Shown here: positions 1 to 64,000 of the stretch, piece after piece
Layout: each line of letters opens with the position of its first letter
Numbering within the stretch: the stretch's first letter is position 1
From: Myxococcales bacterium
GTDB lineage: Bacteria > Myxococcota_A > Polyangia > Palsa-1104 > JAEUJZ01
Direction of reading: 5' to 3'
DNA: 64,000 bases
NCBI GenBank assembly: GCA_016794505.1
Contig: JAEUJZ010000158.1
Coordinates: forward strand, 1 to 64,000
The notes under the pieces: generated by a model
Told to the model about the DNA's origin: nothing
The model's database searches: none
What the model saw: only the letters and a program-made list of their open reading frames with translations
Made by a program: the position numbers and the translations under genes

Positions 1-1
1 C

Positions 2-17
2 ATCTTGAATTCAAGAT
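2..17. repeat. 16-bp perfect palindrome in AT-rich DNA
   Basis: Bases 2-17 read ATCTTGAATTCAAGAT, a perfect palindrome with no spacer, at the start of an AT-rich stretch (about 1-120) that contrasts with the GC-rich genes around it. It could be an operator or chance. The gene it would serve lies outside the window, so no role is assigned. No coding sequence is supported between 1 and 446 apart from the repeat element at 194-332. Confidence 0.3.
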
Positions 18-193
18 AACGTGCAATAACTGTAAAAACTACAATTCCTACTTTTGCTACTTTTCTGCGGGATTACTAAATGTGCGCAAATTTATACGTA
101 GTCCTGGTAGCCGCCTGTCAGAGCAGCGACGGGAATATCATGGAAGGATCTAGGTAGTTAGAGTAGGCGCGTTTGACAAGCCGTGCAGTGGTG

Positions 194-332
194 CTAGCAG
201 CGCGTTGAAAAGTCAGCGAGGAGGCCAAAGCGCAAGGCGGAGGAGCGGAGCGTCCGTCGGGACGTGAGCACCGACAACGCAGCCCACAAGCCAGACCGCC
301 GCCCCACAGCGACTTTTTCAACGCGCTGCTAG
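194..332 (-). mobile_element. MITE-like inverted-repeat element, copy 1
   Basis: This 139-bp block is the near-identical reverse complement of the block at 54105-54244. Both begin and end with the inverted repeat CTAGCAGCGCGTTGAAAAAG followed by TC (22 bp). Copy 1 lacks one A in its left arm. The flanks outside the two copies do not match, so the boundaries are sharp. No transposase fits inside. A short open frame runs through the element in both copies and is probably not a gene. It lies downstream of gspN, where the paired ends could form a strong hairpin. A non-autonomous transposon derivative is the best reading; the parent element is not in the window. Confidence 0.75.
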
Positions 333-446
333 CGGACCAGCCGTTTCATCCCGCGTGCCAGAGCCAAGCGAACCGCCCGGCCGACTGGCTGCGCCCGGCC
401 GAAAAAAGTGCCCGCGCTTGAGGGAAAAGCCGTCGCGGACGCGAAG

Positions 447-1763
447 CTAGAAGCCGCGCTGATTGCTGGGATAGTTCGTTGGCGGATCGCTGGGGCCGGG
501 CTCTGCGCTCGCTGGAGGAGATGGCGCAGCGGGGGCTGGGGCGGATGGCAAAACAAAGCTAGGGGGTGCAGCGACCTGAGGAGCCGGGGCCGCGATGGGT
601 GGCGCTGCAGTCGGTTGTATCGGTGGCGATGCATCCTTGCTGACCGCTCCCAGCGAGCCGCTGCGAATGCTGACCCCGTCGGGAGGCTCGCGCGAGGGAC
701 GCGATCGTGGCGTGGCCATGGTGCCGGTCACCGAGAAGCCGAGCGATCCATCGCTGCGCTTGCCAGCAGCCATCGCGTTGCTGAGGATCTCCATCGTCGG
801 CTCGCGCTTGATCAGCGCTGGCGAGGGTCGGAAGCGCAGATACAGCCGAAGCTCAGACAGCGGCAGTGGATCGCGCAGCTCGACATAGCCTTCGAGCGCG
901 ATCTCTGCGTCGGCCGACTGACTGCGCACATCGCTGAGTGTGGCGCGTCCGCGATCAAAGACGACGCGGCCCGTGACATTGCCGAGCGCCAGCTTGGGAA
1001 ACGTCAAGCCCTGCGACAGAAACGGATCCCCTGGGACCGCGAGCTTGGCCTTGCCATCCCCGAGCACTCCTTGCTCGATGTGAACTTCGATCAGGCCTGC
1101 GGTCTTGCTGTAGTCCAGCGCCACCGCCAAAGGTCCGCTCGCACTGCGACGGGAAACTGTTTCCTTTTCAGCGCGACGTATTGGCACCTTGATATCCGCC
1201 GTACCGCTTAGCACCCCCAAGACAGGCAGCGGAACGAACTGCGCAAGGATCGGCGCCCGCGCAAGGGTCAGCTTGTCTAGCTCGGCCTTGAGGATCGCGC
1301 CATCGCTGATCAGGCCACCATCCGCCGTCACGGTGCCCCCGAGCGCTTGCACATCGACGCCCAGCACGCGGTCGCCGAACAGCAGCGCAAGGACCGGGGC
1401 GCGTACGCGCAGCGAGTCGACAAACGTCGCCTTGCTGCGCTTTTGCGCATCGCTGTCCGTGCTTGCCCCCGCAGCCGGACGCGGACGCAGCGTCACATCT
1501 GAAGCAGAGGCCCCCACGGGAAGCAGGCCGAGCCCGATGTCTCCAATCGTCACATCCATGCCGGTGCCAATGCCCCATGCACCCGAGCCCGGCAGGGGCG
1601 GCCCGCTGTCCTGCGATAGCTCGCGCTGCAGTCGCTCCTTGATGCGATCCATGGGCAGCGAAAAGTAGAACGACGCCAGGAACACGGAGAAGGCAAAGAT
1701 CGGATACCCGACGATGCGCAGCGCACGCGCCTGACCCTTCTTGAGGCGAAACACGCGCAGCAT
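447..1763 (-). CDS. gspN: Type II secretion system protein GspN (deltaproteobacterial type)
   Basis: Last gene of the T2SS operon, encoding about 438 aa. One N-terminal membrane segment (about residues 15-35) is followed by a periplasmic region that resembles the GspN family: a glycine-rich start (GMDVTIGDIGLGLLPVGA) and repeated beta-rich stretches. The last 90 residues are low-complexity Pro/Ala. GspN is an accessory inner-membrane component of uncertain function in this phylum. The ATG at 1763 was chosen over the upstream in-frame start at 1805 because a good ribosome site (GAGGTG) lies 7 nt before it and it follows the gspM stop by one base. The upstream start would overlap gspM by 41 nt. 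Confidence 0.8.
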   Translation of the reverse strand: MLRVFRLKKGQARALRIVGYPIFAFSVFLASFYFSLPMDRIKERLQRELSQDSGPPLPGSGAWGIGTGMDVTIGDIGLGLLPVGASASDVTLRPRPAAGASTDSDAQKRSKATFVDSLRVRAPVLALLFGDRVLGVDVQALGGTVTADGGLISDGAILKAELDKLTLARAPILAQFVPLPVLGVLSGTADIKVPIRRAEKETVSRRSASGPLAVALDYSKTAGLIEVHIEQGVLGDGKAKLAVPGDPFLSQGLTFPKLALGNVTGRVVFDRGRATLSDVRSQSADAEIALEGYVELRDPLPLSELRLYLRFRPSPALIKREPTMEILSNAMAAGKRSDGSLGFSVTGTMATPRSRPSREPPDGVSIRSGSLGAVSKDASPPIQPTAAPPIAAPAPQVAAPPSFVLPSAPAPAAPSPPASAEPGPSDPPTNYPSNQRGF

Positions 1764-1764
1764 G

Positions 1765-2436
1765 CTAGGGCACCTCTTTGTTCTTGTCGCCGTCTTTGTC
1801 CCCATCGCCCGGCTTGCCGCCGCTTCCCTTGCGTGGTGCCTTGGGCGCGTGCTCGTACGTCGAGACGGTCAGATCGACTTCAAAGTCTTGGTGCTTGTCG
1901 TCGCGCGAACGCACGGATAGCTCGGTCACCAAGACCAAGTTCTGCGGATACGTCTCAAGCTTGCGCAGAAACTTCAGAAGCGGCTCCAGCGCGACCTTGC
2001 TGATGCGTACGTCGATGCTCTGCTGCAGATACTTCTTTCCGATCGGCTCGGGGCTGCGCGGGTTCGTCTCACGAATCTCGATGCCTACTTCTTTGGCTAG
2101 CTGCTCAAGAAAACCGGTCAGCTGCAGCGGGCTGGATCCGATACGCGCTTCCAGATTCCGCTCGCGTGACTTGGCCGACAGATATGCGCCGCGCTTTTTT
2201 TCAATGTCGCGAAGCGCACGCTGCATGGCGTCGTTCTTTTCTTCCAGCGTGTCGATGCGGTCATACACGCTGTAGACCGTGACGGCCACGCCCAGAAACA
2301 GCGCGGTTCCGAACAGCCCCAAAAGCAAGGCTCGCTGCCGGGCAGGAATGGCATCAATCGCCTCACGCAGGCGAGTACGCACAGCGGCCAGCGTGCCGCT
2401 GCTTTCCTTCGATGGAGAGTTCTCTTCGTTGCTCAC
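1765..2436 (-). CDS. gspM: Type II secretion system protein GspM
   Basis: 223 aa with a bitopic layout typical of GspM: a short cytoplasmic tail, one membrane helix (about 37-58), a coiled-coil stretch (about 60-100) and a small periplasmic ferredoxin-like domain (about 105-195). GspM binds GspL in the inner-membrane assembly platform. The C-terminus is a charged, repetitive tail (KPGDGDKDGDKNKEVP) unlikely to be structured. It lies 14 bp after gspL and directly before gspN. Identity rests on architecture and operon position, since GspM proteins share little sequence. Confidence 0.85.
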   Translation of the reverse strand: MSNEENSPSKESSGTLAAVRTRLREAIDAIPARQRALLLGLFGTALFLGVAVTVYSVYDRIDTLEEKNDAMQRALRDIEKKRGAYLSAKSRERNLEARIGSSPLQLTGFLEQLAKEVGIEIRETNPRSPEPIGKKYLQQSIDVRISKVALEPLLKFLRKLETYPQNLVLVTELSVRSRDDKHQDFEVDLTVSTYEHAPKAPRKGSGGKPGDGDKDGDKNKEVP

Positions 2437-2450
2437 AGCCAGGCTCCTGC

Positions 2451-4313
2451 CTAGGGACAGGTGGTGGTCAGCTCAAATGTGAACTGCTTCGCTTCTATCG
2501 GTTTCCCGTCGGGCCCCGTGTTCTTGACGGTTAGCACTTTGCCCTTTTGCACGCCTTTTACACAGGCGAGCTTCGCCAGCGAGGTAGCGAAGTCTTCAAC
2601 GTACTGAGCCGAGGCCGCCGTCGCCTTGAGCTCGATTTTTTTCGGACGCACGTGCATCTCGACGACATCCAGGCGAGCCGGGTTGCCGTCTTTCGATTCG
2701 GGAGCGGCGTGCGAGATGTCATCCAAGAGATCCAGCGCTGAGACCTGCGGGATGCGTCGCTCACCGCCTTTGTCCTGCGCCAGCGCGCTATTCAGCTCGG
2801 CCAACACCGCCGTTCCGTCGGTCTTGGCTTCACCAAACAAGGACGTGGTCTCAGAGGTCAGGCGCTGCCGCAACCGCTCGGATTCTTTTTCCAACAGGTG
2901 TAGCTGCGCCGATACCCAGCCACCGGCACACAGCAGCAAGGCAACCAAGAAGCCGACCAAGTACGGAGCGCGTTCACGCAGAAAGGCATAGTCGGTACGG
3001 AATGCGAATTCGCCTTTGCGAAAGTTCACCTGCGGCGCTTGGCTGCCATAGATCTCAGACAGCGCGAGCCCAACCGCAGGAGCGCCCGCACAGAAGCGCC
3101 GCAGCAACGCGAAGCTAGGCATGCGCATCTTGGCCAGCGTGGCGGTGTCGATCGAGAGCGAAGCCGACATCGCGGCCAGCGTCGGAGTCGGTCCCTCGCG
3201 ATTGCCGAACCATGGCGCCCGCGGCGGCGGCACCAGCGGCAGCACTTCCAGATCCAGCTCGTTCTGCAGCAGCTCAAACAAGCCGCGCAGCTCGGATGTG
3301 CCACCGCACAAATACACCACCCGTGGCGGCTCTCCCATGCGCGCACTGTACGCGGACAGAGTCTGTCGCAGCTCGCGAATCAGCGGACGCAGTGCGCCGC
3401 GAATCGCCTGTGCCGTCGTGGCGTCAGCAGACTCATCGAGGCCATACTCATGCTTCAACATCTCGGCCCGCGTCATATGCAGGTTGTGCGCGCGAGCGAC
3501 GGCCTGCGAGAGCTGCAGCCCGCCACGGGCAATGGTGCGAACAAAAGGCACCACCACTTGCCCTGGACGCGAAGGATGCTGCGCGACAGCACAGATATGC
3601 GTGAAGCGATGCCCCATATCGATGACCCATAGCGGCATCGGCGGACCCAAGCCCTGCGTCTCGGTCGATCCCTTGTTCTTGCTGCGAAGGCGCGGCGGAG
3701 TAATGAAAAGCGGCGCGGTCGCAAGTGCCATGGCGCCAATGCGACGCGGCTCGATGCGGCGCGAAAGCAGCGACTGCAAGTGCCAACGAATGTCCTCGCG
3801 CGGGACGCAAGCAGCCACCCACTGGGATGGTGCCTCACCTCCTCCGGGCTGCGGACTTCCGATGCTGATCAGCGTCTGATCAACCACTTGATCTTCCAAG
3901 TCCCTCAGTAGCTGCCCCGCTAGCTCAAACGGCAGCGCCAACTGCACTTTCTTTGGATCCGAAAGAGGAAGATCCAGCAGCCGCAGCGTGACGCCTTCCG
4001 AGATCGCGATGATCGTGGTCTCGCTCTTCGGCTTGATCTCGGCCAGCAGCAGCGCCAGCGCCCGCAGCTGCCGTTCGTACAAGCTGGCGCTTTCGGCGGC
4101 GCTGTCATGGGTCGACGTTGCGGCGTCCGTTACATCGACCGCCGCGGCGTCGGACTCCTGGGAATGTTCGACAGCCGCTGGAACCACGACATCCGCAGCA
4201 GGAACACGCGCTTCAAAAATGCCGACCAGCTGCGCACTGCGAAAGCCGGCTTCGATGCGCGCGACTTTCACTGCGTAGCTGCCAAGGTCTATGCCCAAGA
4301 TCGTGCTGGCCAT
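2451..4313 (-). CDS. gspL: Type II secretion system protein GspL
   Basis: 620 aa, longer than the roughly 400 aa of enterobacterial GspL. The N-terminus has an actin-like ATPase fold of the PilM/GspL type, with the motif GIDLGSYAVKVARIE at residues 7-21 and a phosphate-loop-like YLCGGTSELRG near 325. A single membrane helix lies near 440-460, followed by a coiled coil and a periplasmic domain. GspL links the cytoplasmic ATPase GspE to the membrane platform. An insert rich in Asp/Ala (about 35-75) and a long linker explain the extra length. Next genes are gspM and gspN. Confidence 0.9.
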   Translation of the reverse strand: MASTILGIDLGSYAVKVARIEAGFRSAQLVGIFEARVPAADVVVPAAVEHSQESDAAAVDVTDAATSTHDSAAESASLYERQLRALALLLAEIKPKSETTIIAISEGVTLRLLDLPLSDPKKVQLALPFELAGQLLRDLEDQVVDQTLISIGSPQPGGGEAPSQWVAACVPREDIRWHLQSLLSRRIEPRRIGAMALATAPLFITPPRLRSKNKGSTETQGLGPPMPLWVIDMGHRFTHICAVAQHPSRPGQVVVPFVRTIARGGLQLSQAVARAHNLHMTRAEMLKHEYGLDESADATTAQAIRGALRPLIRELRQTLSAYSARMGEPPRVVYLCGGTSELRGLFELLQNELDLEVLPLVPPPRAPWFGNREGPTPTLAAMSASLSIDTATLAKMRMPSFALLRRFCAGAPAVGLALSEIYGSQAPQVNFRKGEFAFRTDYAFLRERAPYLVGFLVALLLCAGGWVSAQLHLLEKESERLRQRLTSETTSLFGEAKTDGTAVLAELNSALAQDKGGERRIPQVSALDLLDDISHAAPESKDGNPARLDVVEMHVRPKKIELKATAASAQYVEDFATSLAKLACVKGVQKGKVLTVKNTGPDGKPIEAKQFTFELTTTCP

Positions 4314-4352
4314 CTTTTTCCCAACGGGGCTCGCGCGGTGCCACCCCTGCGT

Positions 4353-5924
4353 TTAGTCGATTCGGTAATAAAGCCACGTGCCGCGTGTGCAGCTTGGATG
4401 CCCTGTGCAGAGCGGGTTGAAGTTGGCGCGCCGCGTGTCCCAGACTCCGCGGATATGCACCTGCGTCACTCGATTGGCGCCACGCTGCACGATGCCGGTT
4501 GAGTCGACACGATAGTAACGGCGCGGGTTCTGGTTGCCGCTGCCGCGATCACGCAAGAACTGACTTAGCGCTCCGGGACACATCGGAATGGGGCGCAGCC
4601 CTGTGGTGGGACGAGGCGGGGCGCTCATGCCGGTCATCGAAGCCAAGCTGTCGGCAAGCTGCGGCACACTGGCCAGCGCTTGACTGCACATCAGGTTGGA
4701 CAAGAGCTCGATGCCATCGCTGGCACCACTGCTTGGGTTCCCTGGTGGGCCGCCCGCTTTCTTCGACGGCACGATAGCACTCGATGACGGCGTCGGCAGC
4801 GGAGCCAGCGCTGGACACTGCCTGGTATCGACCTGGCACTTGGGAATCGAAAGCTGCTGCGCCATGCTCCGCAGAGCAGGCAAGCCCGACTTCAAAAGCC
4901 CGGTGATCTGCTGCGCAACCACCGCCGTGTTTGGATCGAAGACCGCGTTCTTGTCCGCCGCACTGGCGGCAATCATGGCAGCCACCAAGGGCCACGCCGT
5001 CGGCTCAATAGCGGCGGCCAACACACGACAGTCCGTCGTGTTGCCCGCGCTGGTGCCACCGTATGCCGTAAACATCTCGCCGAATGCGCCCCAGAAATCC
5101 TCGCTCACCCCGCGCACCTGCATCATCTCTTCGATGGTGTCGAGATAGTGATTGTGTGCCTCATAGCGATCCGTGCCGCGGTCATAGCGCTCTTCACTCG
5201 CGGAAGCGGGCCCCATGGGATTAAAGCGCAGCGGGTCAACGTCGCCCCAGTCGATGAGCGCAGTCGGCAAGTCCTCGCGCGTAATCACGATGCCATCGCG
5301 ATCCGCGGTGTTGAACATGCGGTCATAGCGCTGCGGTCGAATCAGGTTGTAAAGCAGGTTGTACAGGTTGCGCTGCTGCTGCGCGTACGCGTTGACGCCG
5401 CCCCCACAGTTGATCGGAAACTTGCCTTCTTCCGACGAGATCACGAGGTCAAGATTGGTCCCCTGCGGCGTGCCCAAGCCTTCGACGTTGCGCAGATCGA
5501 TGCCGATCAAGCCGCCCAGTCCTTCGCGCGCTTCCGCATCACCCGACAGCGCCTTGGCCAGAAAGCCGGCGTAGTCCGTGATGACGATGGCATCGCGCAT
5601 CTCGGGCGGCAGCATCTGCAGCATGCCCTGCAGGCCGTCTTGCACCGCCGTTAGAAGCTGCCCCAGCTGCATACCGGATCGCGCCAGATACTCGGCCCGC
5701 AGCTGATCGCGGCTATTGATCGCGGCTTCCAATTCAATCTGTGCGGTGTACGCAAAGTCAGCCGCCGTCGCGCCGATGATCGCAGTGGTCACGACCACCA
5801 CCAAAATAGCCACTCCACGCTCGCGCAAAGATGGCTTCTTGTGCTTTGTGCGCTCAGCCGATGGCATAGCCGCCGTCGCTGGATCGCCAACACAGGGATC
5901 TGGAATAGAAGGGTACTCGCGCAT
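4353..5924 (-). CDS. gspK: Type II secretion minor pseudopilin GspK
   Basis: 523 aa. The prepilin cleavage region is RERG/VAILVVVVTT near residue 37. As is usual for GspK, the Glu at mature position 5 seen in other pseudopilins is absent. The large alpha-helical body of GspK (about 80-320) includes SGMQLGQLL and LIDWGD. The C-terminal third is a Pro/Ser-rich insert followed by a conserved end (RYYRVDSTGIV). GspK caps the pseudopilus tip with GspI and GspJ. The start codon overlaps the gspJ stop as TAATG, indicating translational coupling. A second Met at residue 20 could also start the protein and would leave a shorter leader. Confidence 0.9.
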   Translation of the reverse strand: MREYPSIPDPCVGDPATAAMPSAERTKHKKPSLRERGVAILVVVVTTAIIGATAADFAYTAQIELEAAINSRDQLRAEYLARSGMQLGQLLTAVQDGLQGMLQMLPPEMRDAIVITDYAGFLAKALSGDAEAREGLGGLIGIDLRNVEGLGTPQGTNLDLVISSEEGKFPINCGGGVNAYAQQQRNLYNLLYNLIRPQRYDRMFNTADRDGIVITREDLPTALIDWGDVDPLRFNPMGPASASEERYDRGTDRYEAHNHYLDTIEEMMQVRGVSEDFWGAFGEMFTAYGGTSAGNTTDCRVLAAAIEPTAWPLVAAMIAASAADKNAVFDPNTAVVAQQITGLLKSGLPALRSMAQQLSIPKCQVDTRQCPALAPLPTPSSSAIVPSKKAGGPPGNPSSGASDGIELLSNLMCSQALASVPQLADSLASMTGMSAPPRPTTGLRPIPMCPGALSQFLRDRGSGNQNPRRYYRVDSTGIVQRGANRVTQVHIRGVWDTRRANFNPLCTGHPSCTRGTWLYYRID

Positions 5925-6673
5925 TACTGACTCTGCGGCCCGGTATCCAGAAGTTGAATCATGGCCAAGCGGGTCTCGCTCATGAAGGCCATGTCGTTGC
6001 CATTTTCGTCATGCACGACCAAGCGCACGCGCACGCGGCTCGGCAAGCGATTGGGAAAGCCATCAGCGCTGGTGGTACGCCAGTTCTCAAGCCACTCTTT
6101 GCGGTCGGGGTGGTAGTAACCGATCTCAAGGCGCACGACGTCATCGCAAAGAAGCTCAACTTCGCCGGGAATGTTCTCGAAGCGATCCGCCTGCAAGCGC
6201 CGCGTCTCTTTGCGATACAGGTTCAAGCGGCGTGGATCGTCGGGATCGCGGCCTGAAAAATAGCCGACCGCGGCGGTGTCACCTTCCTTGCTGTCGGCAT
6301 ACAGGCGCTGATGACCAAAGTATGAAAAGCGCAGCTCATCGATATCGGGACGTCGCTGGCCTTCGAAAAATGTCCGGGGCGTCTGTTCCGTGCCGGGGAT
6401 GTTGTTCTGGCTCAAGTACGCCATCTGCACATCGCGCAGGATGCGATCCATGGCCACGCGCGCAGCGCGATAGCGCGTCAGGTTGCCTTCGATCAGACGA
6501 CGCGTGCGAAACGTCTGCTGAAACGATCCCCAGACCAGCACCGTGATGCTGGCCAAGATACTCATCGCGATCATCACCTCGATCAGCGTGAAGCCAGCAG
6601 ACGCGCGTTTCCTTCGGATCGGAAGATCGCGCGCAAGCACTGGCCGCTGACTGATCAAGAAGAACATGCGCAT
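5924..6673 (-). CDS. gspJ: Type II secretion minor pseudopilin GspJ
   Basis: 249 aa. The class III prepilin signal ASAG/FTLIEVMIAMSILAS near residue 28 carries the conserved Glu at mature position 5, followed by a hydrophobic helix. The body matches GspJ: conserved RYRAARVAMDRILRDVQMAY, and the late segment LARDLPI lies ahead of the signal. GspJ forms the pseudopilus tip complex with GspI and GspK. The leader is longer (28 aa) than in most GspJ proteins. It sits 7 bp after gspI and is coupled to gspK. Confidence 0.9.
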   Translation of the reverse strand: MRMFFLISQRPVLARDLPIRRKRASAGFTLIEVMIAMSILASITVLVWGSFQQTFRTRRLIEGNLTRYRAARVAMDRILRDVQMAYLSQNNIPGTEQTPRTFFEGQRRPDIDELRFSYFGHQRLYADSKEGDTAAVGYFSGRDPDDPRRLNLYRKETRRLQADRFENIPGEVELLCDDVVRLEIGYYHPDRKEWLENWRTTSADGFPNRLPSRVRVRLVVHDENGNDMAFMSETRLAMIQLLDTGPQSQ

Positions 6674-6680
6674 GCCTGCC

Positions 6681-7274
6681 TTACATCGGGACCGCCGGCA
6701 CGCGGCGCATGTCGGTATAGAAGGTCACAACTTCCACTTTCTGCTCGCCCTTACCGGGCTCATCCCACGTGATTCGCACGGTGACGCGGCGAATGCCCTG
6801 CTCCAGCATTTCTTTGACCGGGCCGATCATGCCGCCGATGTTGCTACCGAGGTTGGCTCCAGATCCGCCGGCTGGGCTTCCCCCGGCGCTGCCGGCTGCA
6901 CCGCCGCCGATCTGCTGCTTGTCTTGGATCAGCTTGGTGGCAGCGGCTTGGATGTCGCTGACATTGGGAAGATGAATGCGCTCGACGGTGCGCGACCACG
7001 CGTAGCGCTTGAATTCGTCTTCTTTGTATTCGCCGTGCTCTTCCTTGACGCCGGCTTCATCGGTGAAGCCTTCGACGATGAACTTGTCCTCTAGCTCGAC
7101 CAACTTCTGCCTGCACAGAAAGGTTGCGGTGGTCATCAAGCGGGCGTGATTGGCCACGCGTACGGCGCGTGTGACCGACAGAGTCAGCCCGGTCAGGACG
7201 CCGGCCAAGATGGCCATCGCCAACATAACCTCGACCAACGTGAAGCCCCGCTCACGCACGCGCCGAACACGCAT
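6681..7274 (-). CDS. gspI: Type II secretion minor pseudopilin GspI
   Basis: 197 aa with an N-terminal prepilin signal RERG/FTLVEVMLAMAILAG and the GspI-like FLCRQKLVELED segment. A Gly/Ser-rich low-complexity insert of about 35 residues (near 125-160) makes it longer than the usual 120-130 aa. GspI nucleates the tip of the pseudopilus. Its ATG overlaps the gspH stop as TGATG, so the two are probably translationally coupled. Confidence 0.9.
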   Translation of the reverse strand: MRVRRVRERGFTLVEVMLAMAILAGVLTGLTLSVTRAVRVANHARLMTTATFLCRQKLVELEDKFIVEGFTDEAGVKEEHGEYKEDEFKRYAWSRTVERIHLPNVSDIQAAATKLIQDKQQIGGGAAGSAGGSPAGGSGANLGSNIGGMIGPVKEMLEQGIRRVTVRITWDEPGKGEQKVEVVTFYTDMRRVPAVPM

Positions 7275-8008
7275 CAGCGGCCTCCTTTGCCGACGCCGTC
7301 ATCGCCCGATCCGGGTGAGAAATCACGCGGAGTCGGCGCGCGTCCTGGCAGAACTTCGACACGTCCGGTGAGCGCATGCACCAAGAGCGAGAACTGCTCG
7401 TCCTCGGCCGGATTGTCCGAATCGGGACCGATGTGAATCAGCGCACGTTCGGTATGTCCATCCGGGAAGAAGTGCAGATAGGCATGCCCGCGGCGACACG
7501 CTTCGCTCTGCCGCGGCGTCATGACATCCAAGATGCGAGCGCGCGACAAGCGCACCGGCTTGAGCTGACTGTCGACATACGCTGCGAACTTGGGTCGGCG
7601 CGGTGAAGGAGGAGGCAAGAGCTCGCTGGATACACCGCTGGGCTGGCCTTTTTGATCATCCTCTTGTGCGCGGCGATCTTCGATGTCGCGGTCTTCGCCA
7701 CGCCCGTTGCGCGATGCCCGCTCGCTGGTGTTCAGCAGCACGCGCGCATCCGCTTTTTCCAAGCGATACGAGTTCTCGTCAAAGTTGATGTGCAGTCGGT
7801 AGTACGCCCCCGTTGAGATCGCGCGGTCGTAGCTGTAGCGAATCGCCGCGGCCAGTTTGGTGGCCGTGCTGCGAATCTCGCTGCGCACAAGCGAGCGGAA
7901 CCCCAAGATCGCCCCGCCCGCCACCAAACCACCGATGGCCATAACGAGCATGATCTCGATCAGCGAGTATCCGCGTTCGCGCTGCATGCAACCGACCTGC
8001 ATCCTCAA
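7274..8008 (-). CDS. gspH: Type II secretion minor pseudopilin GspH
   Basis: 244 aa. The prepilin signal RERG/YSLIEIMLVMAIGGL lies near residue 13, with the Glu at mature position 5. The body keeps the GspH pattern (KLAAAIRYSYDRAISTG; later FFPDGHTERALIHI). It is about 60-80 residues longer than common GspH because of a highly charged insert (ERASRNGRGEDRDIEDRR, about 95-125) and a Gly/Arg tail. Alternative Met at residue 8 is possible and would still keep the whole signal. Lies 21 bp after gspG. Confidence 0.85.
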   Translation of the reverse strand: MRMQVGCMQRERGYSLIEIMLVMAIGGLVAGGAILGFRSLVRSEIRSTATKLAAAIRYSYDRAISTGAYYRLHINFDENSYRLEKADARVLLNTSERASRNGRGEDRDIEDRRAQEDDQKGQPSGVSSELLPPPSPRRPKFAAYVDSQLKPVRLSRARILDVMTPRQSEACRRGHAYLHFFPDGHTERALIHIGPDSDNPAEDEQFSLLVHALTGRVEVLPGRAPTPRDFSPGSGDDGVGKGGR

Positions 8009-8029
8009 CTACGTCGTGTACATCGTGGA

Positions 8030-8509
8030 CTAGGGCTTCTTGGCGTCTTCCTCTTCCCACGACTTGATGTCGTCGGGCGTGCCTTCCTTGCCATCTTTGC
8101 CGAAGCTGATCAGATCGATTTCGTTGTTGTGCTCGCCCGGACACTTGAACTGAAACGGGTGTCCCCAGCCGTCTTTGGGCTCTTTGTTGAGGTGCTTTTT
8201 CTCAACCAACGAAGCCAAGCTGGGCGGACAGGACTCGCCACCATCGGCCTGCCACGTGACCACGGCCTGCTCGATGATGTGCATCATGCGGCGCGTCTCT
8301 TTGCGACGCGACCGTTCAAGCATGGCAAAGCCACCAAATCCGGCAGCGCTCATCAGCATGCCGATGATGGCCATGACGATCATGATCTCGACGAGGTTAT
8401 ACCCTGCTTGCCTGCGACGAGCTTGTGGGCCTAGCAGGTCTCGGCGCTGCGCCCACAGCCGGCGGCTCTGCACCCAGATCAATCGAATTCGTTGTGTGAA
8501 GCGCGTCAT
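8030..8509 (-). CDS. gspG: Type II secretion major pseudopilin GspG
   Basis: About 159 aa. The cleavage site QAG/YNLVEIMIVMAIIGM is preceded by an unusually long basic leader (about 35 aa from the chosen start). The C-terminal globular part has the GspG hallmarks: DGWGHPFQFKCPG and the calcium-site region FGKDGKEGTPDDIKSW. It is the main subunit of the T2SS pseudopilus. The ATG at 8509 was chosen because AGGAGA lies about 6 nt ahead. The longer frame from 8551 would overlap gspF. Confidence 0.93.
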   Translation of the reverse strand: MTRFTQRIRLIWVQSRRLWAQRRDLLGPQARRRQAGYNLVEIMIVMAIIGMLMSAAGFGGFAMLERSRRKETRRMMHIIEQAVVTWQADGGESCPPSLASLVEKKHLNKEPKDGWGHPFQFKCPGEHNNEIDLISFGKDGKEGTPDDIKSWEEEDAKKP

Positions 8510-8534
8510 CTGTCTCTCCTTGCGCAAGCGTTGG

Positions 8535-9851
8535 CTATTGCGCGAACTCATTCATCTGCATGATCGGCATCAGGATGCTGAACACCACAAAGCCGACGGC
8601 ACTGCTCATCAGCATGATCATCAGTGGCTCTAAAAGAGCGGTCATGCGGGCCAGCTTCATGTCCACTTCGATGTCGTACGCAGCCGCGACATTTTCCAGC
8701 ATCTGTTCCAGCTGACCCGATCGTTCACCGACGGCGATCATGTGACAGACAACGGCCGGGAACTGGTTGGAACGACGCAGTGGCTGCGCGATCGACTCGC
8801 CTTCGCGGATGGACTCACGCGCTTCTTCCACGACACGCGTCAGCACCATATTGCCGAGCACGTTCTTCACGATCTCCATCGCGCGCAAGAGCTGCACACC
8901 AGAAGCCAACATTGTTGCCAATGTCTTGGCGAAGCGGCTGACCGCAACCATGCGAGCAAGCGGACCAAAGATCGGCAACCGCAAGAGTATCTGATCCCAC
9001 TTCAGTCGCCCTTGCGGTGTTCGCAGCCAGCGGCGAATCAGATACACCACAGCGAACAAGCAGGGCAGCACCAGCCACCACCAGTCCGTGAGCAGCGACG
9101 ACATAAAGATCAGAAGCTGCGTATTCCAAGGCAGAACGCGTCCGTTGTCGGCGTACAGCGCCGTTACCTTCGGCACGACGCTCTGCATCAGGATGGCCAT
9201 AATGCCGCTGCCCATCAGCGTCATGGCCGCTGGATAGAACAGCGCGGTGACCACTTTGCTGCGCAGCTTGTTCTGCGCTTCCAAGAAGTCGGCCAAGCGA
9301 AACAGCACGGCTTCCAGGTTGCCCGCGGCCTCACCGGCTGAGACTAGGTTGGTGTAAAGCTCGATGAAGATGCGCGGGTGACGCCCCAAGGCCTGGGACA
9401 GCGCCATGCCTTCGTTGACCTGTACTTTGACGTCGGACAACACGCGCTTAAGCCCTGGGCGCTCGGCCTGCTCAATCAGCGCGGCCAGCGCTTCGCTGAG
9501 CTGCACGCCGGCACGCAACAGCGTCGCCAACTGACGAGTCAAGATGGCGACCATCTGGGGATTGGCGTCGCCTCGCTCGGATAGCCACTGCAGCCAGGCC
9601 AGCGGCGAAAGCGTGCTTTTCACGGCCCCGATATCGATGCCACCGCTCGAACGCCGCCGCGCTCCTTCTTGGCTGCGGCCTTTGCTTGCCCCCGCAGCCG
9701 AACCACCGGCCATCGGCGCTTCACGCACATCGGTCAAAAGCACGCCGTCGCGCCGCAGCGCTGCACGCAGGCCACGCGGGCTGTCAGCGTCTTTGACTCC
9801 GCTGACCGGCTTCCCTTTGCTATCGAAGCCTTTGTATTGGAAGACCGGCAT
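8535..9851 (-). CDS. gspF: Type II secretion inner-membrane platform protein GspF
   Basis: 438 aa polytopic protein. An N-terminal MPVFQYKGFDSKGK start is followed by two GspF repeats (about 100-230 and 300-430), each with the pattern LATLLRAGVQLSEAL / LATMLASGVQLLRAM, and three membrane helices. GspF contacts GspE, GspL and GspG and is part of the assembly platform. A 25-residue basic/Ser insert near 50-75 is the only unusual point. It follows gspE by 70 bp. Confidence 0.95.
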   Translation of the reverse strand: MPVFQYKGFDSKGKPVSGVKDADSPRGLRAALRRDGVLLTDVREAPMAGGSAAGASKGRSQEGARRRSSGGIDIGAVKSTLSPLAWLQWLSERGDANPQMVAILTRQLATLLRAGVQLSEALAALIEQAERPGLKRVLSDVKVQVNEGMALSQALGRHPRIFIELYTNLVSAGEAAGNLEAVLFRLADFLEAQNKLRSKVVTALFYPAAMTLMGSGIMAILMQSVVPKVTALYADNGRVLPWNTQLLIFMSSLLTDWWWLVLPCLFAVVYLIRRWLRTPQGRLKWDQILLRLPIFGPLARMVAVSRFAKTLATMLASGVQLLRAMEIVKNVLGNMVLTRVVEEARESIREGESIAQPLRRSNQFPAVVCHMIAVGERSGQLEQMLENVAAAYDIEVDMKLARMTALLEPLMIMLMSSAVGFVVFSILMPIMQMNEFAQ

Positions 9852-9921
9852 TGTCTTGACCTGTCATAAGTCGGTGGTGCTGAGTGGTCGGCTGCCTGTT
9901 CAAAATTGCTGGCAGCACGCT

Positions 9922-11916
<1,995 letters not shown>

Positions 11917-11925
11917 GATCGACTC

Positions 11926-14670
11926 CTACTGAATCACCGGCTGGGGACTCTGTGGGCTCTGCCCTTCGCCCGGCGAACGGGGGTTGGTGGCCGCAGGGGG
12001 CGGCGGCAGCGACGGCGACGGGCTCTGCGGCACGGGCAGCGGAGCATTGCCGATGCCTGCCGAGCCGCCTGGACCACTGCGCGTATTGGGCGGCAGCTCA
12101 ACGGGCCCTGAGTCGGTGACTTCACGATTCAGCGACTGTTCCGCCGCGCGCAACTCCAGAAGCTCACGCTCGGCTTGCACTGCGGTCTGGTTGATCTCCT
12201 CCAGCGCGCCGCGACGACGCGTGTAGTCCACCGGACTTCCGAGGTCACGATCGTCACTGAAGCTGGCGTAGGCATCGATGAACTCGCGGCGCTCGCGCGT
12301 CTTGCGCTCGAACACGCGCGCCAGATCCGCGGGGTCGTTGATGACGTACGGCGTCAGCACGATCAGCAGCATCTGCTTCTGGGTCTCTTTCGAGCGCGTC
12401 TTGAACAGATAACCAAGAATCGGAATATCGCCGAGCAGCGGGATCTTGGTGATGGCCTCGCGCACTGAGTCGCGCATGATGCCGCCCAGCACTACCGGCT
12501 GCTGATCGCGAACCACCGCGACGGTCTCTAGCGTGCGCTTGTTGGTCGCCGGGCCGAGGCCGTTGAAGTTCTTGTCGGCGACATCATCGATGGTGCTCTT
12601 GATCTCAAGGCGCACGAAGTCACCGCTGTTGACGTGTGGCGTCACTTCCAACTTCAGCGTGACGTTCTGCCGCTGCACCGACTGCAGCGCCGCAAAGTTG
12701 CTGAGCCCACCCGCCGAGCCAAGCTGCGGCAGGCCGCCCGTGATGGCGCTGGGAAACGGCAGGTTCTGGCCAATTTCGATCAGCGACTTTTCGTTGTCCG
12801 TGGTCAGGATGTTCGGCACCTGCAGAATGTTCACGTCGTTGTTGGTCTGCAGTGCCTGCAGGATCAAACCGAACTGCGGCGGAATGATCGATCCCGACGC
12901 GGTCCCCGTCTGGCTGAAGATGCCGGTGCTGGAAAACTGCGGGCCCATGACGCCGCCGACCAAGCCGGGCAGCGTCAACAGCGACAGCGGCGACAGCGAG
13001 TTGAGCTGGCCACTCTTTAGACCCCCGACCAAGAGGCCCTTGTTGTCAAAAAGCGGAATGCCGCCGTGGTACGAAAGCCCCAGGTCGCGCGACTTCGACA
13101 GGCTGATCTCCATCACCGTTGCCTCGATGAAGACCTGACGACGCGGCACATCCAAGCGACGAATGACGTCGCGCAGAACCAGATAGTCCTTGCCCGTGGC
13201 ATAGATGACCAGCGAGTTCGTCGCCTTGTCGTCGACGATCTTGACCTCGTCCTGGAACAAGCCAGCGCCTTGTCCGCTGCCGCCCGATGAGCTGCTGCTA
13301 GATGAGCTGCTCATGCGTGAGCGTCCCGCCGGACCGCGGCTGCCAGAGGACACGCCGGCCGAGATGCCGGGCAGCTGACCCAGTACGTTTTTCATGTCTT
13401 CGGCGCTGGCGTTCTCAAGCGCATAGACGTGGATGCGATCAGCGCCTCCCTCGGTGCTGGCGCCCTGCTGTTCCAAGCGCTTGACCAACGCGAACACGCG
13501 CTGATAGGTGCGCTCGGACGCCACAATGATCAGCGAGTTTGTGCGGTCGTCAGGCAGGATCTGGCTGAGCGAGTCATCCCCCGATCCGATCTGGGCTGGT
13601 GGCAGGCTGCTGCCATCGCTCGACGGGACATTGATCGGCGCACGCTTCTGACCGGCCTGCTGCGTCTTGCCGACGTTGAAGACCTTCTCAAGCATCTGCG
13701 CGACTTCCGTCGCCACGACATTCTTTAGGCGCAGGACCCAGATCTTCTCGCCGCTCATCGCGACATCCAGCGCGCGGACGACTTCCTCCATGCGCTTGAT
13801 GTTGGTCGCCAAGTCGGTGATGACCAGCGTGTTGGTTGTCGCGTACGGCATGATGTCGCCGTCGCGGCCCTTCAGACGGTTCAGCACCTGCACGACCTCT
13901 TCCGTCGTGATGTACTTCAGTCGCAGCAGGCGCGTGACGAACTGCTCACTGCGCGGCACCGGGTCGCCGGGCGAATACACAGGGATCGATGACTCGCGTG
14001 CGCGGTTCGATTCGATGATCTTCAGCACCTGCCCCTGCGGCTGCACCGTCATGCCCATCGACTCAAGCGCCGATAAAAAGATGCGGTACGCCTCCTCCGC
14101 CGTCACCAGCTCGGGCGCGATGATCGTCACTTTTCCCTGTCGAATGTTCGACGGCAGGATAAAGGGACGGCACGAAATCGACTTGATCCAGCCCACGAGC
14201 TCCATGAGCTCGGTATCTGGCTTCAAGTTGATGAGCACTTTCTTGTTGCGCGGGTAGCGCTGGCACTCGGAAAACTCTTTCGCGCCCGGCAGCGGCAGAT
14301 CGTCGGTCGCCCCGGCGGCCGAGGCCGTGCTTGGGCTGCCGCTTCCCTGCGTGGTCGTCGCGCCAGAAGCCGTCCCAGCGGGCGCCGGCTTAGCCGCCGC
14401 AGGCTTGGCTGCTGCAGGGGCCGTCACCGTGCCCGAGGCTTGCGATCCGCGGACCGCCTCGGCACCGAACAAGCCCGCAGGACGAATGACGCGCGCTTGA
14501 TCCGTTGCCTTGGCTGCCCCCTGGCCGGCTGTGCTGTCCGCCGGCTTACCCTGGGCGGGTCGCGGCGCAGGCGGCGCGGCGTTCTGCGCCCAGACAGGCG
14601 TCAAAAGGGCCAGCCAGCTTCCGACGAGAAGTGCGTGTGATCTGCGAAACATATGGGTGCTCATTGGCAT
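11926..14670 (-). CDS. gspD: Type II secretion outer-membrane secretin GspD
   Basis: 914 aa, larger than the usual 650-700 aa. Parts in order: signal peptide (SHALLVGSWLALLTPVWAQ); Pro/Ala/Gly linker (to about 135); N0 domain (about 145-225); N1-N3 domains; secretin channel core (about 560-790, VPNILTTDNEKSLIEIG and VVLGGIMRDS); and a C-terminal tail of about 100 residues. The N3 region holds a nine-residue polyserine run flanked by glycines (near 450-465), a linker expansion seen in some secretins. Forms the outer-membrane pore for folded exoproteins. Starts at 14670, with GGAAGAG upstream. Confidence 0.95.
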   Translation of the reverse strand: MPMSTHMFRRSHALLVGSWLALLTPVWAQNAAPPAPRPAQGKPADSTAGQGAAKATDQARVIRPAGLFGAEAVRGSQASGTVTAPAAAKPAAAKPAPAGTASGATTTQGSGSPSTASAAGATDDLPLPGAKEFSECQRYPRNKKVLINLKPDTELMELVGWIKSISCRPFILPSNIRQGKVTIIAPELVTAEEAYRIFLSALESMGMTVQPQGQVLKIIESNRARESSIPVYSPGDPVPRSEQFVTRLLRLKYITTEEVVQVLNRLKGRDGDIMPYATTNTLVITDLATNIKRMEEVVRALDVAMSGEKIWVLRLKNVVATEVAQMLEKVFNVGKTQQAGQKRAPINVPSSDGSSLPPAQIGSGDDSLSQILPDDRTNSLIIVASERTYQRVFALVKRLEQQGASTEGGADRIHVYALENASAEDMKNVLGQLPGISAGVSSGSRGPAGRSRMSSSSSSSSSGGSGQGAGLFQDEVKIVDDKATNSLVIYATGKDYLVLRDVIRRLDVPRRQVFIEATVMEISLSKSRDLGLSYHGGIPLFDNKGLLVGGLKSGQLNSLSPLSLLTLPGLVGGVMGPQFSSTGIFSQTGTASGSIIPPQFGLILQALQTNNDVNILQVPNILTTDNEKSLIEIGQNLPFPSAITGGLPQLGSAGGLSNFAALQSVQRQNVTLKLEVTPHVNSGDFVRLEIKSTIDDVADKNFNGLGPATNKRTLETVAVVRDQQPVVLGGIMRDSVREAITKIPLLGDIPILGYLFKTRSKETQKQMLLIVLTPYVINDPADLARVFERKTRERREFIDAYASFSDDRDLGSPVDYTRRRGALEEINQTAVQAERELLELRAAEQSLNREVTDSGPVELPPNTRSGPGGSAGIGNAPLPVPQSPSPSLPPPPAATNPRSPGEGQSPQSPQPVIQ

Positions 14671-14722
14671 TGGATCTCTTCCGCGTTTTCGCTAGCCATG
14701 CGAGGACTCGTTCGCGCTGAGC

Positions 14723-15679
14723 TCAGCGGATTTGGTAATCGAGGGTGACGTTTTCGCCTCGGCGTTCGACCTGCACCGTCAGGTGCGACGCGCTCTTGAG
14801 CTTGGTATAGGCCTCAAGCGCGCGGTCCGGCGTCGACATGTCCAAGCCGTTGATGGCCTTGATCAGGTCGGCGTTCTGCAGGCCGATCTTTGCGAAGACC
14901 GAGCCGGGGCGAATGGCGTACAGCTTGAAGCCGTTGGGTTTGCCTTCTTTGATCGAGGGGACGAAGCGTGCGCTGGTTGCCAGAGCCGTCGTGTTCGACA
15001 GGATCTTGTCGATCAAGCTCTTGTCGACTTCGCAGCTGGATCCCGAGCAGCGAACGCCTTTTTCGACGTCCTTCTCAAGCCCGGTCGGATCGCCGGGCAT
15101 TGGCTCGGCCGCGACGATTGTCGTCGACGGCGGCGGCGGCGGCGGACCCTGGCCTTGATCCAGGTACTCGACGCGACGACCCGCCACCAGATACGCGCGA
15201 CCGTCGACCACTTGCGCCAAGCGAGCATTGCCCTGCGGCAGCGTGTCGCCGCGGCGATAGATGCGCACGCCCTTCTTGTCGTCGCCATTGTCGCGGATGA
15301 TGGCCATCGACCACAGCGGATCTCCAGGCGCCACCATCGTCGCGAGCAGCGTCAGGTTCAGGCTGCTGCGAACCGGCGTCGTGTCCACCGGCCCCGTCGC
15401 TGCTTCCTCGACCTTGTCAGGCGTCAGGTTGATCGGTGCGCAGCCACTGCAGAAGATGTTCCGCCGCAAGATGTACTCGATGTCCTTGCCGCGCGCAGCG
15501 TCGGCGATGGGAGCCGGATCGGGCGAACGCCGCGATACCGTGGGCCCGTCTCCGCTAAGCAGCGTCGCCGTCAGCACGCTCGCCGCCGCCCGTCCTAAGA
15601 ACGACGCGCACACCGCGATGGCCAGCAGCGTGAAGGCCCATGAGTATTTTTTGACGAAGGCGTCCATTCCGAAGCTCAT
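14723..15679 (-). CDS. gspC: Type II secretion protein GspC with PDZ domain
   Basis: 318 aa bitopic inner-membrane protein and first gene of the T2SS operon. One membrane helix (about 13-35) is followed by the HR domain (about 95-170, LNLTLLATMVAPGDP and AYLVAGRRVEYLDQG), a linker and a C-terminal PDZ domain (about 225-318, containing GSVFAKIGLQNADLIKAING). GspC couples the inner-membrane platform to the GspD secretin and helps choose substrates. The next gene, gspD, starts 52 bp later. Confidence 0.93.
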   Translation of the reverse strand: MSFGMDAFVKKYSWAFTLLAIAVCASFLGRAAASVLTATLLSGDGPTVSRRSPDPAPIADAARGKDIEYILRRNIFCSGCAPINLTPDKVEEAATGPVDTTPVRSSLNLTLLATMVAPGDPLWSMAIIRDNGDDKKGVRIYRRGDTLPQGNARLAQVVDGRAYLVAGRRVEYLDQGQGPPPPPPSTTIVAAEPMPGDPTGLEKDVEKGVRCSGSSCEVDKSLIDKILSNTTALATSARFVPSIKEGKPNGFKLYAIRPGSVFAKIGLQNADLIKAINGLDMSTPDRALEAYTKLKSASHLTVQVERRGENVTLDYQIR

Positions 15680-16096
15680 ACCAAAACCCCAGCAGGTGCA
15701 GAGCGGGATCGCCCGAGAGGCTTCCCTGCGGGCTTGGCTCTAGGATTTTGCAAGGGTGATGCCAAGGACTCTCTGGGGTCGCTGCGTGTTCTGCCCCGCC
15801 AAAAGGCCGTGAACCCTCACAGCTTTCGTCGCTCACCGCAAGCGGTCGCGGCGGGCCCTCGTCTCTGATGCGTGGCTGCATTGTCAAATTGGCAAGGGGC
15901 TACCACCTGGACCTGTCGGCGTGTCAATTTCGCGCGCCTGCCGATGATCGCTGGCAGTCCGCCGGAGCGCTCCCAGCGATCTCATAAACCGTAGCGAGAA
16001 ACCCAAGGCGGACGGATGCCCGCCCGGAGCAGCGTCGGGGCCGTGAGGACAGACAGCCCGCTGGATGGGGCCCGCAGTAGGTTGATCAGCTGGCTT
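15680..16096. other. 417-bp intergenic region upstream of the T2SS operon
   Basis: Lies between the PilZ-like gene and gspC, both on the minus strand, and should hold the T2SS promoter. Minus-strand TTGACA-like -35 boxes occur near 15879-15884 and 15920-15925, but I see no convincing -10 box at the right distance. No reliable open frame or hairpin terminator was found. Confidence 0.4.
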
Positions 16097-16519
16097 CTAC
16101 TCATCCGAGAGCAGACGCAGCGTCACATAGCGTTCAATGCGGGCGCGCTGCTCTCTTGCGAGCCGCACAAATGCCAGGCGCCGAAGCTCGGCCCGCTCGC
16201 CGTCGGCATCGCGCACGACGACTTCCTCAGCGACGCTGACCAGGGCCAGATCGCCGCGCCATGGCTCGCCATCCGCGTCTCCGTTTCCCGACGATGGACT
16301 GTCCGGCATGAAGGGCAGCGGCGCCGGTAACTGCAAGCGCGTCGAAAGCGGCACACCGCGTAGCTCTTCGGGAAGCGGCGAGCGCAAGCGCAGACCTGCA
16401 GGCTGAATTCCCGTCGCCAGGCGAAGGTAGCGTGGCCCCGACGCCCCCAGCCCGCCCGCCGGCCACAGCGCCACCGACACACAAAGCGGAGCGAATTCCT
16501 CGTCAGAGAAGTCGGCCAT
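16097..16519 (-). CDS. Small protein with a divergent PilZ-like domain
   Basis: 140 aa, cytoplasmic, no signal peptide or membrane helix. The C-terminal pattern (ELRRLAFVRLAREQRARIERYV) closely resembles the end of PilZ domains, where a Phe-x-x-Leu-x-x-x-x-Arg-x-x-Ile-x-Arg-Tyr helix is typical. The N-terminal RxxxR / D/NxSxxG c-di-GMP motif of canonical PilZ domains is not evident, so nucleotide binding is doubtful. The start overlaps the end of prmC by 17 nt, so it is co-transcribed with prmC and followed by the T2SS operon. A link to secretion is only positional. Confidence 0.55.
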   Translation of the reverse strand: MADFSDEEFAPLCVSVALWPAGGLGASGPRYLRLATGIQPAGLRLRSPLPEELRGVPLSTRLQLPAPLPFMPDSPSSGNGDADGEPWRGDLALVSVAEEVVVRDADGERAELRRLAFVRLAREQRARIERYVTLRLLSDE

Positions 16520-17741
16520 GAACGACCCGCGGAATCTTGGCCAAATCTAGCTCGCTGCGCACGTCCACAAAGCCGGCTTGGTGCAGAAGCGCCATCGTCG
16601 CAGCGGCCTGCCCCGCGCCAATTTCTAAAGCAATGGCTCCACCGCGTCGCAGCATCGACCGGGACTGCGAAAGCAAGCGCCGCACCACGACCAAGCCATC
16701 GGATCCACCATCGAGAGCGCTGTGCGGCTCGTGCCGAACCTCGGCCTGCAACGCAGCAATCTCGGCCGTGGGGATGTACGGCAGGTTGGCGACGAGGACA
16801 TCGGCTTGGCGGTCGGCCGGCAGCGCCGACAAAAGATCACCTTGCCAGAACTCGACCAGCAGACCCAGGCGCGCCGCATTCTCGGTGGCAACGGCGATCG
16901 CGACGGGGCTGATATCAACCGCTAGGACCTCGACATCGGGTCGCAGGTGTTTGATCGCAAGCGCCACGGCACCCGATCCAGTACCGACATCGATGACCCG
17001 TGCCACGGCTCGCCCTGCGTCCTCTTGCGACGACTCTGCAGGATTTGGCTGCGTACCTGGCTGCATGGCGGGCTCAGTGGACGCAGTCCCCTGCCCTTCT
17101 GCCTTCGCTTGGACCGCTGCCTCTGGTTCTTCCTCGACCGGCGCTTCGGTGGCGTCGTAGTGAACCGTCATCTCGATGCCCGGCTCTGGCTCATGCAGCG
17201 AAGAAGCTCGCGGCTCTGCAGTGCTTCCAGCCGCGACGTCGACGCTGGATGTCGGCTCTGGCTCGTGCTCGGCATCCGCAAGAACAGTGGCCGAAATCGG
17301 CGCTGGCGGCAGCAAGCGAACCGCCACATCGACCAGCAGCTCGGTCTCGGGCCGCGGGATCAGCACCGCCTCGCTGACGTGCAGGCTCAGGCCATAGAAC
17401 TCTTTTTCGCCCGTGAGATATGCGACGGGCACGCCGGCCAAGCGGCGCACGATGCACTCGCGATAGCGAGCCAGCTCGTCCTTGCTCAACGGCTGATCAA
17501 AGTGCGTGTACAACCCCACGCGACTGCGCTGCAAGGTATGCGCAAGTAGTAGCTCGGCATCGAGCCGCGGAGAAGGCAGGCCGCGCGCGGCAAAGCGCTG
17601 CTGCGTCCAGCGCAGCACACGCCCAATCGTCCACAGATCAGAGTCGCTGGCCGGCGCCTCACCGTGTGCCGAGCTATGCGCTGGCAGGGCGGTCCCATTC
17701 GAATGGGGCGTGTGTCTGGACGGTGAAGCAGGCGTGCTCAC
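16503..17741 (-). CDS. prmC: Peptide chain release factor N5-glutamine methyltransferase, with large insert
   Basis: 412 aa against about 280 usual. PrmC methylates the GGQ glutamine of release factors RF1/RF2. Family features: N-terminal helical domain (about 38-125), LIPRPETELLV near 130, SAM motif I VIDVGTGSGAVALAIKH near 247, VLAVDISPVAI, and the catalytic-site motif as NLPYIPT near 322, where most PrmC have NPPYI. An acidic Pro/Glu/Ala-rich insert of about 100 residues (about 148-246) splits RPETE from SAM motif I. The GTG start at 17741 lies 14 nt after GATAAT on the minus strand. The first 35 residues are low-complexity. Confidence 0.88.
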   Translation of the reverse strand: MSTPASPSRHTPHSNGTALPAHSSAHGEAPASDSDLWTIGRVLRWTQQRFAARGLPSPRLDAELLLAHTLQRSRVGLYTHFDQPLSKDELARYRECIVRRLAGVPVAYLTGEKEFYGLSLHVSEAVLIPRPETELLVDVAVRLLPPAPISATVLADAEHEPEPTSSVDVAAGSTAEPRASSLHEPEPGIEMTVHYDATEAPVEEEPEAAVQAKAEGQGTASTEPAMQPGTQPNPAESSQEDAGRAVARVIDVGTGSGAVALAIKHLRPDVEVLAVDISPVAIAVATENAARLGLLVEFWQGDLLSALPADRQADVLVANLPYIPTAEIAALQAEVRHEPHSALDGGSDGLVVVRRLLSQSRSMLRRGGAIALEIGAGQAAATMALLHQAGFVDVRSELDLAKIPRVVHGRLL

Positions 17742-17755
17742 GCGCGGAATCTACC

Positions 17756-17761
17756 ATTATC
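17756..17761 (-). promoter_or_regulatory. Predicted -10 box (GATAAT) for prmC
   Basis: On the minus strand GATAAT ends 14 nt before the prmC GTG. The predicted transcript would have a leader of about 8 nt and no ribosome-binding site. No clear -35 box is seen. It is back to back with the kinase promoter at 17790. Confidence 0.4.
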
Positions 17762-17789
17762 TGCGTCGCGAGAAGCAACAGCCGCGCGA

Positions 17790-17795
17790 TATAAT
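17790..17795 (+). promoter_or_regulatory. Consensus -10 box implying a leaderless kinase transcript
   Basis: A perfect TATAAT ends 6 nt before the GTG at 17802, which places the predicted +1 on the start codon itself. There is no Shine-Dalgarno sequence in between. The -35 position (about 17767-17772, CGCGAG) is not consensus. Confidence 0.55.
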
Positions 17796-17801
17796 ACGCG
17801 C

Positions 17802-19364
17802 GTGGCGACCCAAAAACTGCCGGCGCTTGACGGGCATGACGGCAGCACCTTGCCCCAGGGCGTACCGCAGGCCGTCCCGGACGAGCGGTCGCTGCCCGCG
17901 GTCTCTGGCAAGGTGAAGATCGCTGCGCCCCCGGCAAACAGCGTCGCCACACCGCAAGCGGTCCCTGTCCTTGTACCGCCGACCGCCCCCAGCAGCACAT
18001 CCAGTCAAAGCGAGGTCAAGCCACCGCGCGCCGAGCTCAACGCGCCGTACGAGATCTTGGGTAGCCCCGACGAGAGTGTGCGCAATGCCTTCCCGCCCGA
18101 GCGCATCGTCGGCGGTCGTTACATCATCGAAGAGCGCGTCGGCGAAGGCGGAATGGGCCGCATCTACAAGGTGCGTCACCGCGATCTGGGCAAGCAGTTC
18201 GCGCTGAAGATCATCCACAAGAATCTCGCGCAGCAGCCGCACATCCGCGACGCGTTCTATCGCGAAGCGCGCATGGCGGCGTCGATGAATCACCCCAATA
18301 TTGTTTCGGTGTTCGACTTCGGCGTCGATCCAACGCACGGCGCTTTCATCGTGATGGAATACCTGTCCGGTGAGACGCTGGCCGAGCGCATGGCGCGCGA
18401 GGGCGTACTCGAACCCAAGGCTTCGTGCGACATCGTGCTGCAGTGCGCTGAGGCGCTGGCCTTCATCCACAGCTTCGGCGTCATCCACTGCGACATCAAG
18501 CCCGAGAACGTCTTTCTGTGTCACCCCACGCAAGCCAGCGATGCCCGCCGCAACAACGTGCGCTTGCTCGACTTTGGCCTGGCCAGCCGGCCCGCCGTTG
18601 ACTCGCGCGAGATCGTCGCGGCGACCACGGTCGCAGGCACACCAACCTATCTGGCCCCCGAGCGCATCCGCGCGCAGTCTCCGACGCCGGCTTCCGATAT
18701 CTATGCGCTGGGCGTGTTGTTTTATGAGTGTCTGACCGGCCACCCGCCGTTCGATGGCCGCCTGCAAGAGATCATCTTTGGCCACCTGCGCCGCGAGCCG
18801 ATGCCGCCCAGTCAGCGTTTGGGCCGGCCGCACACACCGTTTCATCCCAGCTTGGAAGCGCTGGTCCTTCGCGCCCTCGGAAAAGAGCCCGGTCAGCGTC
18901 CCGGAAGCGCCGCCGAATTCGCGTTTGCCCTGCGTCATGTCATGGCCGAGATGGGAGTCGCGCGACGCCTGGACGCCGTCGGTCTGCCTTCATCGCCGCG
19001 CGCCGATCTGTGCGAAGCGCTCGTTGACTCGTGTCCGCTGCCGATGTTCGTCGCTTCCCCGACCGGCGAGATCCTCTTTGGCAACGCTGCGCTCTGTCAG
19101 ATCCTGGGCATTCCGCCCGCTGATCTGCGCGGCAAGCTCAGCTCAACCTTGCTGGCCCGCTGGTGTCCTCGCATCGAGCGCGACGTGCGTCAGGTCCTGG
19201 CCCGAAAGCGCGCCAGCCGGCACACGCTGGTCGTCCACAACCAAAGCGGCGAAGCCCGCGGCGGCTGGCTGACCCTGGCTCCGTTCCGCCGCGACGAAGA
19301 CATCGTCGGTGTCTGCGGCATCGTGGCGCTGATGGGCGATCACGAAGGCGAAGGCCGCAGCTAG
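17802..19364 (+). CDS. Serine/threonine protein kinase with C-terminal PAS domain
   Basis: 520 aa, no membrane segment, so cytoplasmic. A Pro-rich N-terminus (1-95) precedes a Hanks-type kinase (about 103-375): glycine loop GEGGMGRIYK, ATP lysine in FALKII, catalytic loop VIHCDIKPEN near 229, metal-binding LLDFGLA near 255 and substrate-loop GTPTYLAPE. The catalytic loop is HCD rather than HRD, making this a non-RD kinase. A PAS domain follows (about 410-515, LPMFVASPTGEILFGNAALC). Coupling a kinase to a soluble PAS sensor suggests a cytoplasmic signal. Starts with GTG directly after a consensus -10 box, divergent from prmC. Confidence 0.9.
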   Translation: MATQKLPALDGHDGSTLPQGVPQAVPDERSLPAVSGKVKIAAPPANSVATPQAVPVLVPPTAPSSTSSQSEVKPPRAELNAPYEILGSPDESVRNAFPPERIVGGRYIIEERVGEGGMGRIYKVRHRDLGKQFALKIIHKNLAQQPHIRDAFYREARMAASMNHPNIVSVFDFGVDPTHGAFIVMEYLSGETLAERMAREGVLEPKASCDIVLQCAEALAFIHSFGVIHCDIKPENVFLCHPTQASDARRNNVRLLDFGLASRPAVDSREIVAATTVAGTPTYLAPERIRAQSPTPASDIYALGVLFYECLTGHPPFDGRLQEIIFGHLRREPMPPSQRLGRPHTPFHPSLEALVLRALGKEPGQRPGSAAEFAFALRHVMAEMGVARRLDAVGLPSSPRADLCEALVDSCPLPMFVASPTGEILFGNAALCQILGIPPADLRGKLSSTLLARWCPRIERDVRQVLARKRASRHTLVVHNQSGEARGGWLTLAPFRRDEDIVGVCGIVALMGDHEGEGRS

Positions 19365-19539
19365 ACGAACCACTCGCTTGGCCGCCTCGCCAGGGCTCGC
19401 GATGGCCGCGTCGCTGCGTTGCTGCACCGCATCATCCGCATCATCTGCACTGCTTCAACCACTCGGCCGCTAGAGGTCGAATCCTCGACGAGCAGCGAGT
19501 GCAAATCTCACGAAAATATGACCCGTCCGTGACAGAACC

Positions 19540-20553
19540 GTGACAGTGCAAGCGCAGCATGGACCCATGCAGACCGCACTACCGCCCCTTCGCATCGCCC
19601 CCGCTGGCCCAGGCCTGAGCGAACGCGGCGACGAGCCAGCCCCCTCGACGGGGGAAAATCCGCTCGCCAAGTTCTTTCCCCCCTATGTCGAAGGCGACGA
19701 GCGCCTCGATCGCTGGACGAGCATCCCGTATATCTTCGTCCACACCGTCGGAATCATCGGCGCGGGTGTCGCCATTGCCTATGGCCAGGTGACCTGGGTC
19801 GACGTTCTTCTGTGCGGCCTCTTCTACTACCTGCGCATGTTCGGCATCACGGCCGGCTATCACCGGTACTTCTCGCATCGCGCATACAAGACCGGGCGCA
19901 TCTTCCAGTTCATCCTGGCGTTCATCGGCACCACGTCGCTGCAAAAGGGCGTGCTGTGGTGGGCGGCGCATCATCGCCAGCATCACAAGTACAGCGACCA
20001 AGAACGCGACATTCACTCGCCCGTGCAGCGCAGCTTTCACTGGGCGCATCAGGGCTGGTTCCTGTGCGGCCGCTATGACCGCACCGACTGGGAACGCATC
20101 CAAGACTTCGCCAAGTACCCTGAGCTTCGCTGGCTAAACACCAACTTCCGCGGGCCGGCCATCGGCTCGGTGATCTTGATGTTCCTGATTGGCTGGCTGG
20201 TCCGCGGCGATGTCATGGGCGGCCTGCGGGCCGGGCTGTGGGGCGGCTTCTTCAGCACCGTTCTTCTGTGGCACGGCACCTTCACCATCAACTCGCTGGC
20301 CCATGTCTGGGGCTCGCGTCGTTACAAGACCACCGACGACAGCCGCAACAACTTCTTCCTGGCGCTGATCACCATGGGCGAAGGCTGGCACAACAACCAC
20401 CACTACTACCAGAGCACGGCGAACCAGGGCTTCTTCTGGTGGGAAGTCGACTTCAGCTACTACATCCTCAAGGTCCTTTCGTGGTTCGGCATCGTGTGGG
20501 ACCTGCGCACGCCGCCCAAGCACGTCCTCGAAAACCGCGCCGCAAGCGCCTAG
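19540..20553 (+). CDS. Acyl-CoA desaturase (delta-9 type, membrane di-iron)
   Basis: 337 aa integral membrane fatty-acid desaturase. The three histidine boxes are intact: HRYFSH, HHRQHH and HNNHHYY, which bind the di-iron centre. About four membrane helices lie around them. Family members introduce a cis double bond into saturated acyl chains and so tune membrane fluidity. The start is uncertain: GTG at 19540 or ATG at 19567. A TATGAC box at 19517-19522 would allow either. It is followed 36 bp later by a DUF1287 gene, with no obvious functional tie. Confidence 0.9.
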   Translation: MTVQAQHGPMQTALPPLRIAPAGPGLSERGDEPAPSTGENPLAKFFPPYVEGDERLDRWTSIPYIFVHTVGIIGAGVAIAYGQVTWVDVLLCGLFYYLRMFGITAGYHRYFSHRAYKTGRIFQFILAFIGTTSLQKGVLWWAAHHRQHHKYSDQERDIHSPVQRSFHWAHQGWFLCGRYDRTDWERIQDFAKYPELRWLNTNFRGPAIGSVILMFLIGWLVRGDVMGGLRAGLWGGFFSTVLLWHGTFTINSLAHVWGSRRYKTTDDSRNNFFLALITMGEGWHNNHHYYQSTANQGFFWWEVDFSYYILKVLSWFGIVWDLRTPPKHVLENRAASA

Positions 20554-20589
20554 CAGATCCTCTCCGGCCCCGCTTCGTTTCAACGGAGC

Positions 20590-21546
20590 ATGCTGCACGT
20601 CGTTGCCTCTGCCCTGTTGGCTCTCGCCAGCACCCTTCCCGAAAGCTCTCCCCGACTCAGCGATCGCGATCGCGGCATCTTTCCTGATCTCTCGCCGCAG
20701 GCGCAGATCGCAGCGCCCGACTGGTCGCCATCCGATGGCGAGGCGTGGCTGCGCGTCGATCCAGCGCATCGCATCGCCACCCTGTACCAAGGCGAGGTTC
20801 CGCTGATCGCCTATGCCCTGTCCGGCCCGCTGTCGCAGGCTGCCGCCGGGCCCGCTCAGCTTGCCACCGTCTTGCCCTGGCTTTCCGAGGCCGATCGCGC
20901 CGAGCTGGTGCGCCGCCAGCCCCCCACCGTTCGCGTCACGTTTGGTTCCCCTGGCCCGCGCGAAGATCACGACGGTGACGGAGTGGTCAACACGCTCGAT
21001 GTCTTGCTGGGCGCCAAGAAGCTGTGTCTGAACAAGGCGGCCTATGTGTCGAACTATCGCGCGCTGCGCTATCCCGGTGGCGATGTGCCGCGCACCGAAG
21101 GCGTCTGCACCGACACGCTGGTGCGCGCCCTGCGCAACGCCGGCTGGGATCTGCAGCGCGAGATCCACGAAGACGCCGCGAAAAAGCCGCAGCTTTATCC
21201 GCTGGCTGGGAAGGCTCCTGACGCCAACATCGATCACCGCCGCATCCGCATGATGCTGCCGTGGTTCCGTCAACACTTTGTGCAAGTCCCCGACGGAGCG
21301 CCCTATCTGCCGGGCGACATTGTGCTGTTTGACACCTTCCCCAACAAAGCCGGACCGGACCACGCGGGCATCGTCTCGGACCGCCTGGGGCCTTCGGGGC
21401 TGCCTTTGGTCGTCAACAACTGGACCGATGGCTACGTCGAGCAAGAGATGGATCTGCTCGGCTGGGTGCCTGTCACGCACCGCTTTCGCGTACCCGTGCA
21501 GCCGAATGCCGCGCCAGCCCCACGCCCACCGCTGCGAGCGCAGTAG
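20590..21546 (+). CDS. Secreted DUF1287 protein with a calcium-binding-loop insert
   Basis: 318 aa with a signal peptide (about 1-16). The C-terminal two thirds match DUF1287, a family with an NlpC/P60-like cysteine-hydrolase look: YPGGDVPRTEGVCTDTLVRA (candidate catalytic Cys in GVCTD), HEDA, NIDHRRI, LPGDIVLFD and DHAGIVSD (candidate His). Between the first domain and DUF1287 lies DHDGDGVVNTLDVL near residues 126-139, which resembles the calcium loop of dockerin and thrombospondin type-3 repeats. Cell-wall or surface hydrolysis is plausible, but no substrate is known. ATG at 20590 follows ACGGAGC. Confidence 0.8.
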   Translation: MLHVVASALLALASTLPESSPRLSDRDRGIFPDLSPQAQIAAPDWSPSDGEAWLRVDPAHRIATLYQGEVPLIAYALSGPLSQAAAGPAQLATVLPWLSEADRAELVRRQPPTVRVTFGSPGPREDHDGDGVVNTLDVLLGAKKLCLNKAAYVSNYRALRYPGGDVPRTEGVCTDTLVRALRNAGWDLQREIHEDAAKKPQLYPLAGKAPDANIDHRRIRMMLPWFRQHFVQVPDGAPYLPGDIVLFDTFPNKAGPDHAGIVSDRLGPSGLPLVVNNWTDGYVEQEMDLLGWVPVTHRFRVPVQPNAAPAPRPPLRAQ

Positions 21547-21569
21547 CCCCCTCCACGCTCGACTCTCCA

Positions 21570-21680
21570 GTTGGTTCTGTATTTTTATTTTACAAAATAA
21601 TTCTCAAACAATTTATTATTTTCCGATTAAAGCAATTTACTATTTAACAAACATAGTGCAGAAAAAATAAAGAATCTGCG
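21570..21680. other. AT-rich intergenic island
   Basis: About 110 bp of strongly AT-rich DNA (runs such as TTTTTATTTTACAAAATAA) in a GC-rich setting, between the DUF1287 stop and a decayed gene. A weak hairpin (GCAGA / TCTGC) sits at its right end. No gene is visible. It may be a remnant of inserted DNA or a transcription-stop region. Confidence 0.4.
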
Positions 21681-21741
21681 CAGGGCTTCCTGATGCGTGC
21701 GTTGCTAAGACGAAATGACGAGGGCGCTCACCGACAGGGGC

Positions 21742-22284
21742 TCACGCTTCAAACACGTCCGCCCAGTGGGTGTGACCCGAGAGATGCAACACGCGCAGGC
21801 TCCGCGAGGCATCCGACGGCTCGCTGAGCCCGCGCGTCAAGATCCGCGGTGAGATCACCCATGTCGTGGTTACCCGGCACCACCACCACGGGAGCGGCGA
21901 CGGGCAGCAGACGATCTTGTGCCTCTTCCAAGAGCTCTCTGCCACCGCGGGCTCCACCGATACGATGAGACGCACCACCCCAGCGGCCACCGGCTCGCGT
22001 CGCTGCGACAGAATGCGCAAAGGAACGGACGGTCCATCGCGCACAAGCGAAAGCTGCGGTTCGCTCGGCTCGCCGCGCTGCAGAAGCGCTGCTTCAAAGG
22101 GCGCCCCTATCGAGGCAATGGCAGGCAGCCCGAAGCGCGGACGCACCAGCCCCAGATCCTGCGTGGGGTTGGGGTCCGATGCCTGGGCAAAAAAAGCGGA
22201 GTCGTCGTCGGCAATCCTCTGCAGGACGTCCTGTGACTGCCAGGACTGCGGACGCACGCCGCCAAACGTCCACGCCAACGACAT
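21742..22284 (-). pseudogene. Decayed metallophosphoesterase remnant
   Basis: Two reading frames on the minus strand together carry pieces of a calcineurin-like phosphoesterase. One frame (from 22284) gives an N-terminal beta-rich domain and, near 21769-21780, the C-terminal motif SGHTHW. Another frame (21749-21931) gives PVVVVPGNHDMGDL near 21865. In intact enzymes both motifs lie in one frame, separated by a longer stretch and preceded by D-x-H and GDxxD motifs, which are missing. The pattern points to an internal deletion plus at least two frameshifts. Unlikely to make an active enzyme. Confidence 0.7.
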
Positions 22285-22460
22285 CGCAAGAACCGCGCGC
22301 AGGAAGAACGATGCGCTCCTGGCTCCGCGGTAGCAGCCGCGTTCCCAAACATGTGTGCCAACCCGCAGGCGCCCGCGGCTATCGAGAAGGATCGGTCCGG
22401 CAGATTAAATCTTGATGAAGATTGGCTCGCCGTGCGCGGCTCGCTCATACCGTGTGATGC

Positions 22461-23711
22461 ATGCGGCGCTTCCTTCTTCTCTTTGGGGTTTTGCTCGCAT
22501 CGCCGGCATGTGGCCGTCCTTCGATCTCGGTATCCAAGCCGGCTGCGCAGGTCGATCCGGGGCGCATCACGCTGACACCCGAGGCCGAAGCGCGACTGGG
22601 CATCGTCGCGGGCTTAGCCTCGGTGGCGCAGGTGACGGGGCCGACGCGTCGCCTTTATCCCGGCGAGGTCATGCCCGCGCCCGGTGACGCAGCGATGTTG
22701 ACGGCACCACTTGCCGGCACCGTGACCGCGGTCGCTGCAACCGGACTCCCTGCCGCAGGGTCTCCAGTGCAAGCGGGTCAGCCAATCTTGGTGCTGTCGC
22801 CACTGCCGATGCTGAGCGAACGTGCGCAGGTCGCGACGATTCTTTCAGAGATCGACGCGCAGGTTGCTCGGGCCCGCAGCCAAGAGCAGACGGCCGTACT
22901 CGCCCTGGCCCGCGCGCAGAGCCTGGTCGCCGACGGTCTTGCTGGCAAAAAGCTGCTCGAAGAAGCCAGCGCAAACAGCGATTCAGCACGTGCCACTCGA
23001 CAAGCCGTCGAAGCGCAGCGAGCCGCACTGACAAACAAAGCCGCCGTGGGCGGATCGTCCATGCGCGTGGGCCTGCTGGCGCCGACGCGCATCCCTGCAC
23101 CCTTTGATGGCTTCGTCCGAGATGTACGCGTCACGCTGCACCAGCATGTCGCCATCGGCACGCCGCTTTGTGAAGTCGTCCGCCGCGCTGCGCTGTGGGT
23201 GCGCGTCGCCGTTCCCTCCAGTCAGATTGCCAGCGTTGCGCCCGAGGCCGACGCCTTGATCAGCGACCTGTCTGCCAGCCCTAGCGCCGCCCCACTGCGC
23301 GTGCCACCAGTCCCGCACGCTCCCCAGACCAGCCAGCCCGGAACTGGCGCGCTGGATCTGTATTTTCAGCTGCCCGATGCTGCCCCCTTTCGAATCGGTC
23401 AGCGCGTTGCCGCCTGGGTGGTGAATGCGAACGCTGCCGCATCACCACGCAGCGACGACTCACGCGCGCTTCGATCGGTCGGCGACCTCCTCGCGATTCC
23501 GGCGGCCGCGCTGCTCTACAGCCCCAGCGGCGAGACTTGGGTGTACCAGCGCACCACCCCTCAAACCTTTGTCCATCGTCGGGTTGATGTGCTGCGCAGC
23601 GACGGGGATCGCATCTTGCTGCGCGGTTCCTCGACGCTTCCCGCCGGGGCTCTGCTGGTCACCGCTGGGGCCGCGGAGCTTGCCGGCGTCGAATACGGCG
23701 TCGCCAAATAA
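22461..23711 (+). CDS. RND efflux periplasmic adaptor (membrane fusion protein)
   Basis: 416 aa, first gene of a five-gene efflux operon. The N-terminal signal ends ASPAC, a weak lipobox. Adaptor layout: a barrel-sandwich half (about 75-115, MLTAPLAGTVTAV), a hairpin coiled coil (about 120-195), the second half-motif IPAPFDGFVRDV (about 210), a beta-barrel domain and a membrane-proximal domain ending LVTAGAAELAG. It bridges the RND pump at 23731 and the outer-membrane channel at 26838. The partner pump suggests a heavy-metal substrate, but no metal-binding Met or His cluster is evident here. Confidence 0.88.
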   Translation: MRRFLLLFGVLLASPACGRPSISVSKPAAQVDPGRITLTPEAEARLGIVAGLASVAQVTGPTRRLYPGEVMPAPGDAAMLTAPLAGTVTAVAATGLPAAGSPVQAGQPILVLSPLPMLSERAQVATILSEIDAQVARARSQEQTAVLALARAQSLVADGLAGKKLLEEASANSDSARATRQAVEAQRAALTNKAAVGGSSMRVGLLAPTRIPAPFDGFVRDVRVTLHQHVAIGTPLCEVVRRAALWVRVAVPSSQIASVAPEADALISDLSASPSAAPLRVPPVPHAPQTSQPGTGALDLYFQLPDAAPFRIGQRVAAWVVNANAAASPRSDDSRALRSVGDLLAIPAAALLYSPSGETWVYQRTTPQTFVHRRVDVLRSDGDRILLRGSSTLPAGALLVTAGAAELAGVEYGVAK

Positions 23712-23730
23712 CCACCCCAACTAGGCTCCT

Positions 23731-26700
23731 ATGCTCCAGTTCATCATCACCTTCGCGCTACAGCGCCGTGTGTGGGTCCTGCTTGCCGCGGTCGCGCTGC
23801 TCACTCTCGGCTGGCGCGCCGCGCGCGAGACTCCGCTCGACGTCTTTCCCGAGTTCGCCCGTCCCCTCGTCGAGGTGCAGACCGAAGCGCCCGGTCTGTC
23901 AACCCCTGAAGTCGAGGCACTGATCACCGTGCCCATCGAAGCGGCGCTGTCCGGCGTACCCGGTCTTGAGACCCAGCGCAGCAAGTCTGTCCTCGGTCTG
24001 TCCTCCGTTGTTCTGTTCTTTCGGGATGGCACCGACCTTCTGCGCGCCCGTCAGCTTGTGCAAGAGCGCCTCGCCATCGAAGCCAACCGCTTGCCTCACC
24101 TCGCTCGCCCGCCCGTCATTCTGCCGTCGTTTTCGTCGATGAGCCGCGCCCTGAAGATCGGCGTCACATCGGCCAAGCTGTCGCGCCTGGATCTCAGCGA
24201 CCTCGTGCGCTTTACCATTCGCCCGCGCCTGCTCGCGATTCCGGGTGTTGCCAACGTGTCGGTGTGGGGCCAGCGCGATCGTCAGCTTCACATCTTGGCC
24301 GACCCCGCTCGCCTGCGTGCGCATGGTCTAACTCTGAATGCGCTGCAGAGTGCCATCACGGATGCAACCGCCCTCGCCGCAGGTGGATTTCTGGACACCG
24401 CGCAGCAGCGCATCCCCCTGCGCCATTCCGCCATCGCCGACGATCCGGCCACGCTGGCCGAGCAGCCCGTCCCACTGCGCGGCGGCGCGACCCTGCACCT
24501 CGGCGATGTCGCCACCCTGAGCGAAGGCCACGCGCCACCGATCGGCGATGCGGTCATCGGCAGCCTGCGCGGGACGCAGGGCGGGCTGCTGCTGATCGTT
24601 GAAAAGCAGCCCGCCGCCAACACCCTCGATGTGACCCACCGCGTTGAGTCGGCCCTGCAGGAACTTCGCCCCGCACTCGCTGATGTCGACATCGATTCCT
24701 CCATCTTCCGCCCCGCCGGATTCATCGAACAGTCGCTGCACAACCTGCAGACCGCCATCGCCATCGGCTGCATTTTGGTGGTCGCCGTTCTGCTGTTCTT
24801 CTTGCGCGATCTGCGCGCCGCGATCATCAGCCTGATCGCCATTCCATTGTCGCTGACCGCTGCCGTGGTCTTGCTGTGGCTGCGTGGCGGCACGCTCAAT
24901 ACCCTATTCCTCGCTGGGCTGGTCATCGCGCTCGGCGAAGTCGTTGACGATGCCGTGATCGACGTCGAAAACATTCGCCGCCGCTTGCGCACCGCGTGCG
25001 CCGACACCTCGGCTTCTCCTCTTACTATCGTGCTCGCTGCATCTCTGGAAGTCCGCAGCGCGGTGGTTTTTTCGACGCTGATCGTCTGCCTCGTTTGCCT
25101 TCCTGTTCTCCTGCTCGACGGTCTGGCTGGTGCATTTTTTCGTCCGCTGGCCCTCGCGTACCTCCTCGCCGTGCTCGCTTCGCTCATCGTCGCGCTTACC
25201 GTTACGCCTGCGCTCTGCCTGTGGCTATTGCCGCAGCGCAGCCCCTCTTCAGGCGCCCCATCCCCCGAGCCTGCCCTGATCGCGCGCCTGCGCCGCGCCT
25301 ACCTCGTCTTGCTGCCACGCATCCTCGCGCATCCGCGCCGCGTCGTGCTGCTTCTGGTCGGCGTAACCGTGCTGCCCATGCTGGCTGTGCCCTTCCTGCG
25401 CGAAGAATTTCTGCCCAGCTTTCAGGAAAGAAACTTCCTGATGCACTGGATCGAGCGTCCGGGCACATCCGTTGAAGCCAGCCGCCGATCGACTGAGCAG
25501 ATCGGCCGCGAGCTCTTGCGCATCCCCGGTGTGCAGAGCTTTGGCGCTCACATCGGACGCGCTGAGGTCGGCGATGAGGTCGTCGGACCGAACTTCACCG
25601 AGCACTGGATTAGCATCGATCCGCGCGCCGACTACACATCGACCGTGCGCCGCATCGAAGCCGTGGTCGCGGCCTACCCCGGCGTGTTCAGTGACGTCCT
25701 GACCTATCTCAAAGAGCGAATCAAAGAAGTCCTCTCAGGTACTAGCTCGGCCATTGTTGTGCGCATCTATGGCCCGGACCTCGACAGGCTACGCAGCGAA
25801 GCGAACGCGATCGCCGCCGAGCTGTCGTCCATCCCCGGCCTCATCGATCTGAAGGTCGAGCCGCAGATCAACGTGCCCCAGATCGAAGTGCGCCTGCGCC
25901 CCGAGCGCGCTGCACTGTACGGCTTGACCGCAGCATCGGTGCGCCGCGCGATCCAAGTCTTTGTCGCTGGCCAGCGCATCGGCGAGGTCTATCCGAACGG
26001 CCGCAGCGTCGATGTCCTCTTATGGACGCCCTCCTTGGTACGCGCTGATCTGTCCGCCTTGCGTCGGCTCCTGATCGATACGCCAAGCGGTGAAGTCGTC
26101 GAGATCGGGGCGCTCGCCGAGCTCCGCGTTGTGCCCGCCCCCAATGAGATCAAGCGCGAGTCTGGCTCCCGTCGCCTGGATGTCACCTGCAACGTCCGCG
26201 GCCGGGCTCTCAGCAGTGTGGCCCGCGATATCGAAGCGCGGGTGGCGGCGCATACGTTTCCCCGCGGCACCTATCCGCAGATCCTCGGCGAGTATGCAGC
26301 GCAGCGCAGCTCGCGAAATCAGCTGGCGCTCTTTTCGCTGCTCGCCCTGGCCGGCATCTTTGGCGTCCTCTACCTCGACTTTCGCAGCCTTCGCCAGTCG
26401 CTGCTACTGTTTGCCACACTGCCCTTTGCCCTGGTCGGTGGGCTGTGCGGCGCGCTCCTTGCCGGCGGGGTCCTCTCGCTCGGTTCGTTCGTCGGATTCG
26501 TCAGTGTCCTTGGCATCGCGGCGCGCAACGGCATCATGCTGCTCAGCCACTATCGCCACCTGCGCTGCGAAGAGGGCGTGCCGTGGGGATCGACGCTGTT
26601 TCTACGCGGCGCCAGTGAGCGCCTGCTGCCCATCCTCATGACGGCCCTGTGCGCTGGGCTCGCGCTGCTGCCGATCGTGCTGCGCGGCAATGTCCCCGGC

Positions 26701-26841
26701 TACGAGATCGAGTTTCCCATGGCCGCCGTGATCCTCGGCGGTCTCGCCAGCTCGACCCTCCTAAACCTGCTGTTTGTCCCAGCGCTCTACGCCGCCTATG
26801 GCGAACCTGCGTCGTCACGCCACCCCGGAGAAGAGACATGA
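23731..26841 (+). CDS. Heavy-metal-type (CzcA/CusA family) RND efflux pump
   Basis: 1036 aa inner-membrane proton antiporter. It has the 12-helix RND plan with two large periplasmic loops. The N-terminus ([23 protein letters not shown]) and the helix-4 motif [13 protein letters not shown], carrying the proton-relay acids, are typical of the CzcA/CusA subfamily. The methionine pairs used by CusA for copper are not obvious, so the ion is unknown. Its stop overlaps the start of the outer-membrane channel gene (ATGA). The downstream two-component genes probably regulate the operon. Confidence 0.93.
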
Positions 26842-28109
26842 CGCGCCTGCGCGCCCTCCGCCACGCGCTCCTGTTTGTCCTGCTTCTGACTGCGCACACT
26901 CTGCGCGCCGACACTCCGTCCTGGGCCACCACACCGCTCAGCCTGCACGACTGCATCGAGCGCGCCCTTCGCGACGCGCCCACCGTGCAGCGCTTGCAGG
27001 CCCGCGTGCTTGCTGCCGAAGCGCTGCTGCAGCAAGCGCGAACGCTGCCGAACCCACACGTTGCATACACTGCGCAGGACATCGGCCTGCAGACTTCGGC
27101 CGGACCAGCGCTGCTTCATCAGTCGCTGCTCAGCTATCCCGTACTCATCAGCTATCTGCGCACGCAAGAAGCGCGCGTTGCACGGGCCGGCATCGCGCAG
27201 GCCCACGCGCAGAGCGATGAAGATCGCCGCCAGCTTCGCCTTGCGATCGGTCGCGCCTATTTCGCTGCGCTTTTGTCTGACCGCTGGGCAGCGCTGGAAG
27301 CGGATGCCGCTGCCCTTGCTGCCGATATCGTCGCCCAGACTCAGCGCCGGCTGCAGCATGGCGACATCGGCACGTATGACGTCGAGCGCGCTCGCGCAGA
27401 AGAGCTCGATGCACGCCGCAGCGCGGAACAAGCCAGCCGCCGCCGTGATCTCGATCACTTGTCTTTGTCGATCGCCATTGGAGCCGATGAGCCATTCCTG
27501 GTACCGCTGCGCGATCGTCTCGTCGATCTCGCCATCCCGTTCACAGGCGATCGCTCCATCGAACCCGATGCGCTGCTCGCCCGTGCCCGCACCGCGCGTC
27601 CCGATCTGCGGGCCGCCCGCGCCACCCTGCAGCGTGCGACCGAGCAGGGCCGCTTGGAAGCCCGCCGCGCCTTCCCGCTGGCTGAGCTTCAGCTCATCGG
27701 CGGTGTCCGCATCGCCGACCCTGGCGTCGGTGGACTGCTGGCGTTTGGCGCGCCGCTGCCCCTGTTCGATCACAACGATGGCCCGCGCACTGCCGCAGCA
27801 GCGCAGATCCTGTCCGCACGTTCTGCCCTGACCCTGCTGGAACGTCAGGCGGCTGTCGAGGTTCTGTCGGCCGAGCGCGACCATCGCGGCGCATCCGATG
27901 CCTTGCTGCGCTTTGTCCGACCGCAGGTGGCGCTACGCGAAACCGCCCTGCGCGGTGCTCGTCGCCTGCTCGCCGAAGGCATGGCACCTCTGCTTGATGT
28001 TGTCGCGGCCCAGCGCGATCTGCTCGCTTCCCGACGAGCTCTGGCGCAGGCCGAGCACGATGTCGCCCTCGCTGTATTTCGCCTAGGCATTGCCCTGGGC
28101 GAACAGTGA
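26838..28109 (+). CDS. TolC/CusC-family outer-membrane efflux channel
   Basis: 423 aa from the ATG at 26838, which overlaps the pump stop as ATGA. A signal peptide ([17 protein letters not shown]) precedes two outer-membrane-efflux repeats, seen as [20 protein letters not shown] near 37 and [20 protein letters not shown] in the coiled-coil arms. It forms the exit duct of the tripartite pump. A longer open frame from 26649 exists but would overlap the pump gene by almost 200 nt and lacks a signal peptide at its start. Confidence 0.9.
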
Positions 28110-28123
28110 TACACGAGGCCCGC

Positions 28124-28849
28124 ATGCGACTGCTTCTTGTTGAGGATGATCATCGCCTGGCGCTGTCGATCGCCGCCGGTCTGAGCGAAGAGGGCTTCAC
28201 CGTCGACCTCGAAGCGGATGGTCCACCAGGCCTCGCCGCGCTCCAGCGCCATCCCTATGACGCCTGTGTGCTCGACATCAACCTGCCGACACCCACCTGT
28301 GATGGCATTGCTGTCCTCGCCACTGCGCGGGCTATGGGCTGCACGGTGCCCATCCTGCTGCTGACTGCGCGCGACGCCGTGCCCGATCGCGTACGCGGGC
28401 TCAACGAAGGCGCCGATGACTATTTGGTCAAGCCCTTCGCCTTTGCCGAGCTTCTGGCACGTCTGCGCTCCATTCTTCGTCGTGGAACACCGCAGCGCCG
28501 CTCTTCTTTGTCATGCGGTGCCTTCGTGCTCGACCTGGTACATCGCGAGGTCCGCGTTGGCGATCAGCGCATCGACCTGACGCAAAAGCAGCTCACCTTG
28601 CTCGAATACCTGTTCTTGCACCGCGGCCAGATCGTCACGCGATCGATGCTGTGGTCGGGCGTCTGGGGGTATTCCTTCGACCCTGGAACCAACGTCGTGG
28701 ATGCCCACATCGCGCAGCTTCGTCGTCGCATCGAAGCGGCCGGTCATCGCTGCCCCATCGAGACCGTCCGCGGGCTTGGGTATCGCGTCGGCACGCCGCA
28801 GCCATGCGGTTTGCCCGCGCTACCTAGCGGGGACGAGCATGGGCGCTAA
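28124..28849 (+). CDS. OmpR-family response regulator of the efflux operon
   Basis: 241 aa from the ATG at 28124. Receiver domain 1-118 has the acidic pair EDD, phospho-acceptor Asp51 (VLDINLP) and Lys in LVKPF. A winged-helix DNA-binding domain follows (about 130-228, ending TVRGLGYRVG). The start was placed at ATG 28124 behind ACGAGG; a GTG at 28106 overlapping the channel stop is possible. The gene overlaps the sensor kinase start. It most likely controls the efflux operon in response to metal, as in CusR/CzcR systems. Confidence 0.9.
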   Translation: MRLLLVEDDHRLALSIAAGLSEEGFTVDLEADGPPGLAALQRHPYDACVLDINLPTPTCDGIAVLATARAMGCTVPILLLTARDAVPDRVRGLNEGADDYLVKPFAFAELLARLRSILRRGTPQRRSSLSCGAFVLDLVHREVRVGDQRIDLTQKQLTLLEYLFLHRGQIVTRSMLWSGVWGYSFDPGTNVVDAHIAQLRRRIEAAGHRCPIETVRGLGYRVGTPQPCGLPALPSGDEHGR

Positions 28850-29969
28850 TGCACGCACTTCGCTGCATGGATTGCGGGCGCTGCGCGTTCGGCTCGTGAT
28901 CTTTTTTGCCGCCGTGCTGACCGCCGCCTTGCTCGTGTTTGGCGGCACGGTGTACGTCGCTGCTGTCCTCGCCGAAGCAGCAGAACAAGAGCCTGAATCC
29001 GAAAAGCAGCGCGAGCTTGCCCACATCCGTGGCCTCCTTGCGCTCGCTTCTGTGGTTGGAATTCCCATCACCATCAGCGCGGCTCTGTTCGGCGCCCGTC
29101 TGCTCAGCCATCACGCGCTTGAGTCCGTCGGGCGTATCGTCCGCACCGCCAACACCCTCACGCTCGACCACCTCGATGCTCGCCTGGCATGCCAGCCTGG
29201 ATCAGGCCGAGAGATCGAAGAGCTTGTCGACGCCCTCAACGCCATGCTGGATCGCATCGGCCGTGCAGCCCGCAGCCTGCGTCGCTTTACCGCCGATGCA
29301 GCGCACGAGCTACGCACGCCCATCGCAGTGCTCAGCAGCGAGATCGAAGTCTGCCTGCGCCACCCGCGTGACCCCGACACGCTGCGCGCCACGCTCGGCG
29401 CAGCACTCGAAGGACTCGGCAGCCTGTCGCGCTTGGTCGATGTCCTATTAACGCTGGTGCGCAGCGATGCCGGCGAGCTTCCCATCGCGCCAACACGCAT
29501 CGATCCCGCAGTGCTCATCACGCAGATCGCAGCACCGTTTGACGGCATCGCTGCAGAACGGAACCTGCGGCTGTGCATTGAGTTGCCCGCTCCACCCGCT
29601 TCTGGCTGTGCATCGGCACTTGCGTTGTCTACCGATCCCTTGCTCCTCGGCCGCGCTCTTGCCAACCTGCTCGACAACGCATGCAAGTACGCTACGGAAG
29701 GCGGCGTCATCACGGTCGCGCTGCGAAGATGCACCGACGATCTTCAGATCATCGTGCGCGATAGCGGCCCCGGCATGAGCGCGCTCGATCTGGCCCACGC
29801 ATGCGATCGCTTCTATCGTGGCTCTGCTCACCGCGGCAGCACCGAAGGCTTCGGCCTGGGCCTGTCGCTCACGCAAGAGTTCATGCGCATCCTCGGCGGC
29901 AGCCTAACCATCGCGGCCGCCCAGCCCGCCGGCCTTGTCGCCACGCTGACTCTGCCAAGGATGCATTGA
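28839..29969 (+). CDS. Sensor histidine kinase of the efflux operon
   Basis: 376 aa. Two membrane helices (about 18-40 and 68-92) enclose a very short periplasmic loop of about 27 residues. A HAMP-like linker is followed by HisKA with phospho-acceptor His in AAHELRTPIAV near 155, and an ATPase domain with NLLDNACKYA, DSGPGMS and GFGLGLSL. CusS/CzcS-type sensors usually have a larger periplasmic domain, so sensing here may occur in the membrane or through the pump. The start overlaps the response regulator stop by 11 nt. Confidence 0.9.
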   Translation: MGANARTSLHGLRALRVRLVIFFAAVLTAALLVFGGTVYVAAVLAEAAEQEPESEKQRELAHIRGLLALASVVGIPITISAALFGARLLSHHALESVGRIVRTANTLTLDHLDARLACQPGSGREIEELVDALNAMLDRIGRAARSLRRFTADAAHELRTPIAVLSSEIEVCLRHPRDPDTLRATLGAALEGLGSLSRLVDVLLTLVRSDAGELPIAPTRIDPAVLITQIAAPFDGIAAERNLRLCIELPAPPASGCASALALSTDPLLLGRALANLLDNACKYATEGGVITVALRRCTDDLQIIVRDSGPGMSALDLAHACDRFYRGSAHRGSTEGFGLGLSLTQEFMRILGGSLTIAAAQPAGLVATLTLPRMH

Positions 29970-30003
29970 AGCCTAGGCCCTCGGCTCCTTGTTCAACGCG
30001 CGG

Positions 30004-31065
30004 TCAGTTGTTGGGGGCGCCCGCTTGAATCCAGGCGCGAATGGTGGCGATCTGGCCGACGGGAAGCGGGCCGCTCTTGGGCATGCGCGAGCCACCGAAA
30101 CACGGGCCGGTGCCGGCAAGCTTCCACAGCAAGTAGCTCTGATCGGGCTGGGCGGGTGCGACCCGCTTGTTCATCGCGCACTGCGTGCTGCTGACGTTCA
30201 CCAAGCCGGCGTACGAGGTAGCCGCGGTGTCGAGGTTTAGGTTTTCCGCCGAGCGCATGCCCGAGTGGCAGCCGCCGCCTGTGCAGTTGGCCTGCCAGAT
30301 GGGCTGCACATCGCGCATGAAGCTGGGCGCCGTCGTCGTCGCCGAGCGCTCGACCGAGTTGCCGTCGATGTTGCCGGCCTGATCTTGGGCCCGCACGACG
30401 AAGTAATACGCCTGGCCTGGGGTCAACCCGGTGACTGCAAGCGACGTCTGACCCGGAGCCGTGGTGTAGCTGGGCATGGTGAAGCTCTGGCCCCTCGTGC
30501 TCTGCGCTTGATACACGAGATAGACCATCTGCGCCGCAGGCGTGACCCCGTCGCTGGCCGCGTTCCAGCTGAGCTGGATCGACGTGCCGCTGGCGGTGGC
30601 GGTGCTCAGCCCGGCAAAGGTCGGAGCCATCATGTCCGACGTGGCGGGCGTGGTGGCACTGACCTCGACCTTGTTGCTGTCGACGTTGCCGGCCTCGTCT
30701 TTGGCGCGCACGACGAAGAAGTAGGCCGTGCGGGTGGCCAGCTTGCCGATCGACAGGCTGGTGGCACCCGGCGCGCTGGTCGCCGTCGGCTGCGCAAAGC
30801 TCTGACCGCCCGCCGCCGTCGCTTGATAGACCAGGTATGTGATCTGGGACGCTGCCGAGACGTTGTCGCTGGCTGCGTTCCACGTCACGGTGACGGCGTT
30901 TGGCGAGCTCATCGCGGCCGTGGCGCCGGCAAACATCGGCGCCTGCTGATCGCCGCCGCTGCTGCTGCCTCCGTCGGGCGGGGTGGTGTTGCCGCCATCT
31001 AGAAACGTTTCTTGACCCGCCGAGCAGCCAAGAAGCACAAGTCCCAACAGCACGAGTCGACGCAT
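30004..31065 (-). CDS. Lipoprotein with two FN3-like domains and a cytochrome-like C-terminus
   Basis: 353 aa. A lipobox LLGC near residue 14 predicts an outer-membrane or surface lipoprotein. Two fibronectin-type-III-like repeats (about 45-140 and 148-240) share phrases such as VYQA, TYLVYQA and AYFFVVRAKDEAGNVDSN. The last 110 residues hold NCTGGGCHSG near 260, a C-x4-C-H arrangement, then SYLLWKLAG and WIQAGA. That layout recalls planctomycete-type cytochrome domains common in Myxococcota surface proteins. Whether heme is bound is uncertain because the spacing is four, not two. Convergent with the sensor kinase. Confidence 0.75.
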   Translation of the reverse strand: MRRLVLLGLVLLGCSAGQETFLDGGNTTPPDGGSSSGGDQQAPMFAGATAAMSSPNAVTVTWNAASDNVSAASQITYLVYQATAAGGQSFAQPTATSAPGATSLSIGKLATRTAYFFVVRAKDEAGNVDSNKVEVSATTPATSDMMAPTFAGLSTATASGTSIQLSWNAASDGVTPAAQMVYLVYQAQSTRGQSFTMPSYTTAPGQTSLAVTGLTPGQAYYFVVRAQDQAGNIDGNSVERSATTTAPSFMRDVQPIWQANCTGGGCHSGMRSAENLNLDTAATSYAGLVNVSSTQCAMNKRVAPAQPDQSYLLWKLAGTGPCFGGSRMPKSGPLPVGQIATIRAWIQAGAPNN

Positions 31066-31193
31066 ATAGACCTCTCTGCGCAGGCTAGGGGTGGCTGGGA
31101 TTGTTTTCGTATTTATTTTGATAAATACAAGATTTATCTAGCAATATATCAATATACGCACTGCCCGCATATTCACGTGCGGTACCAACACGC

Positions 31194-31889
31194 CTAGAAA
31201 ACAAAGCGATAGCCGGCGGCGGCAGTCATCGAGCCGAACGTGCCGGGGCCCGTCGACTGCTGCGAGGACGCAGCGTACAGAAGCTGCAGCTCGGCAAAGA
31301 TGCGGCCGGGGCCGAGCAAGACATCCAGGCCCACCGGCACGCCGACGCCAACCTCTTGCGATAGCTCGACGGACTCGGGAATGGTGGGGCCACCGCTGGA
31401 CAGGCCGCTGGACGGAGTGCGCACGATAAACAGCCGCGGCCCAACGCCGACATACGGCACGAAGCGACCGATGGGCACCTTGGCGACAAAGGTCAGGCCC
31501 AGCTGAAACTGCTGCGTCGTCTGGTCATAGCTGTAGCTGCCGCCCGGAACGCGAGCATCGCTGAGCGTGCCGTGGGTGGTCGGCATGCTGAAGGCAAACG
31601 AGCCAACGATGCCGAACATGCGATGCACGAACGGCAACAGGTAGCCGCCTTCCAGCTCTAGGAAATAGCTGGTGCTGAGCTGATCTTGAAAGGCCTGCGG
31701 CAGGAACGCGCCGACCTTAAGCCCCAAAAGGGCCGCGCCTTTGTCGTTCTCGGGAAGCGACCACGTCGACGACACACCGCGATCGGCGGCGGCTGTACCC
31801 AGCGAGCCGGACTGCGGGCTCAGCGTGAAGGTCCAAAGCGCTGCTGCAGCGGCGACCGATAGCTTCCAGGTTGGAGCATGCCTTTTCAT
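31194..31889 (-). CDS. Predicted outer-membrane beta-barrel protein
   Basis: 231 aa. A signal peptide (about 1-36) precedes alternating hydrophobic beta strands rich in Gly and Tyr, with aromatic ends such as FVPYVGVGPRLFIV and a C-terminal GYRFVF. A terminal Phe is the classic mark of barrels inserted by the BAM machinery. No enzyme motifs seen. It starts 15 nt after the TIG/Kelch gene and is probably the third gene of the operon that begins at 36952. Confidence 0.7.
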   Translation of the reverse strand: MKRHAPTWKLSVAAAAALWTFTLSPQSGSLGTAAADRGVSSTWSLPENDKGAALLGLKVGAFLPQAFQDQLSTSYFLELEGGYLLPFVHRMFGIVGSFAFSMPTTHGTLSDARVPGGSYSYDQTTQQFQLGLTFVAKVPIGRFVPYVGVGPRLFIVRTPSSGLSSGGPTIPESVELSQEVGVGVPVGLDVLLGPGRIFAELQLLYAASSQQSTGPGTFGSMTAAAGYRFVF

Positions 31890-31904
31890 GATCGTTTTTG
31901 GCCC

Positions 31905-34900
31905 TTACCAGATCGTCTGCTCGGTGCTGCTCTGCGCGCTGTTCACGCCGGCATTGGCACCGCCAAGCTGATAGATGAACGCGCTTTCCAGCGCCGTGCC
32001 CTGCAGCGCGCGGGGCTGCAGCAACACGCCACCGCCCAGCGAATTGAAGTTGCTCAGCGTGCTCGCGGTGACCATCTGCGCCGTCACCGATGCCGTGGTC
32101 GCCGAGCCAGCCTGGAAGCCTCCGAAGGCCATCATCTGGTTGTTGATGACCAAGCCGCCGTACGCCGGTCGGCCCAAGTTGTTCGCGCCCGAGTCGGCAA
32201 AGGCAAAGGTCGTTGTCATGCTCGGCAAGCCGATCTGGCCACCGGTCAGGACCAAGCCCACGTCGACGTTGCGGGTCAGGTTGGTCACGCTATTCGTCGA
32301 GCCGCCGCCGACATACAGGTACGTTGCAGCGCCCATGACTTTGCTGTTGTTGGCGGCCGTGGCCGGCATGGCAGGCGCCGCCCAGCGGGCGCTGGTCAGC
32401 GTGGCCGTGGCAGCGGTCCATGTGCCAACCGTCTGTGTCTGCTGCGTGCCGCTGTCCGTGACCGTGATGGGCAGGAACTCGACGCTGGAAAGCGCCGTCG
32501 GAGCTGCCGGCGTGCCTGTCGCTCCACCTGCCGCGTACAGGTACCAGCGATCCGGCCGCCCTGGATCGGGATCGCGCGCCGCAGCCACAGCGGCCCCGAT
32601 GCGAGCGCTGGCTAGCTGCGGCAGCACGGCGCTCCACGATCCGGTCGTGCCGATCGGCAGTGGCACCGCACCGGCCGGTGTGACGTTGCCCTGATCCGTG
32701 GTGGTCTGCGTGGCCATGCCCATGACGTGTGACACCGTCGCCAGCAAGCGCTCGCTGCCGGCTGCGCCGTTGACCTGCGTGCGAAAGATCTTGTAGCTGG
32801 CGGCATTCGGTACGGCGGGCCAGAACAGCTGAACGCGAATAAAGCCTTGGGCCAGCGTCGGCACCTGCACGGGGAAAAAGTCGCTGGCCAGCGTTTCTCC
32901 GCTTGGGTTGTTGGCGTCGGCGTTGTTCAGCACGGCCGCGATGCGATAGATGTACAGGCCGCCGGGAACGCCGCTCATGCTGTCGAGGATGTAGTTGGCA
33001 TCCGAGAACTGCGGCGCGTTGAGCGGGCTTAGGATCTCGGCGCGATACACGCTGCGCGAAGCCGCGGTGCCGTCGAATCCACCGACGACATAGATGAAGC
33101 GACCAAGGACCGCGGCGCCGGGGAACGACAGGCTCTTGGGCAAGGTCGGTGTCAGCGTGAAGAACGCGCCAAGCGTGCCATCGAGCGCGGTGCTCGCGGC
33201 TTCGATCGACGACTTGGGCGCGTTGTCCGCTCCGTTGTCGCCAGCGATGGCATAGACATAGCGCGCCACGGCCGTTGGTCGGCCCGCCACCGCGGCCAAG
33301 GCGCGACGAGGCGTGGTCAGGTTGTTGCCCGCCTTAAAGCCCGTCAGGTTCAGCGATGACCCAGTGACACCCACCGCCGAAAACGTGAACGACGACCCGT
33401 CACTGTTGCTGTACCGCAGCGTGCAGTACAGCGTGCCGTTGGGCGCGGTCAGACGAACGCTGGCGCTCAGGCCATCGGCAGCCGCCGAGAGCAGCGTGCC
33501 CATGCCGCCGTTTACGACGGCGTTGTTGGTGTCATAGCACGTGAGCTGCAGCGTGGCGCCAGCCCGGAAGCCGCTGCCTGAAAGCGCGACATCGGTCGGC
33601 GTGTTCTGCACCAGCGATGCAGGCGCTACTCCCGTAATCACCGGAGGAGGCGCCGCCGCGGTGGTGACGGTAAAAGCCCGTGCCGCCAAGCCAAAGGTGC
33701 CGTTGGCATTGACGACAACCAAGTCATACGCCTGCGGCGTCAGATTGGCGCGCACCACGCTGTTCAGCGAAGTCGCGCTGTTGAATGTGACGGCCGATAG
33801 CGACTGCGCCGTGCCCACACCGCTGTTGGGGCTGAGATAGGCGCGCGGCACACTGATGAAGCCGCTGCCAGCGATAGCGCTGGCCGTGTTCTGTGCCGTA
33901 CTGCCAAAGGCCGGCGTCATGCTGGTCACCGTCAACGTCGGCGTGGTCACCACGCGGAAGGCATTCGGCAAGTACGCCGAGCACGTCGAGCTATCGTCGA
34001 GGCGCAGGTCATACATGCCCGCTGGGAGCTTGCCCTTTTCCAGCGTGAGGTACGCGCGGTTGATGAACACCGGATCCAGACCGAGGGCCGGTGTGCTGGC
34101 GGCATTGAACGTCAGCACAGGGGTGTTGCTGCCCGCGGGATAGACGCGAACTTCGCGAATCGTCGTCGAGACACCGGCTGCAAAAATCGTCGCCCGCAGC
34201 GTGATGATGCTCGGCACCACAGGCGGATCGACGAACAGAATGACGGGGCCTGCCGTGACCGTCTCGACCTGGGGCAGCGTCGCTGAACAGGCGGCAACCC
34301 CTGGAACGTTTTCAATCGTCAGATCGGCCAGCATGGCACCGGTCACTGGAATCGGGCCGCCCAGCGTTGCCGTCGCCGTCTGCGGAACTCCGGTGCCCGT
34401 CGGGGTTACCGAGAGCCCCGGTGAGGCAACGCCGCCGATCACCATGCGCCCTCCGGAATAGATATTCCGTCCCGTCACGCTGACCTGGCCCCCGCCGGTA
34501 CACATCGATCGCGGGTTGGGATTGGGCGGAACCACCGATGCGGCATCCAAGGTTGGAGCGCCAACGACGTTGATCTGCAGCGCTGTATCGACGACACAGG
34601 CGTTTTGGCCAGGGTTGCGCAGCACCGCTTGATAGCTGCCTTGCGCCACCGCTCCCGTTGGGATCGACACGGTCAGCGCCGTGCAAAGTTGAGCGTCTGG
34701 CGCATCGGCAAGGCTCACCGGCTGGCACGAGGCCGTGTCAACTGTCGTCGGGAACGACAGGCCGTTTAGCTCAAGCACAGGGCTTCCCGCGGGGTTTGAC
34801 AGCAGCAGGAAGTTCGTCCCGGTGATCTGCAGGTTGGTTGTGCCCAAGGCACAGACCGCAAGGGTTGTGCTCGACGTGATGGTGGGCGGAGGAATCAGCA

Positions 34901-35774
34901 CCGTGCGGCTGGCGCCAGGATTCTGCGCATCAGGAACGCTGCTGCAGCCCGCCGAGCCGGGGTTTTTCACCACCACTTGATACGTGTCCGGCGGCAGCGC
35001 GCTCTGCGCCACGTCGACCGCAAGCTGCGTGCAGTCCTGCAGCGCAAGCCCCGCCGGGGCCGGCAGCGCAGTACATGCAGAAGCAGAGCTGGCCGTGACC
35101 GTGACCGGCGAACCTGTGCCCTGGATCGGCGTGAACGTGACGCTGGGCAGCGCGCCATCCAGCGAAAGAAAGTGCGCGCCATCCACCGTAAAGCGATTGG
35201 CTGCCTGCGCGTTACACGACGGCGTGGGCACGATGCGCGACACGCTGGGCGGCTGCACAACGGCCAGCGCGCTGGCCAAGCTCGCCATGCGCTGATCGGG
35301 GTTGCGCACGCTCACGCTGTACAGACCGAAATCGAGATCCGATCCCGCCTCGCCGGTCTTTTGGTCTTTGACGACCATGCCAGGATAGACGGTAAAGGTC
35401 ATCTGCTGCGCGCTCTGCCAGGTCACCGGGGTTGCGCCCAGCGGATCGGTGCCATCGAACAGCGCGATCTCTTGTTGGCCACCTGGCGATCCATCGCTGC
35501 GCTGCGCTTGCGACAGGCTGATCTGCGGCAGCTTTAAGCGAGTGCCCTCGACGAGCGAGTCCAACGTCAGCGGAGTGAAGCCCTCGCCACGTAGCTGCAC
35601 GCTCGTGCTTAGCTGACTGCCACAGACCACCTGAGGAGACACGGCAGACACGGCAATCTCGGGGGACTGCACGCTGCTGCCACAGCTTGATGAAGACAGC
35701 GCAGCGAAAGCAGAAAGAGCGATCCAAACAGACGAAGTCGCAAGCAAGCTCGTACGTCGCATGACCTTCCTCAT
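31905..35774 (-). CDS. Giant lipoprotein with TIG/IPT repeats and a Kelch-like propeller
   Basis: 1289 aa. A signal peptide ends SSSSCGSS (lipobox Cys near 31). The first 800 residues carry about seven IPT/TIG-type immunoglobulin-like repeats, each opening with phrases such as SPQVVCGS, PPTITSSTTL, TPTLTVTSMTPAFGS and VITGVAPASLVQ. The last 450 residues contain Kelch-type blades (ARYVYAIAGDN, GRFIYVVGGFDGT, RWYLYAAGG, MMAFGGF). Such proteins act in adhesion or cell-surface binding in other bacteria. Start at 35774 overlaps the stop of the TPR gene as ATGA. Second gene of a probable sigma-54-driven operon. Confidence 0.75.
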   Translation of the reverse strand: MRKVMRRTSLLATSSVWIALSAFAALSSSSCGSSVQSPEIAVSAVSPQVVCGSQLSTSVQLRGEGFTPLTLDSLVEGTRLKLPQISLSQAQRSDGSPGGQQEIALFDGTDPLGATPVTWQSAQQMTFTVYPGMVVKDQKTGEAGSDLDFGLYSVSVRNPDQRMASLASALAVVQPPSVSRIVPTPSCNAQAANRFTVDGAHFLSLDGALPSVTFTPIQGTGSPVTVTASSASACTALPAPAGLALQDCTQLAVDVAQSALPPDTYQVVVKNPGSAGCSSVPDAQNPGASRTVLIPPPTITSSTTLAVCALGTTNLQITGTNFLLLSNPAGSPVLELNGLSFPTTVDTASCQPVSLADAPDAQLCTALTVSIPTGAVAQGSYQAVLRNPGQNACVVDTALQINVVGAPTLDAASVVPPNPNPRSMCTGGGQVSVTGRNIYSGGRMVIGGVASPGLSVTPTGTGVPQTATATLGGPIPVTGAMLADLTIENVPGVAACSATLPQVETVTAGPVILFVDPPVVPSIITLRATIFAAGVSTTIREVRVYPAGSNTPVLTFNAASTPALGLDPVFINRAYLTLEKGKLPAGMYDLRLDDSSTCSAYLPNAFRVVTTPTLTVTSMTPAFGSTAQNTASAIAGSGFISVPRAYLSPNSGVGTAQSLSAVTFNSATSLNSVVRANLTPQAYDLVVVNANGTFGLAARAFTVTTAAAPPPVITGVAPASLVQNTPTDVALSGSGFRAGATLQLTCYDTNNAVVNGGMGTLLSAAADGLSASVRLTAPNGTLYCTLRYSNSDGSSFTFSAVGVTGSSLNLTGFKAGNNLTTPRRALAAVAGRPTAVARYVYAIAGDNGADNAPKSSIEAASTALDGTLGAFFTLTPTLPKSLSFPGAAVLGRFIYVVGGFDGTAASRSVYRAEILSPLNAPQFSDANYILDSMSGVPGGLYIYRIAAVLNNADANNPSGETLASDFFPVQVPTLAQGFIRVQLFWPAVPNAASYKIFRTQVNGAAGSERLLATVSHVMGMATQTTTDQGNVTPAGAVPLPIGTTGSWSAVLPQLASARIGAAVAAARDPDPGRPDRWYLYAAGGATGTPAAPTALSSVEFLPITVTDSGTQQTQTVGTWTAATATLTSARWAAPAMPATAANNSKVMGAATYLYVGGGSTNSVTNLTRNVDVGLVLTGGQIGLPSMTTTFAFADSGANNLGRPAYGGLVINNQMMAFGGFQAGSATTASVTAQMVTASTLSNFNSLGGGVLLQPRALQGTALESAFIYQLGGANAGVNSAQSSTEQTIW

Positions 35775-36952
35775 TTCGCGCTGCGGCTCTTCAACGTGAT
35801 CACCACACCGCCAATCAACGAAACCGCACCGGTCCCCGCAAGAAACCCACCTGAGACCAGCATGCCGCGCTGGTGTGTAGAGCCCGCGCCACCGTCTGCT
35901 GTCGTCGTGGCACCGATGGCTAGCAGCGTCACGCCACCGGCCACAAACGCCGCCCCAATCGAGATCAACGCCAGGCCTGCACTGCGCGGTGGACGCGTGA
36001 ACTCACTCGGTGGCGGCGGCGGTGGCGGCGGCGGCGGCGGCGGCGTGACTTCCGCCGGCTCAGGCTTGACGTCGGCGGCCGAGACCTCGGCGATCTCGCG
36101 ATCGATGGCGGGCTGCTCTGCCGCGGGACGATGGCCGCGATACTCGCGCAAGTAGCTCAGCGCCATGTCTTTCTGACCCAGCTTCAGCGCGACCTTGTGC
36201 AGGTTGTACAGAAGATCGGGTTCCTTCGAGATCTCATACGCCGTGGTGAATTCATCGAGCGCAACCTCGTATTTGCGATCGCGAAAAGCCTGCTCTCCCG
36301 CCTCGAAATGTTGACGGGCTAGCGCCAGTTTTTCAGGGGGCAGACTGACCGAAGGCGCATCCGAACCAGTCGGTGCCGGCGTCGCGGAGGGTGTCGCGGA
36401 GGGCGTCGCAGAAGGCGCCGCGGCAGGCGCCGCAGAAGGCGCTGTACCTGTCGCGCTTTGTGGCGCTGTCGCGGTGGATGCAGAGGGGCTGCTGGCTGCC
36501 GCCGCGCTGGGCACCGCAGGCGCACCGGGCGTGCTGGCGCTGGAATCCGCTGCAGGCGCAGCCGCGGGGCTCGCTGCTGCAGAGGAATCAGACGGACCAG
36601 GCGGACCAGACGGACCAGACGGACCAGACGGACCAGACGGACCAGACGCACCCGCCGCCGTGGTCGGTGTATTGGGAGCAGCCGTGGGCGCAGGCGCCGC
36701 GGGCTTCGGCGCGGCCGGGCCGGGCTTGGCTGCAGCCGGGCCGGGCTTGGCCACCGCAGGCTTGGGCTTGGTCATCGCGGGCTTCGGCTTGGCCGAAGCT
36801 GCCGTTGGTGTCGCGCTGCGTGCAGTCGATGCGAGCAGCAGCAACAAGAGCACGATCGACCCAGCGCGTGCGTGTGCATTCGCTGCGCGGTGCGGACACG
36901 GGACAGCAGCACGAGACAAAAGGACAACCGATCGAGGGGTTCTTGCGGTCAT
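35771..36952 (-). CDS. TPR protein with Pro/Ala-rich and collagen-like repeats
   Basis: 393 aa from the ATG at 36952. A signal peptide (GSIVLLLLLLASTARSA) precedes long Ala/Pro/Lys-rich linkers, a run of six Gly-Pro-Ser/Gly-Pro-Pro triplets coded by 9-bp DNA repeats, TPR-like helices (about 205-290, FEAGEQAFRDRKYEVALDEF), a twelve-proline stretch and two C-terminal membrane helices. A longer frame reaches 37012 with a ribosome-site-like GGGAG. That start lies upstream of the predicted sigma-54 promoter at 36989-37004, so 36952 is preferred. First gene of an operon with the TIG/Kelch and barrel genes. Confidence 0.65.
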   Translation of the reverse strand: MTARTPRSVVLLSRAAVPCPHRAANAHARAGSIVLLLLLLASTARSATPTAASAKPKPAMTKPKPAVAKPGPAAAKPGPAAPKPAAPAPTAAPNTPTTAAGASGPSGPSGPSGPSGPPGPSDSSAAASPAAAPAADSSASTPGAPAVPSAAAASSPSASTATAPQSATGTAPSAAPAAAPSATPSATPSATPAPTGSDAPSVSLPPEKLALARQHFEAGEQAFRDRKYEVALDEFTTAYEISKEPDLLYNLHKVALKLGQKDMALSYLREYRGHRPAAEQPAIDREIAEVSAADVKPEPAEVTPPPPPPPPPPPPSEFTRPPRSAGLALISIGAAFVAGGVTLLAIGATTTADGGAGSTHQRGMLVSGGFLAGTGAVSLIGGVVITLKSRSAK

Positions 36953-36988
36953 TGCTAGTTCTTGGCAAGCGAGCCGGATCCACAGCAC

Positions 36989-37004
36989 TGCAACCGCAAG
37001 GCCA
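36989..37004 (-). promoter_or_regulatory. Predicted sigma-54 promoter of the TPR/TIG/barrel operon
   Basis: On the minus strand TGGCCTTGCGGTTGCA has the sigma-54 signature: GG at -24 and GC at -12 separated by exactly ten bases, with TTGCA at the -12 element. The predicted transcript starts near 36978, 26 nt before the ATG at 36952. A site for the neighbouring NtrC-like regulator lies at 37106-37122, about 130-145 bp upstream, a normal enhancer distance. Confidence 0.65.
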
Positions 37005-37105
37005 AGCCGCACGAATCTCCCGCAATCGATGCACTACTCGACGGAAATAACTCATTCTTCTAACAACTCGGCAGTCGCGCATCGCAGGAATCTGGGCCTT
37101 CTGTG

Positions 37106-37122
37106 TCCCGTTTGGTACGCGC
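37106..37122 (-). promoter_or_regulatory. Candidate NtrC-type enhancer half-site
   Basis: The plus strand reads CCCGTTTGGTACGCGC here, nearly identical to the sequence at 42801-42814. Its complement contains GTACCAAACGG, one full arm plus the start of the second arm of the palindrome GTACC-AAAC-GGTAC seen at 42818-42837. A further half-arm (ACCGTACAGG) lies at 37133-37142. Position is about 130-145 bp upstream of the start predicted for the sigma-54 promoter at 36989. Confidence 0.5.
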
Positions 37123-37154
37123 TTTGCGCAGGACCGTACAGGGGCTCGGGCGAC

Positions 37155-38597
37155 TCAGAGCATGCCGATGTACGCCAGCAAGCCGACCGAAACGCTCGGC
37201 TTTACGTACTGAAAAAATGGCTCACTCGACTGGTTAAACAGCACGCTGCCACCGACGAAAGCCGACAACCACGAGACCATCGCGATCTGCAGGTTGATGT
37301 CTTGATAGATCGCGTAGTCCACGCGACCGCTGTCGAACAAGCGATGCAGCAACGTACTGGTCAACGACAGCTCGACGCGCGTGTGCAGACGAACCCGCAG
37401 CCATGCCAAGGGTCCATGAACCCAGGCGCGGAAGTCCTGCGTCATGTCGGCATCGGGACTCTGCGTCTGCTCGCGCAGTCCTTGATAGCCGATTCCAAAG
37501 CTGACTGGCTGCGGCGAAAGCCCGAAACCCAGCTCTAGCTGCGCGGTCTGCGACAGCCCGCTTAGCGCAGCAAAGTCAACCTTGCGGTACTCGCGATAGC
37601 GCGCTTCGTACGTTCCAGAAAGTCCCCACTGCGTGCGCAGCCGCCGTCGGTACTGAACACGCGCCGTGCCGTCGAGATACATGAAGCTGGAACCCAGCAC
37701 AGCCAAGCTCAGCGCACCGGATAGACGCAGACGATTTGTCGCGCTGAGGTGACTGAACTGCAGCCACGTCGAATTCAAGAGCAGGTTGAAATCCGTGAGC
37801 CGCAGCTGCTGTCGATACGACAGCGTGTTGCCAAACAGCAGGCCAGAGCGCAGGGGGCGCACGCCCACGCTGGCCAAGAACAGCACGTCTCCGTCCATGC
37901 TGGCTTGCGGGTCACGCTGCCAGGCAGGAACGCTTGGCCCGTCGAGATACAGAGGTGAGAGCGGTACGTTGCCATCGAACTCGGGCGACACCAGAAGCGA
38001 GACATGCAGCCGATGCGGGCGGTTCTGACGCAGCAGGCGCTCGGCCGACTCGCGCAACGCCAGTGAACCTGCCGCGTTGCTCAGCTCGCGACGGGCTTGG
38101 TCGCTGGCCCCCTGCTCAGCGTAGACCTGAGCCAAAAAGATCGCCGCTTGGCCGCGCGTCTCGCTGTCGCTCGACTCGGCCGCTTGCTGCAGCTCAAGCT
38201 CTGCGGCGTCGAGCTTTTCCAAGCGGTACGCGCAGATGCCCAGCAAAAGCAGCGTGTCAAAAAAGCGAGGATCGCTGCGTCCCAGTTGGGCATGCGCCTG
38301 CAACAACGCGGAACGGGCGGCGGCGTAGTCCCGCTGCTTGAGCAACGTCAGAGCCCGCCGTAGCTGCCCGTCCACGTCGCTGTCCGCGGCACGACGCGCG
38401 GAGGGTGAATCTGACGCCGCGGCGACCTGATCTGCCGGATGCGGACTAGGCGCGCCGACCGGCAATGCAGCTGCTGGCACATCCCCTGCATTCCTGCTTG
38501 GCGATGCAGCGTGGGCCGGCAGCACAAGCCACAGACTCGACACGCCGAAGACCGCATGCGCTCCCCAGCTTGCAAGCCATCGGCCCAGGGGACGCAT
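37155..38597 (-). CDS. Outer-membrane protein with TPR domain and beta-barrel
   Basis: 480 aa. A signal peptide (about 1-30, ending VLPAHA) is followed by a linker, then TPR helices (about 78-190, LLKQRDYAAARSALLQAH and LLLLGICAYRLEKLDAAELE). About 270 residues of alternating beta strands follow (from LHVSLLVSPEFDGN), ending with a hydrophobic strand. This layout, TPR plus barrel, fits an outer-membrane secretion or assembly protein, but the exact family was not recognised. The start codon overlaps a regulator palindrome (38597-38612), so repression by its binding is possible. A neighbour of the two-component system on the opposite strand. Confidence 0.6.
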   Translation of the reverse strand: MRPLGRWLASWGAHAVFGVSSLWLVLPAHAASPSRNAGDVPAAALPVGAPSPHPADQVAAASDSPSARRAADSDVDGQLRRALTLLKQRDYAAARSALLQAHAQLGRSDPRFFDTLLLLGICAYRLEKLDAAELELQQAAESSDSETRGQAAIFLAQVYAEQGASDQARRELSNAAGSLALRESAERLLRQNRPHRLHVSLLVSPEFDGNVPLSPLYLDGPSVPAWQRDPQASMDGDVLFLASVGVRPLRSGLLFGNTLSYRQQLRLTDFNLLLNSTWLQFSHLSATNRLRLSGALSLAVLGSSFMYLDGTARVQYRRRLRTQWGLSGTYEARYREYRKVDFAALSGLSQTAQLELGFGLSPQPVSFGIGYQGLREQTQSPDADMTQDFRAWVHGPLAWLRVRLHTRVELSLTSTLLHRLFDSGRVDYAIYQDINLQIAMVSWLSAFVGGSVLFNQSSEPFFQYVKPSVSVGLLAYIGML

Positions 38598-38612
38598 GTA
38601 CCAAATGGTACA
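38597..38612. promoter_or_regulatory. Palindromic operator TGTACC-N4-GGTACA
   Basis: TGTACCAAATGGTACA is a near-perfect palindrome of the same kind as the one at 42818-42837. It resembles the classic NtrC site (TGCACC-N5-GGTGCA) in form. It covers the start codon of the minus-strand gene at 38597 and lies just upstream of the -35 position of the plus-strand promoter at 38636, centred about 43 bp before its predicted start. This location suits activation of the plus-strand operon and repression of the minus-strand gene. Confidence 0.6.
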
Positions 38613-38635
38613 AGCCAGCGGCCGCGAGTCTGAAA

Positions 38636-38641
38636 TATAAT
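38636..38641 (+). promoter_or_regulatory. Consensus -10 box for the two-component operon
   Basis: A perfect TATAAT lies 14 nt before the ATG at 38656. The -35 position (38613-38618, AGCCAG) is poor, as expected for an activator-dependent promoter, and the palindrome 38597-38612 ends directly before it. Confidence 0.5.
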
Positions 38642-38655
38642 GAGGTTAGGTTTTC

Positions 38656-39186
38656 ATGTCCTATGTGTGGCAAACACGCCTTGGGCTGACGTTCGCGCTG
38701 CTGGCTCTAGGGCTGCGTGGGTCGGCTGCGGCCGATGAGCCATCCGGGCCGCTTGCCGCCATGCGCGAAGCCGCCGAAGCGCTGGCCGAGCTAGATCCTG
38801 CAACTCCCGCGGTGGGTGATGCCCTGCGACTACACAAGAGCACACCAAAGGCTGCACATGGCGAAGGTGGAAGTGCAGCAGCCAGCGCGGACGCTCTGCG
38901 TGCCGCGTTACGAGCGGCGGCACGCGAAGAAGTAGCGCGTGATCTGGCGGCAACCAATCCGCCGGGCCGCGGTGCAGGCATCGCAGCGGCCCGCGGCAAA
39001 GAAGGCAGCAGCGCAGGCACGGACAAAGAAGCGCGAGAGCAGGCGCGCGGCGCCGCCGTCCAAGCGCAGTCGGCCAAGGCTGTGGGCGTTCACCGCAACG
39101 TAGAGCTGCAGCGCGGCCTCGGCAACGGCAACAGCAATGGCAACGGCCGCTCGGCCCTAAATGCCGGGACAGGGCCCAGCAAGTAG
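38656..39186 (+). CDS. Small secreted Ala-rich protein of unknown function
   Basis: 176 aa. A signal peptide (about 1-25, ending GSAAA) precedes an alanine-rich, helix-forming region (about 35-150) with many charged residues and a glycine/asparagine-rich end (GLGNGNSNGNG). I recognise no family. It is the first gene of a run 38656-42791 with TPR protein, sensor kinase and regulator, with gaps of 9, 15 and 26 nt, so it is probably co-transcribed. A periplasmic signal or accessory protein for the kinase is one possibility, with no direct support. Confidence 0.55.
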   Translation: MSYVWQTRLGLTFALLALGLRGSAAADEPSGPLAAMREAAEALAELDPATPAVGDALRLHKSTPKAAHGEGGSAAASADALRAALRAAAREEVARDLAATNPPGRGAGIAAARGKEGSSAGTDKEAREQARGAAVQAQSAKAVGVHRNVELQRGLGNGNSNGNGRSALNAGTGPSK

Positions 39187-39195
39187 CGATCTCGC

Positions 39196-40014
39196 ATGCA
39201 GAGCGGGCACCTCTTTTCCTCACTCTCTGTGCTGTGCTGGGCGCTCTGCGCCGGGCCAGCGCACGCGCAGAGCGTTCGGTCAGAGCCCGCGCCAGCCGTC
39301 TCTCCATCAGCGCCTGCAGCATCGCTGGCCGAACACAAGAAGCCCGTCGAATCGACGGTTCAGCTGCAGCTTCTGGAAGGCGTGCGTCTGTTCCGCGCCG
39401 AGCGCTATGAAGATGCGCTGCGTGTCTTTCAACAGGTAAACACCGACGAGAAATCCACCGATATCGGTTTTTATTTGGGTATGGTTTTGCACAAGTTGGG
39501 GCGTCACAGTGCCGCTCTTATCGCCTTTCGCAGTACGCAGCGCAGTGGACTGCGCGAACCGGTCGCTGATTACTATGCCGCTGTCAGTTGTTATCGCTTG
39601 GGCATGAACACCCGAGCGCGTCGGGGGTTCGCATCCCTGGCCGCCGCAGCCAGTGGACCTGCGCCCGGTGTCCCCCCGCTGGGGCCGCGCCTGCAACAAG
39701 GGGCGCGCAACTTTCTTTCTGCGCTTCCGCCCAGTGCCGTCGAGACGGCCAGCGACGGCGGCAGTTCCTCGATTCACCTGCAGTACGAGCGAGCCCGACA
39801 AGCCGCCGAGCGCCTGCTCGCAAGCGATGATGCAGAAGGTGCGCTGGAGTGGCTCGATGAAGCGGGACAGATCCTGGAAGAAAGCCCCGACCCGCGCGAA
39901 CGAGCAGAGCACAGCGACGAGCTGCGCGCCCTTTTAAATCGACTGCGCAGCAAGCCGGGATCACATGTGCGCACGGCCGACGTGCAGGCCCTTGAGCAGC
40001 GCCTTGCCCACTAA
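39196..40014 (+). CDS. Secreted tetratricopeptide repeat protein
   Basis: 272 aa. A signal peptide (about 1-24, ending AHAQ) precedes at least two TPR units (about 55-130, LLEGVRLFRAERYEDALRVF, then FYLGMVLHKLGRHSAALIAF, then AAVSCYRLGMNTRARRGF) and a C-terminal helical pair near 200-250. TPR proteins scaffold complexes, so a periplasmic partner of the kinase encoded next is plausible. Lies 9 bp after the Ala-rich gene and 15 bp before the kinase. Confidence 0.65.
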   Translation: MQSGHLFSSLSVLCWALCAGPAHAQSVRSEPAPAVSPSAPAASLAEHKKPVESTVQLQLLEGVRLFRAERYEDALRVFQQVNTDEKSTDIGFYLGMVLHKLGRHSAALIAFRSTQRSGLREPVADYYAAVSCYRLGMNTRARRGFASLAAAASGPAPGVPPLGPRLQQGARNFLSALPPSAVETASDGGSSSIHLQYERARQAAERLLASDDAEGALEWLDEAGQILEESPDPRERAEHSDELRALLNRLRSKPGSHVRTADVQALEQRLAH

Positions 40015-40029
40015 AGCGGAGCCTCGTGA

Positions 40030-41340
40030 ATGAGACCGCGGGCCGCAGCTTGGTTGCTTCTGTCGGTGGTTGCCTTCTTGGTGATCAGCGCAGGGATCAG
40101 CCTGCGGCTTTTGCACGTTGGCCTGCAGGCGGTCAACGCAACGACTGAAGGTCGCCTGCGAGCCATCGGACAGACCGCAGTGCAAGCGGTGACGCGCGGG
40201 GCAGGCGCCGATTTTCTTTCGGGGATCAGTCGCGAAAACGAGCTGGAAGCGGCGTATCTGCTCGACGCGGCGCTGCGTCCGCTGGGAGAGCAAGGTGGGC
40301 TGTCGATTAGTTTGCTGCGCATCGATCCCGATCGCGCGCAGCGCGCACTGCAAGGTCAGGCCTCGGTGGGACCAGCCTATGGTCTAGAGGATGTTGAGCG
40401 ATCCAGCGATGGTGCAGTGGTGCTGGCCGGCTACTTTCCAGTGCCAGGATCCGCGCACCGTGTACTCGTCTTGGAAGCAGGCAGTGCGTTTGCCGCGCTG
40501 CCGACACGGCTGCGCGCTAGCGCCTATTCATCGGCCGCGGCTGCGGTGGCCTTGGCCGCGCTGTGCGTCGTGCTGGTCGTCCTCGGGCTGCGAGCTGCCA
40601 GGCACCAGGAAGCCTTGCGCACGGAAGCAGCGCGCGGGCAAGCGGTGCGCGAGATGGCAGCCATGGTGGCGCATGAGCTGCGCAATCCGCTGGGAACCAT
40701 CCGGGCTGGCGCCGAGCTTCTGGCTGAGCAAGCCGCGGACCCCACGCTGATTCACGACATCCTCGATGAAGTACGCCGCCTCAACGAGCTGACAACGCAG
40801 TTTCTGAACTTCGCCAAAGAGACGCCGCTTTCCATCGCAGAGCTAGATCTTCGCGAGCTGAGCGCTGAAGTCTGCGCGCATATGGCAAGGCAGCAAGCCC
40901 ACGTCGATGCGCTGCATATTGAGTGCGTCGGTGATCAGGCGGTGCGTTTGTATGGCGACCGCGATCGGCTGCGGCAAGTGCTGTTGAACCTGACGCAGAA
41001 CGCCGTGCAAGCCATGGATGGTCGCGGCGAGCTGCGCATCTCGACGCACGGCTTGCCAGACGGCGGTGGTGAACTGCGCGTCGCCGACAGCGGGCCAGGC
41101 ATCCGAGGGGAACAGCTGCGCGCGTTGTTCATGCCCTTTCGTACCACCAAACCCACGGGCACCGGCCTGGGCTTGGTGGTGTGTCGCCGCATCATCGAAC
41201 AGCACGGTGGCAGCATCGGTGTTGCCACGCCGGCCGTCGCAGAGTCCGCCGCTGAAAAGCAGCTATCGGGGGCCTGTTTCGTCATTCGCTTGCCCGCGCG
41301 GCCCCCAACCTCGACGAGCCAGGCCGCGTCGTCCGCCTAA
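40030..41340 (+). CDS. NtrB-type sensor histidine kinase
   Basis: 436 aa. Membrane helices at about 7-28 and 165-190 flank a periplasmic sensor region of about 135 residues with no family recognised. A HisKA domain follows with His near 215 (MVAHELRNPLGTIRAG) and an ATPase domain with NLTQNAVQAM, DSGPGIR and GTGLGLVVCRRI. This is the kinase subtype that pairs with NtrC-like regulators. It lies 26 bp before such a regulator. A signal in the periplasm is likely, given the sensor region and the secreted proteins around it. Confidence 0.9.
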   Translation: MRPRAAAWLLLSVVAFLVISAGISLRLLHVGLQAVNATTEGRLRAIGQTAVQAVTRGAGADFLSGISRENELEAAYLLDAALRPLGEQGGLSISLLRIDPDRAQRALQGQASVGPAYGLEDVERSSDGAVVLAGYFPVPGSAHRVLVLEAGSAFAALPTRLRASAYSSAAAAVALAALCVVLVVLGLRAARHQEALRTEAARGQAVREMAAMVAHELRNPLGTIRAGAELLAEQAADPTLIHDILDEVRRLNELTTQFLNFAKETPLSIAELDLRELSAEVCAHMARQQAHVDALHIECVGDQAVRLYGDRDRLRQVLLNLTQNAVQAMDGRGELRISTHGLPDGGGELRVADSGPGIRGEQLRALFMPFRTTKPTGTGLGLVVCRRIIEQHGGSIGVATPAVAESAAEKQLSGACFVIRLPARPPTSTSQAASSA

Positions 41341-41366
41341 CGTCACTTCTTGCCTTGTGAGCAACC

Positions 41367-42791
41367 ATGGGAAACATCCTGCTCTGTGATGACGAACCCA
41401 AGCTGAGCCGCATGCTGGGCACGGCCCTCACCGCAGCGGGTTATGCCGTGCAGCGTGTGGCCACCGGCCACGAGGCGATCAAGCGTGCGCAGAGCGATGC
41501 CCCCGATGTCGTGGTCACAGATCTGCGGCTTCCCGACATGGACGGCATCGAGGTGCTCAAGCGCGTGCGCGATGCCGCGAACCCACCGGATGTCATCGTC
41601 ATCACCGCGTACGCATCAACGGAAACCGCCGTCGAGGCCATGCGCCTGGGGGCCCACGATTACTTGATCAAGCCCTTTTCCATTGATGAGCTGCGCATCA
41701 AGCTTGCGCGCCTGCTCAGCCGTCGCGCGCTGCAGGAACAAAACGGTCAGCTGCAAGCGCAGCTCAGCATGATTCATCGCGCCGAGAGCTTGATTGGCAC
41801 CTCGGCTCGCATGCGCGAAGTGTTCGAACAGCTCAGTCAGGTTTCGACGACCGATGCCACGGTGCTTCTGCTAGGCGAAAGTGGGACGGGCAAGACGCTC
41901 TTGGCACGCGCTCTTCATCACCAGTCGCGCCGACACAGCGGCCCGCTGTGCGAAGTCCACTGCGCCGCACTGCCTGAGACCTTGCTCGAAAGCGAGCTGT
42001 TTGGTCATGAGCGCGGCGCCTTCACGGGCGCGATCGAGCAGCGCACCGGCCATGTCGAGCGCGCCGATCGAGGCACGCTTTTCCTCGATGAAATCGGCGA
42101 GCTGCCCGCGTCGATTCAAGTGAAGCTGCTGCGCTTTCTGCAAGATCGCCGCTTTTTTCGCGTCGGTGGCACCCAGGTTCGCTCGGTCGATGTGCGCTTC
42201 GTCTGCGCCAGCAACCGCGACCTTGCGCAGGCGGTGCGCGACCGCAGCTTGCGCGAAGATTTCTATTACCGCATCAACGTCTTTCCCATCGTGGTGCCCC
42301 CCCTGCGTGAGCGCAGCGATGACATTCCCGCGCTGGTAAACAGCTTTGTGCAGCGTCGGCACCGCGGGGCTCACGTGGCACTGGATGCCATGGAACTTCT
42401 GCAGCGCTATCCCTGGCCGGGCAACGTGCGCGAGCTAGAAAATGTCCTAGAGCGCGCCCTGATCTTGGCGGGAGGCGGAGGCTTCGTGGGCCCAGACAGC
42501 TGTGCCGAGCGCAGTTCCGTGACGATCCGCCTTTCGCATCTGCCACGCGTGCTCAGCGAACACGCGCGCCCGATCTTGCCCAGCAACCTGTTTCAGCCCG
42601 GCTTTTCCATCGACAACCTAGAGCGCGAGCTGATCCACGAAGCCCTGGCCCGCGCCTCGGGAAACAAGACCGAGGCCGCCAAGCTCTTGGGCATCACGCG
42701 GCGCCGCCTCTACTCGCGACTCAAGAGCATGGAGAACGATGTGCAAGGCGAAGAAGAGCCAGCCGGAACGCCTGGCCGCGATGCGATCTGA
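41367..42791 (+). CDS. NtrC-family sigma-54-dependent response regulator
   Basis: 474 aa. Receiver domain 1-120 with phospho-acceptor Asp52 (VVVTDLRLP) and Lys in LIKPFS. The AAA+ domain (about 143-375) has Walker A GESGTGKT near 171, the sigma-54-contacting GAFTGA near 217 and Walker B GTLFLDEIGEL. The C-terminal Fis-type helix-turn-helix is NKTEAAKLLGITRRRLYSRL near 434. All parts needed to activate sigma-54 promoters are present. It is the best candidate to bind the GTACC-N4-GGTAC sites at 37106, 38597 and 42802-42837, one of which follows its own gene. Confidence 0.93.
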   Translation: MGNILLCDDEPKLSRMLGTALTAAGYAVQRVATGHEAIKRAQSDAPDVVVTDLRLPDMDGIEVLKRVRDAANPPDVIVITAYASTETAVEAMRLGAHDYLIKPFSIDELRIKLARLLSRRALQEQNGQLQAQLSMIHRAESLIGTSARMREVFEQLSQVSTTDATVLLLGESGTGKTLLARALHHQSRRHSGPLCEVHCAALPETLLESELFGHERGAFTGAIEQRTGHVERADRGTLFLDEIGELPASIQVKLLRFLQDRRFFRVGGTQVRSVDVRFVCASNRDLAQAVRDRSLREDFYYRINVFPIVVPPLRERSDDIPALVNSFVQRRHRGAHVALDAMELLQRYPWPGNVRELENVLERALILAGGGGFVGPDSCAERSSVTIRLSHLPRVLSEHARPILPSNLFQPGFSIDNLERELIHEALARASGNKTEAAKLLGITRRRLYSRLKSMENDVQGEEEPAGTPGRDAI

Positions 42792-42801
42792 GTAAGCCGT
42801 T

Positions 42802-42837
42802 CCGTTTGGTACGCGGACCTGTACCAAACGGTACAGG
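42802..42837 (+). promoter_or_regulatory. Enhancer with one full palindrome and one half-site
   Basis: CCTGTACCAAACGGTACAGG at 42818-42837 is a perfect inverted repeat with a four-base centre. Just upstream, CCGTTTGGTACGCG (42802-42815) repeats one arm in the other orientation. Together they look like a paired enhancer, about 90-125 bp upstream of the predicted start of the sigma-54 promoter at 42901. It lies right after the NtrC-like gene and before the Cys-rich gene. Confidence 0.65.
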
Positions 42838-42900
42838 TGACACGAAAGAAGCACGTCTCTAGCGAGCGCGATCCAAGCGCATTTGCACACTTAGCTCGAC

Positions 42901-42916
42901 TGGCCTTGGTCTTGCT
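42901..42916 (+). promoter_or_regulatory. Predicted sigma-54 promoter of the Cys-rich gene
   Basis: TGGCCTTGGTCTTGCT shows GG at -24 and GC at -12 separated by ten bases. It resembles the promoter at 36989 (TGGCCTTGCGGTTGCA), sharing TGGCCTT and TTGC. The predicted transcript starts near 42927, only about 5 nt before the ATG at 42932, so translation would be nearly leaderless. Confidence 0.6.
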
Positions 42917-42931
42917 GCAGTTCTTTGCTTC

Positions 42932-44545
42932 ATGACGAACCACACCAGCAAAACCCAACACCTGTTTCGCATTCTCTGTCTGTGTACGGTCTTTCTATTC
43001 CTTCGCTGCGGCGGCTGCGATGGCACAACGACCGGCGGCGATCCGCCCATCGACGGCGATATGTCCGTCGGCATGTGCCTCGCGGATAGCACAAGCTGCG
43101 TCAATCACACCGACTGCTGCAGCGGCACCTGTGATCCGGGCACCAATACCTGTTCGACGGTCATGATGTCCTGTCTGAACTTCGGCCAGGCCTGCACCGA
43201 CAACGGCGCCTGCTGCTCGGGAATCTGCGATCCAAACAGCAAGACCTGTGGTCAGGCGTGCTTGCCGCAAGCGGCTACCTGCTCGGTGAATGCCGACTGC
43301 TGCTCGGGCACCTGCGACAACGCGACCAAGAAGTGTACGCAGCCGATTGCTTGCAAGCCCACCGGATCAACCTGCACCACAGGCGCCGAGTGCTGTGGCC
43401 TCAGCTGCAATGGCGGCATCTGCCAGGCCACCTGCACCAGCGACGGTATGAGCTGCACGACGGGCGGCCAGTGCTGCAGCGGTCTGTGCAGCGGCACGCC
43501 GATGGCCTGCCAGCCGATCAATCCCGGCGCGGGCTGCAAGTCCTCGGGCAATAGCTGCACCGTGAACACGGACTGCTGCTCGGGTCTGTGCGATCAGACG
43601 TCGAAGACCTGCCGCGCGGCGTCTTCGTTCTGCCGCCAGCGCAACGACATCTGCACGCAGAACAGCGACTGCTGCGAACAGAACTGTGTCAAGCCCGTGG
43701 GCAGCACAAACGGCGTCTGCCAGGCCCTGCCCACAAGTGGCGCGGGTGGCTGCAGCGTCGCTGGCACGCTGTGCCAGCAGTGTACTTGCTGCAGCGCGCT
43801 GTGCTTGGCCTACGCCGGAGGCCCCACCAAGGTCTGCCAGAACCCGCAAGGCTGCCACCCCACGGGCGACCTGTGTACCAAGAACAGCGACTGCTGCGGC
43901 TATGCCGGCAGCGGCCTGCCTGGCGACGGTCAGGTCTATTGTGAGAAGTCGGCTGGCTATGCCGTGGGCGTCTGCCGCAAGCCGACGGGCTGCAACCCGC
44001 AGGGCAACATCTGCAAGTACACCGGCACCGTGCAGGCCTGCGGCATCGCCCGCAACAACTGCTGCGACCAGCCCGGTGGCCCTGGCTCTTCCTGCAAGCT
44101 CGACGCGCAGGGCGTGCCGCGCTGCTATGGCATCAACTCGTGCCGCATGTCGGGCGAGACCTGCTCGAACACGGCCGACTGTTGCAACAACCTGGCCTGC
44201 ATCCCCGACGCGATGGGCATTCTCAAGTGCGGCAACATGGGCATGAAGTGCTCGCCTTCAGGTGGCTCGTGCAGCGTCGCGGCCGACTGCTGCACCGTCG
44301 GTGACAAGTGCATCACAGCCCCCGGATCGGTCCAGGGTATCTGCACGCCGCCTGCGACGCCTGACGGCGGTACTGCGGATGGCGGCACCGATGGCGGCAC
44401 CGCGCTCTGCGCCGAATACGGACAGGCCTGCCGCGTCGGTGGTACGCCGTGTTGCAACGGCGTGCAGTGCAGCAAGCCGGGTGGCTTCGGCGATCCCTGC
44501 GCCGCTGGGGACACCGACTGCACCTGCTACAAGCCCATTCCGTAG
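42932..44545 (+). CDS. Secreted cysteine-rich repeat lipoprotein
   Basis: 537 aa. A signal peptide (about 10-27) ends FLRCGGC, a possible lipoprotein site. The body is a chain of about ten short Cys repeats of the form C-x-x-x-x-x-C-CSG-x-C-x-x-x-x-x-x-C (for example NADCCSGTCDNATKKC), each of about 35-45 residues and likely held by disulfides. Similar repeats occur in Myxococcota surface proteins of unknown function. It ends in a Asp/Gly-rich linker and a final Cys-rich unit. Preceded by a sigma-54 promoter and an NtrC-type enhancer. Likely a secreted, surface-exposed product of this regulon. Confidence 0.75.
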   Translation: MTNHTSKTQHLFRILCLCTVFLFLRCGGCDGTTTGGDPPIDGDMSVGMCLADSTSCVNHTDCCSGTCDPGTNTCSTVMMSCLNFGQACTDNGACCSGICDPNSKTCGQACLPQAATCSVNADCCSGTCDNATKKCTQPIACKPTGSTCTTGAECCGLSCNGGICQATCTSDGMSCTTGGQCCSGLCSGTPMACQPINPGAGCKSSGNSCTVNTDCCSGLCDQTSKTCRAASSFCRQRNDICTQNSDCCEQNCVKPVGSTNGVCQALPTSGAGGCSVAGTLCQQCTCCSALCLAYAGGPTKVCQNPQGCHPTGDLCTKNSDCCGYAGSGLPGDGQVYCEKSAGYAVGVCRKPTGCNPQGNICKYTGTVQACGIARNNCCDQPGGPGSSCKLDAQGVPRCYGINSCRMSGETCSNTADCCNNLACIPDAMGILKCGNMGMKCSPSGGSCSVAADCCTVGDKCITAPGSVQGICTPPATPDGGTADGGTDGGTALCAEYGQACRVGGTPCCNGVQCSKPGGFGDPCAAGDTDCTCYKPIP

Positions 44546-44591
44546 CCCTGTGTCGGCCTTCCTCAAAGCCGGCTTCCCGCTCTCTCCTGGC

Positions 44592-44627
44592 GGCGCACCG
44601 CGGACCTTGTTTCCGACCCGGTGCGCC
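44592..44627 (+). terminator. Weak hairpin after the Cys-rich gene
   Basis: A perfect 9-bp GC-rich stem (GGCGCACCG / CGGTGCGCC) with an 18-nt loop lies about 47 nt after the stop at 44545. There is no U-rich run after it, so it could be a weak intrinsic stop or a processing site. It may limit read-through to the gene at 44770. Confidence 0.3.
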
Positions 44628-44769
44628 ATCCCTCTCTCTCCGCGCGCCCACGACAAGACCCCAATGCCTTGGCTTGTTTGCCAGCCAGCGCGGAATCGAC
44701 GCCGTGTTGCTCGTCTCGTTCAACACATCGCCCTGTCTTCATCGCGAGCCTGAACTGAAAGGAGAGCCT

Positions 44770-46200
44770 ATGTCCTTCCGAACCACGTCTTCCCGGTGTG
44801 TACCTCTGTCCTTGGTGTTGTCGCTACCGCTGGCGCTGCTCTCTGCGTGTAGCTCGGGCACGGTTGGCCCCGACCCATACGTTGGAAACTTCACGCCGGT
44901 AAAAGTCCCCGGCTGCACGGGTGTCTGCGCCGTCCGTACCGACTGCCCCGTCGAGCTGGGCGGCAACATGAAGATCCGCGGCACGGTCAACATCCCAGCC
45001 GGCAACCTGCCCGTGTACAACGCCCGCGTCTACATTCCGTTGGATGTCGTGCCGGCCAAGCCCATGACCGGGCCGGTCTGCGATCGCTGCAGCAATTCGG
45101 TGATCGCAGCCGCCCTCGCCACCACCAGCGCCGATGGCTCGTTCGAGCTCTCGGATGTGCCCGCAGGCGAAAACATTCCGCTGGTGATCAGCGTCGGCAA
45201 GTGGCAGCGCATCATCACCTTGCCCAAGGTCGAGCCCTGCGGCTCGCTGAACCTAAGCGCCGATCAGACCCGCCTGCCGCGCAACCAGTCGGAAGGCAAC
45301 ATTCCCAAGATCGCGCTGACCACAGGAGGCGCCGATGCCATGGAGTGCTTGTTGCGCAAGAACAAGCTGGGCCTCGATGACTCGGAGTTCACGCTGCCCG
45401 ACGGAACCGGCCGCGTAAACCTGTACGCCGGAGGCGGCTATACCGACACGATGAGCATGGCCCATCCCTCGACCAGCAAGCTGTCAGCGGGCTTCAACGG
45501 CGGCGCCGCCGCGGTCAGCTTGCCGTCCGTCAACCCGTGGTGGGATCAGGAACCCAACCTCAGCAAGTACGACATCGTTGTGATGTCCTGCGAAGGCGCC
45601 CCTAGCGCCAGCATGAAGAGCGCAAGCGCCAAGGCCGCGATCAAGAGCTATCTCGACAAGGGCGGTCGCGTCTTCGCATCGCACTATCACTCGGAATGGC
45701 TGCGGCAGGGCGTCGCTCCGCTCAACACCGTGGCCATGTTCAATGCCACGCTGACCGGCCCCGATCCCGGCGAAGCCACCATCGATGAAAGCTTCGACAA
45801 GGGCAAGGCGCTCGCCGACTGGCTGCAGCTTCCCAACGTCGCGGCCAGCGCCAAGCGCGGTGTGATTCCGATCACGCAGGCTCGCTACACCGTGCAGTCG
45901 ATCAACACCACGCAGGCCGTAAACGCGCGGCGCTGGGCGTACTACAAGCCCGCCACCGGGAACGAGCTAACGCAGTATTTCTCGTTCGATGCTCCGGTCG
46001 GGGCCATGCCCAATCAGCAGTGCGGACAGATGGTGTACACCGATCTGCACGTGTCGGCGGGCACCAACGGAGCGACGGAAGACGGTGCCGGTCCCGACTT
46101 CCCCAGCGGCTGCAAGTCGGGCTCGCTGTCGCCGCAAGAAAAGGCGCTGATCTTCATGCTCTTTGATCTCAGCAACTGCCTGAGCACACCCATTGGCTAA
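44770..46200 (+). CDS. Lipoprotein with carboxypeptidase-regulatory-like domain and amidotransferase-like fold
   Basis: 476 aa from the ATG at 44770 (GGAGAG upstream). The signal ends LLSACSSG (lipobox). An N-terminal beta-sandwich of the carboxypeptidase-regulatory type (about 50-150, IRGTVNIPAGNLPVYNARVY, TTSADGSFELSDVPAGENIP) is followed by a region recalling ThuA/glutamine-amidotransferase folds (about 230-470, YDIVVMSCEG, GGRVFASHYHSEW, VYTDLHVS). No catalytic triad is certain. Lies 224 bp after the Cys-rich gene; same-strand neighbours suggest a shared surface function. Confidence 0.65.
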   Translation: MSFRTTSSRCVPLSLVLSLPLALLSACSSGTVGPDPYVGNFTPVKVPGCTGVCAVRTDCPVELGGNMKIRGTVNIPAGNLPVYNARVYIPLDVVPAKPMTGPVCDRCSNSVIAAALATTSADGSFELSDVPAGENIPLVISVGKWQRIITLPKVEPCGSLNLSADQTRLPRNQSEGNIPKIALTTGGADAMECLLRKNKLGLDDSEFTLPDGTGRVNLYAGGGYTDTMSMAHPSTSKLSAGFNGGAAAVSLPSVNPWWDQEPNLSKYDIVVMSCEGAPSASMKSASAKAAIKSYLDKGGRVFASHYHSEWLRQGVAPLNTVAMFNATLTGPDPGEATIDESFDKGKALADWLQLPNVAASAKRGVIPITQARYTVQSINTTQAVNARRWAYYKPATGNELTQYFSFDAPVGAMPNQQCGQMVYTDLHVSAGTNGATEDGAGPDFPSGCKSGSLSPQEKALIFMLFDLSNCLSTPIG

Positions 46201-46227
46201 GCAACACGGGAAGGAAGGCACACGATC

Positions 46228-46797
46228 ATGCGCAAGGTATATGGACAGCTGTGGCTCGCAATCGGCGCGCTGCTTGTCGGCTGTGGCTCTGGTGTCTCGT
46301 CGGATGAACAGGCCCGACGCGCCTACCTAGGCCTCGATGCCTCGATCGATAAAGCCATCAATCTGGGCTTCGCTGGCTACAACGCCGCCAGCAGCGCCAA
46401 CATCCCGGCGCAGATGACGGCAGGTGCTGCCTCCGGCACGCTCAAGGTCACCGGCCAAGTGGATCAGGGATCCTCGCCCAACAAGAACATGCGCCTGGTT
46501 CCCGAATTCACCGCCTATTCCGACGACACCAAGCTGTTCTATCAGACGGTGGCGGGACAGCCGCAGTCCCTGACCATGCAGCTAAAGGGCATCCCCACCG
46601 GCACGCTCAGCGGCGATGCCACCTGGAACCTCGACATGACCGGCGAGCTCGCAGGCCCCGTCACCTTGACCCTGACCTTCACCGGCACCCTGCAAGCCGG
46701 CCCCGGTCAGACCGTCGAACGCAAGCCCGGCACGACCCGCATCACCGGCACCGCCAAGTCCGGCCCCGGCCTCTACACCATCGACGTCACACGCTAG
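46228..46797 (+). CDS. Small lipoprotein of unknown function
   Basis: 189 aa. Signal peptide with lipobox LVGCGSG near residue 19. The rest is beta-rich with Thr/Gly-rich strands (TWNLDMTGELAGPVTLTLTF). No family recognised. It starts 28 nt after the preceding lipoprotein gene and probably shares its transcript. It is the last gene of the plus-strand run; the Omp85-like gene converges on it. Confidence 0.6.
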   Translation: MRKVYGQLWLAIGALLVGCGSGVSSDEQARRAYLGLDASIDKAINLGFAGYNAASSANIPAQMTAGAASGTLKVTGQVDQGSSPNKNMRLVPEFTAYSDDTKLFYQTVAGQPQSLTMQLKGIPTGTLSGDATWNLDMTGELAGPVTLTLTFTGTLQAGPGQTVERKPGTTRITGTAKSGPGLYTIDVTR

Positions 46798-46872
46798 ATC
46801 ACGCCTCCCGCCGGGCTGGCAGCCGACCGGTACACTGCACTCAGTTGCCCCCACTCGTTCGGGCTCTCCCAG

Positions 46873-48702
46873 CTAGAACGACTGTCCGAATTCTGCTGAG
46901 AAGCTGGGGGCATAAAAGGTTCCGGTTTGTTCAAATGGGAATCCCAAGTCGAGGCGGAGTACATCGCGGTTGAACTGCGGAAACAGAATGCGCAGGCCGA
47001 TGCCGACGTTCTGATGCAGGGTCGTGGCGACGCGCTCGCCCATGCGCGTGTAGCCATCCAGGTGGTCGGGCGTATCACCGGCATCGTAATAAAGGACGCC
47101 GCCGATGTGGATCGTCCACAGGTTTAGGGCCATGGTCCGCGCCTCGACGTTGATGCGATACAGGCTGTTGCCTTGAAACGCGCGGGCGCCGAAGCCGCGC
47201 AGCCCACTGTCTGATCCCAACGTCAGGCGGGTATTGTTCAAGTCGCGAGCGCGTAGCTGCAGCACCCCCGCGATGTGCAAGCGAAAGAATCCCAAGCGCG
47301 GTGTGATCTCGCGCACATAAGCGGTCAGGGTCTGATTGACGAGCGGCGACGTAAACCCAGCCGCCTGAGCGGTCTCGTACTGCACACGCCCGCTGATCGA
47401 GGCTCCATAGTCGACCAAGTTGTCGTGGTGGTAGTGGGGGTGCTCATAGTTCGCATACAGCTCGACAAAATCGGAAGGCAGACCGAACGCCCGGCTGGCC
47501 GTCCGCACTTCCAGATACAGACGCGGCCCCACGCGATAGTCCTCGCTGAGCGCGAAGGTCTGGATGTTCTTCAGGCGCACAAAGCGCGCGACATACAGCT
47601 CGAAATAGGCAAACGGTCCCGTCCAGGACTCGCTGCGCGGCAGAGACGCGGCATATACATCGCGCGCCGCGGTCGAGATGTTCGCCGGAAAATCCAAGGG
47701 CAGCTGATACAGCGCATGCGATGCACGCCAGCCGACGCCGACGTTGCGCTTGAAGATCACGCCATCTGAGTACTGCAGCTGGACATAGCCATTGGCCGTG
47801 CGACGCAAAAACACGTCGGGGACGTCTTCGCCTAAGATCGAACGCATGCGAATGCTGCCGCTGCGAAAGGAACGCAAGATGTCCTGCTGAAACGTGACGC
47901 TGGCGGTCCAACCGAGGCGCGTGCGCAGACTAAAAAGGGGTCTGCCAACTGCGAACTCCATGCGCCCGCCTTCCAGGGAATTGGTGTCGCGGTTCAGATA
48001 GAACACGCCAAAGAAGCGGGCACTGTGGCGCGAGCTTAGGATGCGCGGATCGAAATAGCTGGCCCCCAGCGCATAGCGCCCTGGGTCGAGAGAGAACTCA
48101 AAGGCCAGGCGCTTGTTGCGGCCGAACAAGTTGCCCTCGGCCATGGAAAAAGCCAGCGAGTCCAGGCGGACATTGTCCATGACAAAGGTGCTGTTTAGGC
48201 GCAGGCTCCAGCGATCCTTGGTGACCACCAGCAGCACCACGGAGTCCGGGGTCGACCCACGCGCCGCGACGATGCGAGCGACGGCCAAGATAAACAGACT
48301 GCGCAGGTTGCGGCCAGACTCTTCAATCAGATCGCGGCGGTACGTATCCCCCGGTCGAATCAATAGCTCCTGCGCGACGATGTAGTCTTTGGTTCGGGAA
48401 TGAAACTTGTTTAGGAAGGTCCAAGGAATCCAGCGCGAAAGCGGCATGTCGCCGGCAAGCAGAATGTCATAGGCCGCGACTTGCACTGACTCGACGGTTT
48501 TTCCCTCGGGCTCGGGGTCGATGCTCAGCCCGCGTTCCTTCAGCGCGGAAGAGATCAACTGTTCTTCATACTGGCCAAAGATCTCGGGCTTTTTCGCCTG
48601 CACGCTGTCTGCTTGTAGTCCGATGAATAGTCCATACAGAAAAAGGAACCAACTCAGACCGCGCTGAGCTCGGCAAGAAAACGGAATGGCGCATCTTCGC
48701 AT
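46873..48702 (-). CDS. Omp85/BamA-like outer-membrane protein
   Basis: About 609 aa from the ATG at 48702 (a GTG at 48732 would add 10 residues). A signal peptide (RGLSWFLFLYGLFIGLQA) precedes POTRA-like segments (about 65-155, LLIRPGDTYRRDLIEESGRNLRS), then a long 16-strand-type barrel with the family-like LRGFGARAFQGN and a terminal Phe. It resembles the surface-antigen half of Omp85 proteins but with few POTRA repeats. Likely functions in outer-membrane insertion or export. A conserved gene of unknown function lies upstream on the same strand. Confidence 0.7.
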   Translation of the reverse strand: MRRCAIPFSCRAQRGLSWFLFLYGLFIGLQADSVQAKKPEIFGQYEEQLISSALKERGLSIDPEPEGKTVESVQVAAYDILLAGDMPLSRWIPWTFLNKFHSRTKDYIVAQELLIRPGDTYRRDLIEESGRNLRSLFILAVARIVAARGSTPDSVVLLVVTKDRWSLRLNSTFVMDNVRLDSLAFSMAEGNLFGRNKRLAFEFSLDPGRYALGASYFDPRILSSRHSARFFGVFYLNRDTNSLEGGRMEFAVGRPLFSLRTRLGWTASVTFQQDILRSFRSGSIRMRSILGEDVPDVFLRRTANGYVQLQYSDGVIFKRNVGVGWRASHALYQLPLDFPANISTAARDVYAASLPRSESWTGPFAYFELYVARFVRLKNIQTFALSEDYRVGPRLYLEVRTASRAFGLPSDFVELYANYEHPHYHHDNLVDYGASISGRVQYETAQAAGFTSPLVNQTLTAYVREITPRLGFFRLHIAGVLQLRARDLNNTRLTLGSDSGLRGFGARAFQGNSLYRINVEARTMALNLWTIHIGGVLYYDAGDTPDHLDGYTRMGERVATTLHQNVGIGLRILFPQFNRDVLRLDLGFPFEQTGTFYAPSFSAEFGQSF

Positions 48703-48755
48703 CGCGAGCGCAGCATAAACCAAGTGATGCACGCTCGGCCTCGGGAAACTCGTTC

Positions 48756-49574
48756 CTAGTATGGCGCCCGGATGGCCTCAAAGCGCAGAGGACCAAAGTC
48801 GGCGAGCAGGGTCTTGGTCAGCGCTCCGCGACTCACCAGCTTGATCTCGTACAGGCAGCCGCCTTCGGTATAGACGACACGACGCGAATCGAGATCCGCC
48901 CACTCCCAGCTTGGACCTTCGATGCGCTGGCCAGACAGCGGATGCTCTAGCTCATGCGCATCCCAGTAGCAGCTTTTTCCGGGGCCGGGATGAACCTGTG
49001 CATGCGCGAACTTGCGCAAGAGCCAGCCGTTAGGCAGCGACTTTTCAAAGACATCGCAGCCGCGTGTCGATACCTCGGCACGCAGCGTCCAGCCGTCGCG
49101 CTGCAGTCGGTTGTAATAGACGTGGGGACACTCGCCGCCGTAGTTGCCAGCGGGCCGATGTTCCAGATCGCGTCGCACTTCACTGCATTGCGAGAGCACG
49201 CGGTGGCCATAGCCATCGTTTAGCCAGTACGTGCGCGGTCCCGTAAACAGTCCGCCGCCGTGCCAGCAGTCGCCTTTGCCAAGCAGGACGATGGCCTTCA
49301 AATACGGAGCGCGCGAGATCGCCGTCCACGATCCGCCGGTCTCGGATCGAGCGTGCCCATTCATCGCGAAATAGATCAGGTACTTGCCATCCGGGGACAG
49401 ATCCGAGCGCCGTTCATAGATGCGTCCGCGCAGCCACTGCCCGACGGAAAATATGTCTTGTCGGCGATTCCAGGCGATGGTGCAGATGCTCTTGGATGGA
49501 CCGCGTCTGAGGATGATTCCAGTCTCGGCGTGCTTGGCCAGAAGCACGTGCAAGCGAGGGGGAAACGAGGGCAT
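48756..49574 (-). CDS. Conserved protein of unknown function with propeller-like repeats
   Basis: 272 aa, no signal peptide or membrane helix. Phrases such as RRSDLSPDGKYLIYFAMNG and RTYWLNDGYGHRVL resemble the blades of WD40-like/TolB-type propellers, where SPDG-x-Y is typical. Six cysteines are scattered through the body. I have the impression of a widespread conserved family without known function. It lies 53 bp upstream of the Omp85-like gene on the same strand. Confidence 0.5.
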   Translation of the reverse strand: MPSFPPRLHVLLAKHAETGIILRRGPSKSICTIAWNRRQDIFSVGQWLRGRIYERRSDLSPDGKYLIYFAMNGHARSETGGSWTAISRAPYLKAIVLLGKGDCWHGGGLFTGPRTYWLNDGYGHRVLSQCSEVRRDLEHRPAGNYGGECPHVYYNRLQRDGWTLRAEVSTRGCDVFEKSLPNGWLLRKFAHAQVHPGPGKSCYWDAHELEHPLSGQRIEGPSWEWADLDSRRVVYTEGGCLYEIKLVSRGALTKTLLADFGPLRFEAIRAPY

Positions 49575-49655
49575 GGAAGAGCCTGGGTTCCTGAAAAAAA
49601 GGAGTGTGGCGCGGCCCCTTGAACGCAGCGCGCACGATCTGGAAACGGCCTGCGA

Positions 49656-50213
49656 TCAGTACATGCTTTCGCCCGGTGCCTTGGGCAAAGGCGAGGCGGG
49701 CTTCGGCGGTGGCGCAGAAGCAGAAGCGATCGCCGCCAGATGGCGCTGGGTCGCGGCGACGATGTCGCTGACCGGCACCTGACCCGAAAGAACCTGCGCC
49801 AACACCGGCATGATGTCGGCGGCCGTCTTGATGGCCAAGCGGAACATCGCCTGCACCTCGATCAGCGAGACCTCGCCACGCGGATACAGCGGCAGATACA
49901 GGCGAAAGGACAGCAGACGATGGGTGTGGTTGAGATCGAAGCCGGGGACAGCCATCACGTGGTTCAGGCGCGTTACCGCCTCGCACAAGAGGCCCAGCTT
50001 ATCGTCCGTCAACACCAGCGGCAGAGCTTGGATGAACTGAATGACGCCGTCGCTGTCCTGCCAGCGCAGAAGCAGCAGGCTGTCCAGATCGCCCTGCTGC
50101 GTCGGGATGCGAACGGACTTCTCGGAACGCTCAGTCTGGTGCGGGACTCCGTCACGCTCAAGCACCTGCAGCAGATCGTCAAAGCTGCGAATCACGTTCG
50201 CATCACGAGCCAT
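49656..50213 (-). CDS. YbjN-family protein (secretion-chaperone-like fold)
   Basis: 185 aa, cytoplasmic. Residues about 10-140 match the YbjN domain (SFDDLLQVLERDGVPHQ, LLRWQDSDGVIQFIQALPL, LLSFRLYLPLYPRGEVSL, IEVQAMFRLAIKTAADIM). The fold is shared with type III secretion chaperones, though YbjN proteins also act in other settings. A Pro/Ala tail ends the protein. It follows the unknown gene at 50305-51180 by 91 bp on the same strand, a chaperone-partner arrangement worth testing. Confidence 0.75.
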   Translation of the reverse strand: MARDANVIRSFDDLLQVLERDGVPHQTERSEKSVRIPTQQGDLDSLLLLRWQDSDGVIQFIQALPLVLTDDKLGLLCEAVTRLNHVMAVPGFDLNHTHRLLSFRLYLPLYPRGEVSLIEVQAMFRLAIKTAADIMPVLAQVLSGQVPVSDIVAATQRHLAAIASASAPPPKPASPLPKAPGESMY

Positions 50214-50304
50214 GCGCTACTCCTTGCCATGCGGCGCGATCGCCACAGCCGGATGATATCGAGTCCTGTTTCGCGAGGGAACCGCCGTTACCAGGGCCGT
50301 GTCG

Positions 50305-51180
50305 TCAGCTAATCAAGTGGCCCGGCGCGGGAATGTTCTGGCCGTTTACAACGGGACCAACGGGTACAAAGGGCGGCGCAAAGGTGGGAATGGGCCCCAT
50401 GCCGAGCACCATCATGACCTGCTGCGAAGGCAGCCATATCAGAAAGGCCAGGGCCAGCACCGTCGCGATGGCGTCGTGCAGCGCCTCATAGTGCTTGTCG
50501 GGATCCTGCTGCTTCAGGTCGGCCGCAAGCGCATTGTCCATCTCGGTCTTCATCGACATCGGCGAGACGATCTGGCTCATCATCGCCGACACGCAGGTGA
50601 TAAGCGGCATCGGCACGTTCGGCATCGGCGGCGCCATCGGACCGGGGAAGGCGGCAAACGCGGGATACCAGGGCAGGCCCGGTACGGTGACGTTGTCCTG
50701 CCAGCGCTTAAAGCAGGTGGCAACGCCCTTGGCGACGGCATCGCGGTGCTTGGCCATGTTGCCGATCATCGTTGCGGTCGAGGGCGCCATCTTGATCAGT
50801 GGCTCTAGATCCGGGCCCGTTAGACAGCCCGGCGTGCCGATGGCGCTCACCGCCATGATCTTTAGGTTCTGAAAGCGCGCCTGCAGCTTCCACATCGAGT
50901 GGGCAAAGACCACGGCGTCAAGCATGCGATCGTGGAAGTCCTTGAAGTCGCCACCGATCTTGTCGCAGGTGTCTTGGTAGTACTTGTTGGGAATCTCGGC
51001 CGGGATGAACCACGGCGGAATCAGGCGTGGAATCGCGATCTTGTCTGTTGGCTTGAACGCTTGGTCATAGTGCTGCGTCACGGGAATGCCGCCGGCACTG
51101 TGAAAGCGAATCGGCAGCTTCAAGCCATGAGAAAGGAACTTGAGGTTTCCGAGGATCTTGATGCAGTTCAGGCTGGGCAT
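50305..51180 (-). CDS. Unknown protein, possible secreted partner of YbjN protein
   Basis: 291 aa. No clear signal peptide. A run of Met/Pro-rich segments stands out: GLPWYPAFAAFPGPMAPPMP near 169, a hydrophobic stretch ATVLALAFLIWLP near 245 and the end PVGPVVNGQNIPAPGHLIS. Four Cys. I do not recognise the family; the Pro-rich, hydrophobic and Gly-Pro tail elements recall structural components of contractile or tail-like systems, but that is only an impression. The next gene encodes a YbjN protein, which might act as its chaperone. Confidence 0.5.
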   Translation of the reverse strand: MPSLNCIKILGNLKFLSHGLKLPIRFHSAGGIPVTQHYDQAFKPTDKIAIPRLIPPWFIPAEIPNKYYQDTCDKIGGDFKDFHDRMLDAVVFAHSMWKLQARFQNLKIMAVSAIGTPGCLTGPDLEPLIKMAPSTATMIGNMAKHRDAVAKGVATCFKRWQDNVTVPGLPWYPAFAAFPGPMAPPMPNVPMPLITCVSAMMSQIVSPMSMKTEMDNALAADLKQQDPDKHYEALHDAIATVLALAFLIWLPSQQVMMVLGMGPIPTFAPPFVPVGPVVNGQNIPAPGHLIS

Positions 51181-51396
51181 GGGCAGTCGCCTCGCTGATC
51201 CCAGTTATCGACCGGTCGGCTTCCGCGTTGCATCGTCCCCCAATCAGACGATGTAGACACGCGACTATCCGAGCATTATCGCCGCAAGCTGGTGGAGGCG
51301 GCGAAGTTTGTTTTGCCATGCGCCGGGTCGTCGGATGCCGCGGTGCCCAGTCGCGCGCAGCTTCGTGATAGGCTTTCTTGCCGGCCAAAGATTCCC

Positions 51397-52152
51397 ATGA
51401 CTCGACCCGCCTTCCTGATGCACATCACGAATCCTGTGCCCTGTTCCCGTGCGCGTAGGCGATCCGATCGCCTGTCGTGGATCGGCATACCCTTGATTCT
51501 GTCATCGCTGCTTGGGCTGCTGGCGCTGCCCGTGGCGCAGGCGGGCCCGTCGTCGCCGGACGATGGCTGCCTAAACGATGCGATCTGTCGCGGTCACTAT
51601 GATCAAGCGGTCAAGCAGTTCGAGTCGGGGCGCTATGAGCTGGCCTTGGGCTCATTCCAAGCGGCCTATCAGCGACGGCAGATGCCATGGCTGCTGATCA
51701 ACTTGGGACGCACGCTGCACCGGCTGGGGCGCCCGCGCGAGGCGCTTGCGTATTACGAGCGCTTCAGCCAAGCCGAAGCGCGACCCGATCCCGAGACCAA
51801 AGCCCGCCTGGAAAAGTACACCGCGCAGGCCAAGGCTCTCGTCGACACGGCGGGCAGCCCGATTTCACCCGCAGCCGACGATGATCCCAAGGGCGAAGTG
51901 GGATCGGTACCGGCGACGAGCAGTCCGCCTCTGACGACGGCGAGTCCAGCGCCCGCTGTCGCGGCACCCCAGGCTGCACCGCCCGCCCCCGGCAGCGAGT
52001 CCGCCACGCCCCTTTATAAGAAGTGGTGGTTTTGGACGATCGTCGGCGGTGGGGCCCTGCTGATCGTCGGTGTCGGCGTCGGAGCAGGCGTGGCATCGGC
52101 TCGCTCACCGGCCCTGCCGGCCGGCATTCCCACCCTTACATTCAAGCTTTAG
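51397..52152 (+). CDS. TPR protein with C-terminal membrane anchor
   Basis: About 251 aa from the ATG at 51397; a second Met at 51418 is possible. A signal peptide (GIPLILSSLLGLLALPVAQA) precedes TPR helices (about 60-145, YDQAVKQFESGRYELALGSF and PWLLINLGRTLHRLGRPREA), a Pro/Ala/Ser linker and one C-terminal membrane helix (WWFWTIVGGGALLIVGVGV). The layout matches the TPR protein at 35771-36952, so the two may be paralogues. A propeller lipoprotein gene starts 20 bp later. Confidence 0.6.
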   Translation: MTRPAFLMHITNPVPCSRARRRSDRLSWIGIPLILSSLLGLLALPVAQAGPSSPDDGCLNDAICRGHYDQAVKQFESGRYELALGSFQAAYQRRQMPWLLINLGRTLHRLGRPREALAYYERFSQAEARPDPETKARLEKYTAQAKALVDTAGSPISPAADDDPKGEVGSVPATSSPPLTTASPAPAVAAPQAAPPAPGSESATPLYKKWWFWTIVGGGALLIVGVGVGAGVASARSPALPAGIPTLTFKL

Positions 52153-52172
52153 CTGCCGTCGGAGGGACCCCG

Positions 52173-53450
52173 ATGATGTCTGTGCTGCGCGTGCCGCAAA
52201 CACTCGCTGTAGTGCTGCTGCTTTCTGCTTCTGCATGTGGCGGAGGCGAGTACAGCGTGCTTCTGACTCTGAGCGATGTGCCGAGCCGCGCCGTGGCACT
52301 GCAGGTGACGGCACAGCTCGATCAAAAGCCGCTGTCGACGATGTCCGATCCGCGGATTCCGCTGCCCCTGCCGCAGAATCAGCTAGGCCTCGTCGTACCC
52401 GAGCGCGGCCAGCTAGAGCTCAATATCCAGGCCCACGATGGCGACGGCTGCTCCCAGGGCGCCGCCATGCCGACCGTGGACGTGAGCATGCGCCTGAGCA
52501 ACCTCACAGCACCGCTGGTCGCCCACAGCCCGCGACGCTGCGGCACGCTGCCGGCGTGTGCTGTCGGCAAGAACTGCACCCTTGCAGTCAGTGGCGTCTC
52601 GGCATACCTGCGCGGTGTCTGGGCCATCGCCCCCGATGACATCTGGGTCGTCGGCAAGCAGGCCACCATCCTTCACTTTGACGGCACAGCCTGGACGCAG
52701 ACACCGACAGCCAGCCTGCCTGTCCCATCGGACACCATCTGGAACGCCGTCTGGGCCAGCGCCAAGAACGATGTCTGGGCCGTCGGCAGCGCCGGGCGCA
52801 TTCTGCACTTTGATGGCACGACCTGGAGCCTGTCGCCAAGCGGCGCCACCCGCACGCTGACCGCCATCTCGGGCGTCAGTGGAAAGGACATCTGGATCGT
52901 CGGCCTCGCCGCATCGATGAGCAGCCTCGGCGAATTCTGGCGCTGGGATGGCACGCGCTGGAATTCGATCAACCCCCGCGGAAACGGCGACCTGTACGCG
53001 GTCTGGGCGGTAAACCCCAACTTTGTCCTCGGCGGCGGCGGCGACAGCACGCAGTCCCGGCTGTGGAAGTGGGACGGCGTAAACCAGTTCGCCGACTATT
53101 CCCCGAGCGCCATCCTGCCCGTCTTTGGCCTGTGGGCGCAGAGCACCAGCCGCGCCATCGCCGTCGGTCCCGCCGGCCAGATCCTGCGCTTTGACGGCTC
53201 AAGCTGGACGCTCGCCAGCAACACGATTCCAAACGATCTCTATAGCGTCACCAGCGATGGGACCACGACCTATATCGTCGGGACTTCGGGCTTTGCGGTC
53301 CGCAGCGTCGACCCGCTGCTAAAGACCCTGACCGCCCTTTCACCGGGCGTCGGCACGACCGATATGTACACCGTCCACGCCGCCGCAAACGGCCTGACCT
53401 GGCTCGTCGGCGACCGCGGCTACCTGGGCTTCGTCGACGGGCGACCTTAG
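52173..53450 (+). CDS. Lipoprotein with beta-propeller repeats
   Basis: 425 aa from the ATG at 52173, chosen because GGAGGG lies 6 nt ahead. The signal ends SASACGGG (lipobox). After a beta-rich N-terminal domain, about seven short blades repeat W-x-V-G-x-x-x-x-I-L-H/R-F-D-G-x-x-W (for example VWAVGSAGRILHFDGTTW), a propeller pattern seen in Myxococcota lipoproteins. No enzyme motifs. It overlaps by 4 nt, tail to tail, with the DUF4926 gene. A surface ligand-binding role is likely but not shown. Confidence 0.65.
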   Translation: MMSVLRVPQTLAVVLLLSASACGGGEYSVLLTLSDVPSRAVALQVTAQLDQKPLSTMSDPRIPLPLPQNQLGLVVPERGQLELNIQAHDGDGCSQGAAMPTVDVSMRLSNLTAPLVAHSPRRCGTLPACAVGKNCTLAVSGVSAYLRGVWAIAPDDIWVVGKQATILHFDGTAWTQTPTASLPVPSDTIWNAVWASAKNDVWAVGSAGRILHFDGTTWSLSPSGATRTLTAISGVSGKDIWIVGLAASMSSLGEFWRWDGTRWNSINPRGNGDLYAVWAVNPNFVLGGGGDSTQSRLWKWDGVNQFADYSPSAILPVFGLWAQSTSRAIAVGPAGQILRFDGSSWTLASNTIPNDLYSVTSDGTTTYIVGTSGFAVRSVDPLLKTLTALSPGVGTTDMYTVHAAANGLTWLVGDRGYLGFVDGRP

Positions 53451-53671
53451 CCTTCTCTGAGATCGACCTGCGCTTCCCACGACTCGGCTGGCTCTACGTC
53501 GCTGGCTTGGACTGCACACAAGGCAATGGTGTTTCCAGAGCCGTCGGAAATTTCAATCTCGTAGCCATCTGCATAGACCTCGACGACATAGCCAATCATG
53601 CCGGGCTCGATGCCATGCTCGCGATACCGAGTGCTGAGCACACGAACGCGTGAGTACGTTGGAAGCCTCAT
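53447..53671 (-). CDS. DUF4926 family protein
   Basis: 74 aa from the ATG at 53671. The sequence fits DUF4926 throughout: a small SH3-like beta-barrel (SRVRVLSTRYREHGIEPGMI, GYVVEVYADGYEIEI, GNTIALCAVQASDVEP). DUF4926 proteins are often found near toxin or immunity genes, but no toxin is seen next to this one. A TTG start upstream (53695) would add eight residues and is less likely. Confidence 0.7.
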   Translation of the reverse strand: MRLPTYSRVRVLSTRYREHGIEPGMIGYVVEVYADGYEIEISDGSGNTIALCAVQASDVEPAESWEAQVDLREG

Positions 53672-53901
53672 TCGCCGGTCACTTTCTAGGTTCAACGAAA
53701 CCGCTAAAGGGGGTGTTCAGGGTTAGGCTGCCGTCGGAACGTACCATCCAGCGGGTTGGTTGGGTGGTCCTTGTCCGTGCGCTGGAAGTGGCAGGAGGCG
53801 AAAGGCCGATCTCGCCGATGCGTGTGCAGGACGCGATGAAGCCGCAGAGGGCACCGGGTGACGGCAGCGGGCCGGCGATGGGAAGCTGTGTATCCGCTCG
53901 C

Positions 53902-54054
53902 GCGGGCAAGACGCTCTCTTGACTAAGCGTTGGGCACCGCAGAGCGGGCAAAAAGCTCTCTTGACTGAGCGTTGGGCACCGCAGAGCGGGCAAAAAGCTC
54001 TCTTGACTAAGCGTTGGGCACCGCACAGCGGTCTTTGCGCTCTCTTGACTGAGC
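53902..54054. repeat. 42-bp tandem repeat, 3.6 copies
   Basis: Units begin at 53902, 53944, 53986 and 54028, with period 42 exactly; the last is partial and divergent. Each contains CTCTCTTGACTAAGC (or TGAGC) and GTTGGGCACCGC. The period is a multiple of three and the run is open in both directions (14-residue repeats such as KRWAPQSGQKALLT on plus), but no gene with a usable start or homology is seen. The stretch 53672-53901 holds nothing recognisable. It lies right before the inverted-repeat element at 54105. Confidence 0.85.
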
Positions 54055-54104
54055 TTGATTGCGGCGGACAAGGCCGCGCGCTTTGCAGCCTATGCCCGGC
54101 TTGG

Positions 54105-54244
54105 CTAGCAGCGCGTTGAAAAAGTCGCTGTGGGGCGGCGGTCTGGCTTGTGGGCTGCGTTGTCGGTGCTCACGTCCCGACGGACGCTCCGCTCCTCCGC
54201 CTTGCGCTTTGGCCTCCTCGCTGACTTTTTCAACGCGCTGCTAG
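54105..54244 (+). mobile_element. MITE-like inverted-repeat element, copy 2
   Basis: 140 bp, near-identical in reverse orientation to 194-332. Ends are perfect 22-bp inverted repeats (CTAGCAGCGCGTTGAAAAAG then TC). The outermost CTAG supplies the TAG stop codon of the minus-strand LolA-like gene, so the element abuts or entered exactly at that stop. CTAG at both ends of both copies could be part of the repeat or a 4-bp target duplication. No coding potential of its own. Confidence 0.75.
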
Positions 54245-55080
54245 AGCCGCTGCAGGGCTCTCTGCGTGAAGTTGTCGTCAGAGAGGTTGGTGTTGAGCTG
54301 GCTCTTGATCAAGACCAGCTCGGTCTCGTGGTTGTTCTTGCGGTGATCGATAAACACCATGCGGCCCGGCGACTGATGGGTGGGACTGTCGGCCTTGTAT
54401 TCCAGGCGCTGCTGCGTGCGCAGCTTCTTTCCCGCGGCGTCCATGTATTCGATCTTCGTGATCAGCCCGCCTTTCGGCTCGATCCAGACCTTGAGTTTCG
54501 GGAACTCGACCGCTTTGCCGGGGCGGCTTTGCAGATTCAACACGACGTGGTCGCCGTCTTGCCCGCCCCAGGTCGGCGCATAGGTCGGAAACAGCTCGGT
54601 CAGCGACATGTCTTCGTTGCTGACGTCCGATCCCATAAAGGCCTGCCCGGCCTGGTGCGTGCCGACGCGACGGATGCGGTTGTTGAACTCGGGCAAGAGC
54701 ACGTACATGGTGTCGGGGTTTTCGACGAGCACGCCCATGCCCTTGACGTTGGCCGGCGATAGAAAGCGCACCAAGCGCTTGGCGCCTTTCTGCTGCGTGG
54801 TGAACTCGCTTTCGCGCACCTGTCCGCCGGGATCTTTGATGCGCAGCTTGAACTGAAACGTCGCATCGACAAAGGCGTTGGCCTGCTTGTCGACGCGCTG
54901 CAGCAGCGCATCGGCGGACTCGGTCGGGGCGGACGCAGCGGCGGGCGGCGGGGTCGGGATGCTGGCGGTGGATGGCGCCGTCGCCGAGCCGGAAGGAGCC
55001 TGGGCCCAAGCCGAAGGCAGCGCCGAAGCGCCAAAAAGGAACAGACCCAGGACGAACGAAGAGGCGAGCGAGCGCGTCAT
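54241..55080 (-). CDS. LolA-like outer-membrane lipoprotein-sorting protein
   Basis: 279 aa. A signal peptide (VLGLFLFGASALPSAWA) and Pro/Ala linker (to about 55) precede a LolA-type half-barrel domain (about 60-270): LQRVDKQANAF, RLVRFLSPANVKGMGVLV, MYVLLPEFNNRIRRV, LKVWIEPKGGLITKIEYMD. Such proteins paired with MMPL/RND permeases are thought to carry lipids across the periplasm. Its start overlaps the permease stop (ATGA). Its stop codon TAG lies in the end of a repeat element. Confidence 0.85.
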   Translation of the reverse strand: MTRSLASSFVLGLFLFGASALPSAWAQAPSGSATAPSTASIPTPPPAAASAPTESADALLQRVDKQANAFVDATFQFKLRIKDPGGQVRESEFTTQQKGAKRLVRFLSPANVKGMGVLVENPDTMYVLLPEFNNRIRRVGTHQAGQAFMGSDVSNEDMSLTELFPTYAPTWGGQDGDHVVLNLQSRPGKAVEFPKLKVWIEPKGGLITKIEYMDAAGKKLRTQQRLEYKADSPTHQSPGRMVFIDHRKNNHETELVLIKSQLNTNLSDDNFTQRALQRL

Positions 55081-57677
55081 GAAAGAGACTCCTCAGCGTG
55101 TTCTTTGTTGAGACGAGGCAGAAGCGCCGGCACCAGCACAAACGTACCGAGCGCCGACAAGAGCAGGCCCGCGCAGGAGAGGCCGCCAAACAGTCGCAGC
55201 GGCGGAGCGGCGCCGAGCATCAGCACGCCCATGCCCAAGCCGAGCAGCGCGGCCGTGGTCAAGATCACCGGCCCCACCGTGGGAACGACTTCGCGCGCCG
55301 GGCGCTGGTTCAAGTACCAGATGTAATGCATCGCGAAGTCGGCACCTGAGCTGGTCACGATCGATCCGACGAGCGAGGTGCCCAGATCAATCGGCTGCCC
55401 GATCCAGCCGAGTGTCCCAAACACCACCAAGAGCGACAGCACCGCCGGCACGAGCGACAGCACCGCCGGCACGATGCCGCGCTGCGCGATGGCGAGCGCG
55501 ATCAACACGGCGAGCAGCGCCACGCCCAGGCTGCGCCACTGGTTGCGATCGACGGCCCGCGAAAACGCTCGATCTAGAAGCGGCTCGCCGGTCAGCGTCC
55601 CAGACACGAGGATCGGCGGCGTCTCGCCGGCATCGTGCGGCGGCATCAGCACCTCGGCGACGATCAGATCGAGCCCCGGCGGAGGTTCCTGGCTGCCGAG
55701 CGCCCGCGAAAGCTCGGAGACTCCGTCGCGCTGGGCTGCTTGCAGGGCGGCATCTTCGGGCGCTGGACCCAGGGCAGCACCGCGCTTTTCCAGGGCCGCG
55801 ATCGCCGCTTGGATGGCCGGCAGGCGCTCGGCGCGCGTCGCAGCGGTCCGCGAAAAGCTCACCTCTTCCGAGAGCTCGGCTGCCGAGAGGCGACGCAGTG
55901 CGAACGGCCAGCGCCCCTTGAGATACGCATCCAGAGCCTGCACCACGGGAGCCGCCTCGCCGAGCACCCGCACATGCAAGAGCGCCGCCTTGCGGTCGGC
56001 CGCAAACAGCGTGCGCAGCGAGGCCTCGCCTTCCAAGAAGAACAGGAGCTGCTCGACCTGGCTCTGCTTCTGCGGCAGGCCGCGGATGCCCACCATGCCG
56101 GCGCTGACCAGCGACAGCGGCTCGATGATCGACTGCACCTGCGTGACGCCGGGCAGCGATCGGGCATAGGCCGCAAGGCGGCGAAGCTCGGAAAGAGCGC
56201 GCGGGTCGGTCAGGTCGCCGTGGTCGCTGCGCTCGATCACGATCTGAATGAACTGCGCGCCGCCGAAGGCTTCGTCCAAGAAGCGCTGCGCCAAGGCCGG
56301 CTCGGAGCCGGGGCGGAAAAAGGCGCGCGGCTCCATACGCACCTGCACGCGCAGGATGCCGGCACCACAGATCGCCGCGGCGATCAGCGACAGCGAAATG
56401 ACGGCGACCCGCCCCCTGCGCGCCGCATCAAACAGACGCATCATGAGCGCGCCCAGGCCGGTAAATGGCGCGGCTTCGCCTGCCGTCGTTCCGCGCTCGT
56501 ATCGCGCCACCACCGCGGGCAAGAGCGACACCGCGAACAACAGGCACAGCGTCACGCCCAGGCTGCAGGCATAGCCAAAGCTGCGCATGGCCGAGATGTT
56601 CATCACCGCGAACGACAGAAAGCCGAGCGCGCAGTTGATCGCCGCAACCGCAACCGGCGGACCCGCGACCCGAACCGCTTGCCGTGCCGCCAGCAAGCGA
56701 CCGCGATAGCTGTCCGACCCCGCGCCGGACTGCCCCGACTCGCCGCGCACCAGGTAGTAGCGACCCAGGATGTGAATCGCGTACTGACTGCCGGATGCAA
56801 ACAGGATCAAAGGCAGCGTGCCGGTGACGACGGTGAACGCCTCGCCGACGGCACCCATCAGGCCCAGCACCAGCACGACCGACAGCGCCACGGTGACCAC
56901 GGTCAGCACGACCGGCAGCACGCCGCGAAAGGCCAGAAGCACGATCGCAAAGAACAGGGCCAGAGCCATCGGCGTCAAACGACGCACGTCGCGCTGTGTG
57001 TCTTCATAGATCGCCGGCCCAGCAAACGGCGCGCCGCCGTAATAAAGCGATGCGACGCCGCCTAGCTCGACCTGGGCCAGCGTGCGGACTTTTTCGGCGA
57101 GCACATTGGTCTTGGCTCCATCGGAAAAAAAGACCATGACCAGCGTCGACTTTCCATCGGCAGACAGCACGTTGCCGCGCACCTGCGACAGCCCCAGGCT
57201 GTATTCGCGCAGGGCGCGCAGCGCCGCTTCATCGGTCGGCAGCGGCGACGGCACAAGCGCCTGCACATCGACGCCGCCCTCGCCGCTGCGCAGGTCGGTC
57301 ATGGTCGAAAGCGACACCACACGATCGACGCCTTCGGTGTTCTTGAGCGCCTCAGACAGACGGGAAAGACGGGACAGAACGTCGACCGAAAAGACCTCGC
57401 TGCCAGGCCGCGGCGTCGCACCGATCAAGGCCACCCGCATGGCGCCGAAGCGCTTGGCCACATCTTTGAAGACCATGACCTCGGGCTCGCCCTCGGGCAA
57501 GAACACCAGGACATCGTCTTCGTTGCGCAGCTTCTTCAGACCCAGCGCGCTCAGCAGGGCCAAGACCAGCGTCGCGACGATCAGAAGCCGCGGCGCAGAA
57601 AGCAGGCGCCACAGACCGCGCGGCTCTTCGTCCTTTGGTGGGGGGGCTTGTGCGTTGTCAGGGACCTCGGTTGCCAC
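55077..57677 (-). CDS. MMPL/RND-family permease
   Basis: 866 aa. Twelve-helix RND layout in two halves, each with one helix, a periplasmic loop of about 200 residues and five helices. Membrane segments near 30-50 (LLIVATLVLALLSALGLKK) and at the end (ALGTFVLVPALLPRLN). The family (MMPL, HpnN-like) exports lipids or hydrophobic compounds. Overlap with the LolA-like gene supports a two-part lipid-transport system. Substrate unknown. Confidence 0.88.
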   Translation of the reverse strand: MATEVPDNAQAPPPKDEEPRGLWRLLSAPRLLIVATLVLALLSALGLKKLRNEDDVLVFLPEGEPEVMVFKDVAKRFGAMRVALIGATPRPGSEVFSVDVLSRLSRLSEALKNTEGVDRVVSLSTMTDLRSGEGGVDVQALVPSPLPTDEAALRALREYSLGLSQVRGNVLSADGKSTLVMVFFSDGAKTNVLAEKVRTLAQVELGGVASLYYGGAPFAGPAIYEDTQRDVRRLTPMALALFFAIVLLAFRGVLPVVLTVVTVALSVVLVLGLMGAVGEAFTVVTGTLPLILFASGSQYAIHILGRYYLVRGESGQSGAGSDSYRGRLLAARQAVRVAGPPVAVAAINCALGFLSFAVMNISAMRSFGYACSLGVTLCLLFAVSLLPAVVARYERGTTAGEAAPFTGLGALMMRLFDAARRGRVAVISLSLIAAAICGAGILRVQVRMEPRAFFRPGSEPALAQRFLDEAFGGAQFIQIVIERSDHGDLTDPRALSELRRLAAYARSLPGVTQVQSIIEPLSLVSAGMVGIRGLPQKQSQVEQLLFFLEGEASLRTLFAADRKAALLHVRVLGEAAPVVQALDAYLKGRWPFALRRLSAAELSEEVSFSRTAATRAERLPAIQAAIAALEKRGAALGPAPEDAALQAAQRDGVSELSRALGSQEPPPGLDLIVAEVLMPPHDAGETPPILVSGTLTGEPLLDRAFSRAVDRNQWRSLGVALLAVLIALAIAQRGIVPAVLSLVPAVLSLLVVFGTLGWIGQPIDLGTSLVGSIVTSSGADFAMHYIWYLNQRPAREVVPTVGPVILTTAALLGLGMGVLMLGAAPPLRLFGGLSCAGLLLSALGTFVLVPALLPRLNKEHAEESLS

Positions 57678-57793
57678 AGGGATATGCGCTCCTCTCCGGC
57701 GGGACAGCGACGCAACCTACTCTGTTTTGGGGATGCAGCGAAAGCGGAAGTTTTGCCCGCTGTGGCGGCGCGCACAGAGCACGCAGACGCGGA

Positions 57794-57799
57794 TATGAT
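57794..57799 (+). promoter_or_regulatory. -10 box implying a leaderless transcript
   Basis: TATGAT ends 6 nt before the ATG at 57806, the same spacing as at the kinase gene (17790/17802), so the predicted +1 falls on the start codon. No Shine-Dalgarno sequence lies between. The -35 region is poor. Confidence 0.45.
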
Positions 57800-57805
57800 C
57801 GAGTC

Positions 57806-58603
57806 ATGAAGATCCGCTGCGCACCCTGCATGCTTTGGCTGGCCGTGGGACTGTGCCTTTGGCTGGCGGAAGAGCAAAGCGGTCGGGCCGAGCCCGTCCC
57901 CGGACGCTATCCACAAGCCTCGACGCGAGCGTTGACAGAAGACGAGCTGTCCAAAGAAGACGCCGAGACACTCTCAAATATGCGCAACGAGGTCTATGCG
58001 CGTCACGGCCATCGCTTCAAGACGCCGCGCTTGCACACGCTGTTTTCAGAGCAGCCCTGGTACAAGCCCACGACCGACGATGCCGGCCCGGCCCTCAGCG
58101 AGCTAGAACGCAAGAATGTCGCGTTGATCCGCAGCATCGAAAAGCGCGTGCAAGCCGCCGCTGGCCAGAAGGCCGAAGCCGCCGAGGCGGCGGGCTGGGC
58201 CAAGCTCACGCCCGAGGCGCAGGCGTTCTGGACATCGTTTCGCGCGGCGCTGCGCAGCGGCGATCCCGCCCGCATCACGCGCGTCGCCGCCGACCCTTTT
58301 CGCAACGGGCTAGAGCCGATCCTCGTCAAACAGAGCGACTTCGGATCGACCTTCCGCAGCCCACGCCTGACCCGCGCCGGCTTCCGCGACAGCCTGTCCA
58401 CGGTATTGCCCGACTTCGTGATCAAGCAGATGCTGAAAAAGAGCCCGGTGCAGACCGATGCGCTGCTCTATTTCTATTCCGATCCCGATGAAGCCGAGGA
58501 CAGCGACGAGCGTGTTGGCCGCATCTATCGCTTTCGCCTGCGCGGCAAGGCCTTTCGCCTGGAAGGCGTATGGCTTGCGGCCGGTCCCGGAGAGTTCGAC
58601 TAG
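57806..58603 (+). CDS. Secreted YARHG-domain protein
   Basis: 265 aa from the ATG at 57806. A signal peptide (CMLWLAVGLCLWLAEE...GRA) is followed by the YARHG domain (about 50-100), with the name-giving motif NEVYARHGHRFKTPRL and the typical WYKP and LSELERKNVALI. YARHG domains are extracellular and of unknown function. The C-terminal half (about 115-265) is unrelated and ends VGRIYRFRLRGKAFRLEGVW. Divergent from the permease gene. Confidence 0.8.
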   Translation: MKIRCAPCMLWLAVGLCLWLAEEQSGRAEPVPGRYPQASTRALTEDELSKEDAETLSNMRNEVYARHGHRFKTPRLHTLFSEQPWYKPTTDDAGPALSELERKNVALIRSIEKRVQAAAGQKAEAAEAAGWAKLTPEAQAFWTSFRAALRSGDPARITRVAADPFRNGLEPILVKQSDFGSTFRSPRLTRAGFRDSLSTVLPDFVIKQMLKKSPVQTDALLYFYSDPDEAEDSDERVGRIYRFRLRGKAFRLEGVWLAAGPGEFD

Positions 58604-58712
58604 GAGTCGCGAGGCGGCGGGTCGCAGCGTCGCTCTTGAACTTCGCGGCGTCCTAGCAGACACTAGCGAAGCAGCTCTAGAGCTGTTGTTCTGCGAACTT
58701 AGGAGCCCAAGA

Positions 58713-59441
58713 ATGTCAGCCCAGTGTGAAGAGATTCGGCGCAGTCCCAAGACCAGCCTCGTGGCCGGCACGAGCCTGAGCCTGCTGGGAGCTGGACTTT
58801 CCCTTCTGCTTGCGATGAGCAGTGGGTGTACCAAGGTGGTGGTCTGCAAGGCCGAGACCATGGCGCAGCTACCGCAAGATCAGTACTGCCGGGACTGTAA
58901 GCCCCTCGATCACGAGCTTCTGGACCGCCTGAACACCACGGAGCTTCCGTGGCCCGTGCGCAAGGCCGTCGACGACTGCGCGGATGCCATTCGCCATCCC
59001 GAAAAGCAGGCGGGCTCGGCCGCGTTTGCTTCATCGGGGCGGCCCGGCATCGTCACCAAGGGGGCCCTGCGCCGCTGCCTGAACCGCAACGCGACGCTCG
59101 ATGCGCCGACGCAGTCCGGGTTGGTCGCGCTGATCAATAAGTCGAATCTGGCGGAAGACGAAGACCAGACGAACTTCTATGCCAAGTGCGATGCGGCCAT
59201 GCCGGTCTCGACGCTGCCGGCCCCGCTGCCGCCGCCGGCATCGACCTTGCCGCCGGCTTCGACCTTGCCGCCGGCATCGACCTTGCCGCCGCCAAGCAGC
59301 GCCCCCGACATCTGGCAGCCGCCTGCGGTTTCGGCCCCCGCCGCGCCGCCGCCGGGGGGAATGTCAGCGCCTGCGCTCCCACCGCCCCCCGCCGCACCGC
59401 CGGCCGCTGCCCCGGTCCTGCCGCCTCCCCCTCCGATGTAG
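58713..59441 (+). CDS. Lipoprotein with Pro-rich repeats
   Basis: 242 aa from the ATG at 58713 (AGGAG upstream). Signal with lipobox near MSSGCTK at about residue 37. A Cys-containing N-terminal part (about 40-155) is followed by a Pro/Ala-rich tail with the six-residue repeat STLPPA three times, coded by 18-bp DNA repeats. No family recognised. Downstream of the YARHG gene by 109 bp on the same strand. Confidence 0.6.
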   Translation: MSAQCEEIRRSPKTSLVAGTSLSLLGAGLSLLLAMSSGCTKVVVCKAETMAQLPQDQYCRDCKPLDHELLDRLNTTELPWPVRKAVDDCADAIRHPEKQAGSAAFASSGRPGIVTKGALRRCLNRNATLDAPTQSGLVALINKSNLAEDEDQTNFYAKCDAAMPVSTLPAPLPPPASTLPPASTLPPASTLPPPSSAPDIWQPPAVSAPAAPPPGGMSAPALPPPPAAPPAAAPVLPPPPPM

Positions 59442-59563
59442 TCGCCGCGTGCGGGGCGTCTTGCCCCGCGCGTTCCGCTTGGATCCAGAAAGCCCCGTCA
59501 CCGACCCGATCGATCGATCGCACCTGCCCATGGCTTGCTGCCGGCTAGGCCGCGGCTAGGCCG

Positions 59564-60847
59564 TTAGTTCCCGTCGCTGCTGCGCCCTGCCCCACCGCTC
59601 TCAGACGAAGCGGAAGCGCGCGGGTGCGACGTGCCGGAACCTGTGCGAGGCGACATGAACAGACGGGGCAGCGTGATGCCTCGCGTCTCAGGCAGCAGCC
59701 AGACCCAGCTTGCGGTCGCAATGGCCAAGCACAGCGGCACCGATAGGCCACCGGTCAAGCCATGGCGCGCCACCATGAGGCTGACGATAAACAGCGAGAT
59801 CGGCTGCGCGGCCCGCCCCAGGTTGTACGTCGTGCCCATGGCAGAGCTGCGCACTTCCGTCGGGAACAGCTCAGACAAAAGCGCGCCGAAGCCAGCGGTG
59901 CAGCCCGAGCCAAACCCGAGGAGCAGCATCGTACACCAGAAGAACGACGGATTCGCCGACAGCCACTGCCAGCGGAACGCCAAAAGGGCCAATGCGGCAG
60001 CCGTCAGCAGCGAGTAGATCGAATACGCCGGCCGTCGCCCATAGCGGTCGGCAAAGCTGCCAAAGGTCAGCATGCCCAAGAACTGACCCAGCTGCGCGGT
60101 CAGGATCCACGCAAAGCTGCGGCCGATGCCTTGGTTCATGCGGTCACGCAAAAAGCCGGGCAGCCAGATGTAACAGGTCCAGTACGTGCCCAGCTTCAGC
60201 ACGACGAGGATCCAGGCCATAAACATGTGCTTGCCCATGCCGTTACGCACCGCTTTGACCAAGCCGTACCCCTTGCGATGCGTGGGCTCGTTGGGCAGGC
60301 GCATCGAGCGCCGGATGAACAGCGCGAGGATCGCGGTGGCGCTAGATGCGATCAGCACAGCGCGCCAGCCGACGATCGGCATGATCAAGAATCCCGCGGC
60401 CGCGGCCAGCGCTACACCGACGGGCTCGCCCGCCTGCAAGAGCGCAGAGGCCCGCCCGCGAAAGCGACTCTCGACGGCTTCGGCGACCATACCGTGACCG
60501 ATGGCCCACTCGCCACCAACGCCCAAGCCGACCAGGCCGCGGCCCAGCAGAAAGACCCAGGCATTGGGAGCAAGACCGCACACCAGCGAGCCCAGCGAGT
60601 ACACCAACACCGTCAGTGCCAAGAGCGATCGCTTGCCATAGCGATCGGCCAGCATGCCGGCCAAGATGCCACCGATTCCCGATGTGGCCAGCGCGATGCT
60701 GCCCAGCCACGATTCGGCAAGGTGGGCGATGTGCAGATCGGCGGACACGACCTCTTTGATGAAGCCGTACAGCGCCAGGTCATAGAAGTCGAACGTCCAG
60801 CCGAGAAACGCGAACAGAAAAAGCCGGAGCGGGAAGGGGCGCGACAT
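59564..60847 (-). CDS. MFS transporter (metabolite:proton symporter type)
   Basis: 427 aa from the ATG at 60847, behind GGAG. Twelve membrane helices. The loop 2-3 motif appears as GMLADRYGKRSLLAL, with a matching TFGSFADRYGRRPAY in the second half, and the sugar/acid-symporter hallmark near the fourth helix is GRGLVGLGVGGEWAIGHGMVAE. It resembles the aromatic-acid/sialate branch of the MFS. Substrate unknown. The frame upstream to 61141 is open but without start signals. The 290 bp to ribBX show nothing else. Confidence 0.85.
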   Translation of the reverse strand: MSRPFPLRLFLFAFLGWTFDFYDLALYGFIKEVVSADLHIAHLAESWLGSIALATSGIGGILAGMLADRYGKRSLLALTVLVYSLGSLVCGLAPNAWVFLLGRGLVGLGVGGEWAIGHGMVAEAVESRFRGRASALLQAGEPVGVALAAAAGFLIMPIVGWRAVLIASSATAILALFIRRSMRLPNEPTHRKGYGLVKAVRNGMGKHMFMAWILVVLKLGTYWTCYIWLPGFLRDRMNQGIGRSFAWILTAQLGQFLGMLTFGSFADRYGRRPAYSIYSLLTAAALALLAFRWQWLSANPSFFWCTMLLLGFGSGCTAGFGALLSELFPTEVRSSAMGTTYNLGRAAQPISLFIVSLMVARHGLTGGLSVPLCLAIATASWVWLLPETRGITLPRLFMSPRTGSGTSHPRASASSESGGAGRSSDGN

Positions 60848-61137
60848 CGCTACTCCGATCTGCAATCTGCAGGGAGGGTGGATGCGAGCGGCTGCAAAAA
60901 AGCGGATCCCGACCGAAGGCACAGCGTACAGCGCTGTGGACACTCGTGTGTGTCGGAGAAATCGGTTGCGGCCATCGATGCTCTTTCGATTAAACCCCAA
61001 GTCGGTTGATGAGAGCAACGAGACCTTCGTAGCAAACGCAGGTGGGACGATGCGCCCACAGTAGGTCTTTGGCGCTGGAGCCTGCCGCCGAGGCAACCCA
61101 ACACGCGGCAGACACCGCGCAAGGTGAGCCGATTGCT

Positions 61138-62412
61138 TCACATTGCGGAGCGCGTGTGTAGCGGCAAAAGCTCGGCAATCGTCAGGCCGTAGCCTTGAAG
61201 ACCGGCGATCTTGCGCGGGTTGTCCGTCATCAGCCGCATGCGCTGCACGCCCAGCGTGCGCAGCACTTGTGCCCCCAAGCCGAAGTCGCGCAGCTTGTCC
61301 AAGGGCGCCGACGGAACACCGCTGCTCTCGCGGCTCTGCGGCAGGTGCGCATCAAGATCGCTCTGCAGCGTATAGCGCTGCGTCGGGAAGATGAACAAAA
61401 AGACACCCCGGCCGGCATCGGCGATGGTCTTAAGCGCGGCGCGTAGCTGTGTTCCGCTGTCGCATCCCACTGCCGACAGCACGTCGCCGGGAAAGTTGGC
61501 GGTCTGGACGCGCACCAACACTGGCTCGTCGGTTGCGACGTCACCTAGCGTCAGGGCGAGATACTCGGTGGGCTCGACCAGGGTGCGATAAAGCTGCGCA
61601 CGAAAACCTGCAAGCGGCTTTCCATCGACGGTCGGCACCAACGGAAAGTCGCGCACGCGCTCGACCAAGCGCTCGGTCTGCAGGCGGTATTCGATGATGT
61701 CCGCGACGCTGAGCACGAGCAGCTCATGGGTCTGCGCGAAGCGCTGCAGATCGGGCAGACGCGCCATGGTGCCATCGTCGTTCATGATCTCGCAGATGAC
61801 GCCGGCTGGCTGCAGCCCCGCCAGACGCGACAGATCGACGGAGCCTTCGGTCTGCCCGGTGCGCACCAGCGTGCCGCCGCGCTTGGCACGCAGCGGAAAG
61901 ATATGGCCCGGCGTGATCAAGTCCTCGGGCCGGCTCTGCGGATGGACGGCCGTGAGGATCGTGTGCGCGCGATCCGCAGCCGAGATGCCAGTGGTCACGC
62001 CATGGCGCGCCTCGATGGTCACCGTAAACGCCGTGCCCAGCGACGGTCCACCCGCCCGCGTCGCCTGCAGGGGAAGCTGCAAGTAATCCGCGCGCTCTTC
62101 GGTCAGCGTCAAGCAGATCAGGCCACGGCCATAGCGAGCCATGAAGTTGATCGCTTCCGGCGTTACCTTTTCCGCCGCCATGCATAGGTCGCCTTCGTTT
62201 TCGCGATCTTCGTCGTCGACCAGGATGACGATGCGACCTTGGCGCAGCTCTTCCAGCGCTTGCTGCACCCGACGAATGCGCGCAGTCGGTTCGGGGCTCA
62301 GGTCGTTGTGAAACGCCCGCGGCAGCCCGAACGAGGCGGCTCCCGCAGACAGCGAAAGGCCTTGCGGAGCCGCCCCGGTCTCCGCCATGCGTGTGTTTGG
62401 CATCTCAGACAA
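61138..62412 (-). CDS. ribB: DHBP synthase fused to a degenerate GTP cyclohydrolase II domain (RibBX-like)
   Basis: 424 aa. The N-terminal 3,4-dihydroxy-2-butanone-4-phosphate synthase domain (about 40-245) is intact: [12 protein letters not shown] near 67, and [29 protein letters not shown]. The C-terminal GTP cyclohydrolase II-like domain (about 255-415) lacks most catalytic parts. Two of three zinc cysteines are gone ([16 protein letters not shown] in place of the C-x10-C-x-C pattern), and the GRGIGL-type loop is replaced by [15 protein letters not shown]. The final [14 protein letters not shown] is kept. This matches the RibBX type, thought to supply only RibB activity. Overlaps ribE by 8 nt. 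Confidence 0.88.
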
Positions 62413-63094
62413 AGCCGTTCTCCTTGAGCTTGTCCAGCGTCAGCATCGAGCCCGCTGCGGGCGATGCCGACGTGGAGGACGCGAGCGAGGCCACATGCGG
62501 CATGAGCAAGCGCTCGACGTACTTTCCGATCAGATCCACTTCCAAGTTGACGCGCGCCCCCACCGCCTTGCGCGCCAGCGTCACGCGGCTCTGGGTATAG
62601 GGCACAAGCGAGACGCTGAAGCAGCCCGCAGGCTGGTCGACGCTGTTTACCGTTAGGCTGATGCCGTCGATGGTCATGGCGCCTTTTTCGATGATGTAAC
62701 GCAGCAGCGCAGGCGGTGGCTGCACCACGACATCCCAGCTATCGCCGCGGCGGTAGCTCTTTGCGATCGTTCCGACGCCGTCGACATGGCCGCTGACCAG
62801 GTGCCCGCCCAGACGATCGCCCAGGCGCAGCGCCCGTTCTAGGTGCGCGGTATCGCCGGGGCCAAGCGAGCCGAGCGTTGTGCGGCCCAGGGTCTCGGGC
62901 CCGATCTCGACTTCGACCTCGCCACGGCTGGCCGTCACAACGGTCAAGCAGACGCCGTCGACGGCCAGCGACGCGCCAAGCGGCATGATCTCGGTCAGCA
63001 GCGCGGCCCGGAGGCGCAGGCGCAGTCCGCTGTTCTGAGCCAAAGGCGACAGCGCGACGACGGTTCCCAGATCTTCGACCAGTCCCGTAAACAT
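62405..63094 (-). CDS. ribE: Riboflavin synthase alpha subunit
   Basis: 229 aa. The start MFTGLVEDLGTV is highly typical. Two lumazine-binding repeats (about 1-97 and 98-195) show the pattern, with HLVSGHVDGVGTI and SLTVNSV near the ends of each. It condenses two 6,7-dimethyl-8-ribityllumazine molecules into riboflavin. The last 30 residues are an Ala/Ser extension. It lies 6 bp after ribD and overlaps ribBX, so the three form an operon for flavin synthesis. Confidence 0.95.
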   Translation of the reverse strand: MFTGLVEDLGTVVALSPLAQNSGLRLRLRAALLTEIMPLGASLAVDGVCLTVVTASRGEVEVEIGPETLGRTTLGSLGPGDTAHLERALRLGDRLGGHLVSGHVDGVGTIAKSYRRGDSWDVVVQPPPALLRYIIEKGAMTIDGISLTVNSVDQPAGCFSVSLVPYTQSRVTLARKAVGARVNLEVDLIGKYVERLLMPHVASLASSTSASPAAGSMLTLDKLKENGFV

Positions 63095-63100
63095 CTCCGT

Positions 63101-64000
63101 CTATCCCTCCCCTTTTCGCTCGATCCTCGATGGCTGAGGTGGCGTGGTGTCCGATGGATTGGCTGACCTGGACAGACTCAACGCATCCACGATGCGTTCG
63201 GGCTCGCTAGGGCGATACGGTCCGCGTCGCAGGGTGCCGCGCAGAAAAAGATCCGGACCCAGCCGCTGCACTTCGACATCAGACAGCCACGGTGCGACGG
63301 AAAGCGTCGGAACAGAGAGCCCAGCCAAGAGCGGAACGCCGCGATCCCCAAGAAACAGCGGCGCCACAAACAGCGCCGCTTCATCGGCCAAGCCCGCCGC
63401 GACCAAGCGGCCATGCAGCGTCGCGCCGCCTTCGCACAAGACGTCCTGAATACCGCGCTGACACAGGGCAGAAAGCACGCTGCGCAGATCGAGGAAGTCT
63501 TCCTCTCCCGTCGCTGTATCGACGCCGATCACCTCGCAGCCGTGGCGGCGCAGGCTCTCGACGCGCTCGGGCTTGGCAGCAAGTGCCGAGCTGCCGGCAA
63601 CGATCAGTGTGCCGGGCCCGACCAGCTTGGCAGAGTGCGGAGTGCGCAGGTGGCTGTCGAGGACGACGCGCAGCGGCCGGCTCGCAAGTGCCGCAGAATC
63701 GCTCGCCGGAAGCCGCACAGTCAGCTGCGGATCGTCGGCGAGCACCGTGCCGACACCGACCAGGATGGCGTCGCTGCTGGCTCGCAGACGATGCGCCATG
63801 ACACGCGCTGCGGCGCTGCTCAGCCAGATCGGTGCGGCTTCGGCGAGTGGACGCTCGGCACGAAGCGGCGCGATCCGCCCATCCAGCGACAGCGCAGCTT
63901 TCAACAGGATCTGCGGTCGCCCTTCCGTCATGGCGCGGACGAAGCCGCGGTTCTGCGCTTGGCAGGCTGCTTCTTGCACACCGACCACGACCGCGATACC
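63101..64000 (-). CDS. ribD: Riboflavin biosynthesis protein RibD, cut by window edge
   Basis: Partial; the open frame runs off the right edge, and only about the last 300 residues are seen. The visible part is the C-terminal reductase domain: LLKAALSLDGRIA near its start, SDAILVGVGTVLADDPQLTVR, DVLCEGGATLHGRLVAAGLADE. The residues before it (VVGVQEAACQAQNRGF) correspond to the end of the N-terminal deaminase domain, whose zinc site lies outside. RibD carries out the deaminase and reductase steps of riboflavin synthesis. A flavin riboswitch, if any, would be upstream of the window. Confidence 0.88.
   Translation of the reverse strand, partial: GIAVVVGVQEAACQAQNRGFVRAMTEGRPQILLKAALSLDGRIAPLRAERPLAEAAPIWLSSAAARVMAHRLRASSDAILVGVGTVLADDPQLTVRLPASDSAALASRPLRVVLDSHLRTPHSAKLVGPGTLIVAGSSALAAKPERVESLRRHGCEVIGVDTATGEEDFLDLRSVLSALCQRGIQDVLCEGGATLHGRLVAAGLADEAALFVAPLFLGDRGVPLLAGLSVPTLSVAPWLSDVEVQRLGPDLFLRGTLRRGPYRPSEPERIVDALSLSRSANPSDTTPPQPSRIERKGEG

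Follow-up and report, generated by a model that had tools for sequence, protein, structure and literature searches.

The locus lies in a Myxococcales genome (G000; 9.2 Mb in 191 contigs) and is described within a window, i.e., the whole 64-kb stretch of DNA that was analysed (G+C content, 64%). An operon for a membrane histidine kinase and an NtrC-type response regulator is followed by a gene for a Cys-rich exported protein and is divergent from a gene for an outer-membrane barrel protein. The relevant features are as follows.

31905-35774, minus strand: lipoprotein, 1289 aa, with Kelch/TIG matches
35771-36952, minus strand: TPR protein, predicted to have two TM segments and likely to be controlled by the second promoter
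36989-37004, minus strand: second predicted -24/-12 element, TGGCCTTGCGGTTGCA (weighted scan)
37104-37119: fourth dyad, TGTCCCGTTTGGTACG as read on the plus strand (weighted scan, matrix)
37155-38597, minus strand: outer-membrane protein with an N-terminal TPR domain and a predicted 14-stranded beta-barrel (structure model)
38597-38612: third dyad, TGTACCAAATGGTACA (pattern core 38598-38611, matrix)
38656-39186, plus strand: small exported protein, first in the operon
39196-40014, plus strand: exported TPR protein that serves as a conserved marker of the module (domain and homologue searches)
40030-41340, plus strand: membrane histidine kinase (HisKA/HATPase)
41367-42791, plus strand: NtrC-type response regulator
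42798-42813: candidate activator-type dyad 1, CGTTCCGTTTGGTACG, CGTTCC-GTTT-GGTACG (repeat finder, pattern search, matrix)
42820-42835: candidate activator-type dyad 2, TGTACCAAACGGTACA, TGTACC-AAAC-GGTACA (pattern search, matrix)
42901-42916, plus strand: predicted -24/-12 (sigma-54) promoter, TGGCCTTGGTCTTGCT, with a predicted start at 42927
42932-44545, plus strand: Cys-rich exported protein, 537 aa, probable lipoprotein

The regulator combines a receiver, an AAA+ domain and a Fis helix-turn-helix (domain search, Response_reg-Sigma54_activat-Fis) and has GAFTGA at residue 217, as is required of an NtrC-type (group I) bacterial enhancer-binding protein. In the kinase, a stretch of about 140 residues lies between two predicted TM segments. 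Among solved structures, ZraS is closest to the kinase, and ZraR is one of those closest to the regulator. A small exported protein similarly placed at the operon head is found in several related loci when these are compared by eye. The model of the barrel protein (mean pLDDT, 78; 14 strands) matches the folds of CymA, OmpG, PelB, and BcsC. RND efflux genes (HlyD, AcrB type, and OEP) lie elsewhere in the window (22461-29969), with genes for an OmpR-type regulator and a kinase after them.

An earlier note on this DNA described the product of the gene at 42932-44545 as a secreted lipoprotein with about ten Cys-rich repeats. The repeats are borne out: 86 of 537 residues (16%) are Cys, including 13 CC pairs, and the spacing C-x-C-x-CC-x-C-x-C occurs in 11 stretches. 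The protein is a probable lipoprotein. Its own lipobox is non-canonical (FLFLRC / RCGGC), but homologues have ordinary lipoboxes. The protein shares the repeated C-C-CC-C-C spacing of knottin (inhibitor-cystine-knot) proteins but has 11 or more such knottin-like modules in tandem in one bacterial envelope protein, and its matches to them are nonsignificant. A sequence search of the PDB and a search of NCBIfam returned no match, the Pfam matches (Conotoxin_I2 and Toxin_12) are both sub-threshold, and comparison of a low-confidence structure model (mean pLDDT, 58) with the PDB gave mostly colipase and knottins, all weak and none significant.

The lipoprotein genes that follow, at 44770 and 46228, may or may not belong to the transcript of the Cys-rich gene. 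No Pfam or NCBIfam family was found for the first of these (44770-46200), whose own family has six matches in the host genome and is also matched in 39 of 58 relatives. Two genomes of the same family as the host (G001 and G004) retain the 44770 lipoprotein without the module and are therefore uninformative about the promoter.

Dyads and -24/-12 elements in the window

The sequence between the regulator and Cys-rich genes contains overlapping inverted repeats (42792-42841; seen in the sequence and by a repeat finder). The paired palindrome that had been placed at 42802-42837 does exist but is better split into the two 16-bp dyads at 42798-42813 and 42820-42835. These palindromes (YGTACC-N4-GGTACR) have centres 22 bp apart, equal to two helical turns, and lie directly 3' of the gene for the GAFTGA-bearing activator, as had been noted. 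The sigma-54 element proposed with them is an exact GG-N10-GC match, TGGCCTTGGTCTTGCT, which also fits TGGCAC-N5-TTGCW, and the host genome has one rpoN gene, as a sigma-54 promoter requires. The dyads are 80 to 102 bp upstream of this element and at about -121 and -99 relative to the predicted start.

The ATG at 42932 is 5 nt past the predicted start, so that the mRNA of the Cys-rich gene would be almost leaderless. Among Cys-rich lipoprotein genes, the -12 C precedes the ATG by 17 nt in G000 (42915-42932) and G031 (L103:10485-10502) and by 15 nt in G002 (L099:6973-6958), which gives predicted leaders of 3 to 5 nt (5 and 3 nt in the two other genes). In none of these three genes could a Shine-Dalgarno sequence be made out by eye. 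The predicted 5-nt leader of the Cys-rich gene would be an unusual feature and counts against our main reading.

The third dyad lies between the operon and the barrel gene, directly before the start codon of the latter. A TATAAT sequence is present at 38636-38641, with the dyad near -44 of that element, and no convincing sigma-54 element was found near this dyad. The fourth dyad is followed after 114 bp by TGGCCTTGCGGTTGCA, upstream of the TPR membrane protein gene, whose start codon was reassigned in our analysis from 37012 to 36952. The adjacent lipoprotein gene (31905-35774) overlaps the end of the TPR gene and is therefore probably cotranscribed with it. In G005, paired dyads and a consensus -24/-12 element, TGGCACACTAGTTGCT, precede a homologue of the TPR gene on another contig (C688), which supports the second promoter in the window.

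The module and its predicted promoters in related genomes

The Cys-rich protein, TPR protein, kinase sensor, and barrel protein were used as queries to search for the module, together with a scan of GTDB contigs. The kinase/regulator module and the TPR protein are present in nine further genomes (G002, G005, G006, G010, G017, G031, G077, G084, and G089), which are incomplete bins from uncultured hosts. Matches to the module occur only in bins of uncultured Myxococcota or “Deltaproteobacteria,” and the TPR and beta-barrel outer-membrane protein is found in most of them. We found no description of the module in the open-licence papers searched.

Seven of the nine further genomes have the same palindromes, usually paired 21 to 22 bp apart (31 bp in one case among the module loci), at a conserved distance before a sigma-54 element; dyad-to-promoter distances cluster at 54 to 56, 65 to 67, and 75 to 80. 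The sites precede the module operon or genes for envelope proteins, i.e., the Cys-rich lipoprotein, a different Cys-rich lipoprotein, Big_2 and TIG lipoproteins, and the TPR membrane protein. G006 has the order TPR, barrel, kinase, and regulator genes, dyad TGTACCGAACGGGACG, element TGGCGTCGGTCTTGCT, ECF sigma factor gene, and Cys-rich lipoprotein gene, and TGGCGTCGGTCTTGCT is near-identical to TGGCCTTGGTCTTGCT and in the same place. The G002 operon and a divergent gene for a Cys-rich lipoprotein are separated by paired dyads, which have a sigma-54-like element on either side (TGGCCTAGTATTTGCA and TGGTATATAATTTGCT). In G010, one pair of dyads is likewise shared by the operon, served by TGGCACGTCCGGTGCT, and a divergent gene, served by TGGCCAACCGCTTGCA, whose product is a Big_2 lipoprotein (about 1,550 aa) containing 17 Big_2 stretches (L101:3121-7794). 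Paired dyads precede the operon in G005, with TGGCGCATCGCTTGCT, and dyads are found before both a Cys-rich lipoprotein gene and the operon in G031. Dyads with TGGCATCGCGCTTGCT precede the homologue of the window's TIG lipoprotein gene (31905) in G089, and dyads with TGGCACCTCGGTTGCT precede a small repeat protein gene, followed by the barrel gene, in G077.

The ECF sigma-70 gene of G006 (L077:1251-1901) lies between the sigma-54 promoter and the Cys-rich gene, an arrangement in which a sigma-54 to ECF cascade is possible. Two more high-scoring dyads, TGAACCGGTTGGTTCA and TGTCCCATCTGGTACA, occur near a contig end in G005 (L166:2741-2860) and could mark a further target. In G017 (L102:6539-10056), homologues of the regulator, TPR, and barrel proteins are mutually adjacent but no recognizable dyads were found; the binding site of this regulator may have changed. 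As a negative control, 10 loci with homologues of the Cys-rich protein but without the module lacked the combination of dyad and sigma-54 element upstream.

An enhancer and a sigma-54 promoter under the adjacent activator, as the earlier note proposed, are supported by this distribution: in other families of the class, orthologous regulators have both elements beside them at conserved spacing, and both are missing upstream of Cys-rich homologues that occur without the regulator. The elements, their spacing, and their conservation with the regulator can be read from the sequence. The compact unit of sensor, switch, and output described in the earlier note is recognizable in the kinase, regulator, promoter, and Cys-rich gene but is part of something larger. 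The further sites in the window, the second sigma-54 element, and the orthologous promoters of other envelope proteins point to a local regulon rather than to one gene, and occurrence of the same switch before other lipoproteins in related genomes makes it very probable that the promoter is real and belongs to an undescribed cell-envelope regulon.

A candidate sigma-54 switch and its alternatives

Our main reading, to which we assign a probability of roughly 85%, is that a kinase-controlled NtrC-type activator, acting on paired dyads, drives sigma-54 promoters of envelope genes, including the second promoter in the window, and probably its own operon. From what is known of these families, we infer binding by the regulator, phosphorylation, sigma-54 dependence, and export; direct control and the start site are computational predictions. 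The kinase would sense an envelope signal and phosphorylate the response regulator, which would then bind the same face of the DNA at the paired dyads, about 100 to 120 bp upstream, and its GAFTGA loop and ATPase would open sigma-54 RNA polymerase at TGGCCTTGGTCTTGCT. The Cys-rich envelope protein would be made from the almost leaderless mRNA. The same regulator would act on the second sigma-54 promoter (37004), from which the TPR membrane protein and probably also the 31905 lipoprotein would be expressed. The dyad at 38597 would probably let it control its own operon as well; such control is predicted in most lineages.

The least credible alternative is that all motif matches are due to chance and that transcription of the Cys-rich gene comes from a different promoter or from read-through. 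GTWCC-N4-GGTAC is rare, occurring at 17 distinct places in the 9.2-Mb genome, and 3 of the 17 are within 4.3 kb of each other in the window; the pattern was defined from two of the window dyads, and the third match (38598-38611) is independent of the definition. A search of 17 genomes with the combined dyad and sigma-54 pattern gave 40 matches, a total not above that of a reversed-pattern control, as chance would predict. Seven of the 40 are nevertheless in intergenic regions of the module, and an eighth is the C688 site of G005. Because some sites were already known when this pattern was drawn up, the case rests on shuffles, leave-one-out matrices, and the off-locus match in G005. The combined dyad and sigma-54 score exceeded 300 of 300 dinucleotide shuffles of the intergenic region in G000, G002, G005, G006, G010, G077 (two regions), and G089, and 299 and 290 of 300 in two regions of G031; the score was not significant against 300 shuffles in G084 and G017. 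Leave-one-out matrices placed the intergenic dyad first in all eight genome loci tested. A matrix trained on other genomes ranked the window's four dyads 1 to 4 in the 64 kb (23.4, 22.8, 19.3, and 14.6; next site, 13.0), with TGTACCAAACGGTACA at the top. The best sites in G084, which was not used in training, and in a second G005 locus (before the kinase gene) scored 18.4 and 18.7 and lie upstream of module genes; eight control loci scored at most 14.0. Such matches, in intergenic regions of orthologous loci in seven genomes, are hard to attribute to chance.

If the regulator binds the palindromes, it could instead act mainly as a repressor or activator of a sigma-70 promoter, as in autoregulation, with a coincidental -24/-12 match. 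The third dyad, near -44 of a TATAAT-like element and without a sigma-54 element, would suit such a role, and -24/-12 matches as good as TGGCCTTGGTCTTGCT occur about 15 times per 64 kb on both strands, so that the element alone is not rare. This reading is unlikely, given that seven other module genomes have sigma-54 elements with conserved spacing, that the element in G006 is near-identical, and that the regulator keeps the GAFTGA motif. Even less probable is an RNA hairpin that would terminate or attenuate transcription of the regulator gene, a role that the position of the palindromes directly after its stop codon and the possible long stem might suggest. We rejected this terminator or structured-RNA reading because the stretch has no T run, neither a terminator-like site nor an Rfam family was found in the window, and the same dyads lie upstream of operons and in divergent regions in G002, G005, G010, and G089.

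Relation to known systems and biological meaning

The sigma-54 switch proposed here resembles ZraSR/ZraP (HydHG) of Salmonella and E. coli, in which zraSR and zraP have divergent sigma-54 promoters under ZraR control (PMC4987338). Shared features are a membrane kinase with an NtrC-type regulator, sigma-54 promoters, and an exported envelope protein, and ZraSR-like divergent pairs of sigma-54 elements are present in G002 and G010, while the operon side in the window has a dyad without such an element. In contrast to ZraSR/ZraP, the module has an exported TPR protein, a TPR-barrel outer-membrane protein, varied lipoproteins, and its own binding site. The module proteins scanned gave no Pfam or NCBIfam match to a ZraP-type zinc chaperone and no evidence for zinc. 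With other partners and no ZraP, the module is not filed as a member of this system, though it would work likewise.

Nla28 of Myxococcus xanthus, from the same phylum, is also a sigma-54 activator of the NtrC family with multiple sites upstream of -24/-12 promoters, but its half-site, CT(C/G)CG(C/G)AG (PMC9765219), is unlike YGTACC-N4-GGTACR, and its developmental regulon comprises more than 100 genes. Slam (DUF560; type 11 secretion) proteins are outer-membrane proteins with a periplasmic TPR domain and a beta-barrel, encoded near lipoprotein genes (PMC8406197), and the predicted structure and position of the barrel protein are similar. Membership in this family was rejected, as PF04575 matched none of seven members of the barrel family and no protein of the host genome. 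Profile comparison of the barrel protein with one weak PF04575 protein gave a probability of 4%.

A more speculative reading, which we consider doubtful, is a surface-display system with exchangeable cargo, in which the sigma-54 two-component switch would coregulate a TPR-barrel exporter, unrelated in sequence to Slam, and the large lipoprotein of each lineage (Cys-rich with knottin repeats, Big_2, or TIG), some made from nearly leaderless mRNAs.

The analysis provides a recognizable DNA site and a candidate regulator for large envelope lipoproteins of uncultured Myxococcota, and it makes lipoprotein export by a TPR-barrel protein and nearly leaderless sigma-54 mRNAs open to experimental testing. 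The module would represent one conserved sigma-54 switch whose outputs, i.e., Cys-rich, Big_2, and TIG lipoproteins and an ECF sigma factor, have changed and whose DNA site has stayed the same.
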